Source: Cryomorphaceae bacterium
Lineage (GTDB): Bacteria; Bacteroidota; Bacteroidia; Flavobacteriales; Schleiferiaceae
Direction: 5' to 3'
Assembly: GCA_011525035.1 (NCBI GenBank)
Contig: WTIZ01000060.1
Location: 65,096-118,078 of the forward strand
DNA length: 52,983 bases
This document shows positions 1-52,983 of this stretch, one piece after another (position 1 is the first letter of the stretch; every line of letters starts with the position of its first letter). The position numbers and the translations under genes were made by a program. Under the pieces are notes generated by a model, which saw only the letters and a list, made by a program, of their open reading frames with translations, was not told the origin of the DNA and searched no databases.

Positions 1-1020
1 GAGCGATTGCGCAAAGAAGTGGGCGGAACGCTCGCGCCTGCCCATTGGCCAATTATAGATGAAGATCATACGCTTTGGGGTGCCATTGCTTCGAACTACG
101 CCTACAATTTTAAGAACCATCCTGGGCATTTCCACAACGGTGGGGTTTGGGGTTTAACACAAGGGTTCACTGCTGCGGCTATGAACACCCTCTTTGGCGA
201 GGATCATGCGTACATGGCCAGTTACGAAGGGATGTTGGAAAGCTCAATGGAGGATCATCCCTTTGCTGAATATTACTCGTATCCTGATTTGAAGCCAGGT
301 GGCGTAAAGAACCTGTGCTTTTCAGCCGGATCTTATTTGATTGCCGCTGCTGCCGCTGATCAAGGTGAAGCATTCACTGCGATTTTTGAACGAAGGTTGC
401 AGGTGCTGATGGCTAAGGCGGGGAAGATTGCTGAAGAATTGGCTCGGGAGGTGGTTCAAAAATCGCCGGCCAAGGTCTATCGCGTGAGCGGCGAGAGCGG
501 CTGTGGTAAGACGACTTTGGCGAAGGCCATAGTGAAAGAGTTTGAGGCACAAGGCAAGAAGGCGGTGCTGATTTCACAGGACGAGTATTTTCATTTGCCG
601 CCACGGCAGAATCACAATAAACGGGTTGAGGACTTTGAATGGATTGGGCTCGGCGAGGTCGATTGGAAGCTGTTGAACGGGGTCATTGATCAGGTTTTGG
701 ATCCTGCGGTTGCTAGCGTGGAGGTGCCGGAGATGGATTGGGAATTGGACACGAAAGAGTGGAAAACGATGGATGCTGAAGAAGTTGATGTCGTTGTCAT
801 AGAGGGTACTTATGTGCTTGGTGAGAAGCGCGAGGGAGAGGTTGGAATATTTTTTGAGCACACCTATGTGGACACTAGGGAAAATAGATTGGCGCGTAAT
901 AGGGAAGTCGTGGACGATTTCATCCAGCGCGTCTTAGAAAGAGAACACGGGATCATTAGCGCATTGCGGAAGGACGCGGATCTTGTGGTAAACAAAGACT
1001 ACACACTAACAATACGATAA
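1..1020 (+). CDS. Glycosidase-like domain fused to uridine-kinase-like P-loop kinase (5' partial)
   Basis: The frame is open from base 1, so the true start lies outside the window. About the first 145 visible residues resemble the end of an (alpha/alpha)6 glycosidase barrel: PGHFHNGGVWGLTQGF is like the HNG-W segment of invertase or debranching-type enzymes. It runs without a break into a P-loop kinase: Walker A GESGCGKTT, then SQDEYF, a VIEGTYVL strand resembling Walker B, and an arginine-rich lid (ENRLARNREVVDDF), as in the uridine kinase/phosphoribulokinase superfamily. No signal peptide can be judged. Its TAA directly abuts the ATG of the GH97 gene, so they are very likely one operon. An inferred role is cytoplasmic cleavage of an oligosaccharide coupled to phosphorylation of a product; the substrate is unknown. 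The kinase fold is well supported, the glycosidase assignment less so. Confidence 0.6.
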   Translation, partial: ERLRKEVGGTLAPAHWPIIDEDHTLWGAIASNYAYNFKNHPGHFHNGGVWGLTQGFTAAAMNTLFGEDHAYMASYEGMLESSMEDHPFAEYYSYPDLKPGGVKNLCFSAGSYLIAAAAADQGEAFTAIFERRLQVLMAKAGKIAEELAREVVQKSPAKVYRVSGESGCGKTTLAKAIVKEFEAQGKKAVLISQDEYFHLPPRQNHNKRVEDFEWIGLGEVDWKLLNGVIDQVLDPAVASVEVPEMDWELDTKEWKTMDAEEVDVVVIEGTYVLGEKREGEVGIFFEHTYVDTRENRLARNREVVDDFIQRVLEREHGIISALRKDADLVVNKDYTLTIR

Positions 1021-3123
1021 ATGATGAAAAAGGTAACACTACTTTTCATTGGGATGGCTTTTGCGGCTTGTACAGGACCGCAAGAGGTGGTTTCCAGCCC
1101 AGACGGAAACGTTCAAGTGAGCGTTGGACTCACTTCTAAGGGAGCTATTCAATATGCCGTTGATTTTAACGGTAAAGAGGTCATTGGTGCGTCGACCCTT
1201 GGGTTCGATTTTGCGGAGGCAGAGGATCTTTTGGACGGATTTGAATTGGCCACAGTAGATGTAAAAGAAGTAAGCGATGCTTACACGATGCAGTGGGGCT
1301 CCAATACTGAGCTTTCGTACACGCATACCGAGGCAACGTTCAACTTTACGCATGTCCCAACGGGTAGAACTTTGGGCGTGGTATTTAGAGCGGCAAATGA
1401 CGGTTTTGCCTTCCGTTATTTGATTCCTGAGCAGGAAGAAGGACAGTTGGTAGTGAAGGACGAAAAGTCTGAATTCAACTTGTCTGAAGATGCGATGGCG
1501 CACTGGATTCCTGGTGATTGGGAGATTTATGAGCACCCATACAACCACACGAAGGTTAGTGAGATTGATGCCTTGAGCAAGGCAAACCACCCGAATTTGG
1601 CAGCAACGGTTATTGTGGAGAACAGCGTAAGTACTCCGGTGACCTTTGAATATAAGGACGGTACGCACATGAGTATTCATGAAGCAGCACTCGTTAATTA
1701 TTCAGGTATGACGCTACTGCGCGAGGGTAAAACGGGTTTTGTTAGCTCGCTTGTAGGGCGTGAAGACGGCAATAAGGCAACTATTCCTACTCCGTTTAAG
1801 ACGCCGTGGAGAATGGTGACTTTGGGCGACGAAGCGACCGATTTATTGGCATCGCACCTCATGTATGACCTGAACGAGCCGAACCAGATGGGCGATATCT
1901 CGGAGTGGTTTACTCCGCAGAAATACGTTGGTATTTGGTGGGAGATGCACATGGGCAAGAGCACCTGGGATTACGGTATGACCCAAGATATGGGTACGTG
2001 GATTGATGACGGTCGTGAGCATGGCCGCCACGGTGCTACGAATGAAAACACACGTAGATACATTGACTTTGCCGCCGAGCACGGATTTAGCGGCGTGTTG
2101 GTCGAAGGTTGGAATACGGGCTGGGAGCACTGGATTGGTTTTGACGACCGCGAAGGGGTGTTCGATTTTGTAACCAGCTACCCAGATTACGATATGTCTG
2201 AACTCCAGGAATACGCGAAAAGTAAAGGTGTAAGCTTGGTGATGCACCACGAAACTTCTGCTGCACCGCGTACGTATGATCAGCAGATGGATACCGCGTA
2301 TGCATTGATGCAAGCCAACGACATTCATTTGGTGAAGTCGGGCTACGTAGGGCCGCTTTTGCCGAAGGGAGAATACCACCACGGTCAGTGGATGGTGAAC
2401 CACTACAATAATGCAGTGACTAAAGCATTCGACTATCAAATTGCGGTAAATACGCATGAGCCTATCAAAGGAACTGGATTGGAGCGCACTTGGCCGAACT
2501 GGGTGGCTCGTGAGGGTGCCCGCGGACAGGAATTCAATGCATGGAGTATAGAGAAAGGGAACTACGTGGATCATATTCCAACTATGGCATTTACAAGATT
2601 CTTGAGCGGACCGATGGATTATACGCCTGGGGTGTTCCAATTGGAAACCAAGAGCGGTCCTGACGGTGATAACAGAGTTCGATCTACGGTAGGCCAGCAA
2701 TTTGGTTTGTATGTCGTTGTTCCATCGCCTATTCAAATGGCGTGCGACCTTCCTGAGAATTACGAGAAGCATTTGGATTGGTTGCAATTCATCAAAGACG
2801 TGGCTGTCGATTGGGATCGCAGTATTCCGGTGGCCGGTAAAGTGGGCCAATATGTGGCTTGGGCGCGTACACCAAAGGAGAATGATAACTGGTACCTGGG
2901 CGCAGCAAATGCCGATGGAGCGCACCAGCTAAGTATTGCGCTGGACTTCCTTGAGGAGGGCGCTACCTACGAGGCACAGATCTATCGCGATGCAGACGAT
3001 GCAGATTGGGAAACCAACCCGTATGCGGTGACTATAGAAACGAAAACGTACGTGAAGGGCGATAGCTTTGATGTGCGTTTGGCTTCAGGGGGTGGCTTTG
3101 GCGCTATTCTAGTGAAGCAGTAA
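1021..3123 (+). CDS. GH97 family alpha-glucosidase lipoprotein (SusB-like)
   Basis: A 700-residue protein with a lipoprotein signal (MKKVTLLFIGMAFAAC, lipid-anchored Cys). The N-terminal half is the beta-sandwich typical of GH97 (SSPDGNVQVSVGL near the start), followed by a TIM barrel with the segments VGIWWEMHMG, GVLVEGWNTGWEHW, HHETSA, NTHEPIKGTGLERTWPN and REGARGQEFNAW. The glutamates in HHET and GARGQE sit where inverting GH97 enzymes carry their base and calcium-binding residues, so an inverting alpha-glucosidase is more likely than a retaining alpha-galactosidase. It would cut alpha-glucosides or maltooligosaccharides in the periplasm. The start is the first ATG of an ATGATG that directly follows the TAA of the fusion gene; a rho-independent terminator follows. 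Confidence 0.9.
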   Translation: MMKKVTLLFIGMAFAACTGPQEVVSSPDGNVQVSVGLTSKGAIQYAVDFNGKEVIGASTLGFDFAEAEDLLDGFELATVDVKEVSDAYTMQWGSNTELSYTHTEATFNFTHVPTGRTLGVVFRAANDGFAFRYLIPEQEEGQLVVKDEKSEFNLSEDAMAHWIPGDWEIYEHPYNHTKVSEIDALSKANHPNLAATVIVENSVSTPVTFEYKDGTHMSIHEAALVNYSGMTLLREGKTGFVSSLVGREDGNKATIPTPFKTPWRMVTLGDEATDLLASHLMYDLNEPNQMGDISEWFTPQKYVGIWWEMHMGKSTWDYGMTQDMGTWIDDGREHGRHGATNENTRRYIDFAAEHGFSGVLVEGWNTGWEHWIGFDDREGVFDFVTSYPDYDMSELQEYAKSKGVSLVMHHETSAAPRTYDQQMDTAYALMQANDIHLVKSGYVGPLLPKGEYHHGQWMVNHYNNAVTKAFDYQIAVNTHEPIKGTGLERTWPNWVAREGARGQEFNAWSIEKGNYVDHIPTMAFTRFLSGPMDYTPGVFQLETKSGPDGDNRVRSTVGQQFGLYVVVPSPIQMACDLPENYEKHLDWLQFIKDVAVDWDRSIPVAGKVGQYVAWARTPKENDNWYLGAANADGAHQLSIALDFLEEGATYEAQIYRDADDADWETNPYAVTIETKTYVKGDSFDVRLASGGGFGAILVKQ

Positions 3124-3150
3124 ATTATAACGGCCTTTGGTCCGATTTGA

Positions 3151-3177
3151 CCCCGGCGTGCAGCGCCGGGGTTTTTT
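3151..3177 (+). terminator. Rho-independent terminator after GH97
   Basis: Perfect 8-bp stem CCCCGGCG/CGCCGGGG with a TGCAG loop, followed by six T residues. It lies 28 bases after the GH97 stop codon and ends that operon. Confidence 0.9.
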
Positions 3178-3202
3178 GTATCTTAAAGGAAACCTTAGAC
3201 CC

Positions 3203-3490
3203 ATGTCACAGACTAAACCACTCTGGTATTGGCCCGCCATTTCGACTGCAGCGCTCTTATCCATTCCATTGATAGGAGGATTCATTAGCGAAAACGTGAA
3301 TTGGTCGCTATTTGATTTCTTAATTGGAGGCGCGCTGATCTTTGTCGTTGCCTCTGTAGAGCTGCTTTTATGGCGCTCATTGCCGAAGAAGGGAAGGTGG
3401 CCAGTAATGTTGTTTTTAATGCTCTTATTCGCCATCCTATGGGCGGAAATGGCGGTAGGGATTTTTGGTTCACCAATCGCAGGAAGCTAA
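3203..3490 (+). CDS. Small membrane protein, unknown function
   Basis: A 95-residue protein starting MSQTKPLWYWPAIS. The frame is open further upstream, but an earlier start would lie inside the terminator hairpin, so the ATG at 3203 is preferred. It has about three hydrophobic segments (roughly residues 9-28, 35-55 and 66-88) separated by short charged turns such as RSLPKKGRW, consistent with a small inner-membrane protein. No family was recognised. It converges with the trehalase gene and ends three bases before that gene's stop codon. Confidence 0.6.
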   Translation: MSQTKPLWYWPAISTAALLSIPLIGGFISENVNWSLFDFLIGGALIFVVASVELLLWRSLPKKGRWPVMLFLMLLFAILWAEMAVGIFGSPIAGS

Positions 3491-3493
3491 GCG

Positions 3494-4921
3494 CTATTTC
3501 TTAAGGTATTCGAGCATGGCAATGTATACGCCGTTGCTCCATCCAAAGCCGTCTTGGACGTCGTACTCACCGCCTTTGCTCAGATTTTCTGGCTCAACCA
3601 CATTGTACTTTTCCACGAATTTGCCGCGCGCGTTGTAAATGATATCACACGTTCTAATCCATCGCGTAGCGAGGTCTCGAGCCTCTTCTTTAAACCCGTA
3701 GCGGTCCAAACCCATCACGGCGATCCATTGCAAAGGTGCCCAGCCGTTTGGTGCGTCCCACTGTTGACCGCTTTTGATTGGTGTAGTTAAGAGCCCGCCG
3801 GTTTCCAACAACTGCGGAAGGTGATGTTCTACGGTAAAGGCTGCTTGGTCGGCGGTTGCTGCGCCTACAAATAGTGGGTAGAATACAGCTGCACTTACAG
3901 CGCCGGTACCGGTACCGCTTCTCAAGTCTATGTCTTGGAAACCTTCTTCGGTAAAGAATTCTGTTTGAAGCTTGAGTTTGCGCTCGTAGGCGGCGTCTTC
4001 GTAGACCTTGTTTCCAGTGAGGTTGAATAGGAGCTCTTCTAAAAATAGAAGGAGCGAGTTGAGGTCAACGGGCGCGATGTCCATGGTATGAATGGTGCCT
4101 AGGTCCATAGGGTCCGCTAACCATCTGGAAGAGAAGTCCCAACCGCTTTCGCAAGCAGCACGAAGATGCTGGAAGAACAGAGGGTGCTCTTTGGCGTGCG
4201 TCTCCCACTCCAGATCGGTACGGTACATTTCGATGCGGGGCGAATTTCCAGCGTCCCAATAGGTGGTTTTTCCCTCTTCATTGCGGTGTTCTGCGGACCA
4301 GAAGGCATATTCCTTTTCAAGTGCCGGTAGATAGCGTTCGTAGACGTCCATAGGTTCTTCGGCACCTTTGGCGTACGCATCCACCATGAGCGCAAAGAAA
4401 GGGGGCTGAGAGCGCGAGAGGAAGTAGGTGCGGTTGCCGTTGGGAATGTGTCCGTAGGTATCTATAAAATGGGCAAAGTTGTCTAGTAAGTCGCCCACCC
4501 AAGAGCGGTGACCGTGCGCAAGTAGGCCTAGCTGGGTGAAGTAGCTGTCCCAATAATAGACTTCTTGAAATCTGCCTCCTGGCACGATGTAGGAGTGTGG
4601 AAGAGGAACTTTCGTGCTGAGTATATCTGTAGGGTCGGCACTGCGGTGCAAATAAGGCCAGAGTGCTTTAATGTGATCTTCCGGTGAACGGTTTGGGTCC
4701 GCAACAAAATCGACCTCCACAGCCTGAGCAGGCTGGAAGTGTTTTTCGAAGAAGGATTTTAGGTCAAAATTGGCCCCTGATTTTTCTTCGTTGTAAAGGG
4801 CAAGAACTTCGTCAATGGGCGTAGTGAGTTCTGCATCGCTGATGTATTTCTCGTCTTCCCAGATGCCGCTGGTGTGCAGGTCGACAAAGAGTTCGCCAAG
4901 AAGTTGATCGATCGTATTCAC
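3494..4921 (-). CDS. GH37 trehalase, cytoplasmic type
   Basis: A 475-residue protein carrying both classical trehalase signatures: PGGRFQEVYYWDSYF near residue 115 and QWDAPNGWAPLQW near residue 385. It also has the acid/base regions YWDAGNSPR and GGEYDVQDGFGWSNGV. It hydrolyses trehalose to two glucose molecules. No signal peptide is present, so it should act in the cytoplasm like TreF. The start is GTG at 4919-4921; no in-frame ATG precedes the conserved region, and AAGG lies just upstream. It is the last gene of the long minus-strand operon, nine bases after the MFS transporter, which suggests that the transporter imports trehalose or a related disaccharide. Confidence 0.93.
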   Translation of the reverse strand: MNTIDQLLGELFVDLHTSGIWEDEKYISDAELTTPIDEVLALYNEEKSGANFDLKSFFEKHFQPAQAVEVDFVADPNRSPEDHIKALWPYLHRSADPTDILSTKVPLPHSYIVPGGRFQEVYYWDSYFTQLGLLAHGHRSWVGDLLDNFAHFIDTYGHIPNGNRTYFLSRSQPPFFALMVDAYAKGAEEPMDVYERYLPALEKEYAFWSAEHRNEEGKTTYWDAGNSPRIEMYRTDLEWETHAKEHPLFFQHLRAACESGWDFSSRWLADPMDLGTIHTMDIAPVDLNSLLLFLEELLFNLTGNKVYEDAAYERKLKLQTEFFTEEGFQDIDLRSGTGTGAVSAAVFYPLFVGAATADQAAFTVEHHLPQLLETGGLLTTPIKSGQQWDAPNGWAPLQWIAVMGLDRYGFKEEARDLATRWIRTCDIIYNARGKFVEKYNVVEPENLSKGGEYDVQDGFGWSNGVYIAMLEYLKK

Positions 4922-4930
4922 CCTTAGAAT

Positions 4931-6139
4931 TTACGCTTTCTTGGTCAATCTTCTCAAGACGAATACCGCGATAAGCAGGAGCGTCATAGGTACTAATGTG
5001 AAATAGAACGCACCGCCGCCCAATCGCTCAAAGAAGTAGGCCGTGATTCGTGAACCCAGGGTACCGCCTGTGGCAGAAAACAGCACGATCAGTCCGGTCA
5101 TTGGGCTGTGCATTTTCTTTGGTAGGGCGCTAAGTACTACGCTGTTTAATAGCGGGTAGATGGGTGCAATGAAGAGTCCTACTAGTGGGAAGATAAAGGC
5201 GAGTACAGGCAGGCCAAAAATCATGGCGGCATCTTCGCTGACTTCACGGTCTAGCGCTTGCGGAAGGACAAAGGCGACCATGAGCATAGCGCCGATAATC
5301 GCTCCCGAGATGACAAGTGTCCAGTGGAAGCGCTCGCTCAATTGGCCCCCAAGGATTCTACCTAAACCTAGGGTAATGGCAAGGATACTGGCCATACGAA
5401 TACTGTTGCTTTCGCTCAAGGCTAATACCTTCTCGTTGAACGTTGGCAGCCAAGTCATAATGCCCTGCTCCACCATTACGTATAGGAAGGCGGAGAAGAC
5501 AAATACGACAACCAAAAGCTTGGTGATGAGTCCGATCATGGCAGAGAACTCTTCGCTCAGGGGCGTGCTGTTTTCCTCTTTAGGCAGCTCTGGAATGCGC
5601 GCAAGAAAGGCCACCGCTACTAGTACTAGACCAGTGAGTAGGAGATATACGTTGAGCCAAGCGCTAGGGTCTGTTTCGCTGTTGAAGGCAGGGAAAAGGA
5701 AATAGGCCAGGGCGATACCGAACATGAAAGTTCCTTCCACGGAACTCATCAGTGCATTGTGTTCTTTTTCTCCGGAGGTCACTTGGCCGATTGAGCCATA
5801 AACCGCCACCTTGATCAGGGCAAAGGAAGACCCAACAATGGCAAAGAGGATTTGCGAAGAAATAAAGCTATTTCCCGCCCACATCTGAATCAAACCCAGC
5901 GAGGTAATGGACAGGGCAATGACCATGATTTTCTTGTAGCCGATGCGTGGGACAAAGCTGGCAATGAGGAAGGAAACGATGGCAACAGGCATGTCCTTGA
6001 AGAGCTCAAGCGTGCTGGCCTGCACTTCGCTTACGCCATAGTTGTTAATGCTTTTTAGGATGACAATTCCTACACTGTTCAGTAGGATAGCGTACACAAA
6101 AAAGTTGATGTGCAACGCCCATTTGAACGGCTTATTCAT
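4931..6139 (-). CDS. MFS transporter, probable sugar importer
   Basis: A 402-residue polytopic membrane protein with about 12 hydrophobic segments and the major facilitator layout. A charged cytoplasmic loop in the middle (PELPKEENSTPLSEE) separates the two six-helix halves, and loop 2-3 carries PRIGYKK. It lies between a haloperoxidase-like lipoprotein gene and trehalase. Its ATG overlaps the end of the upstream gene by 8 bases, so translational coupling is likely. Uptake of a disaccharide such as trehalose for the adjacent cytoplasmic trehalase is an inference from gene order; no substrate-specific motif was recognised. Confidence 0.8.
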   Translation of the reverse strand: MNKPFKWALHINFFVYAILLNSVGIVILKSINNYGVSEVQASTLELFKDMPVAIVSFLIASFVPRIGYKKIMVIALSITSLGLIQMWAGNSFISSQILFAIVGSSFALIKVAVYGSIGQVTSGEKEHNALMSSVEGTFMFGIALAYFLFPAFNSETDPSAWLNVYLLLTGLVLVAVAFLARIPELPKEENSTPLSEEFSAMIGLITKLLVVVFVFSAFLYVMVEQGIMTWLPTFNEKVLALSESNSIRMASILAITLGLGRILGGQLSERFHWTLVISGAIIGAMLMVAFVLPQALDREVSEDAAMIFGLPVLAFIFPLVGLFIAPIYPLLNSVVLSALPKKMHSPMTGLIVLFSATGGTLGSRITAYFFERLGGGAFYFTLVPMTLLLIAVFVLRRLTKKA

Positions 6140-7454
6140 TTCCTGTGTAGGTCGTTAAGTTGGCATCTAGGTAGGCCCCTAATGTACGTCCTTGGCTCAC
6201 CCCAATTTCGATGGCCGGCATGTAGTGAATGCCGCCGTACAATCTCGAAATGGCTGCTTCGTCAGAGGCAGCGGTGAAGCTTTCGTAGGAGCGGTCAGGA
6301 AGCCCATATACGCGTTCTGTAGAATCTTGGAAAGCGAAGTTCTCTCCAAAGACGCCGGTAAGCATCACACCTGCAGCACCTGAAATCACACTGTGTCCCG
6401 AGGTATACTCAGGGAATGGAGGCGTTTGCAGCAGCGGGGTCCAATTCTCGTCAAAATTCTCATTAATCACCGTTTCTGGGCGGACCAATTCTGAACGGTA
6501 CTTCTCATCCCAACAAGAGATGAAGCCGTCAAACAATCCGGTAGCAGCGCGCAAGTGCGCATTAATCGTAGTGCCGTAATCTGCACCCGCTTTGCGACAA
6601 GCAATGCCCGTAATTCCCATCCAGTGACCTCCAGGAGTAATCTTTTTTGTCGCCAACATCACGTGACCGCGGTGCACACTCACATACGGGTTACAATCCC
6701 AAAACTGTGCAATAGCTTCTTGCTCCGGCGTTAGGTTGTTCACGGTGTGGTACACCTGCATGAGGTCTTTGTAGAATTTCGAGGCGGTATCTAACGAAGG
6801 CGTCGGTGGCGGCACCGGTTTGAACATTTGCGCACTATCCATGACGAGCGTACGAATGTTTCTCCAGTGCGGCTCAATGCCGTCCATGTAATCCGGAGGC
6901 GTTGGCTTCCAGCGCATCGGATCGTCGTTGATCTCGTATTTGGTAAACGTGCGGCTTTGGTTGTAGTTATCACCCTGGGCCCAATTCAACACAGCATCTG
7001 CAACGCGTTGTCCGTAGGCACGACTCACGGCGATGGCTTCAGCGCTGTGGTGCTCACTCATCTTTTCGAACAACTCGTCCATATGTGCTTGCATGCGGTC
7101 TTCTGAGAAAATCAAGGCTTTACCGACCACACCCAAGGCATGGAGCGAAGCTAGTTCGGGCACGTAATTTTCATCCGTTGGCGCTGGGTCTACCGTTGGG
7201 AATTCGTGGAATTGACCCACGAGAGAACGGTAATCTGCATTGCTTTGAGCCACTACCTCGTAGGCAGCTGCGCCAGAGTAGGCGTATACCCTTGCAGCCA
7301 CAGGTGGCGAGAAAATATCGTGTACCAAGATGTCCGTGATGGCCTGATATGCATTCTGCAGATCACGTGAATAGTCGTTGTACGGCTCTTTGGGACCTTG
7401 GCAAGAGGTCGCCACAAAGGCGCTTACAGTGAGTGTTAGTAGAAGTCGTTTCAT
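6132..7454 (-). CDS. Vanadium-dependent haloperoxidase / PAP2 superfamily lipoprotein
   Basis: A 440-residue protein with a lipoprotein signal (lipobox VATSC). The C-terminal half carries the PAP2/vanadium haloperoxidase active-site pieces: ELVRPETV, then PEYTSGHSVISGAAGV with the catalytic histidine, then SRLYGGIHYMPAIEIG with the second histidine. The N-terminal half is helical (AYSGAAAYEVV). Members of this family are either halide-oxidising enzymes or phosphatases, and sequence alone does not separate them. Homologues are frequent next to SusCD and VCBS proteins in Flavobacteriia. It follows the unknown lipoprotein by 11 bases and overlaps the transporter. The leader before the ATG is AATCACACAACAC, without a Shine-Dalgarno sequence. 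Confidence 0.85.
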   Translation of the reverse strand: MKRLLLTLTVSAFVATSCQGPKEPYNDYSRDLQNAYQAITDILVHDIFSPPVAARVYAYSGAAAYEVVAQSNADYRSLVGQFHEFPTVDPAPTDENYVPELASLHALGVVGKALIFSEDRMQAHMDELFEKMSEHHSAEAIAVSRAYGQRVADAVLNWAQGDNYNQSRTFTKYEINDDPMRWKPTPPDYMDGIEPHWRNIRTLVMDSAQMFKPVPPPTPSLDTASKFYKDLMQVYHTVNNLTPEQEAIAQFWDCNPYVSVHRGHVMLATKKITPGGHWMGITGIACRKAGADYGTTINAHLRAATGLFDGFISCWDEKYRSELVRPETVINENFDENWTPLLQTPPFPEYTSGHSVISGAAGVMLTGVFGENFAFQDSTERVYGLPDRSYESFTAASDEAAISRLYGGIHYMPAIEIGVSQGRTLGAYLDANLTTYTGNE

Positions 7455-7465
7455 GTGTTGTGTGA

Positions 7466-7984
7466 TTAACAGTCGCAGAAATAGCGTGCAAGTCCAGTTT
7501 CAAAAGTTATATCCGTAGTGTCCGCGGCTTTCGGAAGTAGGATCCAGTTGAAGCTGAAGTTGTCGCACAACAGTTGGTTGCACTGGGTTTCATCGACGGT
7601 TTTAAGGGCATAGCGCCACCCTTCGGGCGTACTTGTTAGTTTTAGGTAGTTCGTGGCTAGACAGCTAATTTCCGTAGAAAAGCCTATCAACGTGTATTCG
7701 TCAAAATCGATTTCAGGATATACGCAGTAGGGGCAATCTTCATCACGCGAGAATTGAGTAAGTGCATCATAAGCGCTGTCGTTTCGAATGATGTATGGCT
7801 CAAACAACTCAATATTCGGATCAAACTCAGGCGTGAGCAAAACGATGTTGGTTTGTTCTAAATCGGTCGTGAATTCGTAGGATTCGAAGTCGGCGTAAAG
7901 GTCCGTCCATTCACATTCCGGATCCAAGGTACACGAGTTGAGCAAGGCCCCGCTGATTAAGGCAAACAAAAGAAAATTTCGCAT
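7466..7984 (-). CDS. Lipoprotein of unknown function
   Basis: A 172-residue protein with a lipoprotein signal (MRNFLLFALISGALLNSC). The mature part is acidic and cysteine-rich for its size, with CEW, CPYC, SCLA, QCNQLLC and a terminal FCDC, suggesting disulfides in the periplasm or on the cell surface. Spacing of cysteines does not match a thioredoxin or a c-type heme site. No family was recognised. It sits between the VCBS/ASPIC lipoprotein genes and the haloperoxidase gene, all on the same strand with short gaps, so it is probably part of the same surface glycan operon. Confidence 0.7.
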   Translation of the reverse strand: MRNFLLFALISGALLNSCTLDPECEWTDLYADFESYEFTTDLEQTNIVLLTPEFDPNIELFEPYIIRNDSAYDALTQFSRDEDCPYCVYPEIDFDEYTLIGFSTEISCLATNYLKLTSTPEGWRYALKTVDETQCNQLLCDNFSFNWILLPKAADTTDITFETGLARYFCDC

Positions 7985-8008
7985 CTGGCTAAAATAGGGA
8001 AAACCCCT

Positions 8009-11000
8009 CTATAAATCACCCGTGTAAAGCAATGCAGCGCCGTCGTTTTGAAGGAGCACTAGACCGTGCGGAGTGGAAACAAGTTTGGCCGTAGATCCTC
8101 GTAAAATGAAGGGTGCATCGCTGCACAAAGGCCCGGAGGAGCCGTAGGTTAAAAAGGTCCCACAGAAGCTCTCCTGCGTACCTATGGAGGTGTGCATGTT
8201 GTCAGCTCCACCGCACAGCAATAAACCACGCTCTGTAGCAATAGCGGCATTGATGGGCGCCTGCTGTGCGTCAGAAGGCAAGGCGAGTTGTACCCAACCG
8301 CTGTCGCTAGAGACGAGTAGTGCACTCCCGGTAAAACCAACGCTAAGCGGCTCAACATCGGCTAGGGCATCCCCAAACATTTTTTCAAAAGGTACCCCAG
8401 AGAATGTTCTGTTCTTCAGATAATCTTTGCGGTACTTGACGCTTTCTTTGATGAGTTCGTCACGCCCGAACAATGGGTAGCGCTCGCCTTGATTTACGTA
8501 GCTGTACAAGAAGTCGCGGTTGCCATTGCCGTCGAGATCGGTGATCCAGAGCTCCACAGGTGTCTCAGGGCTCAAGGCAATACCGTGATTTTGACCTACG
8601 CCACCGGCGAAAATTTCTGCTGTACCGTCGTGGTCTAAATCGGCAACGTATACCGAGCGCCACCACCCGTTTTCACTCAAGGACTGAACCTTTCCGTTAC
8701 TATCAACGCTTTTAATTTTCCCCCAATCTTCTGCGACAATGAGCTCGTTGGTACCGTCACCGTCTAGATCTGCAGCCGTGGCATCAGTGATCATGCCTAA
8801 TTCAGCGGTCCATGACGGCTGACCCTTTTCAAACCAACCGTCATTGGTTCCGTAATACACTGCGTGCGAAGGTGCGGCACCGTAATCGTTCCAAATGGAG
8901 CGCTCCCCAATGAAAATATCGTCGTTTCCGTCGCCATTGAGGTCCAGCACAGCTACACAAGAAGCATTGGTTCCCTCTTCACCTAGAGAAACACTTGGCT
9001 TATCTGAATGGAAGTAAATGCGGTCTTGTTGACGTGCAGAATTATTGGGCATTTGGCTACTGCCGGTTACTACGACTAGTGCGGTTTGACCAGTGCCTAG
9101 CGTTACGAGTGCAGCATCCACATCTTCGTGCGCTTTATCGGCCCACAAAAGGGTGGTGTCCATAGTTTGCAAGTCTGCCCAAAGAGGTGCTTTACCGGTG
9201 CTGGCGCCCACAAACAGCTTTCCGTCGAAATAGGCGCCCGCAGGACCTAATTCGTCTGTGCCTTGAATCAATAGCGGGGTCTCCACAAAGCTGGTGTACG
9301 CATCTTCTTTATGTCCGAAGGGTAAGGTGTCCAAAGCAGCCGCGACACGGCTCTTGTTCACGGTCTCTAAACCATCAACGGCCATGCCTTCGCCAGGACG
9401 AAGGGCGTTGTGTTCACCAGGAAGTAAGGTATAGGCTTCCGCGGTTCCATTAGGCCATTCCACGATGATGCCTCCTCCGAAGTCGTCCACATTTTTTCGG
9501 GTAGAGCTGTGACTAAGCCAAGAGCGTGTTCCAAGGTTCCAATGCGATTTTGCACCAAGGCGCTTGCGGTAGCGTACGTTGTAACCGCCAAAGTCAACTG
9601 TTGTTGCGGCGGTGGCGAGGATATTGCGGTACAGGTGTGCGCGGTCGTCGAGGTTGTTGATGACCAGATCCAGTTTACCGTCATTGTCAAAATCGGCCAC
9701 TGCAGATCCGTTGCTCGTGCCTTTGAAATCGAGGCCCCAGCTTTTGCTGGTTTCCACCATCCCATCACGTGTTCCGCGGTAGGCGCGATTACTTACGAGA
9801 CCCGGCGGCATCTGACTGTAAATGCTTTCGTCGGACTTCGCTACGCCTTCTCCGCTCGAGAGGAATTGAATGTAATCTAGGTCATTGGGACGACGCTTAA
9901 TTCCGTTGGTTACGTAGAGGTCTTTGTATCCATCACCGTCGAAATCTTCGAGCAGGACCCCCCAAGACCAATCGGTGCTTTCAACCCCAAGGAGTGGGGC
10001 AACGTCTTCAAATACCGGCAGGGCCATTCCCTTAGAAGCGACACTGCCGCGTTGAAGGTGCGCACTGTTCTTAGGAAACTGTTCGACATAGCCTTGAGAG
10101 CGCTTGTATTTGTGAATATGGAAGGGCTCAGCACCCAGCGCATTTTTGCGCTCTACCTCGTCCCAAGGCTTCATGTCCAGGGTGAAGAGGTCGGTCAAAC
10201 CATCTCCGTTGAGGTCGCCGGCATCCACGCCCATGGTAAACTTAGAATTGGTCTGAAAGCTTTCATCTGTGGCCAATTCAAAACCCTCGCCAGCGCGATT
10301 CAAATACAGGTAATCGTTCTCGTGAAAATCGTTTGCGACAAACACATCCAAATAACCGTCGCTGTTAAAGTCCTCGGCGACGATTGCTAGACCATAGCCG
10401 AGCTGTGAGCTAAGCACGCCATATTCTTCCGTTTTATCCTCAAAAACAGGCGCTTCTGGAGAGCCGGTATTTAAGAAGAAACGGTCTCCTGCCTTTTCAT
10501 CGGTAGTACCGCGTTGTGAAGCTTTGTTATAGGCCCCGGAAGGGTGAACGCTATGACGTAAAACATAAAGATCTTGATCGCCATCATTGTCGCAATCAAA
10601 GAAAAGTGCCTGTTGGCCGTAGCCCGCTAAATCGATCCCTAAATCTTGGCTGATTTCAGTAAAGGTTCCGTCGCCTTGGTTGAGGTAGAACTCGTTATGC
10701 CCATTCCAGATGTGGTAATTCACGGCGCTCACGTGCAGGTCGGGAAAACCGTCTGCATTGATGTCTACAACACTTACTCCGGTTTGAAAATCTGCACTTC
10801 CGGCTGCGGAGCGGTCTCCCTTGGTGAACTTCCAATTCCCTTGGTTAAAATAGAGCGCATTCGCGCCTTGGTTACGCACAAAGTAGATGTCTTCGAACCC
10901 GTTGCCGTCAAAATCGGCCACAGCAACCCCTGCTCCGTTGTAGAAGTAGAGGTAGTCTACAATGTTCTGTTGGTCGTTTTCCTCTAAGACATTCGCAAAG

Positions 11001-11107
11001 TCAATACCTGCTGCCTCGCTAACCTCTTCAAACAAGGTGGGTTCTTTGGGCGCTGATGTACAGGCACAAAGGGCAAGAAATAAGGCGATATGTGCCTTTT
11101 TCAGCAT
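8009..11107 (-). CDS. VCBS/FG-GAP repeat lipoprotein with ASPIC/UnbV-like segment (CRTAC1-like)
   Basis: A 1032-residue lipoprotein (LFLALCAC). It has many FG-GAP/VCBS repeats, recognisable by calcium-loop patterns such as DFDGNGFEDIYF, DFNSDGYLDVFV and DLDHDGTAEIF, which fold as beta-propeller blades. Around residue 515-560 a divergent ASPIC/UnbV segment appears (LGAKSHWN, GTRSWLSHSS, VEWPNG), shorter than usual. Proteins of this kind lie on the cell surface in Bacteroidota and are often encoded beside SusCD; binding of glycans or proteins is assumed, not shown. Its ATG overlaps the upstream paralogue's TAA by one base. The two paralogues are similar in order of motifs but not close copies. 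Confidence 0.88.
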   Translation of the reverse strand: MLKKAHIALFLALCACTSAPKEPTLFEEVSEAAGIDFANVLEENDQQNIVDYLYFYNGAGVAVADFDGNGFEDIYFVRNQGANALYFNQGNWKFTKGDRSAAGSADFQTGVSVVDINADGFPDLHVSAVNYHIWNGHNEFYLNQGDGTFTEISQDLGIDLAGYGQQALFFDCDNDGDQDLYVLRHSVHPSGAYNKASQRGTTDEKAGDRFFLNTGSPEAPVFEDKTEEYGVLSSQLGYGLAIVAEDFNSDGYLDVFVANDFHENDYLYLNRAGEGFELATDESFQTNSKFTMGVDAGDLNGDGLTDLFTLDMKPWDEVERKNALGAEPFHIHKYKRSQGYVEQFPKNSAHLQRGSVASKGMALPVFEDVAPLLGVESTDWSWGVLLEDFDGDGYKDLYVTNGIKRRPNDLDYIQFLSSGEGVAKSDESIYSQMPPGLVSNRAYRGTRDGMVETSKSWGLDFKGTSNGSAVADFDNDGKLDLVINNLDDRAHLYRNILATAATTVDFGGYNVRYRKRLGAKSHWNLGTRSWLSHSSTRKNVDDFGGGIIVEWPNGTAEAYTLLPGEHNALRPGEGMAVDGLETVNKSRVAAALDTLPFGHKEDAYTSFVETPLLIQGTDELGPAGAYFDGKLFVGASTGKAPLWADLQTMDTTLLWADKAHEDVDAALVTLGTGQTALVVVTGSSQMPNNSARQQDRIYFHSDKPSVSLGEEGTNASCVAVLDLNGDGNDDIFIGERSIWNDYGAAPSHAVYYGTNDGWFEKGQPSWTAELGMITDATAADLDGDGTNELIVAEDWGKIKSVDSNGKVQSLSENGWWRSVYVADLDHDGTAEIFAGGVGQNHGIALSPETPVELWITDLDGNGNRDFLYSYVNQGERYPLFGRDELIKESVKYRKDYLKNRTFSGVPFEKMFGDALADVEPLSVGFTGSALLVSSDSGWVQLALPSDAQQAPINAAIATERGLLLCGGADNMHTSIGTQESFCGTFLTYGSSGPLCSDAPFILRGSTAKLVSTPHGLVLLQNDGAALLYTGDL

Positions 11108-14100
11108 TATTCGGCGAGTTTGTATTCTTCCATAGGGCCATTAACCTTGGAGAAGAGCACATAGGTTGCATCGCCGCGCTTGTAGGAGATAATATCTCGC
11201 ACTTGTCCTTCTACGTTGAGTCCGGACGCTGCTGTACCCACTGCTTCAAAAGAGCGTGTCCCGTCTGCAAGCAGTACGGTCCCTCGCGAGGCATCATACC
11301 TTCCCCATTCGGGCTGCACTTCAAAGAGGTTTCCGCCCATAATGATATCCTTAGCACCATCTCCATTCACGTCGACCACATCGATAGCGTAAACCGGTGC
11401 GATCTGTGCTTCTAGAGGGAGCGCGCCTGGACTGAAGGTGCCGTTTCCGTTATTGAAGTAGATGACTGTCTGTAGCGTTTGTGCTTGGAGCAACGCGCTG
11501 CGCTCGAGCTGGAGGGTATCGAACACTTCAAACACACTTTTGCCTGCGTATTCCTGGTACAAGAGGTTTTCTTTCTTCAAATACGGCAGCTGTGAGATGA
11601 GGTTGTGTCGCAATACACGTGGGAACAATGTATCGCCCCAATACGAACAAAGGATAGGGTCTGTTGAGCTGTTACCATCGAAGTCATTCACGAACAATGC
11701 CATCGGTTTTTGCACAGAGGCCTCTAGGCGACAATTCTCTCCAAGGTTACCTGCTATTACATCAAGGTTCCCGTCACCGTCGACATCTGTGAGCTTCATC
11801 GTATTCCAAAGGCCTTGGCTGTAGTTGAAACCGGCTTCAATGGTTTGCTCTTTAAAGCTTGCGTTGTCGTTGATCCAAAGTCGGATGCCCGACCAATCAC
11901 CCACAGTAAGTAGGTCGGCATCACCGTCGCCGTCCACATCGCCTGCAGCACAATCTGTAATCATACCGATGCGTTGGAACCCGCGAGTAGTTCTGCGCTC
12001 GTTGCGCAGTTCCCCGTTGCCATAATTTTTCAGGTATAGACCATTAGCAGGGATGCCGTAACGGCCTTTCAATCCTCTGGACGCAACAAACACATCGGTC
12101 AAGCCGTCGCCGTCAAAATCGGCCACAGCGATAGAGGAGGAGCGTACTGGAAGGCGTGGAAGTGCGTTTTCATCATAGACGAGCTTTCCACCGCCGACGT
12201 TTTTATAGATGCGATCAAAGAGGTCGGTACTGTTGTTTTCAGCCTCCATTGAACCGCTTGCTACATACAGATCGAGATCTCCGTCTCCATCGTAATCAAA
12301 GAATTGAGCGTCGGTGTCTTCACTTGCAGCGTGTGCTTTGAAAGGGTTTCTAGTGGCTTCTTCAAAGCCGTAGTAATTGGACCCTAAAAACAGTTTACCC
12401 GCTTCGCCAGCCGCACCACATTGGTAAACGTCTGTAAAACCGTCCCCGTTAATGTCTGCGTAGGCCAATCGCGCACCTTCTGTGGTAACCATTTGTGGAA
12501 TGAGGCGCTCCTCGTTGAACTGGCTGTATTTGTTCTCTGTGCGCGAGCCATATTCTCCTGAGGCCTGTAACAAGGTACTTTTTGCCTGTGCAAGCTGTGT
12601 AGGCTGAGCATCTGCCGCCGTAAGAACGTAAAGACTATCTGCAGCCACAGCACTCAAACGAGAGGTGTTATCTCCCCAAACGATGGTTAAACTATCGAGG
12701 CTTGTATGTGCACCAATACCAAGGTGTATTCTTGGATCTACAGAGCTTTGGAACCCTTTCATCGGGACCAATTCTGCAAAGAACATCTCCCCACCAGCAT
12801 AGCCGTAAACCTTAGCGCCAATGGCAGTCGCGCCGTTTTCATTGCGTAAATCCAACGAGATGCTGTGGTTTTCTGCAAGCAGTGTTTCGGCATTGTTGCG
12901 CCAGATGAACGGCGCTTGATTCGTGTTGTTGACGATCAATTCTAGATCGCCGTCGTTGTCGAGATCTGCATACACAGATCCATTACTGTGGCTAGGTGCA
13001 TCGAGTCCCCAATCTTCGGCTTTGTTGACAAACTTGTACCCTTTCGCAACATTCTTGTAGGCATAGTTCGGAATGCGCGTAGAAGGCATGAGGTCGATAA
13101 GCTCCTTGTAGTTGACCCCTTCTTTGGTGACGATGGAACGCATCACTTCCTCGTTGGAGATGTAATTGATGTAATCCTGGTCGGTGAGGTCGTGGTTGAT
13201 TCCGTTTGAGATGTAGATGTCTCTCCAACCGTCGTTATCCAAATCGGCAATAAGTGCTCCCCAGGACCAATCAGTAGCTTCTACGCCACTTAGTTGACCA
13301 ATCTCCGAGAAATCCCCTTCTGTGGTGTTTAGGTGCAGCATATTGCGGTTGAACTGGTGATAGTATCCCCATTTCAACTTTCCTTGATAGACGTCCCAGT
13401 TTTCAAAAGTGGTGGTCTGGTTCAATCTGCGAACACCTTGCGGAAGCATATCTGTAACAAAAATATCCGGTGCCCCGTCGTTGTTGATGTCTGCCATATC
13501 CGCACCCATAGAAGCAAATGACGTATGGCGCATGTGTTTTTCGAGCTCCTCGCTAAACGTTCCGTCTTGATTGTTGATGTAGAGGTAGTCTTTCTCAAAG
13601 AAGTCGTTGGAGATGTAGATATCGTCCCATCCGTCGCCATTAACATCGCCGACGGTGGTACCTAAACCAAAACCAATCTCGCTACCCATAATTCCTGCGG
13701 CTTCGCTGACATCGGTAAAAGAACTTCCGTCATTGCGGTAGAGCTTATCCCCGCCTTCGGCATCGCGCACTTCACGCGAGCTCTTTTCAAGATTAAAACT
13801 TCCAATAGCGCGGTAGCTGTTGTTTAGTACATAGAGGTCAAGGTCGCCGTCTCTGTCGTAATCGAAGAACACACCGTGTGTGCTCAACCCTTGATCAGCA
13901 ACGCCCCACTGCTCAGCAACTTCGGTGAACGTATTATCGCCGTTATTGAGGAATAGTTCGTTAGCGCGACTATCGCCTTTGATATCTCCAGAATTTGAGA
14001 CATAGATGTCGATGAACCCGTCTTGATTAACGTCGGCCATAGCTACACCTGTGGACCAGGCTTGCTGTCCAGCAACACCGGCACTTTCGGTGATGTCCGT

Positions 14101-14388
14101 AAAGGTCATGTCCCCATTGTTGAGGTAGAGGGTATTTGAGGTTTGGTTGGCTGTAAAGTACAAATCCATCCAGCCGTCATTGTTTACATCACCTACTGCA
14201 ACACCACCGCCATTGTAAAAGTTACGGTAGTTAAATACATTGAAGTCCTTGTCGTAAGCAAGGTTGTTTTGAAAGTCAATTCCAATTTTTTTATTGTCCA
14301 ATTGTGTGAATAACGCGTCGATGGAATCGGCGGGCTGACAGGCAACAAAAAAGGCCAAAAAGGCCACGGGTAATATTCTTCGAATCAT
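11107..14388 (-). CDS. VCBS/FG-GAP repeat lipoprotein with ASPIC/UnbV domain (CRTAC1-like)
   Basis: A 1093-residue protein. The start chosen is the ATG at 14386-14388, which gives a clean lipoprotein signal (MIRRILPVAFLAFFVAC) and is preceded by the leader CTTACACACACT; an in-frame ATG five codons upstream is less likely. It has numerous D-x-N/D-x-D-G calcium loops (DVNNDGWMDLYF, DVNQDGFIDIYV, DLDNDGWRDIYI). A typical ASPIC/UnbV domain lies near residues 520-590 (IGAKVYGYAGGEMFF, then GFQSSVDPRIHLGIG). It is expected at the outer cell surface as a beta-propeller. It is the first gene after SusD, separated from it by a rho-independent terminator, so it is probably expressed less than susCD. 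Confidence 0.9.
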   Translation of the reverse strand: MIRRILPVAFLAFFVACQPADSIDALFTQLDNKKIGIDFQNNLAYDKDFNVFNYRNFYNGGGVAVGDVNNDGWMDLYFTANQTSNTLYLNNGDMTFTDITESAGVAGQQAWSTGVAMADVNQDGFIDIYVSNSGDIKGDSRANELFLNNGDNTFTEVAEQWGVADQGLSTHGVFFDYDRDGDLDLYVLNNSYRAIGSFNLEKSSREVRDAEGGDKLYRNDGSSFTDVSEAAGIMGSEIGFGLGTTVGDVNGDGWDDIYISNDFFEKDYLYINNQDGTFSEELEKHMRHTSFASMGADMADINNDGAPDIFVTDMLPQGVRRLNQTTTFENWDVYQGKLKWGYYHQFNRNMLHLNTTEGDFSEIGQLSGVEATDWSWGALIADLDNDGWRDIYISNGINHDLTDQDYINYISNEEVMRSIVTKEGVNYKELIDLMPSTRIPNYAYKNVAKGYKFVNKAEDWGLDAPSHSNGSVYADLDNDGDLELIVNNTNQAPFIWRNNAETLLAENHSISLDLRNENGATAIGAKVYGYAGGEMFFAELVPMKGFQSSVDPRIHLGIGAHTSLDSLTIVWGDNTSRLSAVAADSLYVLTAADAQPTQLAQAKSTLLQASGEYGSRTENKYSQFNEERLIPQMVTTEGARLAYADINGDGFTDVYQCGAAGEAGKLFLGSNYYGFEEATRNPFKAHAASEDTDAQFFDYDGDGDLDLYVASGSMEAENNSTDLFDRIYKNVGGGKLVYDENALPRLPVRSSSIAVADFDGDGLTDVFVASRGLKGRYGIPANGLYLKNYGNGELRNERRTTRGFQRIGMITDCAAGDVDGDGDADLLTVGDWSGIRLWINDNASFKEQTIEAGFNYSQGLWNTMKLTDVDGDGNLDVIAGNLGENCRLEASVQKPMALFVNDFDGNSSTDPILCSYWGDTLFPRVLRHNLISQLPYLKKENLLYQEYAGKSVFEVFDTLQLERSALLQAQTLQTVIYFNNGNGTFSPGALPLEAQIAPVYAIDVVDVNGDGAKDIIMGGNLFEVQPEWGRYDASRGTVLLADGTRSFEAVGTAASGLNVEGQVRDIISYKRGDATYVLFSKVNGPMEEYKLAE

Positions 14389-14423
14389 AGTGTGTGTAAG
14401 CATTGAAGCAGGAGTAGCAATAT

Positions 14424-14454
14424 AAAAAAGAAAGCCAGCACTTTCGTGCTGGCT
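14424..14454 (-). terminator. Rho-independent terminator between susD and VCBS genes
   Basis: Perfect 9-bp stem AGCCAGCAC/GTGCTGGCT with a four-base loop. Read on the minus strand it is followed by a T-rich tract (TTTCTTTTTTA). It lies 34 bases after the susD stop and would limit read-through from susCD into the downstream operon. Confidence 0.88.
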
Positions 14455-14487
14455 CCTTACTAAATACTTAGTTGTATCGAACTAGAA

Positions 14488-15993
14488 TTATTCCGAAGGG
14501 TAACCTGGGTTTTGCTCTAAGTTCGGGTTAGCTCCCAATGCTGAGAATGGAATTGGCATCAACTTAACGTAGTCTTGACCAGTTACTTCCTTAAGTTCCC
14601 AAGCGTCAGTGAACTTGCCGTGACGAATCAAATCCATACGACGTACAGCTTCCCAAGCCAATTCGAAACCTCTTTCTTCAAGAAGATCGTCCATTGACAA
14701 AGAAGTACGAGCTGTAGCACCAGCACGTGCGCGGATATCGTTAACAATTGCCAACGCACCAGTTTCGTCACCTTCAGCTAGAAGACATTCCGCTTTCATC
14801 AAAAGAACGTCAGCGTAACGTACAACAGCAAGGTCGTTTTGAGCATCACCACCTGCAGCAGCGTTATCAATAGCCCACTTAACTACACGGATACCGTCAG
14901 TTTCAGTTGCACCAGTGATACCTGGAAGAGAAGCTGTAAAGCTCAATGGGTTACCTTGACGGTCAGTCAAAGCGTTACCAGCGTCATCGTACTGCTGACC
15001 AACCAAGAAGATATCAGAACGAGCATCGTTCGCAGTATCAAACGTGTTGTAGAAATCAGCAAGCGTACAGAATCCGTTCCATGGAGAAGATGGCAACTGG
15101 TTGTAGTGCATCGTTCTCATGTGGATAGTAAGACCCATACCACCTTCGTTCAAGTTAGGAATAACGAATACAGCCTCAGAAGAACCGTCGTTAGAAGGTG
15201 TAAAGTTGTCGTGGTAATCAGCCTCCAAAGAGTACTCACCACTGTTAATTACAGCATCACATGCAGCTTTTGCACCAGCGTAATCAGCAGTACCAGAGTA
15301 TACCTCAGCGTTCAACAACAAACGAGCCAATAGACCGTTTGCAGCGCCTTTAGTTACACGACCGTATTGATCAGCAGCGTGAGATGCTTCCAAATCTGGA
15401 ATTGCAGATTGCAATTCTGATTTGATGAAAGCAAATACCTCCGCACGTGTGTTACGAGCAGGAAGGTTTGCTGGGTCAATAGCTGCGCTCTCTAGGATTG
15501 GCACACCACCGAAGAAGTCCATCAACTGGAAGTAGTAGTATGCACGCAAAACTTTAGCTTCAGCCATGTACGTAGCTTTGTTGCTACCAGAGAACAAAGC
15601 GTCATCAGCGTCCATAAGGTCGTAGATGAACTGGTTCGTTTGAGCCAAACCTTTGTTTGCGTCATTCCATAGACCTACGATGTGACCGTTAGTTGGAGAC
15701 CAGTTGTGCATGTGAAGCTCACGCCACACACCACCATCACCCCAGTCACCACCACGGGTAGGTACGATAGTTTCATCAGAAGTAACCTGGCTTACGTTGT
15801 AGTAGCTCCACAACCAAGGGCGTAGGTTTCCGTAAGCATTTACGAGTACAGAGTAGTAATCGCCTTCGCTTGAGAAGAAGTTATCTGCGGTGATATCCTC
15901 GTAGATAGTTTCTTCTAGATCAGTACAGCTCTGGAACGTAACTGTAGATACGGCGGCGGCTGCAATCAATGCGATTTTTGAAAATCTTTTCAT
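14488..15993 (-). CDS. susD: RagB/SusD family nutrient-binding outer-membrane lipoprotein
   Basis: A 501-residue SusD-like lipoprotein: lipobox VTFQSC, then the typical opening DLEETIYEDITADNFFSSEGDYYSVLVNAYGNL, the TPR-like helical core (AEAKVLRAYYYFQLMDFFGGVPIL) and the C-terminal section VRYADVLLMKAECLLAEG, ERGFELAWEAVRRMDLIRHGKF. It forms the surface lid of a SusCD complex and binds glycan for import. It follows susC by 19 bases. By eye, codon use in susC and susD seems more uniform than in neighbouring genes, as in highly expressed genes. The substrate cannot be read from sequence; the downstream trehalase and transporter suggest an alpha-glucoside. Confidence 0.95.
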   Translation of the reverse strand: MKRFSKIALIAAAAVSTVTFQSCTDLEETIYEDITADNFFSSEGDYYSVLVNAYGNLRPWLWSYYNVSQVTSDETIVPTRGGDWGDGGVWRELHMHNWSPTNGHIVGLWNDANKGLAQTNQFIYDLMDADDALFSGSNKATYMAEAKVLRAYYYFQLMDFFGGVPILESAAIDPANLPARNTRAEVFAFIKSELQSAIPDLEASHAADQYGRVTKGAANGLLARLLLNAEVYSGTADYAGAKAACDAVINSGEYSLEADYHDNFTPSNDGSSEAVFVIPNLNEGGMGLTIHMRTMHYNQLPSSPWNGFCTLADFYNTFDTANDARSDIFLVGQQYDDAGNALTDRQGNPLSFTASLPGITGATETDGIRVVKWAIDNAAAGGDAQNDLAVVRYADVLLMKAECLLAEGDETGALAIVNDIRARAGATARTSLSMDDLLEERGFELAWEAVRRMDLIRHGKFTDAWELKEVTGQDYVKLMPIPFSALGANPNLEQNPGYPSE

Positions 15994-16012
15994 TGTATCG
16001 ATCTTTTTTAAA

Positions 16013-18796
16013 TTATTTCAAGTTGAATTTCACGTTCAACGCAATAGTGCGAGCACGTGGGTAGTTCGTGTAGTCAACACCCAATGAAGGAGCACCGTTA
16101 GCAGAAGCTGAAGTGTTCACTTCTGGATCGTATCCAGTGTAGTTTGTCAACAACAACAAGTTTTGACCACTCAAACCAACAACAGCTGAGTTCAACCATT
16201 GTGAACCTTCAACATCAACGTTGTAAGAAATGTTCAAGTTATCAAGACGCAAGAACGAAGCATCTTCAATCCACTGAGAAGAGTACGTTGGCGTAGACGT
16301 CAACATATCGTCAGAGAAGTCAAGTGCAGGAGCCAACAAGTTAATGTTGGTGTTCAAGTTATCAAGTGTAGTGTACTCCATTGCTGTGTTGTTGAACACA
16401 GAACCACCTTGCTGTCCACGGAAGAATACGCTAGCGTTGAATTTACCGAAGCTAAACGTGTTCAAGAAACCGTAAGTAAAGTCTGGCTGAGCCAAACCGA
16501 TAACCTCAGCTTCGTCACTGTACGTGTTAGAAGAAGCGTCGTATACGAGACCGTAGAAAGTACCGTAAGCTTCACCAACAACAAGTTTCTGAGCGAATGC
16601 TCCTGATTGACCAGCACCAGAGATAGGAGCTGTCAAGATTTCAGAGTTTGTACCCAAATCTTCAACTACTAGTCTTGAACGAGACAAGTTGAAACCGATA
16701 TCCCAACCGAAGTCAGAAGAGCTCACTAGAGCGTAGTTCAACATCAAATCAAAACCAGTGTTTGAAGTAGCACCTACGTTAGCCAACAATGTTGGAGCAA
16801 CAGAAGGAGCTGGTGCAGGAACAGTCAATAGAAGATCTGAAGTGTTTTTCTGGAACAAGTCCAAAGAACCGTAGAACTTACCACCGTTCATTTCCCAATC
16901 CAAACCGATGTTCGTAGAAGCTGTAGACTCCCAACGTAGACCTGGGTTAGCAGGGTTCAAGTAACCAGTACCTGAAGTAGTAGAACCACCGATAACAGCG
17001 TTAGAACCTGTACCGATACGAGCAATACTTTGGTATTCACCAATTGCTTCGTTACCTACAACACCCCAACCAGCACGCAATTTCAAATCAGAGAATGCTT
17101 CTGGAACGAAGTCAAACTCAGATAGACGCAATGCAGCTGCGAAAGAAGGGAAGATACCCCACTTGTTATCAGAACCGAACTTAGAAGAACCGTCACGACG
17201 AACAGTACCTGTCAACATCAACTTTCCACCGATGTCGTAGTTAGCACGAGTGTAGAAAGAAACTAGACGAGACTGACCACGGTAAGAGTACTTGTCACCC
17301 AATTGTGCACGACCACCACCGTCAAGGTTGTTATAGCTGTAGTTATCTGTAACGAATTCGTATGCAGTAGCACCGAAACCTTCGTAGTTGTTTTCTTGCC
17401 AAGAGTAACCTGCCATGAAGTTCAACATGTTACCAGCAACTTCAGCATCGTAGTTCAAGTAAGTTTCCAATACTTGAGAAGAAACTTGACCGTACTTCTG
17501 AGAAGCAACACCATTATCAGCAACACCGTAAGGAGTAGCTTTTGGTAGGTAAGTTTTACGAAGTGTATTATATGTATCGTAACCAGTGTTAGCAGTAGCG
17601 CTAAGACCTTCCAATACATCGCCTAGATCTAGACGAGCAGTACCGTTCATTGTGATACCAGTTGTACGAGCAACATCGTCAATTTCCAATGCAGCTTGAA
17701 CTGGGTTACGAACAGAGTTAGAAACGAATGTGTAGTTTCCGTCAGCGTCGTAAACAGGAAGTGTAGGGTTCATCTTCATCACGTTAGTGAAAAGACCACC
17801 TTCGAAACCACCAGTTTGCTGGTAAGGAGTAAGGTTATCGTCTTGCTGAGAAACGTTGATGTTTCCAGAAAGAGTCAATTTACCGTCCAATGTTTTTTGG
17901 TTCATCGACAAACGGCTAGTGAAACGCTCAGTACCTGAGTTGATCACAATACCGTCTTGGTCTAAGTAACCAAGTGACAAGCGGTAGTTACCTTCCGCAG
18001 AACCGCCAGACAAAGACAAGTTGTGTTGTTGTGCAACACCTGTCTGGAATACCTCATCTTGCCAATCTGTATCCGCGTTGCCTAGAGTGTTACCTAGACC
18101 GAAACGGTTTACAGCTGCACGGTATTCGTCAGCAGTCAAAAGATCCAACTTCTTAGCAAGCGTAGATGCACTTACTTGGTAGTTGTAATCAACAGCCATA
18201 GCGCTACCGCCTTTACCTTTCTTCGTTGTAATAAGTACAACACCGTTCGCACCACGTGCACCGTAGATAGCAGTCGCAGAAGCGTCTTTCAATACAGTGA
18301 TCGACTCAATGTCGTTCGGGTTCAAACGAGAAAGCGGGTTACGCTGAGAACCACCAGTTTGACCAGTACCGCCAGGTAGCGTGTTCGCTGACTGGACAGG
18401 CATACCGTCAATAACGTAAAGCGGCTCGTTACTAGATGAGATCGAAGTACCACCACGAACACGTACACTTACACCACCACCCGGCTCACCGTTGGTTGGA
18501 GTAATTGTGATACCCGCAGCTTTACCTTGGATCAACAATTCTGGTGATGTTACAACACCACCGTTGAAGTCTTCGGCACTTACCTGAGCAGAAGAACCCG
18601 TAAGGTCTTTCTTCTTCTGAGTACCGTAACCAATGACAACAACTTCTTCAAGTTGCTCAAACAACATGTCTGCTTGAGACATTGCATCGTCACCACCTTC
18701 GCCTTCACTCTGTGCATAAGCTACCTGAGATCCAAGTAGAAGCATCGAGCACCAAAGCGTCGTAGATGACAATACACGACGTAGATTTTGATTCAT
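16013..18796 (-). CDS. susC: SusC/RagA TonB-linked outer-membrane receptor lacking the N-terminal carboxypeptidase-like domain
   Basis: A 927-residue TonB-dependent receptor. A signal peptide (to QVAYAQ) is followed by a short acidic stretch (SEGEGGDDAMSQADMLF) and then directly by the plug, beginning EEVVVIGYGTQKKKDLTGS and including SVRVRGGTSISSSNEPLYVIDG and ATAIYGARGANGVVLITTKKG. The barrel fills the rest and ends YPRARTIALNVKFNLK. Most SusC proteins carry a carboxypeptidase-regulatory-like domain of about 80 residues before the plug; here it is absent, unlike the second SusC at 52126. It imports oligosaccharides together with the adjacent SusD. Two palindromic operator candidates lie upstream. 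Confidence 0.95.
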   Translation of the reverse strand: MNQNLRRVLSSTTLWCSMLLLGSQVAYAQSEGEGGDDAMSQADMLFEQLEEVVVIGYGTQKKKDLTGSSAQVSAEDFNGGVVTSPELLIQGKAAGITITPTNGEPGGGVSVRVRGGTSISSSNEPLYVIDGMPVQSANTLPGGTGQTGGSQRNPLSRLNPNDIESITVLKDASATAIYGARGANGVVLITTKKGKGGSAMAVDYNYQVSASTLAKKLDLLTADEYRAAVNRFGLGNTLGNADTDWQDEVFQTGVAQQHNLSLSGGSAEGNYRLSLGYLDQDGIVINSGTERFTSRLSMNQKTLDGKLTLSGNINVSQQDDNLTPYQQTGGFEGGLFTNVMKMNPTLPVYDADGNYTFVSNSVRNPVQAALEIDDVARTTGITMNGTARLDLGDVLEGLSATANTGYDTYNTLRKTYLPKATPYGVADNGVASQKYGQVSSQVLETYLNYDAEVAGNMLNFMAGYSWQENNYEGFGATAYEFVTDNYSYNNLDGGGRAQLGDKYSYRGQSRLVSFYTRANYDIGGKLMLTGTVRRDGSSKFGSDNKWGIFPSFAAALRLSEFDFVPEAFSDLKLRAGWGVVGNEAIGEYQSIARIGTGSNAVIGGSTTSGTGYLNPANPGLRWESTASTNIGLDWEMNGGKFYGSLDLFQKNTSDLLLTVPAPAPSVAPTLLANVGATSNTGFDLMLNYALVSSSDFGWDIGFNLSRSRLVVEDLGTNSEILTAPISGAGQSGAFAQKLVVGEAYGTFYGLVYDASSNTYSDEAEVIGLAQPDFTYGFLNTFSFGKFNASVFFRGQQGGSVFNNTAMEYTTLDNLNTNINLLAPALDFSDDMLTSTPTYSSQWIEDASFLRLDNLNISYNVDVEGSQWLNSAVVGLSGQNLLLLTNYTGYDPEVNTSASANGAPSLGVDYTNYPRARTIALNVKFNLK

Positions 18797-18822
18797 TATT
18801 ATTTGTGTTAACGATTAGTTTA

Positions 18823-18830
18823 CAAGTATA
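18823..18830 (-). promoter_or_regulatory. Candidate -7 box of the susC promoter
   Basis: Minus-strand TATACTTG, one mismatch from the Bacteroidota -7 consensus TAnnTTTG. It would give a transcript start about 20 bases before the susC ATG, with leader TAACACAAATAATA. No convincing -33 TTG at the usual spacing was found, so confidence is moderate. Confidence 0.4.
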
Positions 18831-18845
18831 ATAAGATTTTTTCAA

Positions 18846-18864
18846 TAGTGTACATAATACACTT
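18846..18864. promoter_or_regulatory. Operator candidate A upstream of susC
   Basis: TAGTGT-N7-ACACTT, an inverted repeat with perfect inner arms AGTGTA/TACACT around CATAA. It lies 16 bases upstream of the candidate -7 box of susC. It matches the palindrome next to the Nudix-type regulator (51221-51239) at 11 of 12 arm positions, so it is a probable binding site of that regulator. Confidence 0.6.
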
Positions 18865-19078
18865 AAAGGAGTTTACACCTGAGATATAATTATGTAAAAC
18901 ATTGTAAATCAACTATTTGTATCCGTAATTACAGAGGTGTAATTCGTACAATGCAGAGAATTATTCATCAACAACTCTCTAAATCCCCTAATTTTTTGTG
19001 GTTTTTAGCCCCAATTCCGCCCTTGATGGGGCTTTGAAGTAGTTTTTTAGCACGAAGTCATTTTGTTGCAGATGAGAC

Positions 19079-19101
19079 AAAAGTGTGAAATGGACACTTT
19101 T
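19079..19101. promoter_or_regulatory. Operator candidate D, distal to susC
   Basis: Perfect inverted repeat AAAAGTGT-N7-ACACTTTT (8-bp arms, spacer GAAATGG). Its core AAGTGT-N7-ACACTT has the same arms and spacing as the palindrome beside the Nudix-type regulator. It lies about 285 bases before the susC start and 235 bases from operator A, a spacing that could allow looping between two bound dimers. Confidence 0.5.
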
Positions 19102-19185
19102 TCTGAACAACTTTTAATTGCTAATTCAAGAATTCATCTTAAATTTACATCAACTTAAGAGTAGCTTAGGTTTATTGGTTTGGTT

Positions 19186-19213
19186 AAACCCTGTCTTCGG
19201 GCAGGGTTTTTTT
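19186..19213 (+). terminator. Orphan plus-strand terminator with UUCG tetraloop
   Basis: A 10-bp stem AAACCCTGTC/GGCAGGGTTT (one T-G pair) closed by a TTCG tetraloop and followed by a T run (19207-19213). The T run is only on the plus strand, yet no plus-strand gene lies before it. The minus-strand DUF5777 gene could use the hairpin only as a weak stem without a U tract. Confidence 0.75.
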
Positions 19214-19224
19214 ATGCCCAAACC

Positions 19225-20100
19225 TTACTCTTTCACCGTGAATACTCTGGAGATATTAAAACCTAAGAACAGCCCGCCATTACTCGCGCTGTATGGGTTT
19301 CTGGCCATCCAATAGGGACCGTTCATGGCACGGGTATTCGAGATGTGCAGTTGAAAAACATGGCCGCCAGTTTCTATATCTACACCCAAGGCAAAAGGAG
19401 TGGTATATCTTTCGCCAGAGCTAAATTCTCGATTGGATAAAAGGGTGCTTTCCCCCGTGAGGGCCATTCTATTTGAAATTTTATATCGAGCGCCCAATGT
19501 TATATGAGCAGTGGTATTTGGATCTTGGGCGGTAGGCACCAAATTGAAATGAACAACGGAAGGGCTCACTAGAGTACTAAGCTTCCGGTTCCATTTTCTG
19601 GCAATAATCGCTTGGTGCATGTAGGAGAGCCTATCGCTCGTAGCATGGTCGATACCGTCAGTATAGCGAGCGTTTCGATAGTTGGTACTGCTGTGTAAGG
19701 TGATGCTTACAGGGACGGTTTTAGTTCCCTTTTGTTGTTGCAGCAGCTGGTATTTAACAAATCCGTCTGCAACCTTTAGAAAGGAACTTCGCCCTATTCC
19801 AATATTTAGTCGATCGGTTACGCCGTAGTCAAGCTGCATCCTCACTTGAGCGTTGTCTAGGCCGAAGAAGTTATAGAGGTAATCGTCATTGAAACTACCA
19901 AAGCGGTGCGCCATCACAAACTGCAATACTCCTTCACCGGGAGTTTCGTTTGTAGCAGCGTTGATGAGTTGTGTCCCCTTAAACGTAGCGTACACTACTT
20001 CGCTTTGTGTGCTCTCTTCAAAAACATCGAAAAGATCGCTTTCTTGGGCTTGAACAGCCAGAGAACAAAGGAGTAAGAAAGAGTATAAAAGTGGTTTCAT
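19225..20100 (-). CDS. DUF5777 family outer-membrane beta-barrel protein
   Basis: A 291-residue protein. The start chosen is the ATG at 20098-20100, which gives a clean signal peptide (MKPLLYSFLLLCSLAVQAQ) and overlaps the YceI stop codon by one base. The mature part opens with SDLFDVFEES and ATFKGTQLINAATNETPGEGVLQFVMAHRFG, the segment typical of DUF5777 proteins, and continues as alternating amphipathic strands consistent with a barrel. Members often sit beside cytochrome-like and YceI genes in Bacteroidota. The function is unknown; a role in outer-membrane transport or electron-transfer-related processes is only a guess from context. Confidence 0.8.
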   Translation of the reverse strand: MKPLLYSFLLLCSLAVQAQESDLFDVFEESTQSEVVYATFKGTQLINAATNETPGEGVLQFVMAHRFGSFNDDYLYNFFGLDNAQVRMQLDYGVTDRLNIGIGRSSFLKVADGFVKYQLLQQQKGTKTVPVSITLHSSTNYRNARYTDGIDHATSDRLSYMHQAIIARKWNRKLSTLVSPSVVHFNLVPTAQDPNTTAHITLGARYKISNRMALTGESTLLSNREFSSGERYTTPFALGVDIETGGHVFQLHISNTRAMNGPYWMARNPYSASNGGLFLGFNISRVFTVKE

Positions 20101-20603
20101 TATCGTGCTTGCAATGTGCAATCTACAGTGATTTTTGCTTGCGGGTCAATTTTGTTCGCAACCGCCCTTGGAATAGCGACCCCAAAATCTTCTATGGTAA
20201 CCGTAAACGAAGCTTTAAGACGAACGGCATCATCGTCTTTGACCAAGGTGGCAGGCACATTAACGTCCTGAGAGACTCCGTGAATGTCCAATGTACCGAT
20301 GGCTCTGTCGTCCTTGAATTCCCCTTTAAATACCGCCTTGGGATACACCTCGCTTTCGACATAGTTTTCGTTGAAATGCTCTTGCATTAAAGCTCTTCTA
20401 AACTCGAAAGAGGTCATGAGAACTTGAACACCTAGTTTTCCATCTTTTGCATCATAAACAGCAGTAGCACTATTGCTTGTTGCGCGAATATCTTCCAATG
20501 GGGAGCCGGCATCAAAGGTCAATGTACCCTGCCTAGTCAAGTATTGTTGCCCGCTCAAGGAAAGGCAAAAAACCATGGTGAGGATGGATAGGAGTGCTTT
20601 CAT
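20100..20603 (-). CDS. YceI-like family protein, exported
   Basis: A 167-residue protein with a signal peptide ending near LSLSGQQ. The start is set at the ATG 20601-20603, four bases after the cytochrome stop; an upstream in-frame ATG would overlap that gene. It has the YceI lipocalin-like pattern: AGSPLEDIRATSNSATAVYDAKDG, MTSFEFRRALMQEHFNENYVES, YPKAVFKGEF, GTLDIHGVSQDVNVPATL and an ending rich in beta strands. YceI proteins bind isoprenoid-type lipids in the periplasm. It is the middle gene of a three-gene operon with a c-type cytochrome and DUF5777. Confidence 0.88.
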   Translation of the reverse strand: MKALLSILTMVFCLSLSGQQYLTRQGTLTFDAGSPLEDIRATSNSATAVYDAKDGKLGVQVLMTSFEFRRALMQEHFNENYVESEVYPKAVFKGEFKDDRAIGTLDIHGVSQDVNVPATLVKDDDAVRLKASFTVTIEDFGVAIPRAVANKIDPQAKITVDCTLQAR

Positions 20604-20607
20604 ACCA

Positions 20608-20994
20608 TTAATTATTTGGAGCACCTTGGTTGATCCAAGCCATGAGTTTTTTCTGATCGCAATCGCTGAGAGGCCCTGCCGGAGGCATGGATAAAGGATC
20701 GCTCATTGGCCGCTCCACGCGGTCCATTAGAGCACCGCTCAGCGCCGAGTTTTGGATGTTTTCGTGACCTGCAAGATTAAGTCCGCCACTCGCACTGTTT
20801 CCATTGTGGCACATTTCACAGTTCTGTCCAATGATGGTCTTGATATCTTGGCTGAAGGTCACAGCCGCAGTATCACAAGCACTACCCGGGCCGTATTTAT
20901 CATCTATGTTGTCTGACGTACAGCTCGGTGCACTAAACAGGATCGAAACAAGTCCCGAAAGAGTTAAAAATTTTAAAAGCAGAGTGCTGCGCAT
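20608..20994 (-). CDS. Small c-type cytochrome lipoprotein
   Basis: A 128-residue protein with a lipoprotein signal (LFSAPSC). One heme c site, CEMCH, follows TFSQDIKTIIGQNCEMCHNG, and the distal methionine is probably in DPLSMPPAGPLSD, as in planctomycete-type or cytochrome c domain proteins that end KKLMAWINQGAPNN. It carries out one-electron transfer in the periplasm. The ATG at 20992-20994 is preferred to a TTG two codons upstream. It heads the operon with YceI and DUF5777. Confidence 0.88.
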   Translation of the reverse strand: MRSTLLLKFLTLSGLVSILFSAPSCTSDNIDDKYGPGSACDTAAVTFSQDIKTIIGQNCEMCHNGNSASGGLNLAGHENIQNSALSGALMDRVERPMSDPLSMPPAGPLSDCDQKKLMAWINQGAPNN

Positions 20995-21019
20995 GGGCAA
21001 TAGTTTTCAGCGTAACAAT

Positions 21020-24000
21020 TTAAATATAAAGCAGTTCCCCGTCTACATCTGAGAAATTGGCCGAGAGCAGGTCTATGTATTCCCTGAGCTGCGCCTCGTC
21101 CTTTTCTTTAGGTGTACCTGTCTTATAATCAATAACCATCAATTTTTGTTCCGATTCAATGATCAAGTCAGGACGCAATGTCTCGGTACCGTTAATAATA
21201 CTTCTTTCAGTATAGACCACGGTCCCTTCTTTTTCCAGGCTTTGCAGCGCTTCCTTGGCGTTCATATGGTCAAGCACCGAAGCCGCTCTCTCGTGAAGGT
21301 GTTTCGAAAATTCCCCACTTCTATAAAGCCGTTGCAGACCTTGCCAGCGGAGTTCTTTTGGGTATTGAAGGAGTCTATGCAAGGCTGTTCCCCACTTCCG
21401 CGCATCAGCGCCTCCCTCGTACCATTTATCGGGTGCTGTCAATGCCATTTTCACCTCTAAAGTGCCCATCGTGGTATGCGCTGCCTCAATAATAGCTTCG
21501 GGCACGTTCTCGTTTTTAGCATCTGGTGCTACAACGTTACCACAACTCCAAGATTGGGCCTCATAGCTCAGTGCCAAATGATCAAGTACCGCCTTTGCTA
21601 AATGACCCGGTGTTTTTCCACCTTTGAGCAATAGGTGTAATCCTGAAACAGGGCGTGTAAGAGCCACGTAGACCATATTCATCCAGTCAAAGCGGTTCTT
21701 CGTATCAAGTTCTAGAATTTGTTCCGGTTCAAAGAGTTCCTTGTGATCGTCTTTGTAAGTGATGGGCATTTTTTCCAACTCGTCGTGAAGCGGGAAGTCC
21801 AGCCACTGTTCAGAACTGTCGGGCTTGAAGTTGATGTCAAAAGGCACAATCACGTGCTCAAATTCTAGGCCTTTACTCTTGTGGATGGTCATCACTTTTA
21901 TTGACGGCGTGCTTTCAGGTGCCTCGACATTCTTGTTCTTTGCTTGTTCTTCCCACCATCCCGGCAAGGTGGCAAAGGTCCCCTCCCTGCTTTGGAATTC
22001 GTAAATGAGATCAAGAGAAGCGTCGACCATTGCATTTGCACCTTCGAGGTAGCCAAAAACATCAAATGCTCGCACGGCAAAATCAAACAGACTTTCTGCA
22101 GGAGCAAGTAGTTGGGCTGCTTGAGGGTATTCTGAAATGAGGGCGCCAACGCCCTTGTCTACAACCGCTCTTTCAAATGCAAAGCCTTTATCAGCAGGGA
22201 TTTTTCCTTGACGCACGAGGGCATGTGCTAAGGCAAATCGGGCCTCTTTATCTTGCGGGTTCAGGTAGAGCTTCGAAGCGGCATGAATAAGCCGTCCTTC
22301 GTGCGCATTGCTTAACACGAGACTGTCCGCGCTAAGAACAGGGTATCCCCTTTGCGTTAAAAAATTAGCAATTCTTTTCCCGTCTGCATTTCCTCGAACG
22401 AGGATAGCGATGTCAGAATAAGAGTGACCTCGATCGGCAAGTTCTTTTATGCGCTCAACCGTCTTTTCGCAGGCACTATCCTTTAGATCGTTTGCATTGT
22501 CGGCTTCTAACACGTCAACACGAACTTCGCCTTGTTCTTCGTTTTTATTCGGTTTTTGACCGACACGTTCTTGCGAGTAAACTTCTTTGTGTGCTTGTAG
22601 GCCTAAATCTGTATTCAGCGAGGAGAACAAGGCATTGTTAAAGTTGACGATAGCGCCGTGTGTTCTGAAGTTTCGTTCCAGCCTTAGGGTATCTCGAGAA
22701 TAGAGCTCGTGTCCTTCGGGATGTCCTTCAAAACGATTAATCAGGTGCTCGTTGTCGACCAACTTCATGAACTGTTCTGCCTTCCCGCCGCGCCATCTGT
22801 AAATGCTTTGTTTGGCGTCCCCGACAATGAGTGCGCTATTGTCATGTTCGTCCTTAGTGAGTGAATGCTCAATGAGTGGGTGCAAGTTGTTGAACTGCAC
22901 TACTGAGGTGTCTTGGAATTCATCGATGTAGAAGTGCCAATATTTTTCACCCAGTCGGGCATATATGAAGGCGGCAGGTTCTTTTTCGAGCTCTTCGGCA
23001 ATGAGTTTATTGAACGCGCTGAGCGGCATGGTATTTTGGCTCTTTTGCAGTTCTTCAAACTTTGCGAGCAATGCTTTGGTCGCCGCCAAGTTTTGCAGTT
23101 TAGAAGTGGCTTCTTTTAATAGAATTAAAGCGTGTTTGTTTTCGTCTTCAAAACGCTTAGCCTTCGCCAGGAATTCTTCCCAAGCTGGGTTTCCCCCTTT
23201 TACATGCGATTTCCAAACGTTCTTACCCGCGTCCAAGGGATGGAGGTGGAGTTTGCGCCATTTGGTCAGAATCTGACTCTTTACATTCTTCTTGTGTACA
23301 AGGGTTTCCTCTATACCCTGTTCTTGAAGGATCTTTTTCGCTTCATCGGACAGCTTTCGACCAGTTTCGCAGATGGCTGAAATTTTAGCGTCCAATTCTT
23401 GTTGAATTTCAATGAGGCGTTTGGGCTCAGGAAGCTTTTCTAAGTATTGCCAATGGTCTTCATTAAAACTGTTTTTGCCCTCCTTTTTAAGGTCGTAATC
23501 GGGATTGTGGTTCTTGTCCCGATTCATGCGGTCTCGAACAAGAGCAACCAATGCCTCACGAAGTTCGTGCTGCTCCCCAAGCGTGCTGTAGAGCGCATCA
23601 AGGGCTTCAGTGATCATTGCGTCGAGGTCCAATCGAACCTCAAAATTATCATCGAGTTCTAGGTCTCGCGTAAAGGTGCGAACCAGTCTGTGAGTGAACT
23701 GGTCAATGGTCCCCACGTGCAGTGTAGAGTAATTGTGGAGCATGTGCTTGGCTCCTGCGGAGGCGCGAACTTGTAGTTCTTCTGGCGACAGCTCCAAGGC
23801 CTCCCAAATGGGTTGAAAGAACTCATTTTTTGCGGGCGCGCTTTCATTGCTGAATTCTAAAAGCTGCTTCAACAGTCGAGCCTTCATTTCATCCGCGGCA
23901 TTGTTGGTGAAGGTGATGGCAAGGATTTTTTGGTAAGCCCCAGGCATGTTTGCCGGACGCAGCGCATTCATCAATATGTGTTGAACGAGGCTGTAGGTTT

Positions 24001-24079
24001 TTCCAGATCCTGCGGACGCATCGAGCACCAGAAACGGGGCTTCTGCAGTAAGAGGTGATGCGCTTGAAGTTGAGCTCAT
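21020..24079 (-). CDS. UvrD-family helicase-nuclease, RecB/AddA-like
   Basis: A 1019-residue superfamily 1 helicase. Walker A ASAGSGKT lies at residues 21-28, the Ia region ITFTNNAADEMKARL near 52, motif II YIDEFQDTS near 405, motif III DAKQSIYRWRGG, motif IV with LERNFRT, motif V MTIHKSKGLEFEHVI and motif VI YVALTRPVSGLHLL. The C-terminus has a PD-(D/E)XK nuclease signature (LRPDLIIES, VIDYKTG). This is the layout of AddA/RecB, which processes double-strand breaks for recombination. The partner AddB/RecC-like nuclease is not adjacent. It lies directly before the cytochrome operon on the same strand but 20 bases is the only gap after it, with no evident functional link. Confidence 0.9.
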   Translation of the reverse strand: MSSTSSASPLTAEAPFLVLDASAGSGKTYSLVQHILMNALRPANMPGAYQKILAITFTNNAADEMKARLLKQLLEFSNESAPAKNEFFQPIWEALELSPEELQVRASAGAKHMLHNYSTLHVGTIDQFTHRLVRTFTRDLELDDNFEVRLDLDAMITEALDALYSTLGEQHELREALVALVRDRMNRDKNHNPDYDLKKEGKNSFNEDHWQYLEKLPEPKRLIEIQQELDAKISAICETGRKLSDEAKKILQEQGIEETLVHKKNVKSQILTKWRKLHLHPLDAGKNVWKSHVKGGNPAWEEFLAKAKRFEDENKHALILLKEATSKLQNLAATKALLAKFEELQKSQNTMPLSAFNKLIAEELEKEPAAFIYARLGEKYWHFYIDEFQDTSVVQFNNLHPLIEHSLTKDEHDNSALIVGDAKQSIYRWRGGKAEQFMKLVDNEHLINRFEGHPEGHELYSRDTLRLERNFRTHGAIVNFNNALFSSLNTDLGLQAHKEVYSQERVGQKPNKNEEQGEVRVDVLEADNANDLKDSACEKTVERIKELADRGHSYSDIAILVRGNADGKRIANFLTQRGYPVLSADSLVLSNAHEGRLIHAASKLYLNPQDKEARFALAHALVRQGKIPADKGFAFERAVVDKGVGALISEYPQAAQLLAPAESLFDFAVRAFDVFGYLEGANAMVDASLDLIYEFQSREGTFATLPGWWEEQAKNKNVEAPESTPSIKVMTIHKSKGLEFEHVIVPFDINFKPDSSEQWLDFPLHDELEKMPITYKDDHKELFEPEQILELDTKNRFDWMNMVYVALTRPVSGLHLLLKGGKTPGHLAKAVLDHLALSYEAQSWSCGNVVAPDAKNENVPEAIIEAAHTTMGTLEVKMALTAPDKWYEGGADARKWGTALHRLLQYPKELRWQGLQRLYRSGEFSKHLHERAASVLDHMNAKEALQSLEKEGTVVYTERSIINGTETLRPDLIIESEQKLMVIDYKTGTPKEKDEAQLREYIDLLSANFSDVDGELLYI

Positions 24080-24174
24080 AGGAATTGGATATGCGGATAT
24101 AATCGTAAGTTAAAACAGATGGGCCGATTTTGCGTTAACTTAGCCGCAAATAACTACAAAAAACCCTACTCATT

Positions 24175-24777
24175 ATGGCATTTGAATTACCACAATTGGG
24201 GTACGCACATGATGCGCTAGAGCCGCACTTTGATGCACGTACCATGGAAATCCACCACGGGAAACACCACGCAGGATACACTTCAAAGCTCAACGCAGCA
24301 GTTGAAGGAACAGATATGGAAGGCAAGTCAATCGAAGAGTTGCTTGCAAATCATTCAGACAATGCAGCCATCCGTAACAACGGCGGCGGTTACTACAACC
24401 ACTGCTTGTTCTGGGAAGTACTTTCTCCAAACGGCGGCGGCGCTCCAACAGGAGATCTTGCAGCTGCTATTGACGAAGCATTTGGTTCGTTGGACGGCTT
24501 GAAAGAAAAATTCAATGCTGCTGCTGCGACTCGTTTCGGGTCAGGCTGGGCTTGGTTGTGTGTTAAAGACGGTAAGTTGGAAGTATGTTCTTCTGCAAAC
24601 CAGGACAACACGTTGATGCCGGGCGTAGGCTGTGGCGGTCACCCAATCATGGGCTTGGACGTGTGGGAGCACGCATACTACTTGAACTACCAGAACCGTC
24701 GTCCAGACTACATCGCAGCATTTTGGAATGTTGTGAATTGGGATGCAGTTGCTGAGAAATATGCTGCAGCGAAGTAA
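24175..24777 (+). CDS. Superoxide dismutase, Fe/Mn family
   Basis: A 200-residue cytosolic enzyme that converts superoxide to hydrogen peroxide and oxygen. Metal ligands are visible: His in MEIHHGKHH, His in [13 protein letters not shown], and Asp and His in [21 protein letters not shown]. The length and all core motifs are normal. No signal peptide. Sequence does not clearly separate the Fe from the Mn form. It is a single-gene unit: the divergent AddA-like gene lies 95 bases away and a bidirectional terminator follows. Codon use appears that of a well-expressed gene. Confidence 0.96.
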
Positions 24778-24801
24778 TTCGCGAAGCCGATTTTAAAGAT
24801 C

Positions 24802-24833
24802 AAAAAAGCCCGAGCGTGAGCTCGGGCTTTTTT
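24802..24833. terminator. Bidirectional terminator between sod and OMP gene
   Basis: A 14-bp perfect inverted repeat: six A, GCCCGAGC, loop GTGA, GCTCGGGC, six T. It has a T tract in both directions and serves the convergent superoxide dismutase and outer-membrane protein genes. Confidence 0.95.
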
Positions 24834-24850
24834 ATTTCATTTTATCGAAG

Positions 24851-25342
24851 TTATATCGCTTCATCGAGCTTTTCCACAGCGCGCTTCACGTCGAAGTAGA
24901 AACGGCCGCCGATGCCGAAGTTCATGACCAAGCTAGGGGTTGGAATCACGGCCAGTCCTGGTGAAAATTCGAAGAAAATATCCAACGGTAAATCGTGGAG
25001 TTCATAGGCGATTCCTAGCGGTGCGCGTGCATAGATTTGGTTCTCGTTTTCGTAGCTCTTCACGTGTACTCCCAGTCCGTAATACAAAGGGATAGAACCG
25101 CGCTCGGCACTGATGTAGTCGTAGTTGTGCAACAGGAAATCTACACCAAGGTTGATGCCTGAGTTTTGTCCAGTACTATAGCCTACGGTGTATTGAAAGG
25201 CCTCGCTAGAATTGTTGAATTTCTTAATACTAAAACCGCTCGGCTCGCCTACTGCAAGGCCGATGCCGTAATGTCCTTTGTAGTCTTGAGCACCCGCAGA
25301 AAGGCCTATCGTAAGGGCCGCAAGGAGAAGTAGTTTTTTCAT
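24851..25342 (-). CDS. Small outer-membrane beta-barrel protein
   Basis: A 163-residue protein with a signal peptide (MKKLLLLAALTIGLSAGAQ). The mature part is composed of alternating aromatic and polar strands with GIGLAVGEPSGFSIKKF and YYGLGVHVKSY, and ends with GIGGRFYF, consistent with an eight-stranded barrel. The precise family was not recognised. Its ATG overlaps the end of lpxH by four bases, so the two are co-transcribed; this could mean an envelope role, but nothing more can be stated. Confidence 0.75.
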   Translation of the reverse strand: MKKLLLLAALTIGLSAGAQDYKGHYGIGLAVGEPSGFSIKKFNNSSEAFQYTVGYSTGQNSGINLGVDFLLHNYDYISAERGSIPLYYGLGVHVKSYENENQIYARAPLGIAYELHDLPLDIFFEFSPGLAVIPTPSLVMNFGIGGRFYFDVKRAVEKLDEAI

Positions 25343-26112
25343 TGTTTAGAGGAGTAGGTTGAGGTTGTTAAGGTTGTTCCGTCCCATTTGGCAAAAGAAT
25401 CTATGGAGATCCAGTCGCCCAATACAACGTATCTAGAGTCAATTTTAGTGCCATCCTTTCGCTCGCGAGTGATCGGTAAATCTTTGAGGTGGTGTCGGTG
25501 TCCGTAGATGAAAAAGTCGATGTTTTCATTTTCAAGAACCGATAAGCTGTGTTGGAGCTGGCGCTCTTTGTCGCCAAGGAAAGCATGGTCGTCGTCGCTT
25601 TGAGAATTTCGCGAGGCGCGCGACATCCGTGCAGCGAAACCGACCCCGAAATTCGGATGAAGCCGTCTGTACAACCACTGACACACCGGGTTGGTGAAGA
25701 TGCGCTTTATCATCTTGTATTTCAGGTCGCCTGGACCAAGGCCGTCGCCGTGGGCGATGTAAAATTGGCCTGTACCTAATTGAATTCTTAAGGGCTGGTG
25801 ATGCACAGTGGCGCCTAATTCTTCTTCAAGGTAATCGGTCATCCACAGGTCGTGGTTTCCAGTGAAAACATGCAGGTTCATGCCTTTGTCGGCCATATTT
25901 GCTAGGGTGCCTAACAAACGAGTATGACCCCGTGGAACGACTCTTTTGTATTCAAACCAATAATCGAACAGGTCGCCAACGATGTAAAGCGTTGCACAAT
26001 CGTCTTCAATGGACTTCAAAAAATCCACGACTTTCCGTTCGCGCTGTTGACTCTGCTCGAGGGAAGGCGCACCGAGGTGTAGGTCGGAAATAAAGTAAGT
26101 GTTCTGCTTCAC
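25339..26112 (-). CDS. lpxH: UDP-2,3-diacylglucosamine diphosphatase LpxH
   Basis: A 257-residue calcineurin-like metallophosphoesterase of lipid A synthesis, which turns UDP-2,3-diacylglucosamine into lipid X at the inner membrane face. Metal-site motifs are in order: ISDLHLG, GDLFDYW, TGNHD, IAHGDGLG and FIYGHRHH. The RNSQSDDDHAF region is typical of Bacteroidota LpxH. The start is uncertain: the open frame goes to a GTG at 26172, but the GTG at 26110-26112 (VKQNTYFISDLHLG) fits the family better and lies downstream of a -7-like AACCTTTG. It is divergent from the metal transport operon. Confidence 0.85.
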   Translation of the reverse strand: MKQNTYFISDLHLGAPSLEQSQQRERKVVDFLKSIEDDCATLYIVGDLFDYWFEYKRVVPRGHTRLLGTLANMADKGMNLHVFTGNHDLWMTDYLEEELGATVHHQPLRIQLGTGQFYIAHGDGLGPGDLKYKMIKRIFTNPVCQWLYRRLHPNFGVGFAARMSRASRNSQSDDDHAFLGDKERQLQHSLSVLENENIDFFIYGHRHHLKDLPITRERKDGTKIDSRYVVLGDWISIDSFAKWDGTTLTTSTYSSKQ

Positions 26113-26177
26113 GAAGTGCAAGGTACATTCTTCTTTCAAGATATCCTTAAGGCTTGTTGCGCATGTGAACACAAAGG

Positions 26178-26193
26178 TTTAGCTTTGCCTAAA
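26178..26193. promoter_or_regulatory. Candidate MntR/DtxR operator overlapping the mntR promoter
   Basis: TTTAGC-TTTG-CCTAAA is a 16-bp imperfect palindrome (one mismatch from TTTAGG-N4-CCTAAA), resembling the general form of DtxR-family boxes. It contains the -7 box TAGCTTTG (26180-26187), an exact match to TAnnTTTG, so a bound repressor would block transcription. The predicted transcript start is about 16 bases before the GTG of the regulator. Confidence 0.55.
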
Positions 26194-26209
26194 ACTATTT
26201 ATAGTCAAA

Positions 26210-26869
26210 GTGAAAACTCACTCAGAAAGCGAAGAAAATTACATTAAGGCCTTGTATCATTTGGGCGGTGGCGATGCGGTGTCGAATGGCGCGTTGGCGC
26301 AGCGCGTAGGTGCTAAAGGCCCTTCTGCCACACAGGCGGTGAAGCGATTGGCATCCAAAGGCCTGGCTGAGGTTATTCCTTATAAAGGTGTAAAGCTTAC
26401 TTCCGAAGGGCTAGCCCTAGCTAAGCACATCTTAAGAAAGCACCGTTTGTGGGAAACCTTCCTGGTGGAGAAATTAGGCTTTGGCTGGGAAGAGGTACAC
26501 CCTTTGGCGGAGCAGTTGGAGCATGTACAAAGCGGGGAATTGGTGGAAAAATTGGCCACGTATTTAGGCTCTCCCATCCACGATCCGCACGGTGATCCTA
26601 TACCGCAGGCAGACGGCGCCATACCCCCAACGATGGGTGAGCCGTTGCAGCAGTTTTCTGAAGGCAGCCGACTACGTGTGGTCCGTGTGGAAGATGCGGG
26701 AACCGACTTCTTCAATCAGCTCGACCAACTCAATATTAGTCTAGGCAAAGAATTCACCCTGATTTCCATCTCAAATTTCGATTCAAGCATCCAACTCAAA
26801 GCTACAGACGGTTCGCTGTTTTGGCTGAGCCATAGTATGTCCTCTAACATTTACGCAATCGCCCTATGA
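26210..26869 (+). CDS. mntR: DtxR/MntR-family metal-dependent transcriptional regulator
   Basis: A 219-residue regulator with a GTG start (MKTHSESEENYIKALYHL is the typical opening). A winged helix-turn-helix occupies about residues 5-65 (NGALAQRVGAKGPSATQAVKRLASKGL). The metal-binding dimerisation domain follows, with KHRLWETFL, HPLAEQLEHV and DPHGDPIP. A FeoA/SH3-like domain lies at about 145-219 (LRVVRVEDAGTDFFNQL to the end). It should repress the import operon when manganese or iron is sufficient. It is the first gene of the operon, its stop overlaps the next ATG (ATGA), and a palindrome covers its promoter, so self-regulation is likely. Manganese is inferred, not proven. Confidence 0.9.
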   Translation: MKTHSESEENYIKALYHLGGGDAVSNGALAQRVGAKGPSATQAVKRLASKGLAEVIPYKGVKLTSEGLALAKHILRKHRLWETFLVEKLGFGWEEVHPLAEQLEHVQSGELVEKLATYLGSPIHDPHGDPIPQADGAIPPTMGEPLQQFSEGSRLRVVRVEDAGTDFFNQLDQLNISLGKEFTLISISNFDSSIQLKATDGSLFWLSHSMSSNIYAIAL

Positions 26870-27756
26870 AAAGATTAATTACTCTGTTTTTTGCGGCTAT
26901 TATGTTTAGCGCTTGCCAGCAGCAGGCCCCTGTCGAGGTGCTTGCTACTACTTCGGTGATGGCCGATGCCGCTCGTCAAATTTTACCTGAGGAAATTCAG
27001 GTGGTTGCCCTTATGCAGAGCAACATTGACCCGCATTCCTACAAGCCAGTGGAGAGCGATGTGGCCAAGTTAAATAGTGCAACAATTGTCCTTCACAACG
27101 GCTTGCATTTGGAGGGAAAGATGACGGATATCTTGGAAAAGGTAGGGCGCAGCAAACCCGTATATGCCATGAGCAGCGCGTTGAAGCAAAATGACCTTAT
27201 AGAGGTAGGGCCAAACGTTCATGATCCACACATCTGGTTTGATCTAAACCTTTGGGCGCGTTGCGTGGAAGGTCTGGGTGGATTTCTGGCCCTTCAATAC
27301 CCGGATTATAGAGAAGGCATTATAGCCAATACAGAGCGCTATGCTGCAGAACTGCGCGCAGCACATGCAGATTTCGCTACTGCACTTATGGACGTTTCAG
27401 ACTCCAATAGAGCCATGGTAACGGCGCACGACGCCTTCTCTTATTTCGGTCGCGCATTCGCCATAGAGGTCAAGGGACTGCAAGGGGTGAGCACCGCGGC
27501 AGAGTTTGGAGTGAACGACATGCGCAGCACCGCGGAGTTTATTATCGAGAGAGAATTGACCACAGTTTTTACTGAAACCTCAGTGAATTCTAAAAGCATT
27601 GAGGCGTTGAAGGAAGCGGTAGAACAGAAAGGCGGCGAAGTGAAATTAGGCGAGCCATTGTTTTCTGATGCGCTTGGTGAACAAGGCACTCCGGAAGCTA
27701 CTTTAATAGGTGCTTTCAAATACAATACGACACAAATTTTAAACTCTTTGAAATGA
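26866..27756 (+). CDS. Metal ABC transporter substrate-binding lipoprotein (ZnuA/MntA type)
   Basis: A 296-residue cluster A-I solute-binding protein with a lipoprotein signal (IMFSAC). The metal ligands are recognisable: His in NIDPHSYKPVESDV, His in VHDPHIWFDLNLW, then Glu in the VFTETSVNSKS region and Asp in LFSDALGEQG. The absence of a long His-rich loop argues for manganese or iron rather than zinc. It is tethered in the periplasm and delivers the ion to the permease. The gene overlaps the regulator by four bases and the ATPase gene by four bases. Confidence 0.93.
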   Translation: MKRLITLFFAAIMFSACQQQAPVEVLATTSVMADAARQILPEEIQVVALMQSNIDPHSYKPVESDVAKLNSATIVLHNGLHLEGKMTDILEKVGRSKPVYAMSSALKQNDLIEVGPNVHDPHIWFDLNLWARCVEGLGGFLALQYPDYREGIIANTERYAAELRAAHADFATALMDVSDSNRAMVTAHDAFSYFGRAFAIEVKGLQGVSTAAEFGVNDMRSTAEFIIERELTTVFTETSVNSKSIEALKEAVEQKGGEVKLGEPLFSDALGEQGTPEATLIGAFKYNTTQILNSLK

Positions 27757-28556
27757 TGGAAAAGAGCATAGAAGTACACAACTTAACCGTCAGCTACCAC
27801 AGCAAACCTGTGCTATGGGACGTTGACTTTTCATTGCCGACGGGCAAGATTGTAGGCATCGTAGGTCCGAACGGTTCGGGTAAAACGACGATGTTGAAGA
27901 CCATTATGGGTCTGATGAAACCGGACAGTGGATACACGGAGATTTTCGGCCAACCTTTGGATAAGGTTCGTGAGCGCGTGAGCTATGTGCCGCAGCGTGA
28001 AAGCGTGGATTGGGACTTCCCTGCTGACGTCATGGATGTGGTTTTGATGGGCCGCTACCGCAAGAACAATTTGTTCCGTCGCATTTCAAAAGAAGATAAG
28101 CGCATTGCAACAGAAGCTTTGGAAAAAGTGAATTTGCTAGAGTTTGCCCACCGTCAGATTTCACAGCTTTCCGGCGGTCAGCAGCAGCGTGTCTTTATTG
28201 CACGTTCTCTGGCGCAGCAGGCGGACATCTATCTAATGGATGAGCCTTTTGTGGGGGTAGATGCCGCAACGGAAGATGCTATTTTACAGTTGTTGCGCGA
28301 GATGAAGAATCAAGGCAAGACTGTAATTATTGTGCACCACGACCTTCAGACGGCGAATGAATATTTCGATCACATCGTTCTGTTGAATACACGATTGGTT
28401 GCTGCCGGTCCAAAGGACGAAGTGTTCACCAAGGAATTGCTTCAAGAGGCTTACGGTGGTCGATTGACCGTGCTTTCTAAGCTGGGCGATTTGATCAGTA
28501 CCGAAGAATTCCCACTTCGCGAACCAGAATTCAAGGAAAACAAACCGGAGAAGTAA
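27753..28556 (+). CDS. Metal ABC transporter ATP-binding protein
   Basis: A 267-residue ABC ATPase: Walker A GPNGSGKTT, Q-loop VPQRESVDWDFPADV, signature LSGGQQQR, Walker B IYLMDEPFVGVD and H-loop VIIVHHDL. The segment after the Q-loop is typical of the manganese/zinc subfamily (SitB, MntB). It powers import of the metal bound by the upstream lipoprotein. ATGATG at 27753 gives two possible starts one codon apart. Confidence 0.94.
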   Translation: MMEKSIEVHNLTVSYHSKPVLWDVDFSLPTGKIVGIVGPNGSGKTTMLKTIMGLMKPDSGYTEIFGQPLDKVRERVSYVPQRESVDWDFPADVMDVVLMGRYRKNNLFRRISKEDKRIATEALEKVNLLEFAHRQISQLSGGQQQRVFIARSLAQQADIYLMDEPFVGVDAATEDAILQLLREMKNQGKTVIIVHHDLQTANEYFDHIVLLNTRLVAAGPKDEVFTKELLQEAYGGRLTVLSKLGDLISTEEFPLREPEFKENKPEK

Positions 28557-28559
28557 GCC

Positions 28560-29822
28560 ATGGATCCTATTTTCCTCAAGGTACTCATCGGAACCACATT
28601 GCTCGCTTCTTCTGCAGCGGTGGTTGGCGCCTTCAGTTATTTGAAGGGGCAGAGCCTTGTTGGAGATGCCATTGCACATGCCCTTTTACCGGGAGTGGTT
28701 TTGGCTTTTTTGTTGGGCGATGGCCGCAACCCCATTTTTCTTATCGTAGGTGCATTGATCAGCGGACTCATAGCGCATTACGGCATCGGTTATATCCAAA
28801 GCAGAACCAAGCTTAAAAGCGACACCGCGGTTAGTTTGGTGCTTTCCACTTTCTTCGGATTTGGCATCATGCTAATGTCTTTGATCCAAAGGTCTGGCCA
28901 GGGCCAGCAGGCGGGTTTAGAGCGCTACCTTTTGGGAAAGGCTGCAGCGATTACCATGGATGATGTCTACGTTTTTTCTGCGCTTGCTGTCCTTTTGATG
29001 GTGGGTGTAGGGCTCTTTTACAAGGGGTTCCAATTGATGACCTTTAACGAGGATTTTGCCGCTGCTATTGGCCTTCCGGTTACGTTTATCCGATTCACCT
29101 TTACCGTCCTAACCGTTCTTGCCATCACCATTGGTATTCAGACGGTAGGTGTGGTGCTCATGGCGGCCCTTTTGATCACTCCCTCGGCAGCCGCTCGAGC
29201 TTGGACAAAAAGCTTACCCACTATGTTGCTTCTTGCTGCTGTTTTTGCGGCGAGCTCGGCCATTACGGGCACCTACATTTCTAGCGCTATACCAAAGATG
29301 CCTACGGGCCCTTGGGTAGTCATAATTTTAGCAATCTTTGGATTCGGCTCATTGATTTTTGCTCCGGAAAAGGGTTGGTTGGCCAAGCGCAGAAGGGCTT
29401 TGGCGAATCAAAAGAAGACCGTTCGAGAAAACGTATTGAAGCTGATGTATCAGCAAGAAGAGCGCAGAGATCTTAATGTGGTGTTATCGAACACAGATAT
29501 TTTGGACATCCGAGCGATGCGCCCAGAAAAATTGCGGAATGCTCTAAGAGATTTGAAGCGTCGATTGCTCGTTGTGGAGCACGGCAGCGGTTATGCGTTG
29601 ACTGAGCTAGGTCGTAGTGAAGGCCGTAGGGTAGTGCGTTTGCACCGCCTTTGGGAGCTGTATTTGACAGAGCGCTTGGGCATGGCTGCCGACCACATCC
29701 ACCCGGGTGCGGAGACCATGGAGCATGTGATTACTCCAGAGATTGAAGAATTATTAGTTAAAGAATTGGGGAATCCAGAATTGGACCCCCACCAAAGTCC
29801 TATTCCTTATGAAGAAGCTTAG
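28560..29822 (+). CDS. Metal ABC transporter permease fused to a DtxR-like C-terminal domain
   Basis: A 420-residue protein. Residues 1 to about 275 are a polytopic ABC-3 permease (VVGAFSYLKGQSLVGDAIAHALLPG, TFNEDFAAAIGLP, LLITPSAAARAW). A basic linker follows (PEKGWLAKRRRALANQKK), then about 120 cytoplasmic residues that resemble a DtxR-family regulator: a winged-helix-like part (KLRNALRDLKRRLLVVEHG, YALTELGRSEGRR) and the metal-binding helix motifs HRLWELYLTERLG, HPGAETMEHV and DPHQSPIP. These parallel HRLWETFLVEKLG, HPLAEQLEHV and DPHGDPIP in the regulator of the same operon. The tail may sense metal in the cytoplasm and gate the channel. It lies three bases after the ATPase gene and overlaps the next gene by 14 bases. 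Confidence 0.9.
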   Translation: MDPIFLKVLIGTTLLASSAAVVGAFSYLKGQSLVGDAIAHALLPGVVLAFLLGDGRNPIFLIVGALISGLIAHYGIGYIQSRTKLKSDTAVSLVLSTFFGFGIMLMSLIQRSGQGQQAGLERYLLGKAAAITMDDVYVFSALAVLLMVGVGLFYKGFQLMTFNEDFAAAIGLPVTFIRFTFTVLTVLAITIGIQTVGVVLMAALLITPSAAARAWTKSLPTMLLLAAVFAASSAITGTYISSAIPKMPTGPWVVIILAIFGFGSLIFAPEKGWLAKRRRALANQKKTVRENVLKLMYQQEERRDLNVVLSNTDILDIRAMRPEKLRNALRDLKRRLLVVEHGSGYALTELGRSEGRRVVRLHRLWELYLTERLGMAADHIHPGAETMEHVITPEIEELLVKELGNPELDPHQSPIPYEEA

Positions 29823-30660
29823 CCTTTTGGCAGCAGTGCTGCTCAGCAACCTTGCATGGTCACAGACCGACACGATCATGGCTGCAATCGCCACGGACCG
29901 TCCCGACATTACCGAGAGTGCCTTTATCACTCCCGTGGGTTGGTTCCAATATGAAGGCGGGTACCAATTCTCAAACAGCGTCGGCAACCTTGATGTCACC
30001 ACAAACAGACACCAGATTGAGGAGGTGCTTCGCTTTGGATTGACCGAGCGATTTGAGGTGAGAGCAGTAATCAATACTAATACAGAGGCTTATACGAGTC
30101 CTACTATTTTCATCAATCCCGCCGGTGTTCGAGGCATTGATCCTGTGACCGTTGGGTTCAAATACAACCTCGCGAGCGAAAGCGATAGAATGCCGCAGAC
30201 GACTTGGCTTAGCCACCTGAGCTTTCCACAAGTGGCCTTTGGCGATTACCGAGCAGTTACACAGGTGAATACTGTCTTCCACGAGCAGCGCTTGATGATG
30301 GAAAAAGGCATCACTGATAGATTTGGTCTGGCGACAAACATTGGCGTTGCTGGAACCATGAGCGGTTCCAACGGCTTCATTAACGAAGGGATGTTCTCTT
30401 TTGCAGCGGGCTACGACCTTGGCAACAATTGGGGCATGTACGCCGAATATTTCATGGATTGGCAACTCATTGCGGGCCAATTCTTCTACACCCCCTACGT
30501 CGATGGTGGAATTACCAAACTCCTTTCCAACGACCTTCAGCTTGATATTTATGCCGGTTACGACTTATCAGAAACCTTCGGTACTCGATTGCCAACCACC
30601 GGCTGGTTCATCGGAACAGGGGTGAGTTACCGTCTTCCATTAGCTCATTATTTGCGTTAG
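29809..30660 (+). CDS. Outer-membrane transporter-like protein (MetA-pathway family) inside the metal operon
   Basis: A 283-residue protein with a signal peptide (MKKLSLLAAVLLSNLAWSQ). The mature start IATDRPDITESAFITPVGWFQYEGGYQF is typical of the MetA-pathway/transporter family of putative beta-barrels (DRPD motif), and the rest shows alternating strands, GLTERFEVRA, and an aromatic C-terminal part. Its start codon lies inside the end of the permease gene, and its stop overlaps the start of the second permease by one base, so translation is closely coupled. An outer-membrane channel or receptor for the same metal is a reasonable inference. Confidence 0.75.
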   Translation: MKKLSLLAAVLLSNLAWSQTDTIMAAIATDRPDITESAFITPVGWFQYEGGYQFSNSVGNLDVTTNRHQIEEVLRFGLTERFEVRAVINTNTEAYTSPTIFINPAGVRGIDPVTVGFKYNLASESDRMPQTTWLSHLSFPQVAFGDYRAVTQVNTVFHEQRLMMEKGITDRFGLATNIGVAGTMSGSNGFINEGMFSFAAGYDLGNNWGMYAEYFMDWQLIAGQFFYTPYVDGGITKLLSNDLQLDIYAGYDLSETFGTRLPTTGWFIGTGVSYRLPLAHYLR

Positions 30661-31529
30661 TGAATCCCTCTGTATCCATAGCATTGGTAGCGGCTTTTAT
30701 CGCCATTGCCTGCTCCCTCCTCGGGGCCTTTTTGGTACTGCGAAAAATGACCATGGTAGGAGATGCGATTTCGCATGCAGTCTTGCCAGGCATTGCCATT
30801 GCCTATTGGCTCTCCCAGAGCAGAGCCAGCTTATGGATGTTTTTAGGCGCAGCCATTGTTGGGGTGGGCGCAACCATAGTGATTGAGGTTTTACGCAAAA
30901 AACTGCGGGTTCAAAGTGATGCGAGTATTGGCATGACTTTCACCTCGCTTTTTGCACTTGGCGTGGTACTCATTACCTATTGGAGCGACAGCGTTGATCT
31001 CGACCAGGAATGTGTGCTCTACGGCGAAATTGCCTATGTTCCATTTAACCTTTGGTTGGTTGATGGGGTTTCTTACGGTCCAATTGCCTTGTGGTCATCC
31101 GGTATTCTTCTTCTTGTTGTCCTTCTATACATTGTCATCGGCTACAAAGGCCTCAAGATGACCAGCTTCAACGAGGATTACGCGGCTGTTTTGGGCATTG
31201 CGGCAGGCCTGTGGAATTTGAGTTTGATGTCCATGGTGAGCCTTGCAACGGTGGTCAGTTTTGAAAGTGTTGGCGCCATCTTGGTAGTAGCACTTTTAGT
31301 GGCTCCCGCAGCGACAGCCTACCTGTTTATACAGCGACTAAAGCCATTACTTATTGCTAGCGCCTCTATCGGCCTAGTAGGTGCTTTGGGCGGCTATGGG
31401 CTGAGCAAGGTGTTAGAGACGAGCATAGCAGGATCTATAGCCACCGTACTGGGTGCGCTATTTTTGATAGCTTTAATCATTCATTCACTTTTAGCACGAA
31501 AAACAAGCAAGTATGCAGTGGAAGCTTAA
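30660..31529 (+). CDS. Metal ABC transporter permease, second subunit
   Basis: A 289-residue ABC-3 family permease with about eight or nine transmembrane segments: LLGAFLVLRKMTMVGDAISHAVLPGIAIAYW, VQSDASIGMTFTSLFALGVVLI, KMTSFNEDYAAVLGI and VGAILVVALLVAPAATA. It lacks the DtxR-like extension of its partner. The start is GTG at 30660, overlapping the preceding TAG by one base. With the first permease it should form the membrane channel; in the related Mn/Zn/Fe systems two-permease forms are common. Confidence 0.92.
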   Translation: MNPSVSIALVAAFIAIACSLLGAFLVLRKMTMVGDAISHAVLPGIAIAYWLSQSRASLWMFLGAAIVGVGATIVIEVLRKKLRVQSDASIGMTFTSLFALGVVLITYWSDSVDLDQECVLYGEIAYVPFNLWLVDGVSYGPIALWSSGILLLVVLLYIVIGYKGLKMTSFNEDYAAVLGIAAGLWNLSLMSMVSLATVVSFESVGAILVVALLVAPAATAYLFIQRLKPLLIASASIGLVGALGGYGLSKVLETSIAGSIATVLGALFLIALIIHSLLARKTSKYAVEA

Positions 31530-31956
31530 GTCTTTTGAGGAGTTGACTCCACAAGAATTGTACGGGATTCTCAGGTTGCGTAGCGAGGTCTTCGTGGTAG
31601 AGCAAGACTGTGTGTATTTAGACGCTGACGGTTACGACGATAAGTGCTTACATCTTTGGGCGCAAGATGGAGAGGAGTACGTGGCCTGTACAAGAATTTT
31701 ACCCGCCGGAGTCTATTACGAGGAAGCTTCCATTGGAAGGGTGATTGTCGCGAAAAGCCACAGAGGCGGCGTTCTAGGCAAAGAATTGATGCGCCGTTCG
31801 GAGGAAGCACTGTATGCCACAGGCGAGCGCGGTCCTATTAAAATCATGGCGCAGTCGTATTTATTACAATGGTATTCTTCCCAAGGCTATAAAGCTCAGG
31901 GTGAAGATTTTCTAGAGGACGGCATACCCCACCGAATCATGGTGAAGGCCCCTTAA
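31513..31956 (+). CDS. ElaA-like GNAT acetyltransferase
   Basis: A 147-residue GNAT protein: RLRSEVFVVEQDCVYLDADGYDDKCLHLWA near the start is typical of ElaA, and IGRVIVAKSHRGGVLGKELMRRSEEAL gives the acetyl-CoA-binding beta4-alpha3 region. The acetyl acceptor is not known. It overlaps the permease gene by 17 bases, so it shares the operon without an obvious link to metal uptake. Confidence 0.87.
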   Translation: MQWKLKSFEELTPQELYGILRLRSEVFVVEQDCVYLDADGYDDKCLHLWAQDGEEYVACTRILPAGVYYEEASIGRVIVAKSHRGGVLGKELMRRSEEALYATGERGPIKIMAQSYLLQWYSSQGYKAQGEDFLEDGIPHRIMVKAP

Positions 31957-32158
31957 TACTGGCCTTCAAAGATCAGCTATACGATATTACCAACTTAGTT
32001 GACCGTATTCAAATAATTGGGCAAAAGGCGCCCTATATTTAAGATGTAATTTTGTGATAAAGAACCTATTGCAGTCTATAATGTGTTGCTTATCAACTAC
32101 TTAACAGGCTCAAACAAGTATTCATCTTTGATTTCAGAATTATGCAGAATATGAGCAT

Positions 32159-32180
32159 TCATATTTTGATGTGTTAGTTG
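32159..32180. repeat. 22-bp direct repeat, copy 1
   Basis: A 22-bp sequence beginning TCATATTTTG and ending GTTAGTTG is identical at 32159-32180 and 33569-33590. In both places it is followed within 5 bases by a GC-rich hairpin with a T-rich tail on the plus strand. Confidence 0.85.
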
Positions 32181-32184
32181 AAGC

Positions 32185-32214
32185 AACCCTGGATCTGTGA
32201 TCCGGGGTTTGTTT
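32185..32214 (+). terminator. Rho-independent terminator or attenuator
   Basis: An 11-bp stem AACCCTGGATC/GATCCGGGGTT (one T-G pair) with a TGT loop, followed by TGTTTATT. It could end the metal operon, end a small RNA, or act as an attenuator ahead of the oxidoreductase gene 89 bases on. Confidence 0.7.
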
Positions 32215-32269
32215 ATTAGATAAAAGGGTAGAGGTGACATTTATCACATAGTCATCGAATAAGGCGCTC

Positions 32270-32277
32270 TAGTTTTG
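32270..32277 (+). promoter_or_regulatory. -7 box of the sulfide:quinone oxidoreductase-like gene
   Basis: TAGTTTTG matches TAnnTTTG exactly and predicts transcription from about 32284, leaving a leader of about 20 bases (ending AAATAAACTAAACGCC) before the ATG at 32303. No clear -33 box was found. Confidence 0.5.
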
Positions 32278-32302
32278 AGTGAAAACAAATAAACTAAACG
32301 CC

Positions 32303-33562
32303 ATGTCTAAACATTACAACGTCGTCGTAATAGGTGCCGGAACAGGAGGCATCATGACTGCAGCTCAGATTAAAAATCAGAAACGCGATGCGTCTATCGC
32401 GATTATCGATCCAGCGGACACGCACTACTACCAACCCGCTTGGACCTTAGTAGGTGCCGGTGCATACGACTATAACAAAACAGGTCGTCCGATGTCCTCA
32501 GTAATTCCTAAAGGATGCGACTGGGTGAAGGACGCTGTAACAACTATTGATGCGGATAACAGTAAAGTAAATACTGCTAATTCAGGCGAATTGAGCTACG
32601 ATGTTTTAGTAGCAGCGCCTGGTATACAGATTGATGTTGACGGCATTCCTGGACTGAAGGAAGGTCTAGAGGCGGGTGTGGTATGTTCGAACTACACCGA
32701 CCCTAAGAAGACATGGGAATTGGTCCAGAAATTTAAAGGAGGTAATGCGGTATTTACGCAGCCAACGACACCGATTAAGTGTGGTGGCGCGCCTCAGAAG
32801 ATCATGTATTTGGCCGATGACCATTGGGCGAAGACAGGCGTGAAAAGTGATACCAATGTCATTTTTGCTACACCTGGATCCGTAATCTTTGGAGTGCCAG
32901 ATTTTGCGAAGACACTGACCAAAGTGCTTCAACGTAAAAACATTCATTTCAAACCATTTTATGCCATCTCAAAGATTGATGTGGCGAATAAAGAAGTACA
33001 CTTCACCAACGCGAAGCCTGGTGAGAACGATTGTGTAGTAAACGAAGGGAATGGCTTAAGCGAAAGAACGGAAGGTGATTCTGCCTACGTGATTCCCTTC
33101 GACCTACTCCACCTCGCACCGCCGCAAAGTGCACCGGACTTTATCAAAAACAGTCCGCTTTCAAACGGTACTCCAGGCGGTTGGATCGATGTAGATATCA
33201 ATACGCTTCAGCACAACAAGTACTCGAATGTCTTTGCCGTAGGTGATGCAGCGGCGCTCCCAACTGCCAAAACAGGTGCAGCGATTAGAAAGCAAGCGCC
33301 AGTAGTTGCGGGGAATGTAGTTGCCATGCTGAACAGCAACAAGATTACAGACGCGCAATACGAAGGATACAGCTCTTGTCCACTTGTGACCGGATACGGT
33401 AAAATGGTGTTGGCTGAGTTTAAATACAATAACGTTAGAGATTCCGATCCGTTCCTCAGCAAATTCGTGGATACGACCAAGGAAAATTATAGCATGTGGA
33501 TCTTGAAAAAGTTCGGTTTGCCGTACATGTACTGGAACCGCATGATGAAAGGTAAAATGTGA
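32303..33562 (+). CDS. Sulfide:quinone oxidoreductase-like FAD-dependent protein
   Basis: A 419-residue flavoprotein. The Rossmann motif VVIGAGTGGIMTAA begins at residue 7, ADTHYYQPAWTLVGAGAYD is typical of the sulfide:quinone oxidoreductase family, and conserved cysteines lie in TTPIKCGGAPQKIM and SSCPLVTGYGKMV, matching the redox-active pair. The second FAD motif is SNVFAVGDAAALPTAKTGAAIRKQ. The C-terminal part (YSMWILKKFGLPYMYWNRMMKG) is amphipathic for membrane attachment. It would oxidise sulfide and reduce quinone at the membrane. The ATG at 32303 is preferred to a GTG eight codons upstream because it follows the predicted promoter. Single gene between two terminators. Confidence 0.9.
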   Translation: MSKHYNVVVIGAGTGGIMTAAQIKNQKRDASIAIIDPADTHYYQPAWTLVGAGAYDYNKTGRPMSSVIPKGCDWVKDAVTTIDADNSKVNTANSGELSYDVLVAAPGIQIDVDGIPGLKEGLEAGVVCSNYTDPKKTWELVQKFKGGNAVFTQPTTPIKCGGAPQKIMYLADDHWAKTGVKSDTNVIFATPGSVIFGVPDFAKTLTKVLQRKNIHFKPFYAISKIDVANKEVHFTNAKPGENDCVVNEGNGLSERTEGDSAYVIPFDLLHLAPPQSAPDFIKNSPLSNGTPGGWIDVDINTLQHNKYSNVFAVGDAAALPTAKTGAAIRKQAPVVAGNVVAMLNSNKITDAQYEGYSSCPLVTGYGKMVLAEFKYNNVRDSDPFLSKFVDTTKENYSMWILKKFGLPYMYWNRMMKGKM

Positions 33563-33568
33563 TGTTTG

Positions 33569-33590
33569 TCATATTTTGATGTGTTAGTTG
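33569..33590. repeat. 22-bp direct repeat, copy 2
   Basis: Identical to 32159-32180, starting 7 bases after the oxidoreductase stop codon. It lies just before the terminator hairpin that follows that gene. Confidence 0.85.
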
Positions 33591-33594
33591 GAAT

Positions 33595-33623
33595 GCCCCG
33601 AGCCTTGTGTTCGGGGCTTTTTT
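33595..33623 (+). terminator. Rho-independent terminator after the oxidoreductase
   Basis: Stem GCCCCGA/TCGGGGC (7 bp) with a nine-base loop and six T residues (33618-33623). Only 19 bases separate it from the ATG of the next gene, so a promoter for the downstream operon must overlap it or read-through occurs. Confidence 0.85.
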
Positions 33624-33642
33624 ATTCCTTAAATTCGTTAAC

Positions 33643-34143
33643 ATGAATACACCCAATGCAGATGGTGCAATCTCTCTGAAAGAGAGCATGCTCGAAGTTG
33701 AAGGTTGGACCCCCGAAATCTACCAGCGCAACTTCAATGACTTCCTAGACAGCCAGCCTTATCTAGTAGGTACTCTTATGGATGCCGACGAAGGCATGGA
33801 AGAAGGCGCACATTCTTGGATGCTCAAGGCCGTTTTGGTTTTGAAGTGGTCCTTCCAAAAGATGGGATGGCGTGCTACCATGCTCAGCGAAGAAAAGTGG
33901 ATTGGCATCATCGAATCTCGCATGGAGGTGTATGAGGAGCACCAAGAGGATAATGGGTTGGACATTCAATCCCTCATCAAGATCAGCAGCTCGCCCAATA
34001 CCTTGAGCGAACTCTACCTCTACGTAGCTGAAAACAATGCCATGAGCAATGAGGCTGCAGGGAACATCCTTTTCCTTCTTGACTGTGCCATTGAAGCCAT
34101 GGAAATGGCGGTATTGCAGGATAAAACAGAGAGTGACGCATAA
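33643..34143 (+). CDS. Unknown alpha-helical protein leading the paa-like operon
   Basis: A 166-residue soluble protein, acidic and probably all-helical, with no signal peptide. Recognisable stretches include LKESMLEVEGWTPEIYQRNF, DADEGMEEGAHSWMLKAV and MSNEAAGNILFLLDCAIEAMEMAVL. No family was recognised. The ATG at 33643 is chosen because the open frame upstream lies in the terminator. Its stop overlaps the PaaI start by one base, so it is the first gene of the phenylacetate-type operon and may be an accessory or regulatory protein of that pathway. Confidence 0.65.
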   Translation: MNTPNADGAISLKESMLEVEGWTPEIYQRNFNDFLDSQPYLVGTLMDADEGMEEGAHSWMLKAVLVLKWSFQKMGWRATMLSEEKWIGIIESRMEVYEEHQEDNGLDIQSLIKISSSPNTLSELYLYVAENNAMSNEAAGNILFLLDCAIEAMEMAVLQDKTESDA

Positions 34144-34556
34144 TGGAGAAGGCCGCACATATCGTCCGTCACATGATGGAGAACGACGCCTTTAGCCAGT
34201 GGTTAGGCATCGAAGTCGTGGCCAATTCCGCCGGCGCTGCCGTCTTAAAAATGACCGTTCGAGAAGAAATGACCAACGGGTTCGGTATCGCTCACGGCGG
34301 CATCACCTATTCTCTTGCAGATTCGGCCCTGGCCTTTGCCTCAAACGGTGGCGGACGCCAAAGTCTATCCATCGAGACCAGCATCCACCACATTGCGAAA
34401 GTGGAAACTGGTGAGACCATTACTGCTACAGCCTCGCTGATTAGCGAGACCAATAAAACAGGCATCTACCAAATTGATATCACGAACTCTTCAGGGCAGC
34501 GCGTAGCGTGGTTCAAGGGAACTGTATACCGCACCTCGAAAGAATGGAACCTATGA
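34143..34556 (+). CDS. paaI: PaaI-type hotdog acyl-CoA thioesterase
   Basis: A 137-residue hotdog-fold protein. The core motif NGFGIAHGGITYSLADSALAFASN matches the PaaI family, and IETSIHHIAKVETGETI follows. PaaI releases CoA from ring-hydroxylated phenylacetyl-CoA and prevents trapping of CoA. Its stop overlaps the thiolase start (ATGA), which fits a paa operon and supports the assignment. Confidence 0.92.
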   Translation: MEKAAHIVRHMMENDAFSQWLGIEVVANSAGAAVLKMTVREEMTNGFGIAHGGITYSLADSALAFASNGGGRQSLSIETSIHHIAKVETGETITATASLISETNKTGIYQIDITNSSGQRVAWFKGTVYRTSKEWNL

Positions 34557-35758
34557 AACAGACCTATATCGTAGACGGCGTTCGTACGCCCATTGGAAAA
34601 TTTAAAGGCACCCTTGCCGCGGTGCGCACCGATGATTTGGCGGCCATGACCATCGCCAAACTCATGGAAAAGAATCCCGATGTGGATCCTAGCGCCATTG
34701 ACGATGTCATCCTAGGATGTGCCAACCAAGCCGGAGAAGATAACCGAAACGTGGCGCGTATGGCAGCCCTTTTGGCGGGACTTCCCTGGAGCGTTCCGGG
34801 CGAAACCGTGAACCGCTTGTGTGCCTCAGGAATGAGCGCAGCCATCCATGCCCACCGCGCCATCATGGCCGGAGACGGCGACCTATTCATCGCTGGAGGG
34901 GTGGAAAACATGAGCCGTGGCCCTTATGTCATGAGCAAGCCTCAGACCGCCTATGGTACGGACAGTAAGATGTACGACAGCTCTTTTGGATGGCGTTTTG
35001 TGAATCCAAAAATGAAGGAGCTCTACGGTACCCACGCCATGGGTGAGACCGCAGAGAACCTCGTGGAGCAGTTCGGAATTAGTCGTGAGGACCAAGACGC
35101 CTTTGCACTTTGGTCGCAGCAAAAAGCTGCCAGAGCGCAGGAGCGCGGAAGGTTCCGTTTGGAGAAATTCGCCGTGGAGATCCCACAGCGCAAAAAGGAC
35201 CCTATCGTTTTTGTGGAGGACGAATTCATGAAACCGAATACCACCCTTGAAGCCCTCGGCGGCCTAAGAGCAGCGTTCAAAAAAGACGGCTCAGTGACGG
35301 CGGGGAACAGTTCAGGGTTGAACGACGGTGCCGTAGCATTATTGATGGCCAGTGGTGAAGCCGTGGAGCAGCATGGCTTGAAGCCTTTGGCGCGCGTGGT
35401 GAGCTCAGCGGTCGCTGGTGTGGAGCCGCGGATTATGGGAATTGGTCCAGTGGAGGCGTCGAAAAAGGCACTCGCTAAAGCGGGACTGACGTTGGACGAT
35501 ATGGATATCATTGAGCTGAATGAGGCTTTTGCAGCGCAGGTTTTGGCTTGCACGCGCGAGCTTGGTTTGGCGGATAACGACGAGCGTATCAACCCGAACG
35601 GGGGTGCCATTGCATTGGGCCACCCACTGGGGGTGACGGGCGGTCGCATCCTTCATTCTGCAGCCCTAGAGTTGCAGGAGACCGGTAAGAAATATGCCTT
35701 GGTGAGCATGTGTATTGGCGTTGGCCAGGGGTATGCTACCATTTTAGAACGCGCATAA
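34553..35758 (+). CDS. Thiolase, probable 3-oxoadipyl-CoA/3-oxo-5,6-dehydrosuberyl-CoA thiolase
   Basis: A 401-residue thiolase. The opening is MKQTYIVDGVRTPIGKFKG, the nucleophilic cysteine lies in VNRLCASGMSAAIHAH, and the C-terminal catalytic motifs are NPNGGAIALGHPLGVTGGR and LVSMCIGVGQG. The MYDSSFGWRFVNPKM segment is typical of PaaJ/PcaF-type 3-oxoadipyl-CoA thiolases. It cleaves the last C6 or C8 intermediates of phenylacetate breakdown to succinyl-CoA or acetyl-CoA. The ATG at 34553 overlapping the PaaI stop is chosen over upstream in-frame ATGs. Confidence 0.92.
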   Translation: MKQTYIVDGVRTPIGKFKGTLAAVRTDDLAAMTIAKLMEKNPDVDPSAIDDVILGCANQAGEDNRNVARMAALLAGLPWSVPGETVNRLCASGMSAAIHAHRAIMAGDGDLFIAGGVENMSRGPYVMSKPQTAYGTDSKMYDSSFGWRFVNPKMKELYGTHAMGETAENLVEQFGISREDQDAFALWSQQKAARAQERGRFRLEKFAVEIPQRKKDPIVFVEDEFMKPNTTLEALGGLRAAFKKDGSVTAGNSSGLNDGAVALLMASGEAVEQHGLKPLARVVSSAVAGVEPRIMGIGPVEASKKALAKAGLTLDDMDIIELNEAFAAQVLACTRELGLADNDERINPNGGAIALGHPLGVTGGRILHSAALELQETGKKYALVSMCIGVGQGYATILERA

Positions 35759-35759
35759 G

Positions 35760-36344
35760 ATGGCTATATACCAATTCCTTGATTTCATTCCCGTAGTACA
35801 TCCTACGGCCTTCGTACATCCCCAAGCGAATGTGACGGGCGATGTGATCGTTGGGCCGCATTGTTACATTGGACCCGGGGCAGTGCTCCGTGGCGACTGG
35901 GGCAGAATTGTACTCGAAGAGGGCGTGAATGTGCAAGAGAATTGTACCGTACATATGTTTCCAAAAACCGAAACGCGCCTCAAGAAGATGGCGCATGTAG
36001 GGCATGGGGCGATTATTCACGGCGGGACGCTGGGTGAGAATGTACTCATCGGGATGAATGCCGTGGTCATGGACAATGTTGAGGTCGGTGATGGCTCTAT
36101 TGTGGGCGCATTGGCTTTTGTGCCGCAGAATACAGTAATTCCGCCAAGGAGCATCTTCGTAGGCAACCCCGGCAAGGTCGTGAAGCAGGTTAGTGATGAA
36201 ATGCTCGAGTGGAAGACGGAAGGAACGAAATTGTACATGGAGCTTCCAAAGCAATGTCAGGATACCTTGAAAGAGGTGGAGCCGTTGAAGGAATTGGAAC
36301 CCAATAGACCAGAACATAAAGGAACCTATCAAACACACAAATAG
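35760..36344 (+). CDS. paaY: PaaY-like hexapeptide-repeat protein
   Basis: A 194-residue left-handed beta-helix protein of the gamma-carbonic anhydrase type. Hexapeptide repeats (VTGDVIVGPHCYIGPGAVLRGD, VNVQENCTVH, ENVLIGMNAVVMDN) are followed by a charged C-terminal helix. Putative zinc ligand histidines are in HMF, VGHGAIIHGG. PaaY is a thioesterase acting on hydroxylated dead-end CoA products of phenylacetate metabolism. Position one base after the thiolase and abutting PaaZ supports this name over a general carbonic anhydrase. Confidence 0.88.
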   Translation: MAIYQFLDFIPVVHPTAFVHPQANVTGDVIVGPHCYIGPGAVLRGDWGRIVLEEGVNVQENCTVHMFPKTETRLKKMAHVGHGAIIHGGTLGENVLIGMNAVVMDNVEVGDGSIVGALAFVPQNTVIPPRSIFVGNPGKVVKQVSDEMLEWKTEGTKLYMELPKQCQDTLKEVEPLKELEPNRPEHKGTYQTHK

Positions 36345-38384
36345 ATGAACACAGTTAAGAATTACATCCTTGGAAACTGGGAGGCAGGCAGCGGCACGGA
36401 ATACACGGCGCGCCACGCGATCACGGGGGCAGAGTTTGCTTCTGTGAGCTCAGAAGGATTGGATTACAAGGCTATTTTAGACTATGCCCGAAATGTTGGA
36501 GGTCCTGCCCTGCGCAAGATGACTTTTCAGGAGCGCGGCCGCATGCTTAAAGCGTTGGCACTGCATTTAACGTCTATCAAACGCCAATTCTATGATGTGA
36601 GTTGGGCCACCGGAGCCACCAAGGTGGACAGCTGGATTGATATTGAAGGGGGAATAGGCAACTTATTCGCCAATGCGTCCCTCAGACGCCAATTCCCAGA
36701 CCTTCCCTACTACGTTGATGGCGACCTTGCTCGTCTTTCAAAAGAAGGTACGTTCATCGGTCACCACATCATGGTGCCGCGCCACGGGGTAGCGGTCCAT
36801 ATCAATGCATTTAACTTCCCTATTTGGGGGATGCTCGAGAAAATTGCGGTCAACCTGATGGCAGGTGTTCCCGCAGTAGTGAAGCCGTCGGAATATACCT
36901 CCTACCTCACCGAAGCGATGGTTAAGGCCATCATCGACAGCGGTATTTTACCGGAAGGTGCCCTGCAACTTGTGAGCGGTAAAGGACGCGGCATTCTAGA
37001 CCACGTAGATTTTCAAGACATCGTGACCTTCACGGGTTCTGCGGCTACGGGTCAGGTGTTGCGCGGATTACCTCATTTGAACGAGCGCTCGGTGCCGTTC
37101 AACCTAGAGGCAGATAGTTTGAACGCCGCGGTGCTGGGTCCAGATGTGAAGCCAGAAGATGCGGAATTTGCGCTATTTGTACGTGAATTGGCCAACGAAA
37201 TGACGGTGAAAGCCGGACAAAAATGTACGGCTATTCGTCGCGCTATGGTGCCAGAACATTTGTTGCCTTCGGTTCAGGAGGCGGTGATTGCGCGCTTGCA
37301 AAAGACCGTGATTGGTGATCCTCAAGCCGAGGGTGTGCGCATGGGTGCTTTAGCGACGCACGATCAGATCGGTCGTGTAGAGGCGGAGATGAACAAGCTG
37401 ATGGCCGAACAGGAATTGGTCTTTAATCCAGACCTCGACCTTGTAGGCGCTACAGATGCAGGTGCGTTCTACACGCCAAAACTGTTTGTGAACAGCGATC
37501 CATTTACCAACACCAAGGTCCACGAGGTGGAGCCGTTCGGTCCTGTGAGCACCTTGATGCCCTACAAGACCATTGACGAGGCGGTCCAGCTGACCGCTAT
37601 GGGACGCGGTTCTTTGGTGACGTCATTTGTGAGTAAGAACACTTCTGATATTGTTGCATTCACCTCCGAGGCTGCGGCCTACAACGGACGTATCCACATC
37701 ATCAACGAGAAAATGGCCAAGGAAAGTACCGGTCACGGTTCGCCGATGCCACTGATGAAACACGGCGGTCCAGGTCGTGCTGGAGGTGGAGAAGAAATGG
37801 GCGGAAAGCGCGGCATCTTGCACTATTTGCACCGCACGGCCATCCAAGGCCACCCGGATGATATCACAGCCATTACACAGCAGTACCAGCCCGGCGCATC
37901 TCGCCCTGAGGCTATGCCGCATGTCTTCCGTCAGCACTTTGAGGAGCTGGAAGTGGGCGCGACAGTGTACACTGCAAAGCATACAGTGACAGAAACGGAC
38001 ATCACGAACTTTGCCAATGTGAGCGGCGACAACTTCTACGCACACATGGACGCTACTTCGCTTGAGGGAACCATCTTCGAGGGCCGAGTGGCGCACGGAT
38101 ATTTCATCTTGAGCAAGGCAGCGGGATTGTTTGTTGAGGCGAAGAAAGGTCCGGTGTTGTTGAACTACGGTATCGACGAATGCCGATTCACCAAGCCCGT
38201 TTACCCAGGGGCAACCATCGGGGTAAAATTGACCGTAAAAGAAAAGATCGATCAAGAAAAGCGCAGTGAGGACGATGTGGCTAAGGGCATCGTGAAGTAC
38301 TACGTGGAAGTCTACGACGATACCGATGAGGTAGTTGCCGTGGCGACCATCTTGACCATGGTGAAGAAACTAGACCAGAGCTGA
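36345..38384 (+). CDS. paaZ: PaaZ, bifunctional oxepin-CoA hydrolase / aldehyde dehydrogenase
   Basis: A 679-residue two-domain enzyme. The aldehyde dehydrogenase part spans about 1-520 (VPRHGVAVHINAFNFPIWGM, AVVKPSEYTSY, TFTGSAATGQVLRG, catalytic Cys in TVKAGQKCTAIRRAMVP). The C-terminal MaoC-type hydratase spans about 530-679 (FEELEVGATVYTAKHTVTETDI, VSGDNFYAHMDA, VAHGYFILSKAAGLF). It opens the ring of oxepin-CoA and oxidises the resulting aldehyde. Its ATG directly follows the PaaY stop and its TGA overlaps the next ATG. Length matches the family. Confidence 0.95.
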   Translation: MNTVKNYILGNWEAGSGTEYTARHAITGAEFASVSSEGLDYKAILDYARNVGGPALRKMTFQERGRMLKALALHLTSIKRQFYDVSWATGATKVDSWIDIEGGIGNLFANASLRRQFPDLPYYVDGDLARLSKEGTFIGHHIMVPRHGVAVHINAFNFPIWGMLEKIAVNLMAGVPAVVKPSEYTSYLTEAMVKAIIDSGILPEGALQLVSGKGRGILDHVDFQDIVTFTGSAATGQVLRGLPHLNERSVPFNLEADSLNAAVLGPDVKPEDAEFALFVRELANEMTVKAGQKCTAIRRAMVPEHLLPSVQEAVIARLQKTVIGDPQAEGVRMGALATHDQIGRVEAEMNKLMAEQELVFNPDLDLVGATDAGAFYTPKLFVNSDPFTNTKVHEVEPFGPVSTLMPYKTIDEAVQLTAMGRGSLVTSFVSKNTSDIVAFTSEAAAYNGRIHIINEKMAKESTGHGSPMPLMKHGGPGRAGGGEEMGGKRGILHYLHRTAIQGHPDDITAITQQYQPGASRPEAMPHVFRQHFEELEVGATVYTAKHTVTETDITNFANVSGDNFYAHMDATSLEGTIFEGRVAHGYFILSKAAGLFVEAKKGPVLLNYGIDECRFTKPVYPGATIGVKLTVKEKIDQEKRSEDDVAKGIVKYYVEVYDDTDEVVAVATILTMVKKLDQS

Positions 38385-38713
38385 TGAATTTCGAGCGGTT
38401 CCCGGGCGCACAGTACGCCAACATATTCAGTTACCTGCCTTCAGACGATAGAGAGGGCTATGCGGAATTGGACGAAGAGACCCTACACTTGGTGGGGGAC
38501 GTTCCAGGATATGTGGGGTACGAGAGCGTGAAAAATGCCGAGGGCCGCAGCATCTTTATCAGCTATTGGCAGAGCATGGAGGCAGTGAACGAGTGGCGTG
38601 CGAATGCCCGTCATAAAGTCGCTAAGAGCCACGGGAAACAGTGGTATGCGGCGTACCACAGCATGCTCGTTAAAATTGAATATTCAGCAGAACACAATAC
38701 CCAAATACTATAA
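38384..38713 (+). CDS. Antibiotic biosynthesis monooxygenase-like small protein
   Basis: A 109-residue dimeric alpha-beta barrel candidate: ANIFSYLPSDDREGYAELDEETL, VPGYVGYESVKNAEGRSIFISYWQSMEAVNEWRANARHKVAKSHGKQWY is typical of the ABM family (W in the W-x-S-x-E turn and the HKVAKSHG ending). Related proteins oxidise or degrade small aromatics or heme, often without cofactors. It lies inside the paa-like operon with one-base overlap to PaaZ, so a role in the aromatic pathway is possible but unproven. Confidence 0.8.
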   Translation: MNFERFPGAQYANIFSYLPSDDREGYAELDEETLHLVGDVPGYVGYESVKNAEGRSIFISYWQSMEAVNEWRANARHKVAKSHGKQWYAAYHSMLVKIEYSAEHNTQIL

Positions 38714-38716
38714 CCT

Positions 38717-39490
38717 ATGAACGAAGCAGTGAACCAAGGCGGTGTACATGTGGCCGTTGACGATCGCGGTTTGGCGACAGTTGAATTTTTCCATCCGCTG
38801 TCCAATTCTTTGCCGGGCAAGGTCCTCGCGAAATTGGCCAATACCATTACGGAACTGGGGGAAAATGACGCCGTAAAACTCATCCTAGTGAAGAGTGCGG
38901 GCGAACGTGCCTTTTGTGCCGGGGCCAGCTTTGACGAACTCATAGCCATTGAAGATTTAGATACCGGTAAGGTCTTTTTTAGCGGCTTTGCCAACGTGAT
39001 CAACGCCATGCGCAAGTGTCCGAAGCTCATTATCGGCCGAGTTCAAGGAAAGGCTGTGGGCGGCGGTGTAGGCCTCGCTTCTTCGGTAGATTATTGTTAC
39101 GCTACCAAGCACGCGGCGGTGAAGCTCAGCGAGCTGGCGGTAGGTATTGGACCGTTTGTGGTGGGCCCTGCAGTGGAGCGCAAGCTTGGGTTAGCTGGGA
39201 TGTCAGACCTAGCGATTAATGCCACGGAATGGCGCTCAGCAGAGTGGGCCTTCCAGCGTGGTTTGTACAATGATATTTTCGAAGATGCGGCAGCCATGGA
39301 TGAAGCCATCGAGGCTTTAGCGGGCCGATTGTTGACCAAATCCGTTCCTGCCATGCGCGGGCTCAAGAAGGTCTTTTGGGAAGGCACCGAGCACTGGGAC
39401 GAATTGTTGGCCGAGCGCGCTGCGATTAGCGGCGAGCTGATCCTGAGCAAGGAAGCTAAAGATGCCATTGGCGCCTTTAAGAGTAAATAA
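38717..39490 (+). CDS. Enoyl-CoA hydratase/isomerase family protein
   Basis: A 257-residue crotonase-fold protein: oxyanion-hole motif AFCAGASFDELI and the GRVQGKAVGGGVGLASSVDYCYA segment, with a catalytic Glu position in SELAVGIGPFVVGP. It probably acts in phenylacetate or fatty-acyl-CoA degradation as the PaaF or PaaG step; sequence alone does not tell which. It follows ABM by three bases and overlaps the next ATG by one base. Confidence 0.85.
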   Translation: MNEAVNQGGVHVAVDDRGLATVEFFHPLSNSLPGKVLAKLANTITELGENDAVKLILVKSAGERAFCAGASFDELIAIEDLDTGKVFFSGFANVINAMRKCPKLIIGRVQGKAVGGGVGLASSVDYCYATKHAAVKLSELAVGIGPFVVGPAVERKLGLAGMSDLAINATEWRSAEWAFQRGLYNDIFEDAAAMDEAIEALAGRLLTKSVPAMRGLKKVFWEGTEHWDELLAERAAISGELILSKEAKDAIGAFKSK

Positions 39491-40332
39491 TGCGCACACT
39501 TTTCCTAGCCGTTCTCTTGATGCCTTTAGCTCTTTTGGGGCAAAGTGATACTGCAGTAGCGGGTTATCACAGGCAAGCGATTTACAGTGTTTCAGGCGCT
39601 TTTACAGAGGTAGATAATTGGAATGCTGGTGGAGAAAACAGTTCAAACGTGAGTTTTTTGTTGCGAGAGAATTGGACCAATAAAGGCATAAACTTTACGA
39701 CTGTTCACCTGCTAGAAGGAAACTACGGATTGAGTAGACAGGCAGGTACACTGACTAAAAATGCCGATCGTTTAGAATTTACCACGACCCTTACCGGCTC
39801 GCCCAAGACGACGGAATGGAACCTGTCTAGCCAGTTTAATGTACGTACACAACTAGCGCCTGGGTACGCAAAAGGAGACACTTCAGGCGTACCTATTTCA
39901 ACTTTTGGGGCACCCATTTACGGCCAATTCTCCTTTGGTGTAGGGAACAACTCGTTCGACCATTGGCAGGTGTTTTTATCGCCGCTCGCCGGTAAGAGTA
40001 CTACGGTTCTAGATGCTGATTTAAGAAGCAAAGCCGCTTTTGGTGTAGACACTGGTGCTACTTGGCGTTTGGAAGCAGGTGCTAAGATTACCTTGAACTA
40101 CAACCAACAGTTCAGCGAAGCATTTTCAATAACTGCGAAGTCTGATATTTTCTACAACTATTGGGGTCCATTGTCAGCGACCGATTTTATGCTTGACATC
40201 ATTGCTCTTTATAAGATTAAAGAGGCCTTCTCTGTCAATGCTCATGTCCAACTCATTCGCGACATCGATCAAATAGATGCCTGGCAACGCCGTTCGGTGT
40301 TGGGAATTGGCCTAGCGTATACCATCAAGTAG
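39490..40332 (+). CDS. DUF3078 family outer-membrane beta-barrel protein
   Basis: A 280-residue protein with a signal peptide (MRTLFLAVLLMPLALLGQ). GAFTEVDNWNAGGENSSNVSFLLRENWTNKG and TTLTGSPKTTEWNLSSQFNVRTQLAPGY are typical of DUF3078. Alternating strands continue to a terminal YTIK, as in an outer-membrane barrel. The function is unknown. It ends the paa-like operon by a one-base overlap with the hydratase and could assist uptake of an aromatic substrate, but no motif proves that. Confidence 0.8.
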   Translation: MRTLFLAVLLMPLALLGQSDTAVAGYHRQAIYSVSGAFTEVDNWNAGGENSSNVSFLLRENWTNKGINFTTVHLLEGNYGLSRQAGTLTKNADRLEFTTTLTGSPKTTEWNLSSQFNVRTQLAPGYAKGDTSGVPISTFGAPIYGQFSFGVGNNSFDHWQVFLSPLAGKSTTVLDADLRSKAAFGVDTGATWRLEAGAKITLNYNQQFSEAFSITAKSDIFYNYWGPLSATDFMLDIIALYKIKEAFSVNAHVQLIRDIDQIDAWQRRSVLGIGLAYTIK

Positions 40333-40516
40333 TTTTTCTCAACCTTCTCTCCCTTCTCCAAAGCAAGAAAAACAGAAGGATGAGCCCCGGTTGGAGCACC
40401 ACAAAAACGAGAATGTTGGCGAGGTAGTAGCCGTAGCCGTATTCGCCCGGTGCGCCGCCCATCACTTGGAGGATGTAGACGCACTTCATAAAGAGATCGG
40501 TGATAAATGCTTCCAT
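40325..40516 (-). CDS. Small membrane protein, unknown function
   Basis: A 63-residue frame with one strong transmembrane segment (YLANILVFVVLQPGLILLFFLLW) and a positively charged tail RRERRLRKTT, so the C-terminus should be cytoplasmic. It overlaps the convergent DUF3078 gene by 8 bases. A -7-like TAACTTTT lies about 20 bases before the ATG at 40516. A later ATG at 40489 is also possible. No family was recognised. Confidence 0.5.
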   Translation of the reverse strand: MEAFITDLFMKCVYILQVMGGAPGEYGYGYYLANILVFVVLQPGLILLFFLLWRRERRLRKTT

Positions 40517-40549
40517 GAAGACGTAACGCGAGCCGAAAAGTTATCGTAC

Positions 40550-40574
40550 AAAAAAGCCACCCATCGGGTGGCTT
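40550..40574 (-). terminator. Rho-independent terminator for the 41-kb minus-strand operon
   Basis: Perfect 9-bp stem AAGCCACCC/GGGTGGCTT with an ATC loop, with a T tract on the minus strand. It lies 26 bases after the stop codon of the DUF4399-like gene and closes the long maltodextrin operon. Confidence 0.9.
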
Positions 40575-40599
40575 CTCTAAGTTCTTTTATTCTGAAGAA

Positions 40600-41070
40600 T
40601 TACTTCACAAACACCTTGATCGAGGCGCTCATGTCGCGGCCGTACGAAGCGTGTACGCCGTTGGCGAATTGCATACCCAAACGAACTTCGCCCATGGGTA
40701 GGGTTACTGTATCAGAAGTTTGACCGCCGCCGTAGTGGATATTTACACTATCCGCAGGAACAACCTCACCTTTTGCAAGGAATGCATTGCCAATCAATAG
40801 GTGGTGGTGGCCTGTGCCTTCCACAATCTCGCCCGCTGGGCGCACTTCCATACCTTCTACGCCGAATTCTACGTACACAGGATTGGTAACTGTGTCGCCG
40901 TTTTCAAGGTTCGCGAAGAATACGCGGCCTGTAGCTTCGTCCATTTCCTCCGGAGCCATGCTCTCGTGGTTGTGGTCGTGGCCTTCGTGGTTTTCTGCCG
41001 GTGCTTCGGCTGGCTGGCTACAGCTAAATGCGATAGCGCCGAGCGCTGATAATAGGAGTGTTTTTTTCAT
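40600..41070 (-). CDS. DUF4399-like lipoprotein with His-rich linker
   Basis: A 156-residue lipoprotein (MKKTLLLSALGAIAFSC; start at the ATG 41068-41070, not the earlier ATG in frame). After the signal a His-rich stretch HEGHDHNHESM may bind metal ions. The domain RVFFANLENGDTVTNPVYVEFGVEGMEVRPAGE with GTGHHHLLIG and LGMQFANGVHASYG is characteristic of DUF4399. Function is unknown; it is probably periplasmic or surface-exposed. It is separated by one base from the biotinyl-domain gene. Confidence 0.85.
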   Translation of the reverse strand: MKKTLLLSALGAIAFSCSQPAEAPAENHEGHDHNHESMAPEEMDEATGRVFFANLENGDTVTNPVYVEFGVEGMEVRPAGEIVEGTGHHHLLIGNAFLAKGEVVPADSVNIHYGGGQTSDTVTLPMGEVRLGMQFANGVHASYGRDMSASIKVFVK

Positions 41071-41071
41071 G

Positions 41072-41572
41072 TTATTCAAAGTCAATAAGTACGTTATTCT
41101 TTTCAACAGCATCACCCACCGAAACGTTCACGGATTTTACCGTTCCGTCTTGTTCGGCCTTGAGCATGTTCTCCATTTTCATGGCTTCCAGGATGAGTAG
41201 TCCCTCACCTTTGGCCACCGCTTGGCCGGGCTGCACCATTACATCGAGCACCTTGCCCGGCATAGGTGCCTTGAGCTTGGTAGCCTTGGCGGTGTTTGCC
41301 GCAGACATGCCCATCTGCTCTAGGAGGAGGTCATAGTGGTCCTTGGCGTTGAGCTCGAGCAATTGGCCATTGATCTTCAGCGTAAAGGTCTTGCCGTCTT
41401 CGCTGCGCTCCACCCATTGCACGTAATAGGATTTATGGTCCTTCAAAATGTGCCAAGTACGACCGTCCATCTTTTCGATGTCTAGGTTGTAATAGGTGCC
41501 GTCGAGCAACCCTTCAGCCGGGTTGTTGTCTGGGGCAACTTCAAAGGTGTTCTTTCCTGTGATCTTGTACAT
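41072..41572 (-). CDS. Biotin carboxyl carrier domain protein
   Basis: A 166-residue soluble protein. The C-terminal 75 residues form a biotinyl domain: KLKAPMPGKVLDVMVQPGQAVAKGEGLLILEAMKMENMLKA, where the lysine in EAMKM is the biotinylation site. The N-terminal part (YYNLDIEKMDGRTWHILKDHKSYYVQWVE) resembles the carboxyltransferase-side region of acyl-CoA carboxylase carrier subunits. It would shuttle carboxyl groups in an acetyl- or propionyl-CoA carboxylase. The partner biotin carboxylase and carboxyltransferase are not in the window. Its place at the end of a starch operon has no clear explanation. Confidence 0.9.
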   Translation of the reverse strand: MYKITGKNTFEVAPDNNPAEGLLDGTYYNLDIEKMDGRTWHILKDHKSYYVQWVERSEDGKTFTLKINGQLLELNAKDHYDLLLEQMGMSAANTAKATKLKAPMPGKVLDVMVQPGQAVAKGEGLLILEAMKMENMLKAEQDGTVKSVNVSVGDAVEKNNVLIDFE

Positions 41573-41598
41573 GTGGTGGTTCTTTAACGAGCTTAAAG

Positions 41599-42945
41599 TT
41601 ACTCGTTCCCCGCCAAAGTTTTGGTGTAGATTTTCGCTCCGTGTATATCAATAACCAATTCTCCTGCGTCCTCACCCCCAACAACTTCACCGCCACCGAA
41701 GGCGAAATAGCCGTTGACTTGATCCTCGCCGAGGGTTCTAGAGATCATTACAGTGTTCGCTGTAGTATCTGTGCTCAGGGTCATTTCACCACCGTAAGCG
41801 CCGTTCCACAAAGCAGGATGGTTGTGCTTTAATTCAAAAAGGGAGGCGTAAAATTCTGCATGGTCGGTATTCGCGGACCAATTCACACCCACCGTATCCT
41901 TGCTAAAGAATGGGAATCTGAAATCGATCCCAGCTTCTTGCCCGGTGTACAACAACGGGAAACTTTGGTCCATCATGAATGCAAGTGCAAAGAAGGCGCG
42001 CGCATCATCGCCCATGCGCTCAATAGCGCTACCCTGCCAGCTGTTTTCATCGTGGTTGGAGGTGAAGTACAATTTCATTGCATCGTCGCCATATACGGTA
42101 TCGTTTTTAGCAGCATAGACCTCAAGATCATAAACGCTCTTGTGGCCCTTGGCGATGTCGTTCATCATGTGGTGCAACTCCCACCCGTAATCTGCATTGA
42201 AAGTGCTGAGCAAATGCGGCTCGCTCCATTCAGCAAGGAAGAAAAGGGGTCCGTGCTTCTCGCGCAACATTGGTATGGTGTGCTCCCAGAAGGCATATGG
42301 CACCATTCCGGCCATATCACAGCGGAATCCGTCGATGCCTGTGTTGCTCACCCACCAATCCATTTCTGCAGCCATAGAGTCGATCAAAAGCGGGGCGTCA
42401 TAATTCAAATCGGCCACGTCGGTCCATCCCGTTTTGCCGCCGTCGTTTCCGATGGCTTCCATAGGATAGCTGCCGTCCTCATCGCGCGTGTAAAAATCGT
42501 CGTTCGTTTCTACCCATGGGTGGTCCCAGGCACTGTGGTTGGCGACCCAATCGAGCAATACATGCATGCCCAATGCGTGTGCCTCGTCCACGATGGCTTT
42601 AAAATCTTCAACGGTTCCAAAAGCTGGGTTGACCGCGGTGTAATCTTGGATGGAATAATAGCTGCCGAGCTCGCCTTTGCGGTTGCGCTCACCAATAGGT
42701 TGGATGGGCATGAACCAAAGGATGTCTACGTTCATCTCGGCCAGGCGAGGGAGGTGCTCCTTAAAGGCATTCAAGGTTCCTTCTGGCGTGTATTGACGGA
42801 TGTTGACCTCATAAATATTAGCGTCTTTCGCCCATTCTGGAAGCTTTGCGTCTTCCCAGGTTGAGGTAGTTTCTGGTGCCGATTCCGGCGTGTTGCAAGC
42901 AGCCAATGTCAGTACTGCGCTTAAGGCTATTAAGGTTCTTTTCAT
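41599..42945 (-). CDS. GH13 alpha-amylase family lipoprotein
   Basis: A 448-residue lipoprotein (VLTLAAC). The ATG at 42943-42945 with the leader AATTCACACAAC is chosen over an earlier in-frame ATG. GH13 motifs: LLDWVANHSAWDHPW (region I), DGFRCDMAG with the nucleophile Asp (region II), FLAEWSEPHL with the acid/base Glu (region III) and FTSNHDENSW with the transition-state stabilising Asp (region IV). It should hydrolyse alpha-1,4-glucans at the cell surface or in the periplasm. It is 32 bases after the second GH13 gene and belongs to the maltodextrin operon. Confidence 0.93.
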   Translation of the reverse strand: MKRTLIALSAVLTLAACNTPESAPETTSTWEDAKLPEWAKDANIYEVNIRQYTPEGTLNAFKEHLPRLAEMNVDILWFMPIQPIGERNRKGELGSYYSIQDYTAVNPAFGTVEDFKAIVDEAHALGMHVLLDWVANHSAWDHPWVETNDDFYTRDEDGSYPMEAIGNDGGKTGWTDVADLNYDAPLLIDSMAAEMDWWVSNTGIDGFRCDMAGMVPYAFWEHTIPMLREKHGPLFFLAEWSEPHLLSTFNADYGWELHHMMNDIAKGHKSVYDLEVYAAKNDTVYGDDAMKLYFTSNHDENSWQGSAIERMGDDARAFFALAFMMDQSFPLLYTGQEAGIDFRFPFFSKDTVGVNWSANTDHAEFYASLFELKHNHPALWNGAYGGEMTLSTDTTANTVMISRTLGEDQVNGYFAFGGGEVVGGEDAGELVIDIHGAKIYTKTLAGNE

Positions 42946-42977
42946 GTTGTGTGAATTATTCTTGGTTGAATTGGCCA

Positions 42978-45236
42978 CTATTTCGGGCGTGATACATTTT
43001 GTCTAAAGGAGAGACTCTGCGTGATGCCGTCTGCAGGAACTGTGATGTCCCATTCTTCAAGGTAGCGGTCTTCATTGCTGTTGTTAAAGAAGAATCGTAC
43101 CTCCTGTTCCATGTACTTGCGCACAATGATGAGCAGGTGCGGCTCTGGTTGATGTACCGTGGTAGAACCGTAATTCAAGGCCATGAATTGGCTTCGAGTT
43201 TCATTCAATTGCGCAATGCGATCAAAGAGCTCCTGCTGGCGAGGTGAAAAGTCGAACGGCATCATCTTTCTGTTGTCCGGGTCGTTCCCCCCGTGAAGGG
43301 CAATCTCGTCCCCGTAGTAGAGGATAGGAATGCCTGGAACTGCGATATTGAAGGCGTGCATGGCGGCCATTTTTCTATACCCACGCTCTGTAGGTTCTGG
43401 AATTTCGCGTGTCCAACCGGCTAGCTTGCTGTCTTCACTCATGCTGAGGTGTCCAGAGGCCATAGAAGAGAAGCGCGGCTTGTCCTGATTACCGGAAATA
43501 TTACCCATCAAATGGTGGTGGCCGTAATAGGTCAGGCTGCTCTCCAAAGCCTTGCGCAATCGGTCGAATGTGGCCCCTTCTTGCGTGAACGCTTCGAATG
43601 CGGCATCGTATAGGTTGAAGTTGAATTGGGCATCGACTTTACCGCTACCGACGTAGCTGGCAATGAGCTCATCCGAGCCGTAGGTTTCCCCAATCTGATA
43701 CACATGGTCATCGCTTGCAGCACGAATTTTCTCTGTGAGCAAACGCGTAAAATTCATCGGGATGTGCTTGGTTGCATCGTGACGGAAGCCGTCGAAATCA
43801 TATTCTGTGATCCACACCAGGGCGCTATCGCTCATGAGTTCTGCGACGGTATCGTTACGAAGTTCGAGGGTCGGCATGAAGGTGTCGAACCAAGTCGTCA
43901 AGCGTTCCTCGTCCCAAAGTTGGGTATTGAGTCGTCCGTCTGCCGTGTATTTGTTGGTGGCCCAATTTGGATGTTTCTGGTACACCGGATGTAATTCATG
44001 GACGTGGTTAGCCACATAGTCTAGAAGTACATTTTGCTCCTTTGCATGCGCATCGTCGAGGAACAAATGCAGCTCTTCAGGAGAAGCGAAACGGTGGTCC
44101 GGTTTGATATTGCTCACAGGCCAATATCCGTGGTATCCAGAGAACGTACTTACGGGTCCTCCTTGGTTCCACAGGCCCCAAGCATTTTCTGGGTTTTGTG
44201 TGATTGGGCTGATCCAAAGCGTGTTGGTATGGAGCGCATCAAAATATCCATCGGCCAATTTCTGGCGCAATCCCTCGACATCTCCTCCTTGATAGTTGGC
44301 ACGAGGGTGCACGGCCGAGTCTTGAACGGGCTGATCGTTTCCAGGGTTGCCGTTGAAGAATCGGTCCACCATCGCGAAATACATGATGGAAGTGTGCCAA
44401 TCTTTACGGTCCAATTCCTCTGTATTACGAACCACCTCGCCAAACTTCAAAGGGATCAACCAATCCCCTCCTTGCTGGCCGTTTCTCGCGGTATACAATC
44501 TGATCCATGCGCGTTCCCATTCCTCGGCATCTGCAGGAATCGCAATGCTTAGTCCGTCCTCATCGCGTACAACGTCAATCACGCGGTTGTTGAAGAATGC
44601 TAAAACTTCTTGGTCTTCCGGGATGCTCGAAAATCGGAGGGCGCCTTCGTGCACGTATTGGAAATCAATGGCTACAGGGGCTTCACCGCCGCCGCCTTCC
44701 ACGGTCAAAACATTGTTGAAGCTTCCAAATCCATTGGGCACGGTTACTTCATTCGAAGGGTCCAATACTTCTTCGCCGTTCACGACGAGTTTGTAGGCAT
44801 ATTCACCGGGCGCAAGTACTAGCGGTGCTTCCCAGGCGTCGCCGGTCCATTTCAAGAAAGTGGCATCGCTGTTCCAAGCGTTAAATACACCTTTGACCTT
44901 CACCTCTTCTCCTTCGAAACCAGGAATGCTCAAGGTGATGGCGCGCTTGGCGCCTCTAAAGAAAGGCACGTCGAGATTCTCATGATCTCCATCGATATGC
45001 GCGAAGTTCAGCTCATGCTCTAGAGTACCCGTGATCACTTCTCCGTCGAAGTCTAGACCACTTGGTAATTCGAGCTGTCCATTTGCATAATCATTTACCA
45101 CAAATGCACTTTGGGTACCGTGATGAACGTGCGGCGAAGCCAGATCAGAGGCCTGCATGCGAAGGGGTGCTGAGGGCTGAACGTCACAGGCAGCGAGCGC
45201 TGCACTGATGGAGAGTATCGTTAAAAATTTCTTCAT
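42978..45236 (-). CDS. GH13 enzyme with N-terminal CBM48-like domain, cyclomaltodextrinase/neopullulanase-like
   Basis: A 752-residue lipoprotein (AALAAC). A starch-binding-like domain (EVKVKGVFNAWNSDATFLKWTGDAWEAPLVLAPGEYAYKLVVNG) lies at about 110-180. The catalytic barrel has LLDYVANHVHELHP (region I), DGFRHDATKH with the nucleophile (region II), YQIGETYGS with the acid/base Glu (region III) and SGNQDKPRFSS (region IV). In region IV the usual His before the Asp is Gln. It probably opens cyclodextrins or hydrolyses maltooligosaccharides or pullulan. It is preceded by a terminator hairpin, so expression may be lower than that of the GH65 gene. Confidence 0.93.
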   Translation of the reverse strand: MKKFLTILSISAALAACDVQPSAPLRMQASDLASPHVHHGTQSAFVVNDYANGQLELPSGLDFDGEVITGTLEHELNFAHIDGDHENLDVPFFRGAKRAITLSIPGFEGEEVKVKGVFNAWNSDATFLKWTGDAWEAPLVLAPGEYAYKLVVNGEEVLDPSNEVTVPNGFGSFNNVLTVEGGGGEAPVAIDFQYVHEGALRFSSIPEDQEVLAFFNNRVIDVVRDEDGLSIAIPADAEEWERAWIRLYTARNGQQGGDWLIPLKFGEVVRNTEELDRKDWHTSIMYFAMVDRFFNGNPGNDQPVQDSAVHPRANYQGGDVEGLRQKLADGYFDALHTNTLWISPITQNPENAWGLWNQGGPVSTFSGYHGYWPVSNIKPDHRFASPEELHLFLDDAHAKEQNVLLDYVANHVHELHPVYQKHPNWATNKYTADGRLNTQLWDEERLTTWFDTFMPTLELRNDTVAELMSDSALVWITEYDFDGFRHDATKHIPMNFTRLLTEKIRAASDDHVYQIGETYGSDELIASYVGSGKVDAQFNFNLYDAAFEAFTQEGATFDRLRKALESSLTYYGHHHLMGNISGNQDKPRFSSMASGHLSMSEDSKLAGWTREIPEPTERGYRKMAAMHAFNIAVPGIPILYYGDEIALHGGNDPDNRKMMPFDFSPRQQELFDRIAQLNETRSQFMALNYGSTTVHQPEPHLLIIVRKYMEQEVRFFFNNSNEDRYLEEWDITVPADGITQSLSFRQNVSRPK

Positions 45237-45248
45237 GTTCTGTGGGCT

Positions 45249-45273
45249 AAAAAAAGGCGCACGTGGCGCCTTT
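45249..45273 (-). terminator. Intra-operon terminator hairpin between GH65 and GH13 genes
   Basis: An 8-bp stem AAAGGCGC/GCGCCTTT with loop ACGTG. On the minus strand it runs into seven T residues. It lies 20 bases after the phosphorylase stop codon and 13 bases before the GH13 start, and would thin transcription into the two amylase genes. Confidence 0.85.
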
Positions 45274-45292
45274 CTAAGATAGTATCAAATGA

Positions 45293-47620
45293 TTAAGCAT
45301 GTGCTGCTGCTGCAGTGGATGCATTTTCTCCTGCGGCTACTTCAAACCACTGGCCGTCGATGGCGAATTTGGCTGGAGCGCCACTCACATTTTCGATGGT
45401 CATGCCTTCTGCGGTGAGGTTGGCTTTGAGCGTTGCGCCTCTCCAAAGGATGGAGAAGGTGAGGCCCTTCCACTGTGCCGGTAGCTTTGGTGTGAAGTGC
45501 AACTCCTCGTCGCGAATCTTCATGCCGCCGAACCCTTGTACCACAGACATCCATGTTCCTGCCATCGAGGTGATGTGCAACCCTTCGTGAACCTCGCGGT
45601 TGTAATCGTCGATGTCCAAACGAGAGGTGCGCAAATACATTTCGTAGGCTTTCTCTGGGTAATCAATCTGTGCTGCTAGGATGGCGTGCACACAAGGGCT
45701 CAAAGAGCTCTCATGAACGGTCTTCGGCTCATAGAAATCGAAATTGCGCTTTACTTCTTCTTCCTCGTAGAGGTGGTTCAAGAAGTAGTAGCCCTGCAAT
45801 ACGTCGGCTTGCTTGATGAAGATCGAACGCAAGATGCGGTCCCAGCTCCAGTGCTGGTTGATCGGGCGCTCGTCCAGGCTGAGGTCATCGGCAGTGAGCT
45901 GCTCCTTGTCTAAGAAGCCGTCCTGCTGCAATACCACGCCTAATTTCTCGCTCTTCGGGTAGTACATCTTGGCGATGATATCATTCCACTTGGCGAATTC
46001 TGTATCTGCGTTCAAAGCAGTCTTGCTGGTGATAGCGCTCAGCGCGTCCGCAGCATTTTCTTTCAGCCAATGGTGGGCTTCCAACGTCCACTCCAACGTC
46101 CACGCCGCCATGCGGTTGGTGTACCAGTTGTTGTTGATGTTGTTTTCGTACTCGTTCGGTCCAGTTACACCGAGCATTACGTAGGCTTCTTTTTCCTGTG
46201 ACCAATTCACACGCTGCGACCAGAATCGGCTAATACCTAGAAGGACCTCAAATCCCCCTTCGGCTAGATAGCCCCAATCCTGTGTGTGACGTATGTAATC
46301 GAATACGCCATAAGCGATGGCTGCATTGCGGTGGATTTCCTCGAAAGTGATCTCCCACTCGTTGTGACATTCTTCGCCGTTCATCGTCACCATCGGGTAC
46401 AATGCTGCGCCGTCGGTAAACCCGAGCTTGCCTGCATTTTCAATGGCCTTATCCAGCTGCTTGTAACGGTACAAACACAAGTTCTTCGCCACCTCCGGCT
46501 GCGCCGTTGCGAGGTAGAAAGGCAAACAGTATGCTTCGGTATCCCAGTAGGTAGAACCGCCGTATTTCTCACCGGTAAACCCTTTAGGACCGATGTTCAA
46601 TCTATCGTCCACACCCGTGAAGGTCTGGTTCATGTGGAAGATGTTGAAACGGATGCCCTGCTGTGCTTCCGCGTCGCCGTCAATCTCAATATCAGAGGTA
46701 ATCCATTTGTTGTGCCAAGCGGCTACGTGCTCACCACGCAATGCCTCATAGCCTTGGGCTGCTGCCGCCGTAGCGCTCGCCGCTGCCTTAGCGTCCAAGC
46801 TTGCCACGTCGTGGTTCATGCTGGATAAAACCGCTGCAAATTTTTCAAGTTTCAAGGTTTGACCCTGAGCGACTTCATAGCAGGCGCACTCGCTGACGAA
46901 CATGTGCTTTGCATCTGAACTCATGCCCCAATCTTGCGGCGCTCCGTCTAATGATATACTGTTGCGCATGGCCACAGTTACCTCGAAACCGGTCTTCTTG
47001 GTCTTGGCGTGTACATAGCTTGCGCCCGCTTCTTGACCTTGAGTTACAGGCTCCCAAAACTTCTCGTCGTAGTTGCTATCCTCGTTTTCTACATCAAAAT
47101 CTAGGTACGAGCACAATTCAATCTTGCCTGAGAAATTCTTTGGAGTAACGCTGTAGGAAATGGTTCCAATCTCGTCTTGAACGATGCTTACCAAACGTTC
47201 GGCTTCAACAGCTACAATCTTCCCTGAAGGAAGGGTTGCTTCGAAAGAGCGCTTGAGCAATCCGCTTTGCATGTCGAGCTCGCGGTAGAACGACGCTACT
47301 TCAGTAGCGGTATTAAGGTCCAATTCCTCTCCGTCGACCTTCACCTGAATGCCGATCCAATTACAAGAGTTCAATACCTTGGCGAAGTACTCCGGGTACC
47401 CATTTTTCCACCAACCAACTCTTGTCTTATCAGGGTAATACACCCCGGCGATGTAGGAGCCTTGTAGACTCTCACCGGTATAGGTTTCTTCGAAATTGGC
47501 ACGTTGACCCATGCGGCCGTTACCAATAGAAAACAAACTCTCGCTCTTCGGGTGGTTTTCAGAATCCCAACCGCGCTCGATGATCTTCCAAGGGTCTACC
47601 TCAGTATATTTATTGAACAT
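45293..47620 (-). CDS. GH65 glycoside phosphorylase, probable maltose phosphorylase
   Basis: A 775-residue cytoplasmic enzyme of the GH65 family: SLFSIGNGRMGQRANFEE near residue 30, the barrel segments GGSTYWDTEAYCLPFYLA, FEEIHRNAAIAYGVFDY, and the catalytic acid region LGVTGPNEYENNINNNWYTN, then HQWSWDR-like NQHWSWDRILRS and the phosphate-binding region near HESSLSPCVHAIL. It splits maltose (or a related disaccharide such as trehalose or kojibiose) with phosphate into glucose and beta-glucose 1-phosphate. It is followed by pgmB, as is usual for this enzyme, and by a sugar kinase. The leader CTTACACACATCAT precedes the ATG. Confidence 0.93.
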   Translation of the reverse strand: MFNKYTEVDPWKIIERGWDSENHPKSESLFSIGNGRMGQRANFEETYTGESLQGSYIAGVYYPDKTRVGWWKNGYPEYFAKVLNSCNWIGIQVKVDGEELDLNTATEVASFYRELDMQSGLLKRSFEATLPSGKIVAVEAERLVSIVQDEIGTISYSVTPKNFSGKIELCSYLDFDVENEDSNYDEKFWEPVTQGQEAGASYVHAKTKKTGFEVTVAMRNSISLDGAPQDWGMSSDAKHMFVSECACYEVAQGQTLKLEKFAAVLSSMNHDVASLDAKAAASATAAAAQGYEALRGEHVAAWHNKWITSDIEIDGDAEAQQGIRFNIFHMNQTFTGVDDRLNIGPKGFTGEKYGGSTYWDTEAYCLPFYLATAQPEVAKNLCLYRYKQLDKAIENAGKLGFTDGAALYPMVTMNGEECHNEWEITFEEIHRNAAIAYGVFDYIRHTQDWGYLAEGGFEVLLGISRFWSQRVNWSQEKEAYVMLGVTGPNEYENNINNNWYTNRMAAWTLEWTLEAHHWLKENAADALSAITSKTALNADTEFAKWNDIIAKMYYPKSEKLGVVLQQDGFLDKEQLTADDLSLDERPINQHWSWDRILRSIFIKQADVLQGYYFLNHLYEEEEVKRNFDFYEPKTVHESSLSPCVHAILAAQIDYPEKAYEMYLRTSRLDIDDYNREVHEGLHITSMAGTWMSVVQGFGGMKIRDEELHFTPKLPAQWKGLTFSILWRGATLKANLTAEGMTIENVSGAPAKFAIDGQWFEVAAGENASTAAAAHA

Positions 47621-47638
47621 ATGATGTGTGTAAGCTTC

Positions 47639-48283
47639 TTAAAAGTGAGCTACCAAAGCTTCAGGAGTTGTATCGCCCAATGCGGTGAAGTGGATATCTG
47701 CCTGCAAGGTCTCCGCATCGCCGATACCTACGCTTGACATGCCACCTGTCTTTGCCGCTTGGACCCCAGCGATGGAGTCTTCAAACACGACACATTCTGA
47801 CGGTTCTAGTCCTAGAGCTTCTGCTCCTTTCAAAAATACCTCTGGATGAGGTTTGCCGTTTACCACATTATTCCCATCAATTATCGCAGTGAACAATGGA
47901 GTGATGCCCAATTTTTCCAAAATCATGGGTGCATTCTTCGAAGCACTACCCAACGCGATTTTGATGCCCTGGTCGTAGGCAGTTTGCAAGAAATTAAGTG
48001 CTCCTGGCAGTGCGTCCTGCGGGCCTAAGCCCTGGACCAATTCTAAGTACCACTCGTTTTTCTCTACCATCAATGTCTGGAACTCTTCGTCGCTAACTGT
48101 AGCGCCGGTCCATTCGATGATTTTCTTGAGCGAATCTACTCGGCTCACGCCTTTGAGCTGCTCGTTTTGTTCTTCAGTAAAGTCGCCGCCCAGTTTTTGA
48201 GCGAGTTGACGCCATGCTTGAAAATGAAAAACGGCGGTATCTACAATAACGCCGTCTAGATCAAAAAGGAATCCTTTAATCAT
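47639..48283 (-). CDS. pgmB: Beta-phosphoglucomutase
   Basis: A 214-residue HAD-superfamily protein: nucleophile motif FDLDGVIVDTAVFHFQAW, substrate cap segment KGVSRVDSLKKI, GSASKNAP (motif II), NGKPHPEVFLKGAEALG and FEDSIAGVQAAKTGGMS (motif IV). It turns beta-glucose 1-phosphate into glucose 6-phosphate, via a bisphosphate intermediate. It lies 18 bases before the GH65 phosphorylase gene, and together they feed disaccharides into glycolysis in the cytoplasm. Confidence 0.95.
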   Translation of the reverse strand: MIKGFLFDLDGVIVDTAVFHFQAWRQLAQKLGGDFTEEQNEQLKGVSRVDSLKKIIEWTGATVSDEEFQTLMVEKNEWYLELVQGLGPQDALPGALNFLQTAYDQGIKIALGSASKNAPMILEKLGITPLFTAIIDGNNVVNGKPHPEVFLKGAEALGLEPSECVVFEDSIAGVQAAKTGGMSSVGIGDAETLQADIHFTALGDTTPEALVAHF

Positions 48284-48292
48284 GTGATCGGT

Positions 48293-49165
48293 TTAAACTT
48301 TATAGGCATCGAGCACTTTCAAGTACTCAAGGTGATACTTAATGAGTCCGTCCACAGGCTTGCGCATGATTTGTCCAAGACGCATTCCACGCTCTTCCAA
48401 CACCTCTTCAAGAATCTCGTGGAAGATAGCGCCAACACTACCTACAAAGTGCACAGGCACCTCTTTGCAGTTGTCGAAACACGCGATGTGGATATCTGCG
48501 AATTTTGCGAACCCTTCACGTACAATTTGCTTCACATATGGGTTTTCCATGTGCTTTCCAGCAAATCGGCTGAAAGATGCGAGGTACACGTTTGCATTAG
48601 GCTTGTTGTACACGCTGGTGATGATTTCGTCTTTGTCCAATTGGTACGTGTTGAAGAAATCTTCAGCCATCTCCGCAGGGAGCTTTTTGTATAAGAAATC
48701 GGACACCAAACGCTTGCCTATGAAGCTCGCTGAACCTTCATCGCCAAGAATGTATGCCAAGGCAGGCACTTCTTCGCTTACTTCGGCCCCATCAAAGAAA
48801 CAGCTGTTTGATCCTGTGCCGATAATACAGGTGATCGCAGGTTCTCCTGTATAGGTCGAGTAGGCACTTGCTACGAGGTCGTGATCGACATTTACGTGTG
48901 CATTTGGCAGTACTTGTTGCAAACCGTCTTTAACGATATCCTTCAAGCTTTCTGACGATGCACCCGCACCATAGAAATAAACGAATTCTACTTGGGTATG
49001 GATGGTCTTAACCACCTCGTTCTCACTCAACTCCTCGTGAATAAAAGAAGCTGAATGAAAATAAGGATTGAACCCCATTGTAGAGAAGCGCTTGTGTTCA
49101 GTGCCGTCTGAGTTTAGAACTACCCAGTCGCATTTCGTAGAACCACTTTCTGCAATTAATATCAT
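48293..49165 (-). CDS. BadF/BcrA-type ATPase family sugar kinase, probable glucokinase or GlcNAc kinase
   Basis: A 290-residue actin-fold ATPase: phosphate-1 motif MILIAESGSTKCDWVV, middle DHDLVASAYSTYTGEPAITCIIGTGSNSCFFDG (phosphate-2 region), LGDEGSASFIGKRLV and FVGSVGAIFHEIL near the C-terminus. This is the N-acetylglucosamine-kinase-like branch of the BadF/BcrA family, common in Bacteroidota. In this operon, next to maltose phosphorylase and pgmB, phosphorylation of the released glucose is the likely role; GlcNAc is the alternative. It follows gapA past a strong hairpin. Confidence 0.83.
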   Translation of the reverse strand: MILIAESGSTKCDWVVLNSDGTEHKRFSTMGFNPYFHSASFIHEELSENEVVKTIHTQVEFVYFYGAGASSESLKDIVKDGLQQVLPNAHVNVDHDLVASAYSTYTGEPAITCIIGTGSNSCFFDGAEVSEEVPALAYILGDEGSASFIGKRLVSDFLYKKLPAEMAEDFFNTYQLDKDEIITSVYNKPNANVYLASFSRFAGKHMENPYVKQIVREGFAKFADIHIACFDNCKEVPVHFVGSVGAIFHEILEEVLEERGMRLGQIMRKPVDGLIKYHLEYLKVLDAYKV

Positions 49166-49180
49166 AGCGAGTTATAGTAA

Positions 49181-49205
49181 GTCCCCGCGGCCCAGCCGCG
49201 GGGAC
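49181..49205 (-). other. Strong hairpin in the gapA-kinase intergenic region
   Basis: Perfect 11-bp GC-rich stem GTCCCCGCGGC/GCCGCGGGGAC with a CCA loop. On the minus strand it is not followed by a T tract (TTACTATAACTC), so it is a poor terminator and more likely an mRNA-stabilising or processing element that protects the pfkA-gapA transcript. Confidence 0.7.
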
Positions 49206-49216
49206 ATTAAATAGTA

Positions 49217-51201
<1,985 letters not shown>

Positions 51202-51206
51202 GGTCG

Positions 51207-51214
51207 CAAAGATA
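51207..51214 (-). promoter_or_regulatory. -7 box of the pfkA promoter
   Basis: Minus-strand TATCTTTG matches TAnnTTTG exactly and is only 5 bases from the ATG of pfkA. The predicted transcript start therefore coincides with, or is within a few bases of, the start codon, which implies a leaderless or nearly leaderless message. Confidence 0.55.
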
Positions 51215-51219
51215 GTAAC

Positions 51220-51240
51220 TAAGTGTAAATAATACACTTA
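51220..51240. promoter_or_regulatory. Operator candidate B between pfkA and the Nudix regulator
   Basis: Perfect palindrome TAAGTGTA-N5-TACACTTA (8-bp arms, spacer AATAA). It lies immediately upstream of the pfkA -7 box, in the divergent region with the Nudix-type regulator gene, whose ATG is 60 bases away. It is the best match of a motif that occurs at four places in the window, and it is placed for self-regulation and for control of the pfkA operon. Confidence 0.75.
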
Positions 51241-51299
51241 TTAAATAATTACTGCTTATCTTCAAGGACCCCAAATTTAACAACATACTTAAACCGACC

Positions 51300-52004
51300 A
51301 TGAGTGAATTGAAGGATATTAATCCGAATATTAGCGTTGACTGTGTAATATTTGGGTTCGATGGCGAGCGTCTCAATGTTCTCCTTATCGAAGAAAAAGA
51401 TATCGGCCAGGGTATACTTAGAAAGCGTCTTCCGGGGGATTTGATTCACCGTGGAGAAGGGCTTGACGAAAGTGCAGACCGCGTATTGTGGGAGCTGGCA
51501 AGTCTCAAGAATGTTCACCTACAACAATTTCACACCTTCGGCGATCCACTTCGCGTCAATGCTGAAAAGGATAGAAAGTGGTTGGAATTGTACCGCGCGA
51601 ATCCAAAAGAAAGGGTAATTACCGTGGCCTATTACGCCTTGGTTAAAATGGCGGACTTTGTCCCAAATCCGTCGAGCTTTGCGGGCGAGGCATTATGGGT
51701 CGATATCCGGGAGATTCCTGAATTGGCCTTTGATCACAATTGTATAGTTGATGTTGCCTTGACCAAGCTTCAGAGTCATTTTGAACTAAATAAAACGGCT
51801 TACGAGTTGCTTCCGCCGAAGTTCACGTTGAACCAATTGCAGCAGTTGCACGAAGCTATTACGCAGGAAGAACTGGACAAGCGGAATTTCCGTAAAAAGA
51901 TCGTCCGTGAAAAGATGATTGAAGCCACGGAAGAAAAACAAAAAGGGGTGCTTCACAAGCCGGCCCGATTGTACCGGGTTAAATCAGAAGATAGCCTCGC
52001 TTAA
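51300..52004 (+). CDS. Nudix-related transcriptional regulator (NrtR/AraR type)
   Basis: A 234-residue protein. The first 150 residues form a Nudix fold (NISVDCVIFGFDGERLNVLLIEEK, LPGDLIHRGEGLDESADRVLWELA, FGDPLRVNAEKDR). The Nudix box is degenerate: the REUxEExGU part reads RVLWELASLK, so hydrolase activity is probably lost and the domain should bind a ligand. The C-terminal 80 residues (KTAYELLPPKFTLNQLQQLHEAI, LDKRNFRKKIV) match the winged helix of NrtR-family regulators; in Bacteroides, AraR belongs to this class. It is divergent from pfkA and directly before susC. It probably binds the palindromes at 51220, 52079, 18846 and 19079 in response to a sugar signal. Confidence 0.88.
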   Translation: MSELKDINPNISVDCVIFGFDGERLNVLLIEEKDIGQGILRKRLPGDLIHRGEGLDESADRVLWELASLKNVHLQQFHTFGDPLRVNAEKDRKWLELYRANPKERVITVAYYALVKMADFVPNPSSFAGEALWVDIREIPELAFDHNCIVDVALTKLQSHFELNKTAYELLPPKFTLNQLQQLHEAITQEELDKRNFRKKIVREKMIEATEEKQKGVLHKPARLYRVKSEDSLA

Positions 52005-52035
52005 CGTAAAAAGCACCTCGTTCGGTTAAAAAATG

Positions 52036-52062
52036 GGCGGATTCAGTTAATACCGCCTTTTT
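52036..52062 (+). terminator. Terminator after the Nudix regulator
   Basis: Stem GGCGGATT/AAT(A)CCGCC with one bulged A, followed by five T residues (52058-52062). It separates the regulator gene from the susC promoter 30 bases on. Confidence 0.75.
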
Positions 52063-52078
52063 ACACGCTTCGAAGAAT

Positions 52079-52099
52079 TAAGTGTATTCTTTACATTTG
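52079..52099. promoter_or_regulatory. Operator candidate C overlapping the second susC promoter
   Basis: TAAGTGTA-N5-TACATTTG. The left arm is identical to operator B; the right arm has diverged to become also a -7 box (TACATTTG, 52092-52099, exact TAnnTTTG). Core form is AAGTGT-N7-ACATTT, one mismatch in 12 arm bases. A bound regulator would cover the promoter, so repression is the simplest reading. The predicted start near 52106 gives a 20-base leader ending CTTAACACCAAAAC. Confidence 0.6.
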
Positions 52100-52125
52100 A
52101 AGAGTACAACACTTAACACCAAAAC

Positions 52126-52983
52126 ATGAAGCGATTCTCACGTTTTCTCGTGGCTCTTTCACTCTTAATAGGCGGTGCAGTTCATGCCCAGTCTGTTTCG
52201 GGGACGGTGGTAGATGAGTTCAATGAACCTTTGCCGTCTGTAGCCATTTCAGTTGATAAAGGTGGAGCAACCTCTACCAATTTCAACGGTCAATATTCCC
52301 TTTCATTAAAGCCAGGGAAGTATGCCATTACTTATTCATTCATTGGTTACGAACCGGTGGTGAAGGAAGTAGAAATTAAAGGCAAGCAAATCATCAATGT
52401 AACCATGAAGCCTGCAAGCAACCAGCTCGACGAGGTTGTCGTTGTAGGTTACGGTGTGGCTCGTAAGCGCGATCTTACCGGATCTGTAGTCTCGCTGAAG
52501 ACCAAAGAGCTTACCGACATTCCAACACCTTCTTTTGAAAATGCCATTCAAGGAAAGGCTGCTGGGGTTCAGGTAATTACTGGTTCGGGTATTGCGGGTT
52601 CAGGTTCTATGGTACGTGTACGTGGTGTAGCCTCTATTTCAGCAGGTGGTGATCCGCTATACGTAGTAGATGGTATTCCAATTACACAAGATTATTTCTT
52701 GAACGGTAACCGTGGTGGTTTTAACACCAACCCATTGGCAACGATTAACCCGAACGATATCGAATCTGTAGAGATCTTGAAGGATGCTGCTGCAACAGGT
52801 ATCTACGGTTCTCGTGGTTCTAACGGGGTTGTATTGATTACCACTAAAAGAGGGAAGAGCAAGAAGTTGGCGTACAACTTCTCATCTCGCGTTGGTTTCT
52901 CGAACCCAACGGCATTGCCGAATATGATGAACAAGGACGAGTACCTTCAGATGTACGAAGAGGCTTGGGTAAACGACGGCAAT
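52126..52983 (+). CDS. susC: SusC/RagA TonB-linked receptor, 3' partial
   Basis: 286 codons are visible and the frame runs off the window. Signal peptide to AVHAQ, then a carboxypeptidase-regulatory-like domain (SVSGTVVDEFNEPLPSVAISVD, FNGQYSLSLKPGKYAITYSFIGYEPV) at about residues 23-100, then the plug domain (LDEVVVVGYGVARKRDLTGS, VRVRGVASISAGGDPLYVVDG, ATGIYGSRGSNGVVLITTKRG). It is therefore the full-length type, unlike the SusC at 16013. It is the first gene of a glycan-utilisation cluster next to a Nudix regulator and the maltodextrin operon, so alpha-glucans are the likely cargo; SusD would be expected just downstream. Confidence 0.95.
   Translation, partial: MKRFSRFLVALSLLIGGAVHAQSVSGTVVDEFNEPLPSVAISVDKGGATSTNFNGQYSLSLKPGKYAITYSFIGYEPVVKEVEIKGKQIINVTMKPASNQLDEVVVVGYGVARKRDLTGSVVSLKTKELTDIPTPSFENAIQGKAAGVQVITGSGIAGSGSMVRVRGVASISAGGDPLYVVDGIPITQDYFLNGNRGGFNTNPLATINPNDIESVEILKDAAATGIYGSRGSNGVVLITTKRGKSKKLAYNFSSRVGFSNPTALPNMMNKDEYLQMYEEAWVNDGN

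Follow-up and report, generated by a model that had tools for sequence, protein, structure and literature searches.

AraR-type operators predicted to couple glycolysis and glucan-uptake genes under a Nudix-fold regulator in a Cryomorphaceae bacterium

AraR of Bacteroides thetaiotaomicron (BtAraR, BT0354; structures 5bs6, 5dd4, 5ddg and 5deq) is the NrtR-family repressor that responds to L-arabinose in Bacteroides (PMC4666351). BtAraR binds a BT0365 gel-shift probe containing AAGTGTAAAAAAGACACTT, exactly the core AAGTGT-N7-ACACTT; the AraR–DNA structure ascribes recognition of the GTGT half site to K179, R180, N181 and K184 in the major groove and to K204 and R205 in the minor groove (PMC4666351). 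The palindrome described below is this same published operator; the earlier note had pointed out that the NrtR/AraR class binds palindromes and controls sugar genes in Bacteroides. BtAraR controls susC/susD and sugar catabolic genes from one or two tandem sites, an arrangement that we also propose here. XylR (BT0791) of Bacteroides and the xylose-linked NrtR proteins of Flavobacteriales belong to the same family. NrtR of Shewanella and Synechocystis, an ADP-ribose-responsive regulator of NAD metabolism, has the same fold and binds palindromes as a dimer. HexR, CceR, Cra and CcpA couple glycolysis genes to sugar uptake, but their folds (RpiR, LacI) are unrelated and the analogy is one of role only. 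In the sea, Flavobacteriales rank among the main consumers of glucans from algae. Our search of the open literature turned up no regulator of central glycolysis for this order, nor any sugar-responsive NrtR besides AraR and XylR, the latter a weak absence given the little subscription coverage.

We analysed a stretch of 52,983 nucleotides, hereafter the window, from a Cryomorphaceae bacterium. It carries four copies of the AraR-type palindrome and the gene of an NrtR/AraR-type protein, P0001. The palindromes are likely (probability of about 0.8) the operators of a sugar-responsive P0001, which would repress glycolysis and glucan loci and be released by a glucose-type ligand. The features concerned are listed in Table 1.

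Table 1. Predicted operators and associated genes of the window.
Feature	Position	Strand	Remarks
Trehalase	3494-4921	-	End of susC1 unit
Remainder of probable susC1 operon	3494..14403	-	Same strand, short gaps
susD1	14488..15993	-	SusD_RagB 4e-28
susC1, TonB-dependent receptor	16013..18796	-	
Operator 3	18846..18864	none	49 bp ahead of susC1 start; adjoins TTG (-33-like) element
Operator 4, perfect	19081..19099	none	284 bp ahead of susC1
GH13 alpha-amylase-type enzyme, lipoprotein	41599..42978	-	
GH13 enzyme with AMPK1_CBM	42978..45236	-	
GH65 phosphorylase, maltose/trehalose type	45293..47620	-	PF03632 4e-133; NF010380
pgmB, beta-phosphoglucomutase	47639..48283	-	TIGR01990 above cut-off
BadF/BcrA-type ATPase, probable sugar (gluco)kinase	48293..49165	-	PF01869 E 7e-6, below cut-off
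gapA, glyceraldehyde-3-phosphate dehydrogenase	49217..50203	-	
pfkA, ATP 6-phosphofructokinase	50218..51202	-	First in divergent operon; TIGR02482 above cut-off
Operator 1, perfect	51221..51239	none	Between pfkA and regulator gene
NrtR/AraR-type regulator P0001	51300..52004	+	Nudix-like N-domain and winged HTH
Operator 2, one mismatch (AAGTGT-N7-ACATTT)	52080..52098	none	Overlaps susC2 -7 box
susC2 Bacteroidetes-type -7 box TACATTTG	52092..52099	+	Perfect match to the pattern TAnnTTTG
susC2, TonB-dependent receptor	52126..52983	+	Extends past window end; Plug, CarbopepD_reg_2

Scanned with AAGTGT-N7-ACACTT, the window yields two perfect matches (operators 1 and 4) and two with one mismatch (operators 2 and 3), exactly where the earlier note had placed them and with the same number of mismatches; the 8-bp arms that it had read at operator 1 are also present (TAAGTGTA at 51220-51227 and TACACTTA at 51233-51240). 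These four are the only sites with at most one mismatch; 100 dinucleotide shuffles averaged 0.10 and never exceeded 1. Both perfect copies of the 2.0-Mb genome lie inside the window. In genome-wide pattern searches, the slightly relaxed WAGTGT-N7-ACACTW occurs six times and its reversed control not once, while a pattern with up to two mismatches (97 matches, 69 for the control) is too loose for use. The operator consensus is wAGTGTA-N5-TACACTw. Of further one-mismatch copies in the genome, those at C2:44219 and C23:208426 were set aside as they fall inside coding ORFs, and another, at C18:1420, lies inside an ORF or near gene starts.

That AT-rich palindromes simply arose by chance near promoters would fit the count at two mismatches, where five sites against 2.33 expected make a weak signal; the excess at one mismatch (4 versus 0.10) and, decisively, conservation across species and families refute this origin, leaving it a negligible probability.

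The relatives compared are Schleiferiaceae/Cryomorphaceae of the Flavobacteriales, mostly metagenome-assembled genomes; the locus search with P0001 alone reached the genus only, and loci of other families were added separately. Each of the 30 orthologous loci retrieved first has operator 1, with two mismatches or fewer. Within the genus (24 loci), identity is 0.99 in the half sites, 0.79 in the spacer and 0.69-0.72 in the flanks; in the six loci of other genera the corresponding values are 0.96, 0.56 and 0.39-0.47, with some built-in bias in both sets as the sites were chosen as best matches. In five other families (f2, f4, f7, f10 and f13), a site with no or one mismatch precedes pfkA in 9/9 loci where the regulator is near that gene. 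The motif is thus conserved together with the regulator, as the earlier note had asked of relatives. It had also called for a genome-wide search, which gave 253 WAGTGT-N7-ACACTW sites (reversed control: 45) in 77 family genomes possessing the regulator, and no enrichment (3 sites, control 11) in 11 family genomes of four genera without a good homologue; the genomes of this comparison are not independent of one another, and its p-value is not to be read at face value. In genus g17 the regulator gene still adjoins pfkA, but the sites there are all degenerate.

All four sites occupy promoter regions, as had been proposed: operator 1 at -18 from the pfkA ATG (51202) and -60 from the regulator gene, operators 3 and 4 at -49 and -284 from susC1, and operator 2 over the -7 box of susC2. 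The pfkA start used here replaces an earlier gene end at 51237, which belongs to a GTG-initiated ORF. The deviating half site of operator 2, ACATTT, also fits the TAnnTTTG pattern and is kept in the eight closest relatives; at two mismatches the site is undetectable in about half of the genus, where it is degenerate, and susC2 genes of other genera have full-strength sites. Operator 3 lies at -48 to -50 in 7/7 orthologous susC1 promoters, operator 4 in 4/7, those of the closest relatives only. The two are about 235 bp apart, and operator 4 is possibly a loop partner of operator 3. The susC1 gene itself is present in eight of the 25 genomes of the genus.

Alternatively, the palindromes could act as RNA hairpins of an attenuator or terminator: they can fold, with -6 to -10 kcal/mol and z of about -1.9 to -3.2. 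Their positions upstream of or across promoter boxes (-284, -49, over -7), however, place several of them outside the transcript. They lack a downstream T-run, the best fold at 52080 ignores the palindrome, and half sites and spacing stay conserved although the promoter positions differ. We rejected this highly improbable reading and keep that of protein-binding operators.

Downstream of operator 1, the operon pfkA-gapA-BadF kinase-pgmB-GH65-GH13-GH13 stays with the regulator, and usually with a susC, in many genera. Its BadF/BcrA-type ATPase probably acts as a glucokinase. Between susD1 and the end of the susC1 unit are encoded two FG-GAP proteins (the first with ASPIC/UnbV), a 172-aa ORF, a PAP2 protein, an MFS transporter and the trehalase; from strand and spacing, we infer a single operon spanning 3494-18796.

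The identification of P0001 as a Nudix-type regulator, made in the earlier note, holds at the level of profile, sequence and model. Pfam assigns NrtR_WHD (1.4e-24) and NUDIX (7e-5), both above cut-offs, and the closest solved structure is BtAraR (5bs6; E 1.7e-33, 37% identity). The AlphaFold2 model (pLDDT 85.6) superposes on arabinose-bound AraR (5deq) with Z 22.3 and an rmsd of 2.7 over 200 residues, and on NrtR–DNA with Z 18.9, the range over NrtR/AraR chains being 18.9-22.3. Read by eye in the translation, GDLIHRGEGLDESADRVLWELASLKNV has none of the glutamates of REUXEEXGU, and the Nudix domain is probably impaired and no active hydrolase. The DNA-binding face, on the other hand, is that of AraR: the contacts D178, K179, R180, N181, R183 and K184 are all identical and kept across the P0001 clade, in a recognition helix (DKRNFRK) that is the same in both proteins. 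The AraR wing residues K204/R205 correspond to H219/K220. Nudix fold, winged HTH, operator and base-contacting residues are therefore common to P0001 and BtAraR, and since BtAraR shifts the same core in gels, the family, the dimeric binding mode and the operator are all precedented. P0001 would bind the predicted operators, judging by these identities. In the tree its clade is distinct and order-wide (support 98/95); AraR falls outside it and has a long branch.

Could P0001 instead be an NrtR of the classical kind, which responds to ADP-ribose and governs NAD metabolism, the sugar genes nearby being incidental? Both Pfam domains would suit it, and NCBIfam gives a weak NtrR match; yet this match scores 87.6 bits against an equivalog cut-off of 400, the nearest solved structure is AraR, and no nad gene was identified beside the motif sites whose loci were retrieved. 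The NrtR proteins of Shewanella and Synechocystis, 26% identical to P0001, differ in recognition helix, sites and targets. We regard such a role as very improbable.

If P0001 were a genuine AraR or XylR, with L-arabinose or D-xylose as its ligand, this would account for the operator and for the DNA-contact residues shared with AraR; moreover, xylose-linked relatives (about 41% identical in family f5), among them L290, L291, L293 and L294, carry an insert in the loop where P0001 also has one, and a perfect motif stands upstream of one of them. These relatives differ nonetheless in adjoining FGGY kinase and xylose-isomerase-like genes, in their helix (DIKNHK) and in forming a separate clade. Neither arabinose isomerase (AraA_N, matched in control genomes) nor xylose isomerase (TIGR02630) is found in any of 25 genomes of the genus, and the P0001 gene clusters neither with araMPRDAB, as is usual for AraR, nor with xylose isomerase and xylulokinase genes, as is usual for XylR. 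Contrary to AraR, the P0001 clade has an altered arabinose pocket: R86, F129 and H131 remain unchanged, but E/Q takes the place of R34, and further replacements affect F36 (by D or a variable residue), G48 (by D) and F49 (by L); about 15 residues are inserted after R86. A pentose response is thus quite improbable, the predicted targets being genes for glycolysis and for the use of trehalose and alpha-glucans.

The insert common to the xylose-linked relatives suggests that the P0001 clade came from a pentose-sensing ancestor. Starch and maltodextrin, trehalose and laminarin all yield glucose. With such substrates, and with upper and lower glycolysis as the core target, glucose or a derivative is favoured as the inducer; the lack of araA and xylA in the genus and the altered pocket point the same way. 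On this genomic context and these substitutions, we put the inducer being glucose or a derivative at roughly even odds; glucose itself, rather than maltose or a phosphosugar, would be the ligand. In other families, the neighbours of the clade's genes are pfkA, gapA, ROK glucokinase and glucose-6-phosphate dehydrogenase. At four loci (L287, L288 and L289 of family f14, L286 of f10), the clade gene lies by glucose-6-phosphate dehydrogenase-like genes instead of pfkA, an identity confirmed by Pfam for L286 only; this suggests that the clade controls the oxidative pentose phosphate pathway there.

The proposed regulon is wider than the four sites first described, as further sites occur on other contigs. 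A fifth target is a susC/susD/GH16 locus of laminarin type on contig C30, with GAGTGT-N7-ACACTT 22 bp ahead of the ATG, a site kept in 21/23 congener loci that reach the promoter while its spacer and flanks vary. Other genera have exact sites, most of them no more than about 60 bp from the gene start, directly before genes for GH13, GH31, GH57, glycogen phosphorylase and CBM48/20 proteins; an MFS transporter gene is preceded by such a site as well. The idea that the sites join distant glycan receptors to glycolysis genes is supported by the enrichment of the motif in genomes with the regulator, by its conservation and by its identity with the AraR operator; P0001 would control the pfkA operon, susC1, susC2 and the laminarin-type susC together.

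The genome encodes two further NrtR-type proteins. One, on contig C13 (L171 2942-3679), lies, by eye, beside a large GH3 beta-glucosidase-like ORF; its recognition helix differs (DRSRQK), which excludes it as a likely binder. The other, at C23:219044, keeps DKRNFRK, so that not every copy of the motif need belong to P0001. The motif might then be common to several paralogs, with some sites (susC1, for example) bound by the C23 protein and the four sites not forming one regulon. In other genera the motif likewise precedes relatives of this paralog, and paralogs in G002, G016, G031, G032, G058 and G060 have it directly before their own genes. In this genome, however, no good palindrome precedes the C23 gene; G023, in which just a single NrtR match was detected, nonetheless carries four sites (pfkA, susC2 and further genes); and the targets have glucose-yielding substrates in common. 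We consider such a division of the sites unlikely, though with a real share of the probability, and retain P0001 as the candidate regulator of all of them.

Under the P0001 reading, the protein would bind as a dimer whose two winged helices enter consecutive major grooves, Lys194, Arg195, Asn196 and Lys199 reading each GTGT half site as in AraR. The analogy with AraR and the overlap of sites with -7 and -33 elements argue for repression as the sign of regulation, and P0001 probably acts as a repressor. Without inducer it would sit on or beside promoters, repressing its own gene, the divergent operon from pfkA to the second GH13 gene, the adjacent susC2 of starch/maltodextrin type, the susC1 operon that ends with the MFS transporter and trehalase genes and whose two sites could loop, and, on another contig, the laminarin-type locus. 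Whichever of these glucans it comes from, glucose or a close derivative would bind the Nudix-fold pocket; the DNA-binding domains of the ligand-bound protein would rotate and release the operators.

More tentatively, and at somewhat less than even odds, the order-wide Flavobacteriales clade may be a Nudix-fold sensor of glucose or a derivative, a former pentose sensor that kept the AraR operator and became a dedicated regulator of pfkA-gapA and glucan uptake, in the role of HexR, Cra or CcpA. The NrtR/AraR family and its operator are known; a glucose/glycolysis clade appears undescribed in the literature searched. If true, one Nudix-fold sensor linking pfkA-gapA to the uptake of starch, trehalose and laminarin would explain how small genomes coordinate polysaccharide use, and would show new sugar specificities evolving within a family whose operator stays fixed. 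Such a fixed operator predicts possible cross-talk between the paralogs that share it.

Some conserved copies precede genes without a clear sugar role. The site TAGTGTTATTTGKACACTT lies between a RidA-like gene and secA (L004 1501-1519, C13:23867-23885; also L099, L100, L102, L108, L110 and L152), with a -7 box TATATTTG toward secA in several loci, and recurs little changed in most or all of 12 congeners scanned; a link of secA to the P0001 regulator would be unexpected. In many congeners, another site lies near the start of a gene for a secreted IgGFc-binding/CHU_C protein of type IX secretion (L011 1501-1519, C61:13872-13890; also L130, L134, L135, L145, L147 and L149). Finally, a perfect site precedes an MFS transporter gene beside a Gfo/Idh/MocA oxidoreductase gene in L138, L140 and L146 (genomes G069, G074 and G080), possibly the target of another paralog.
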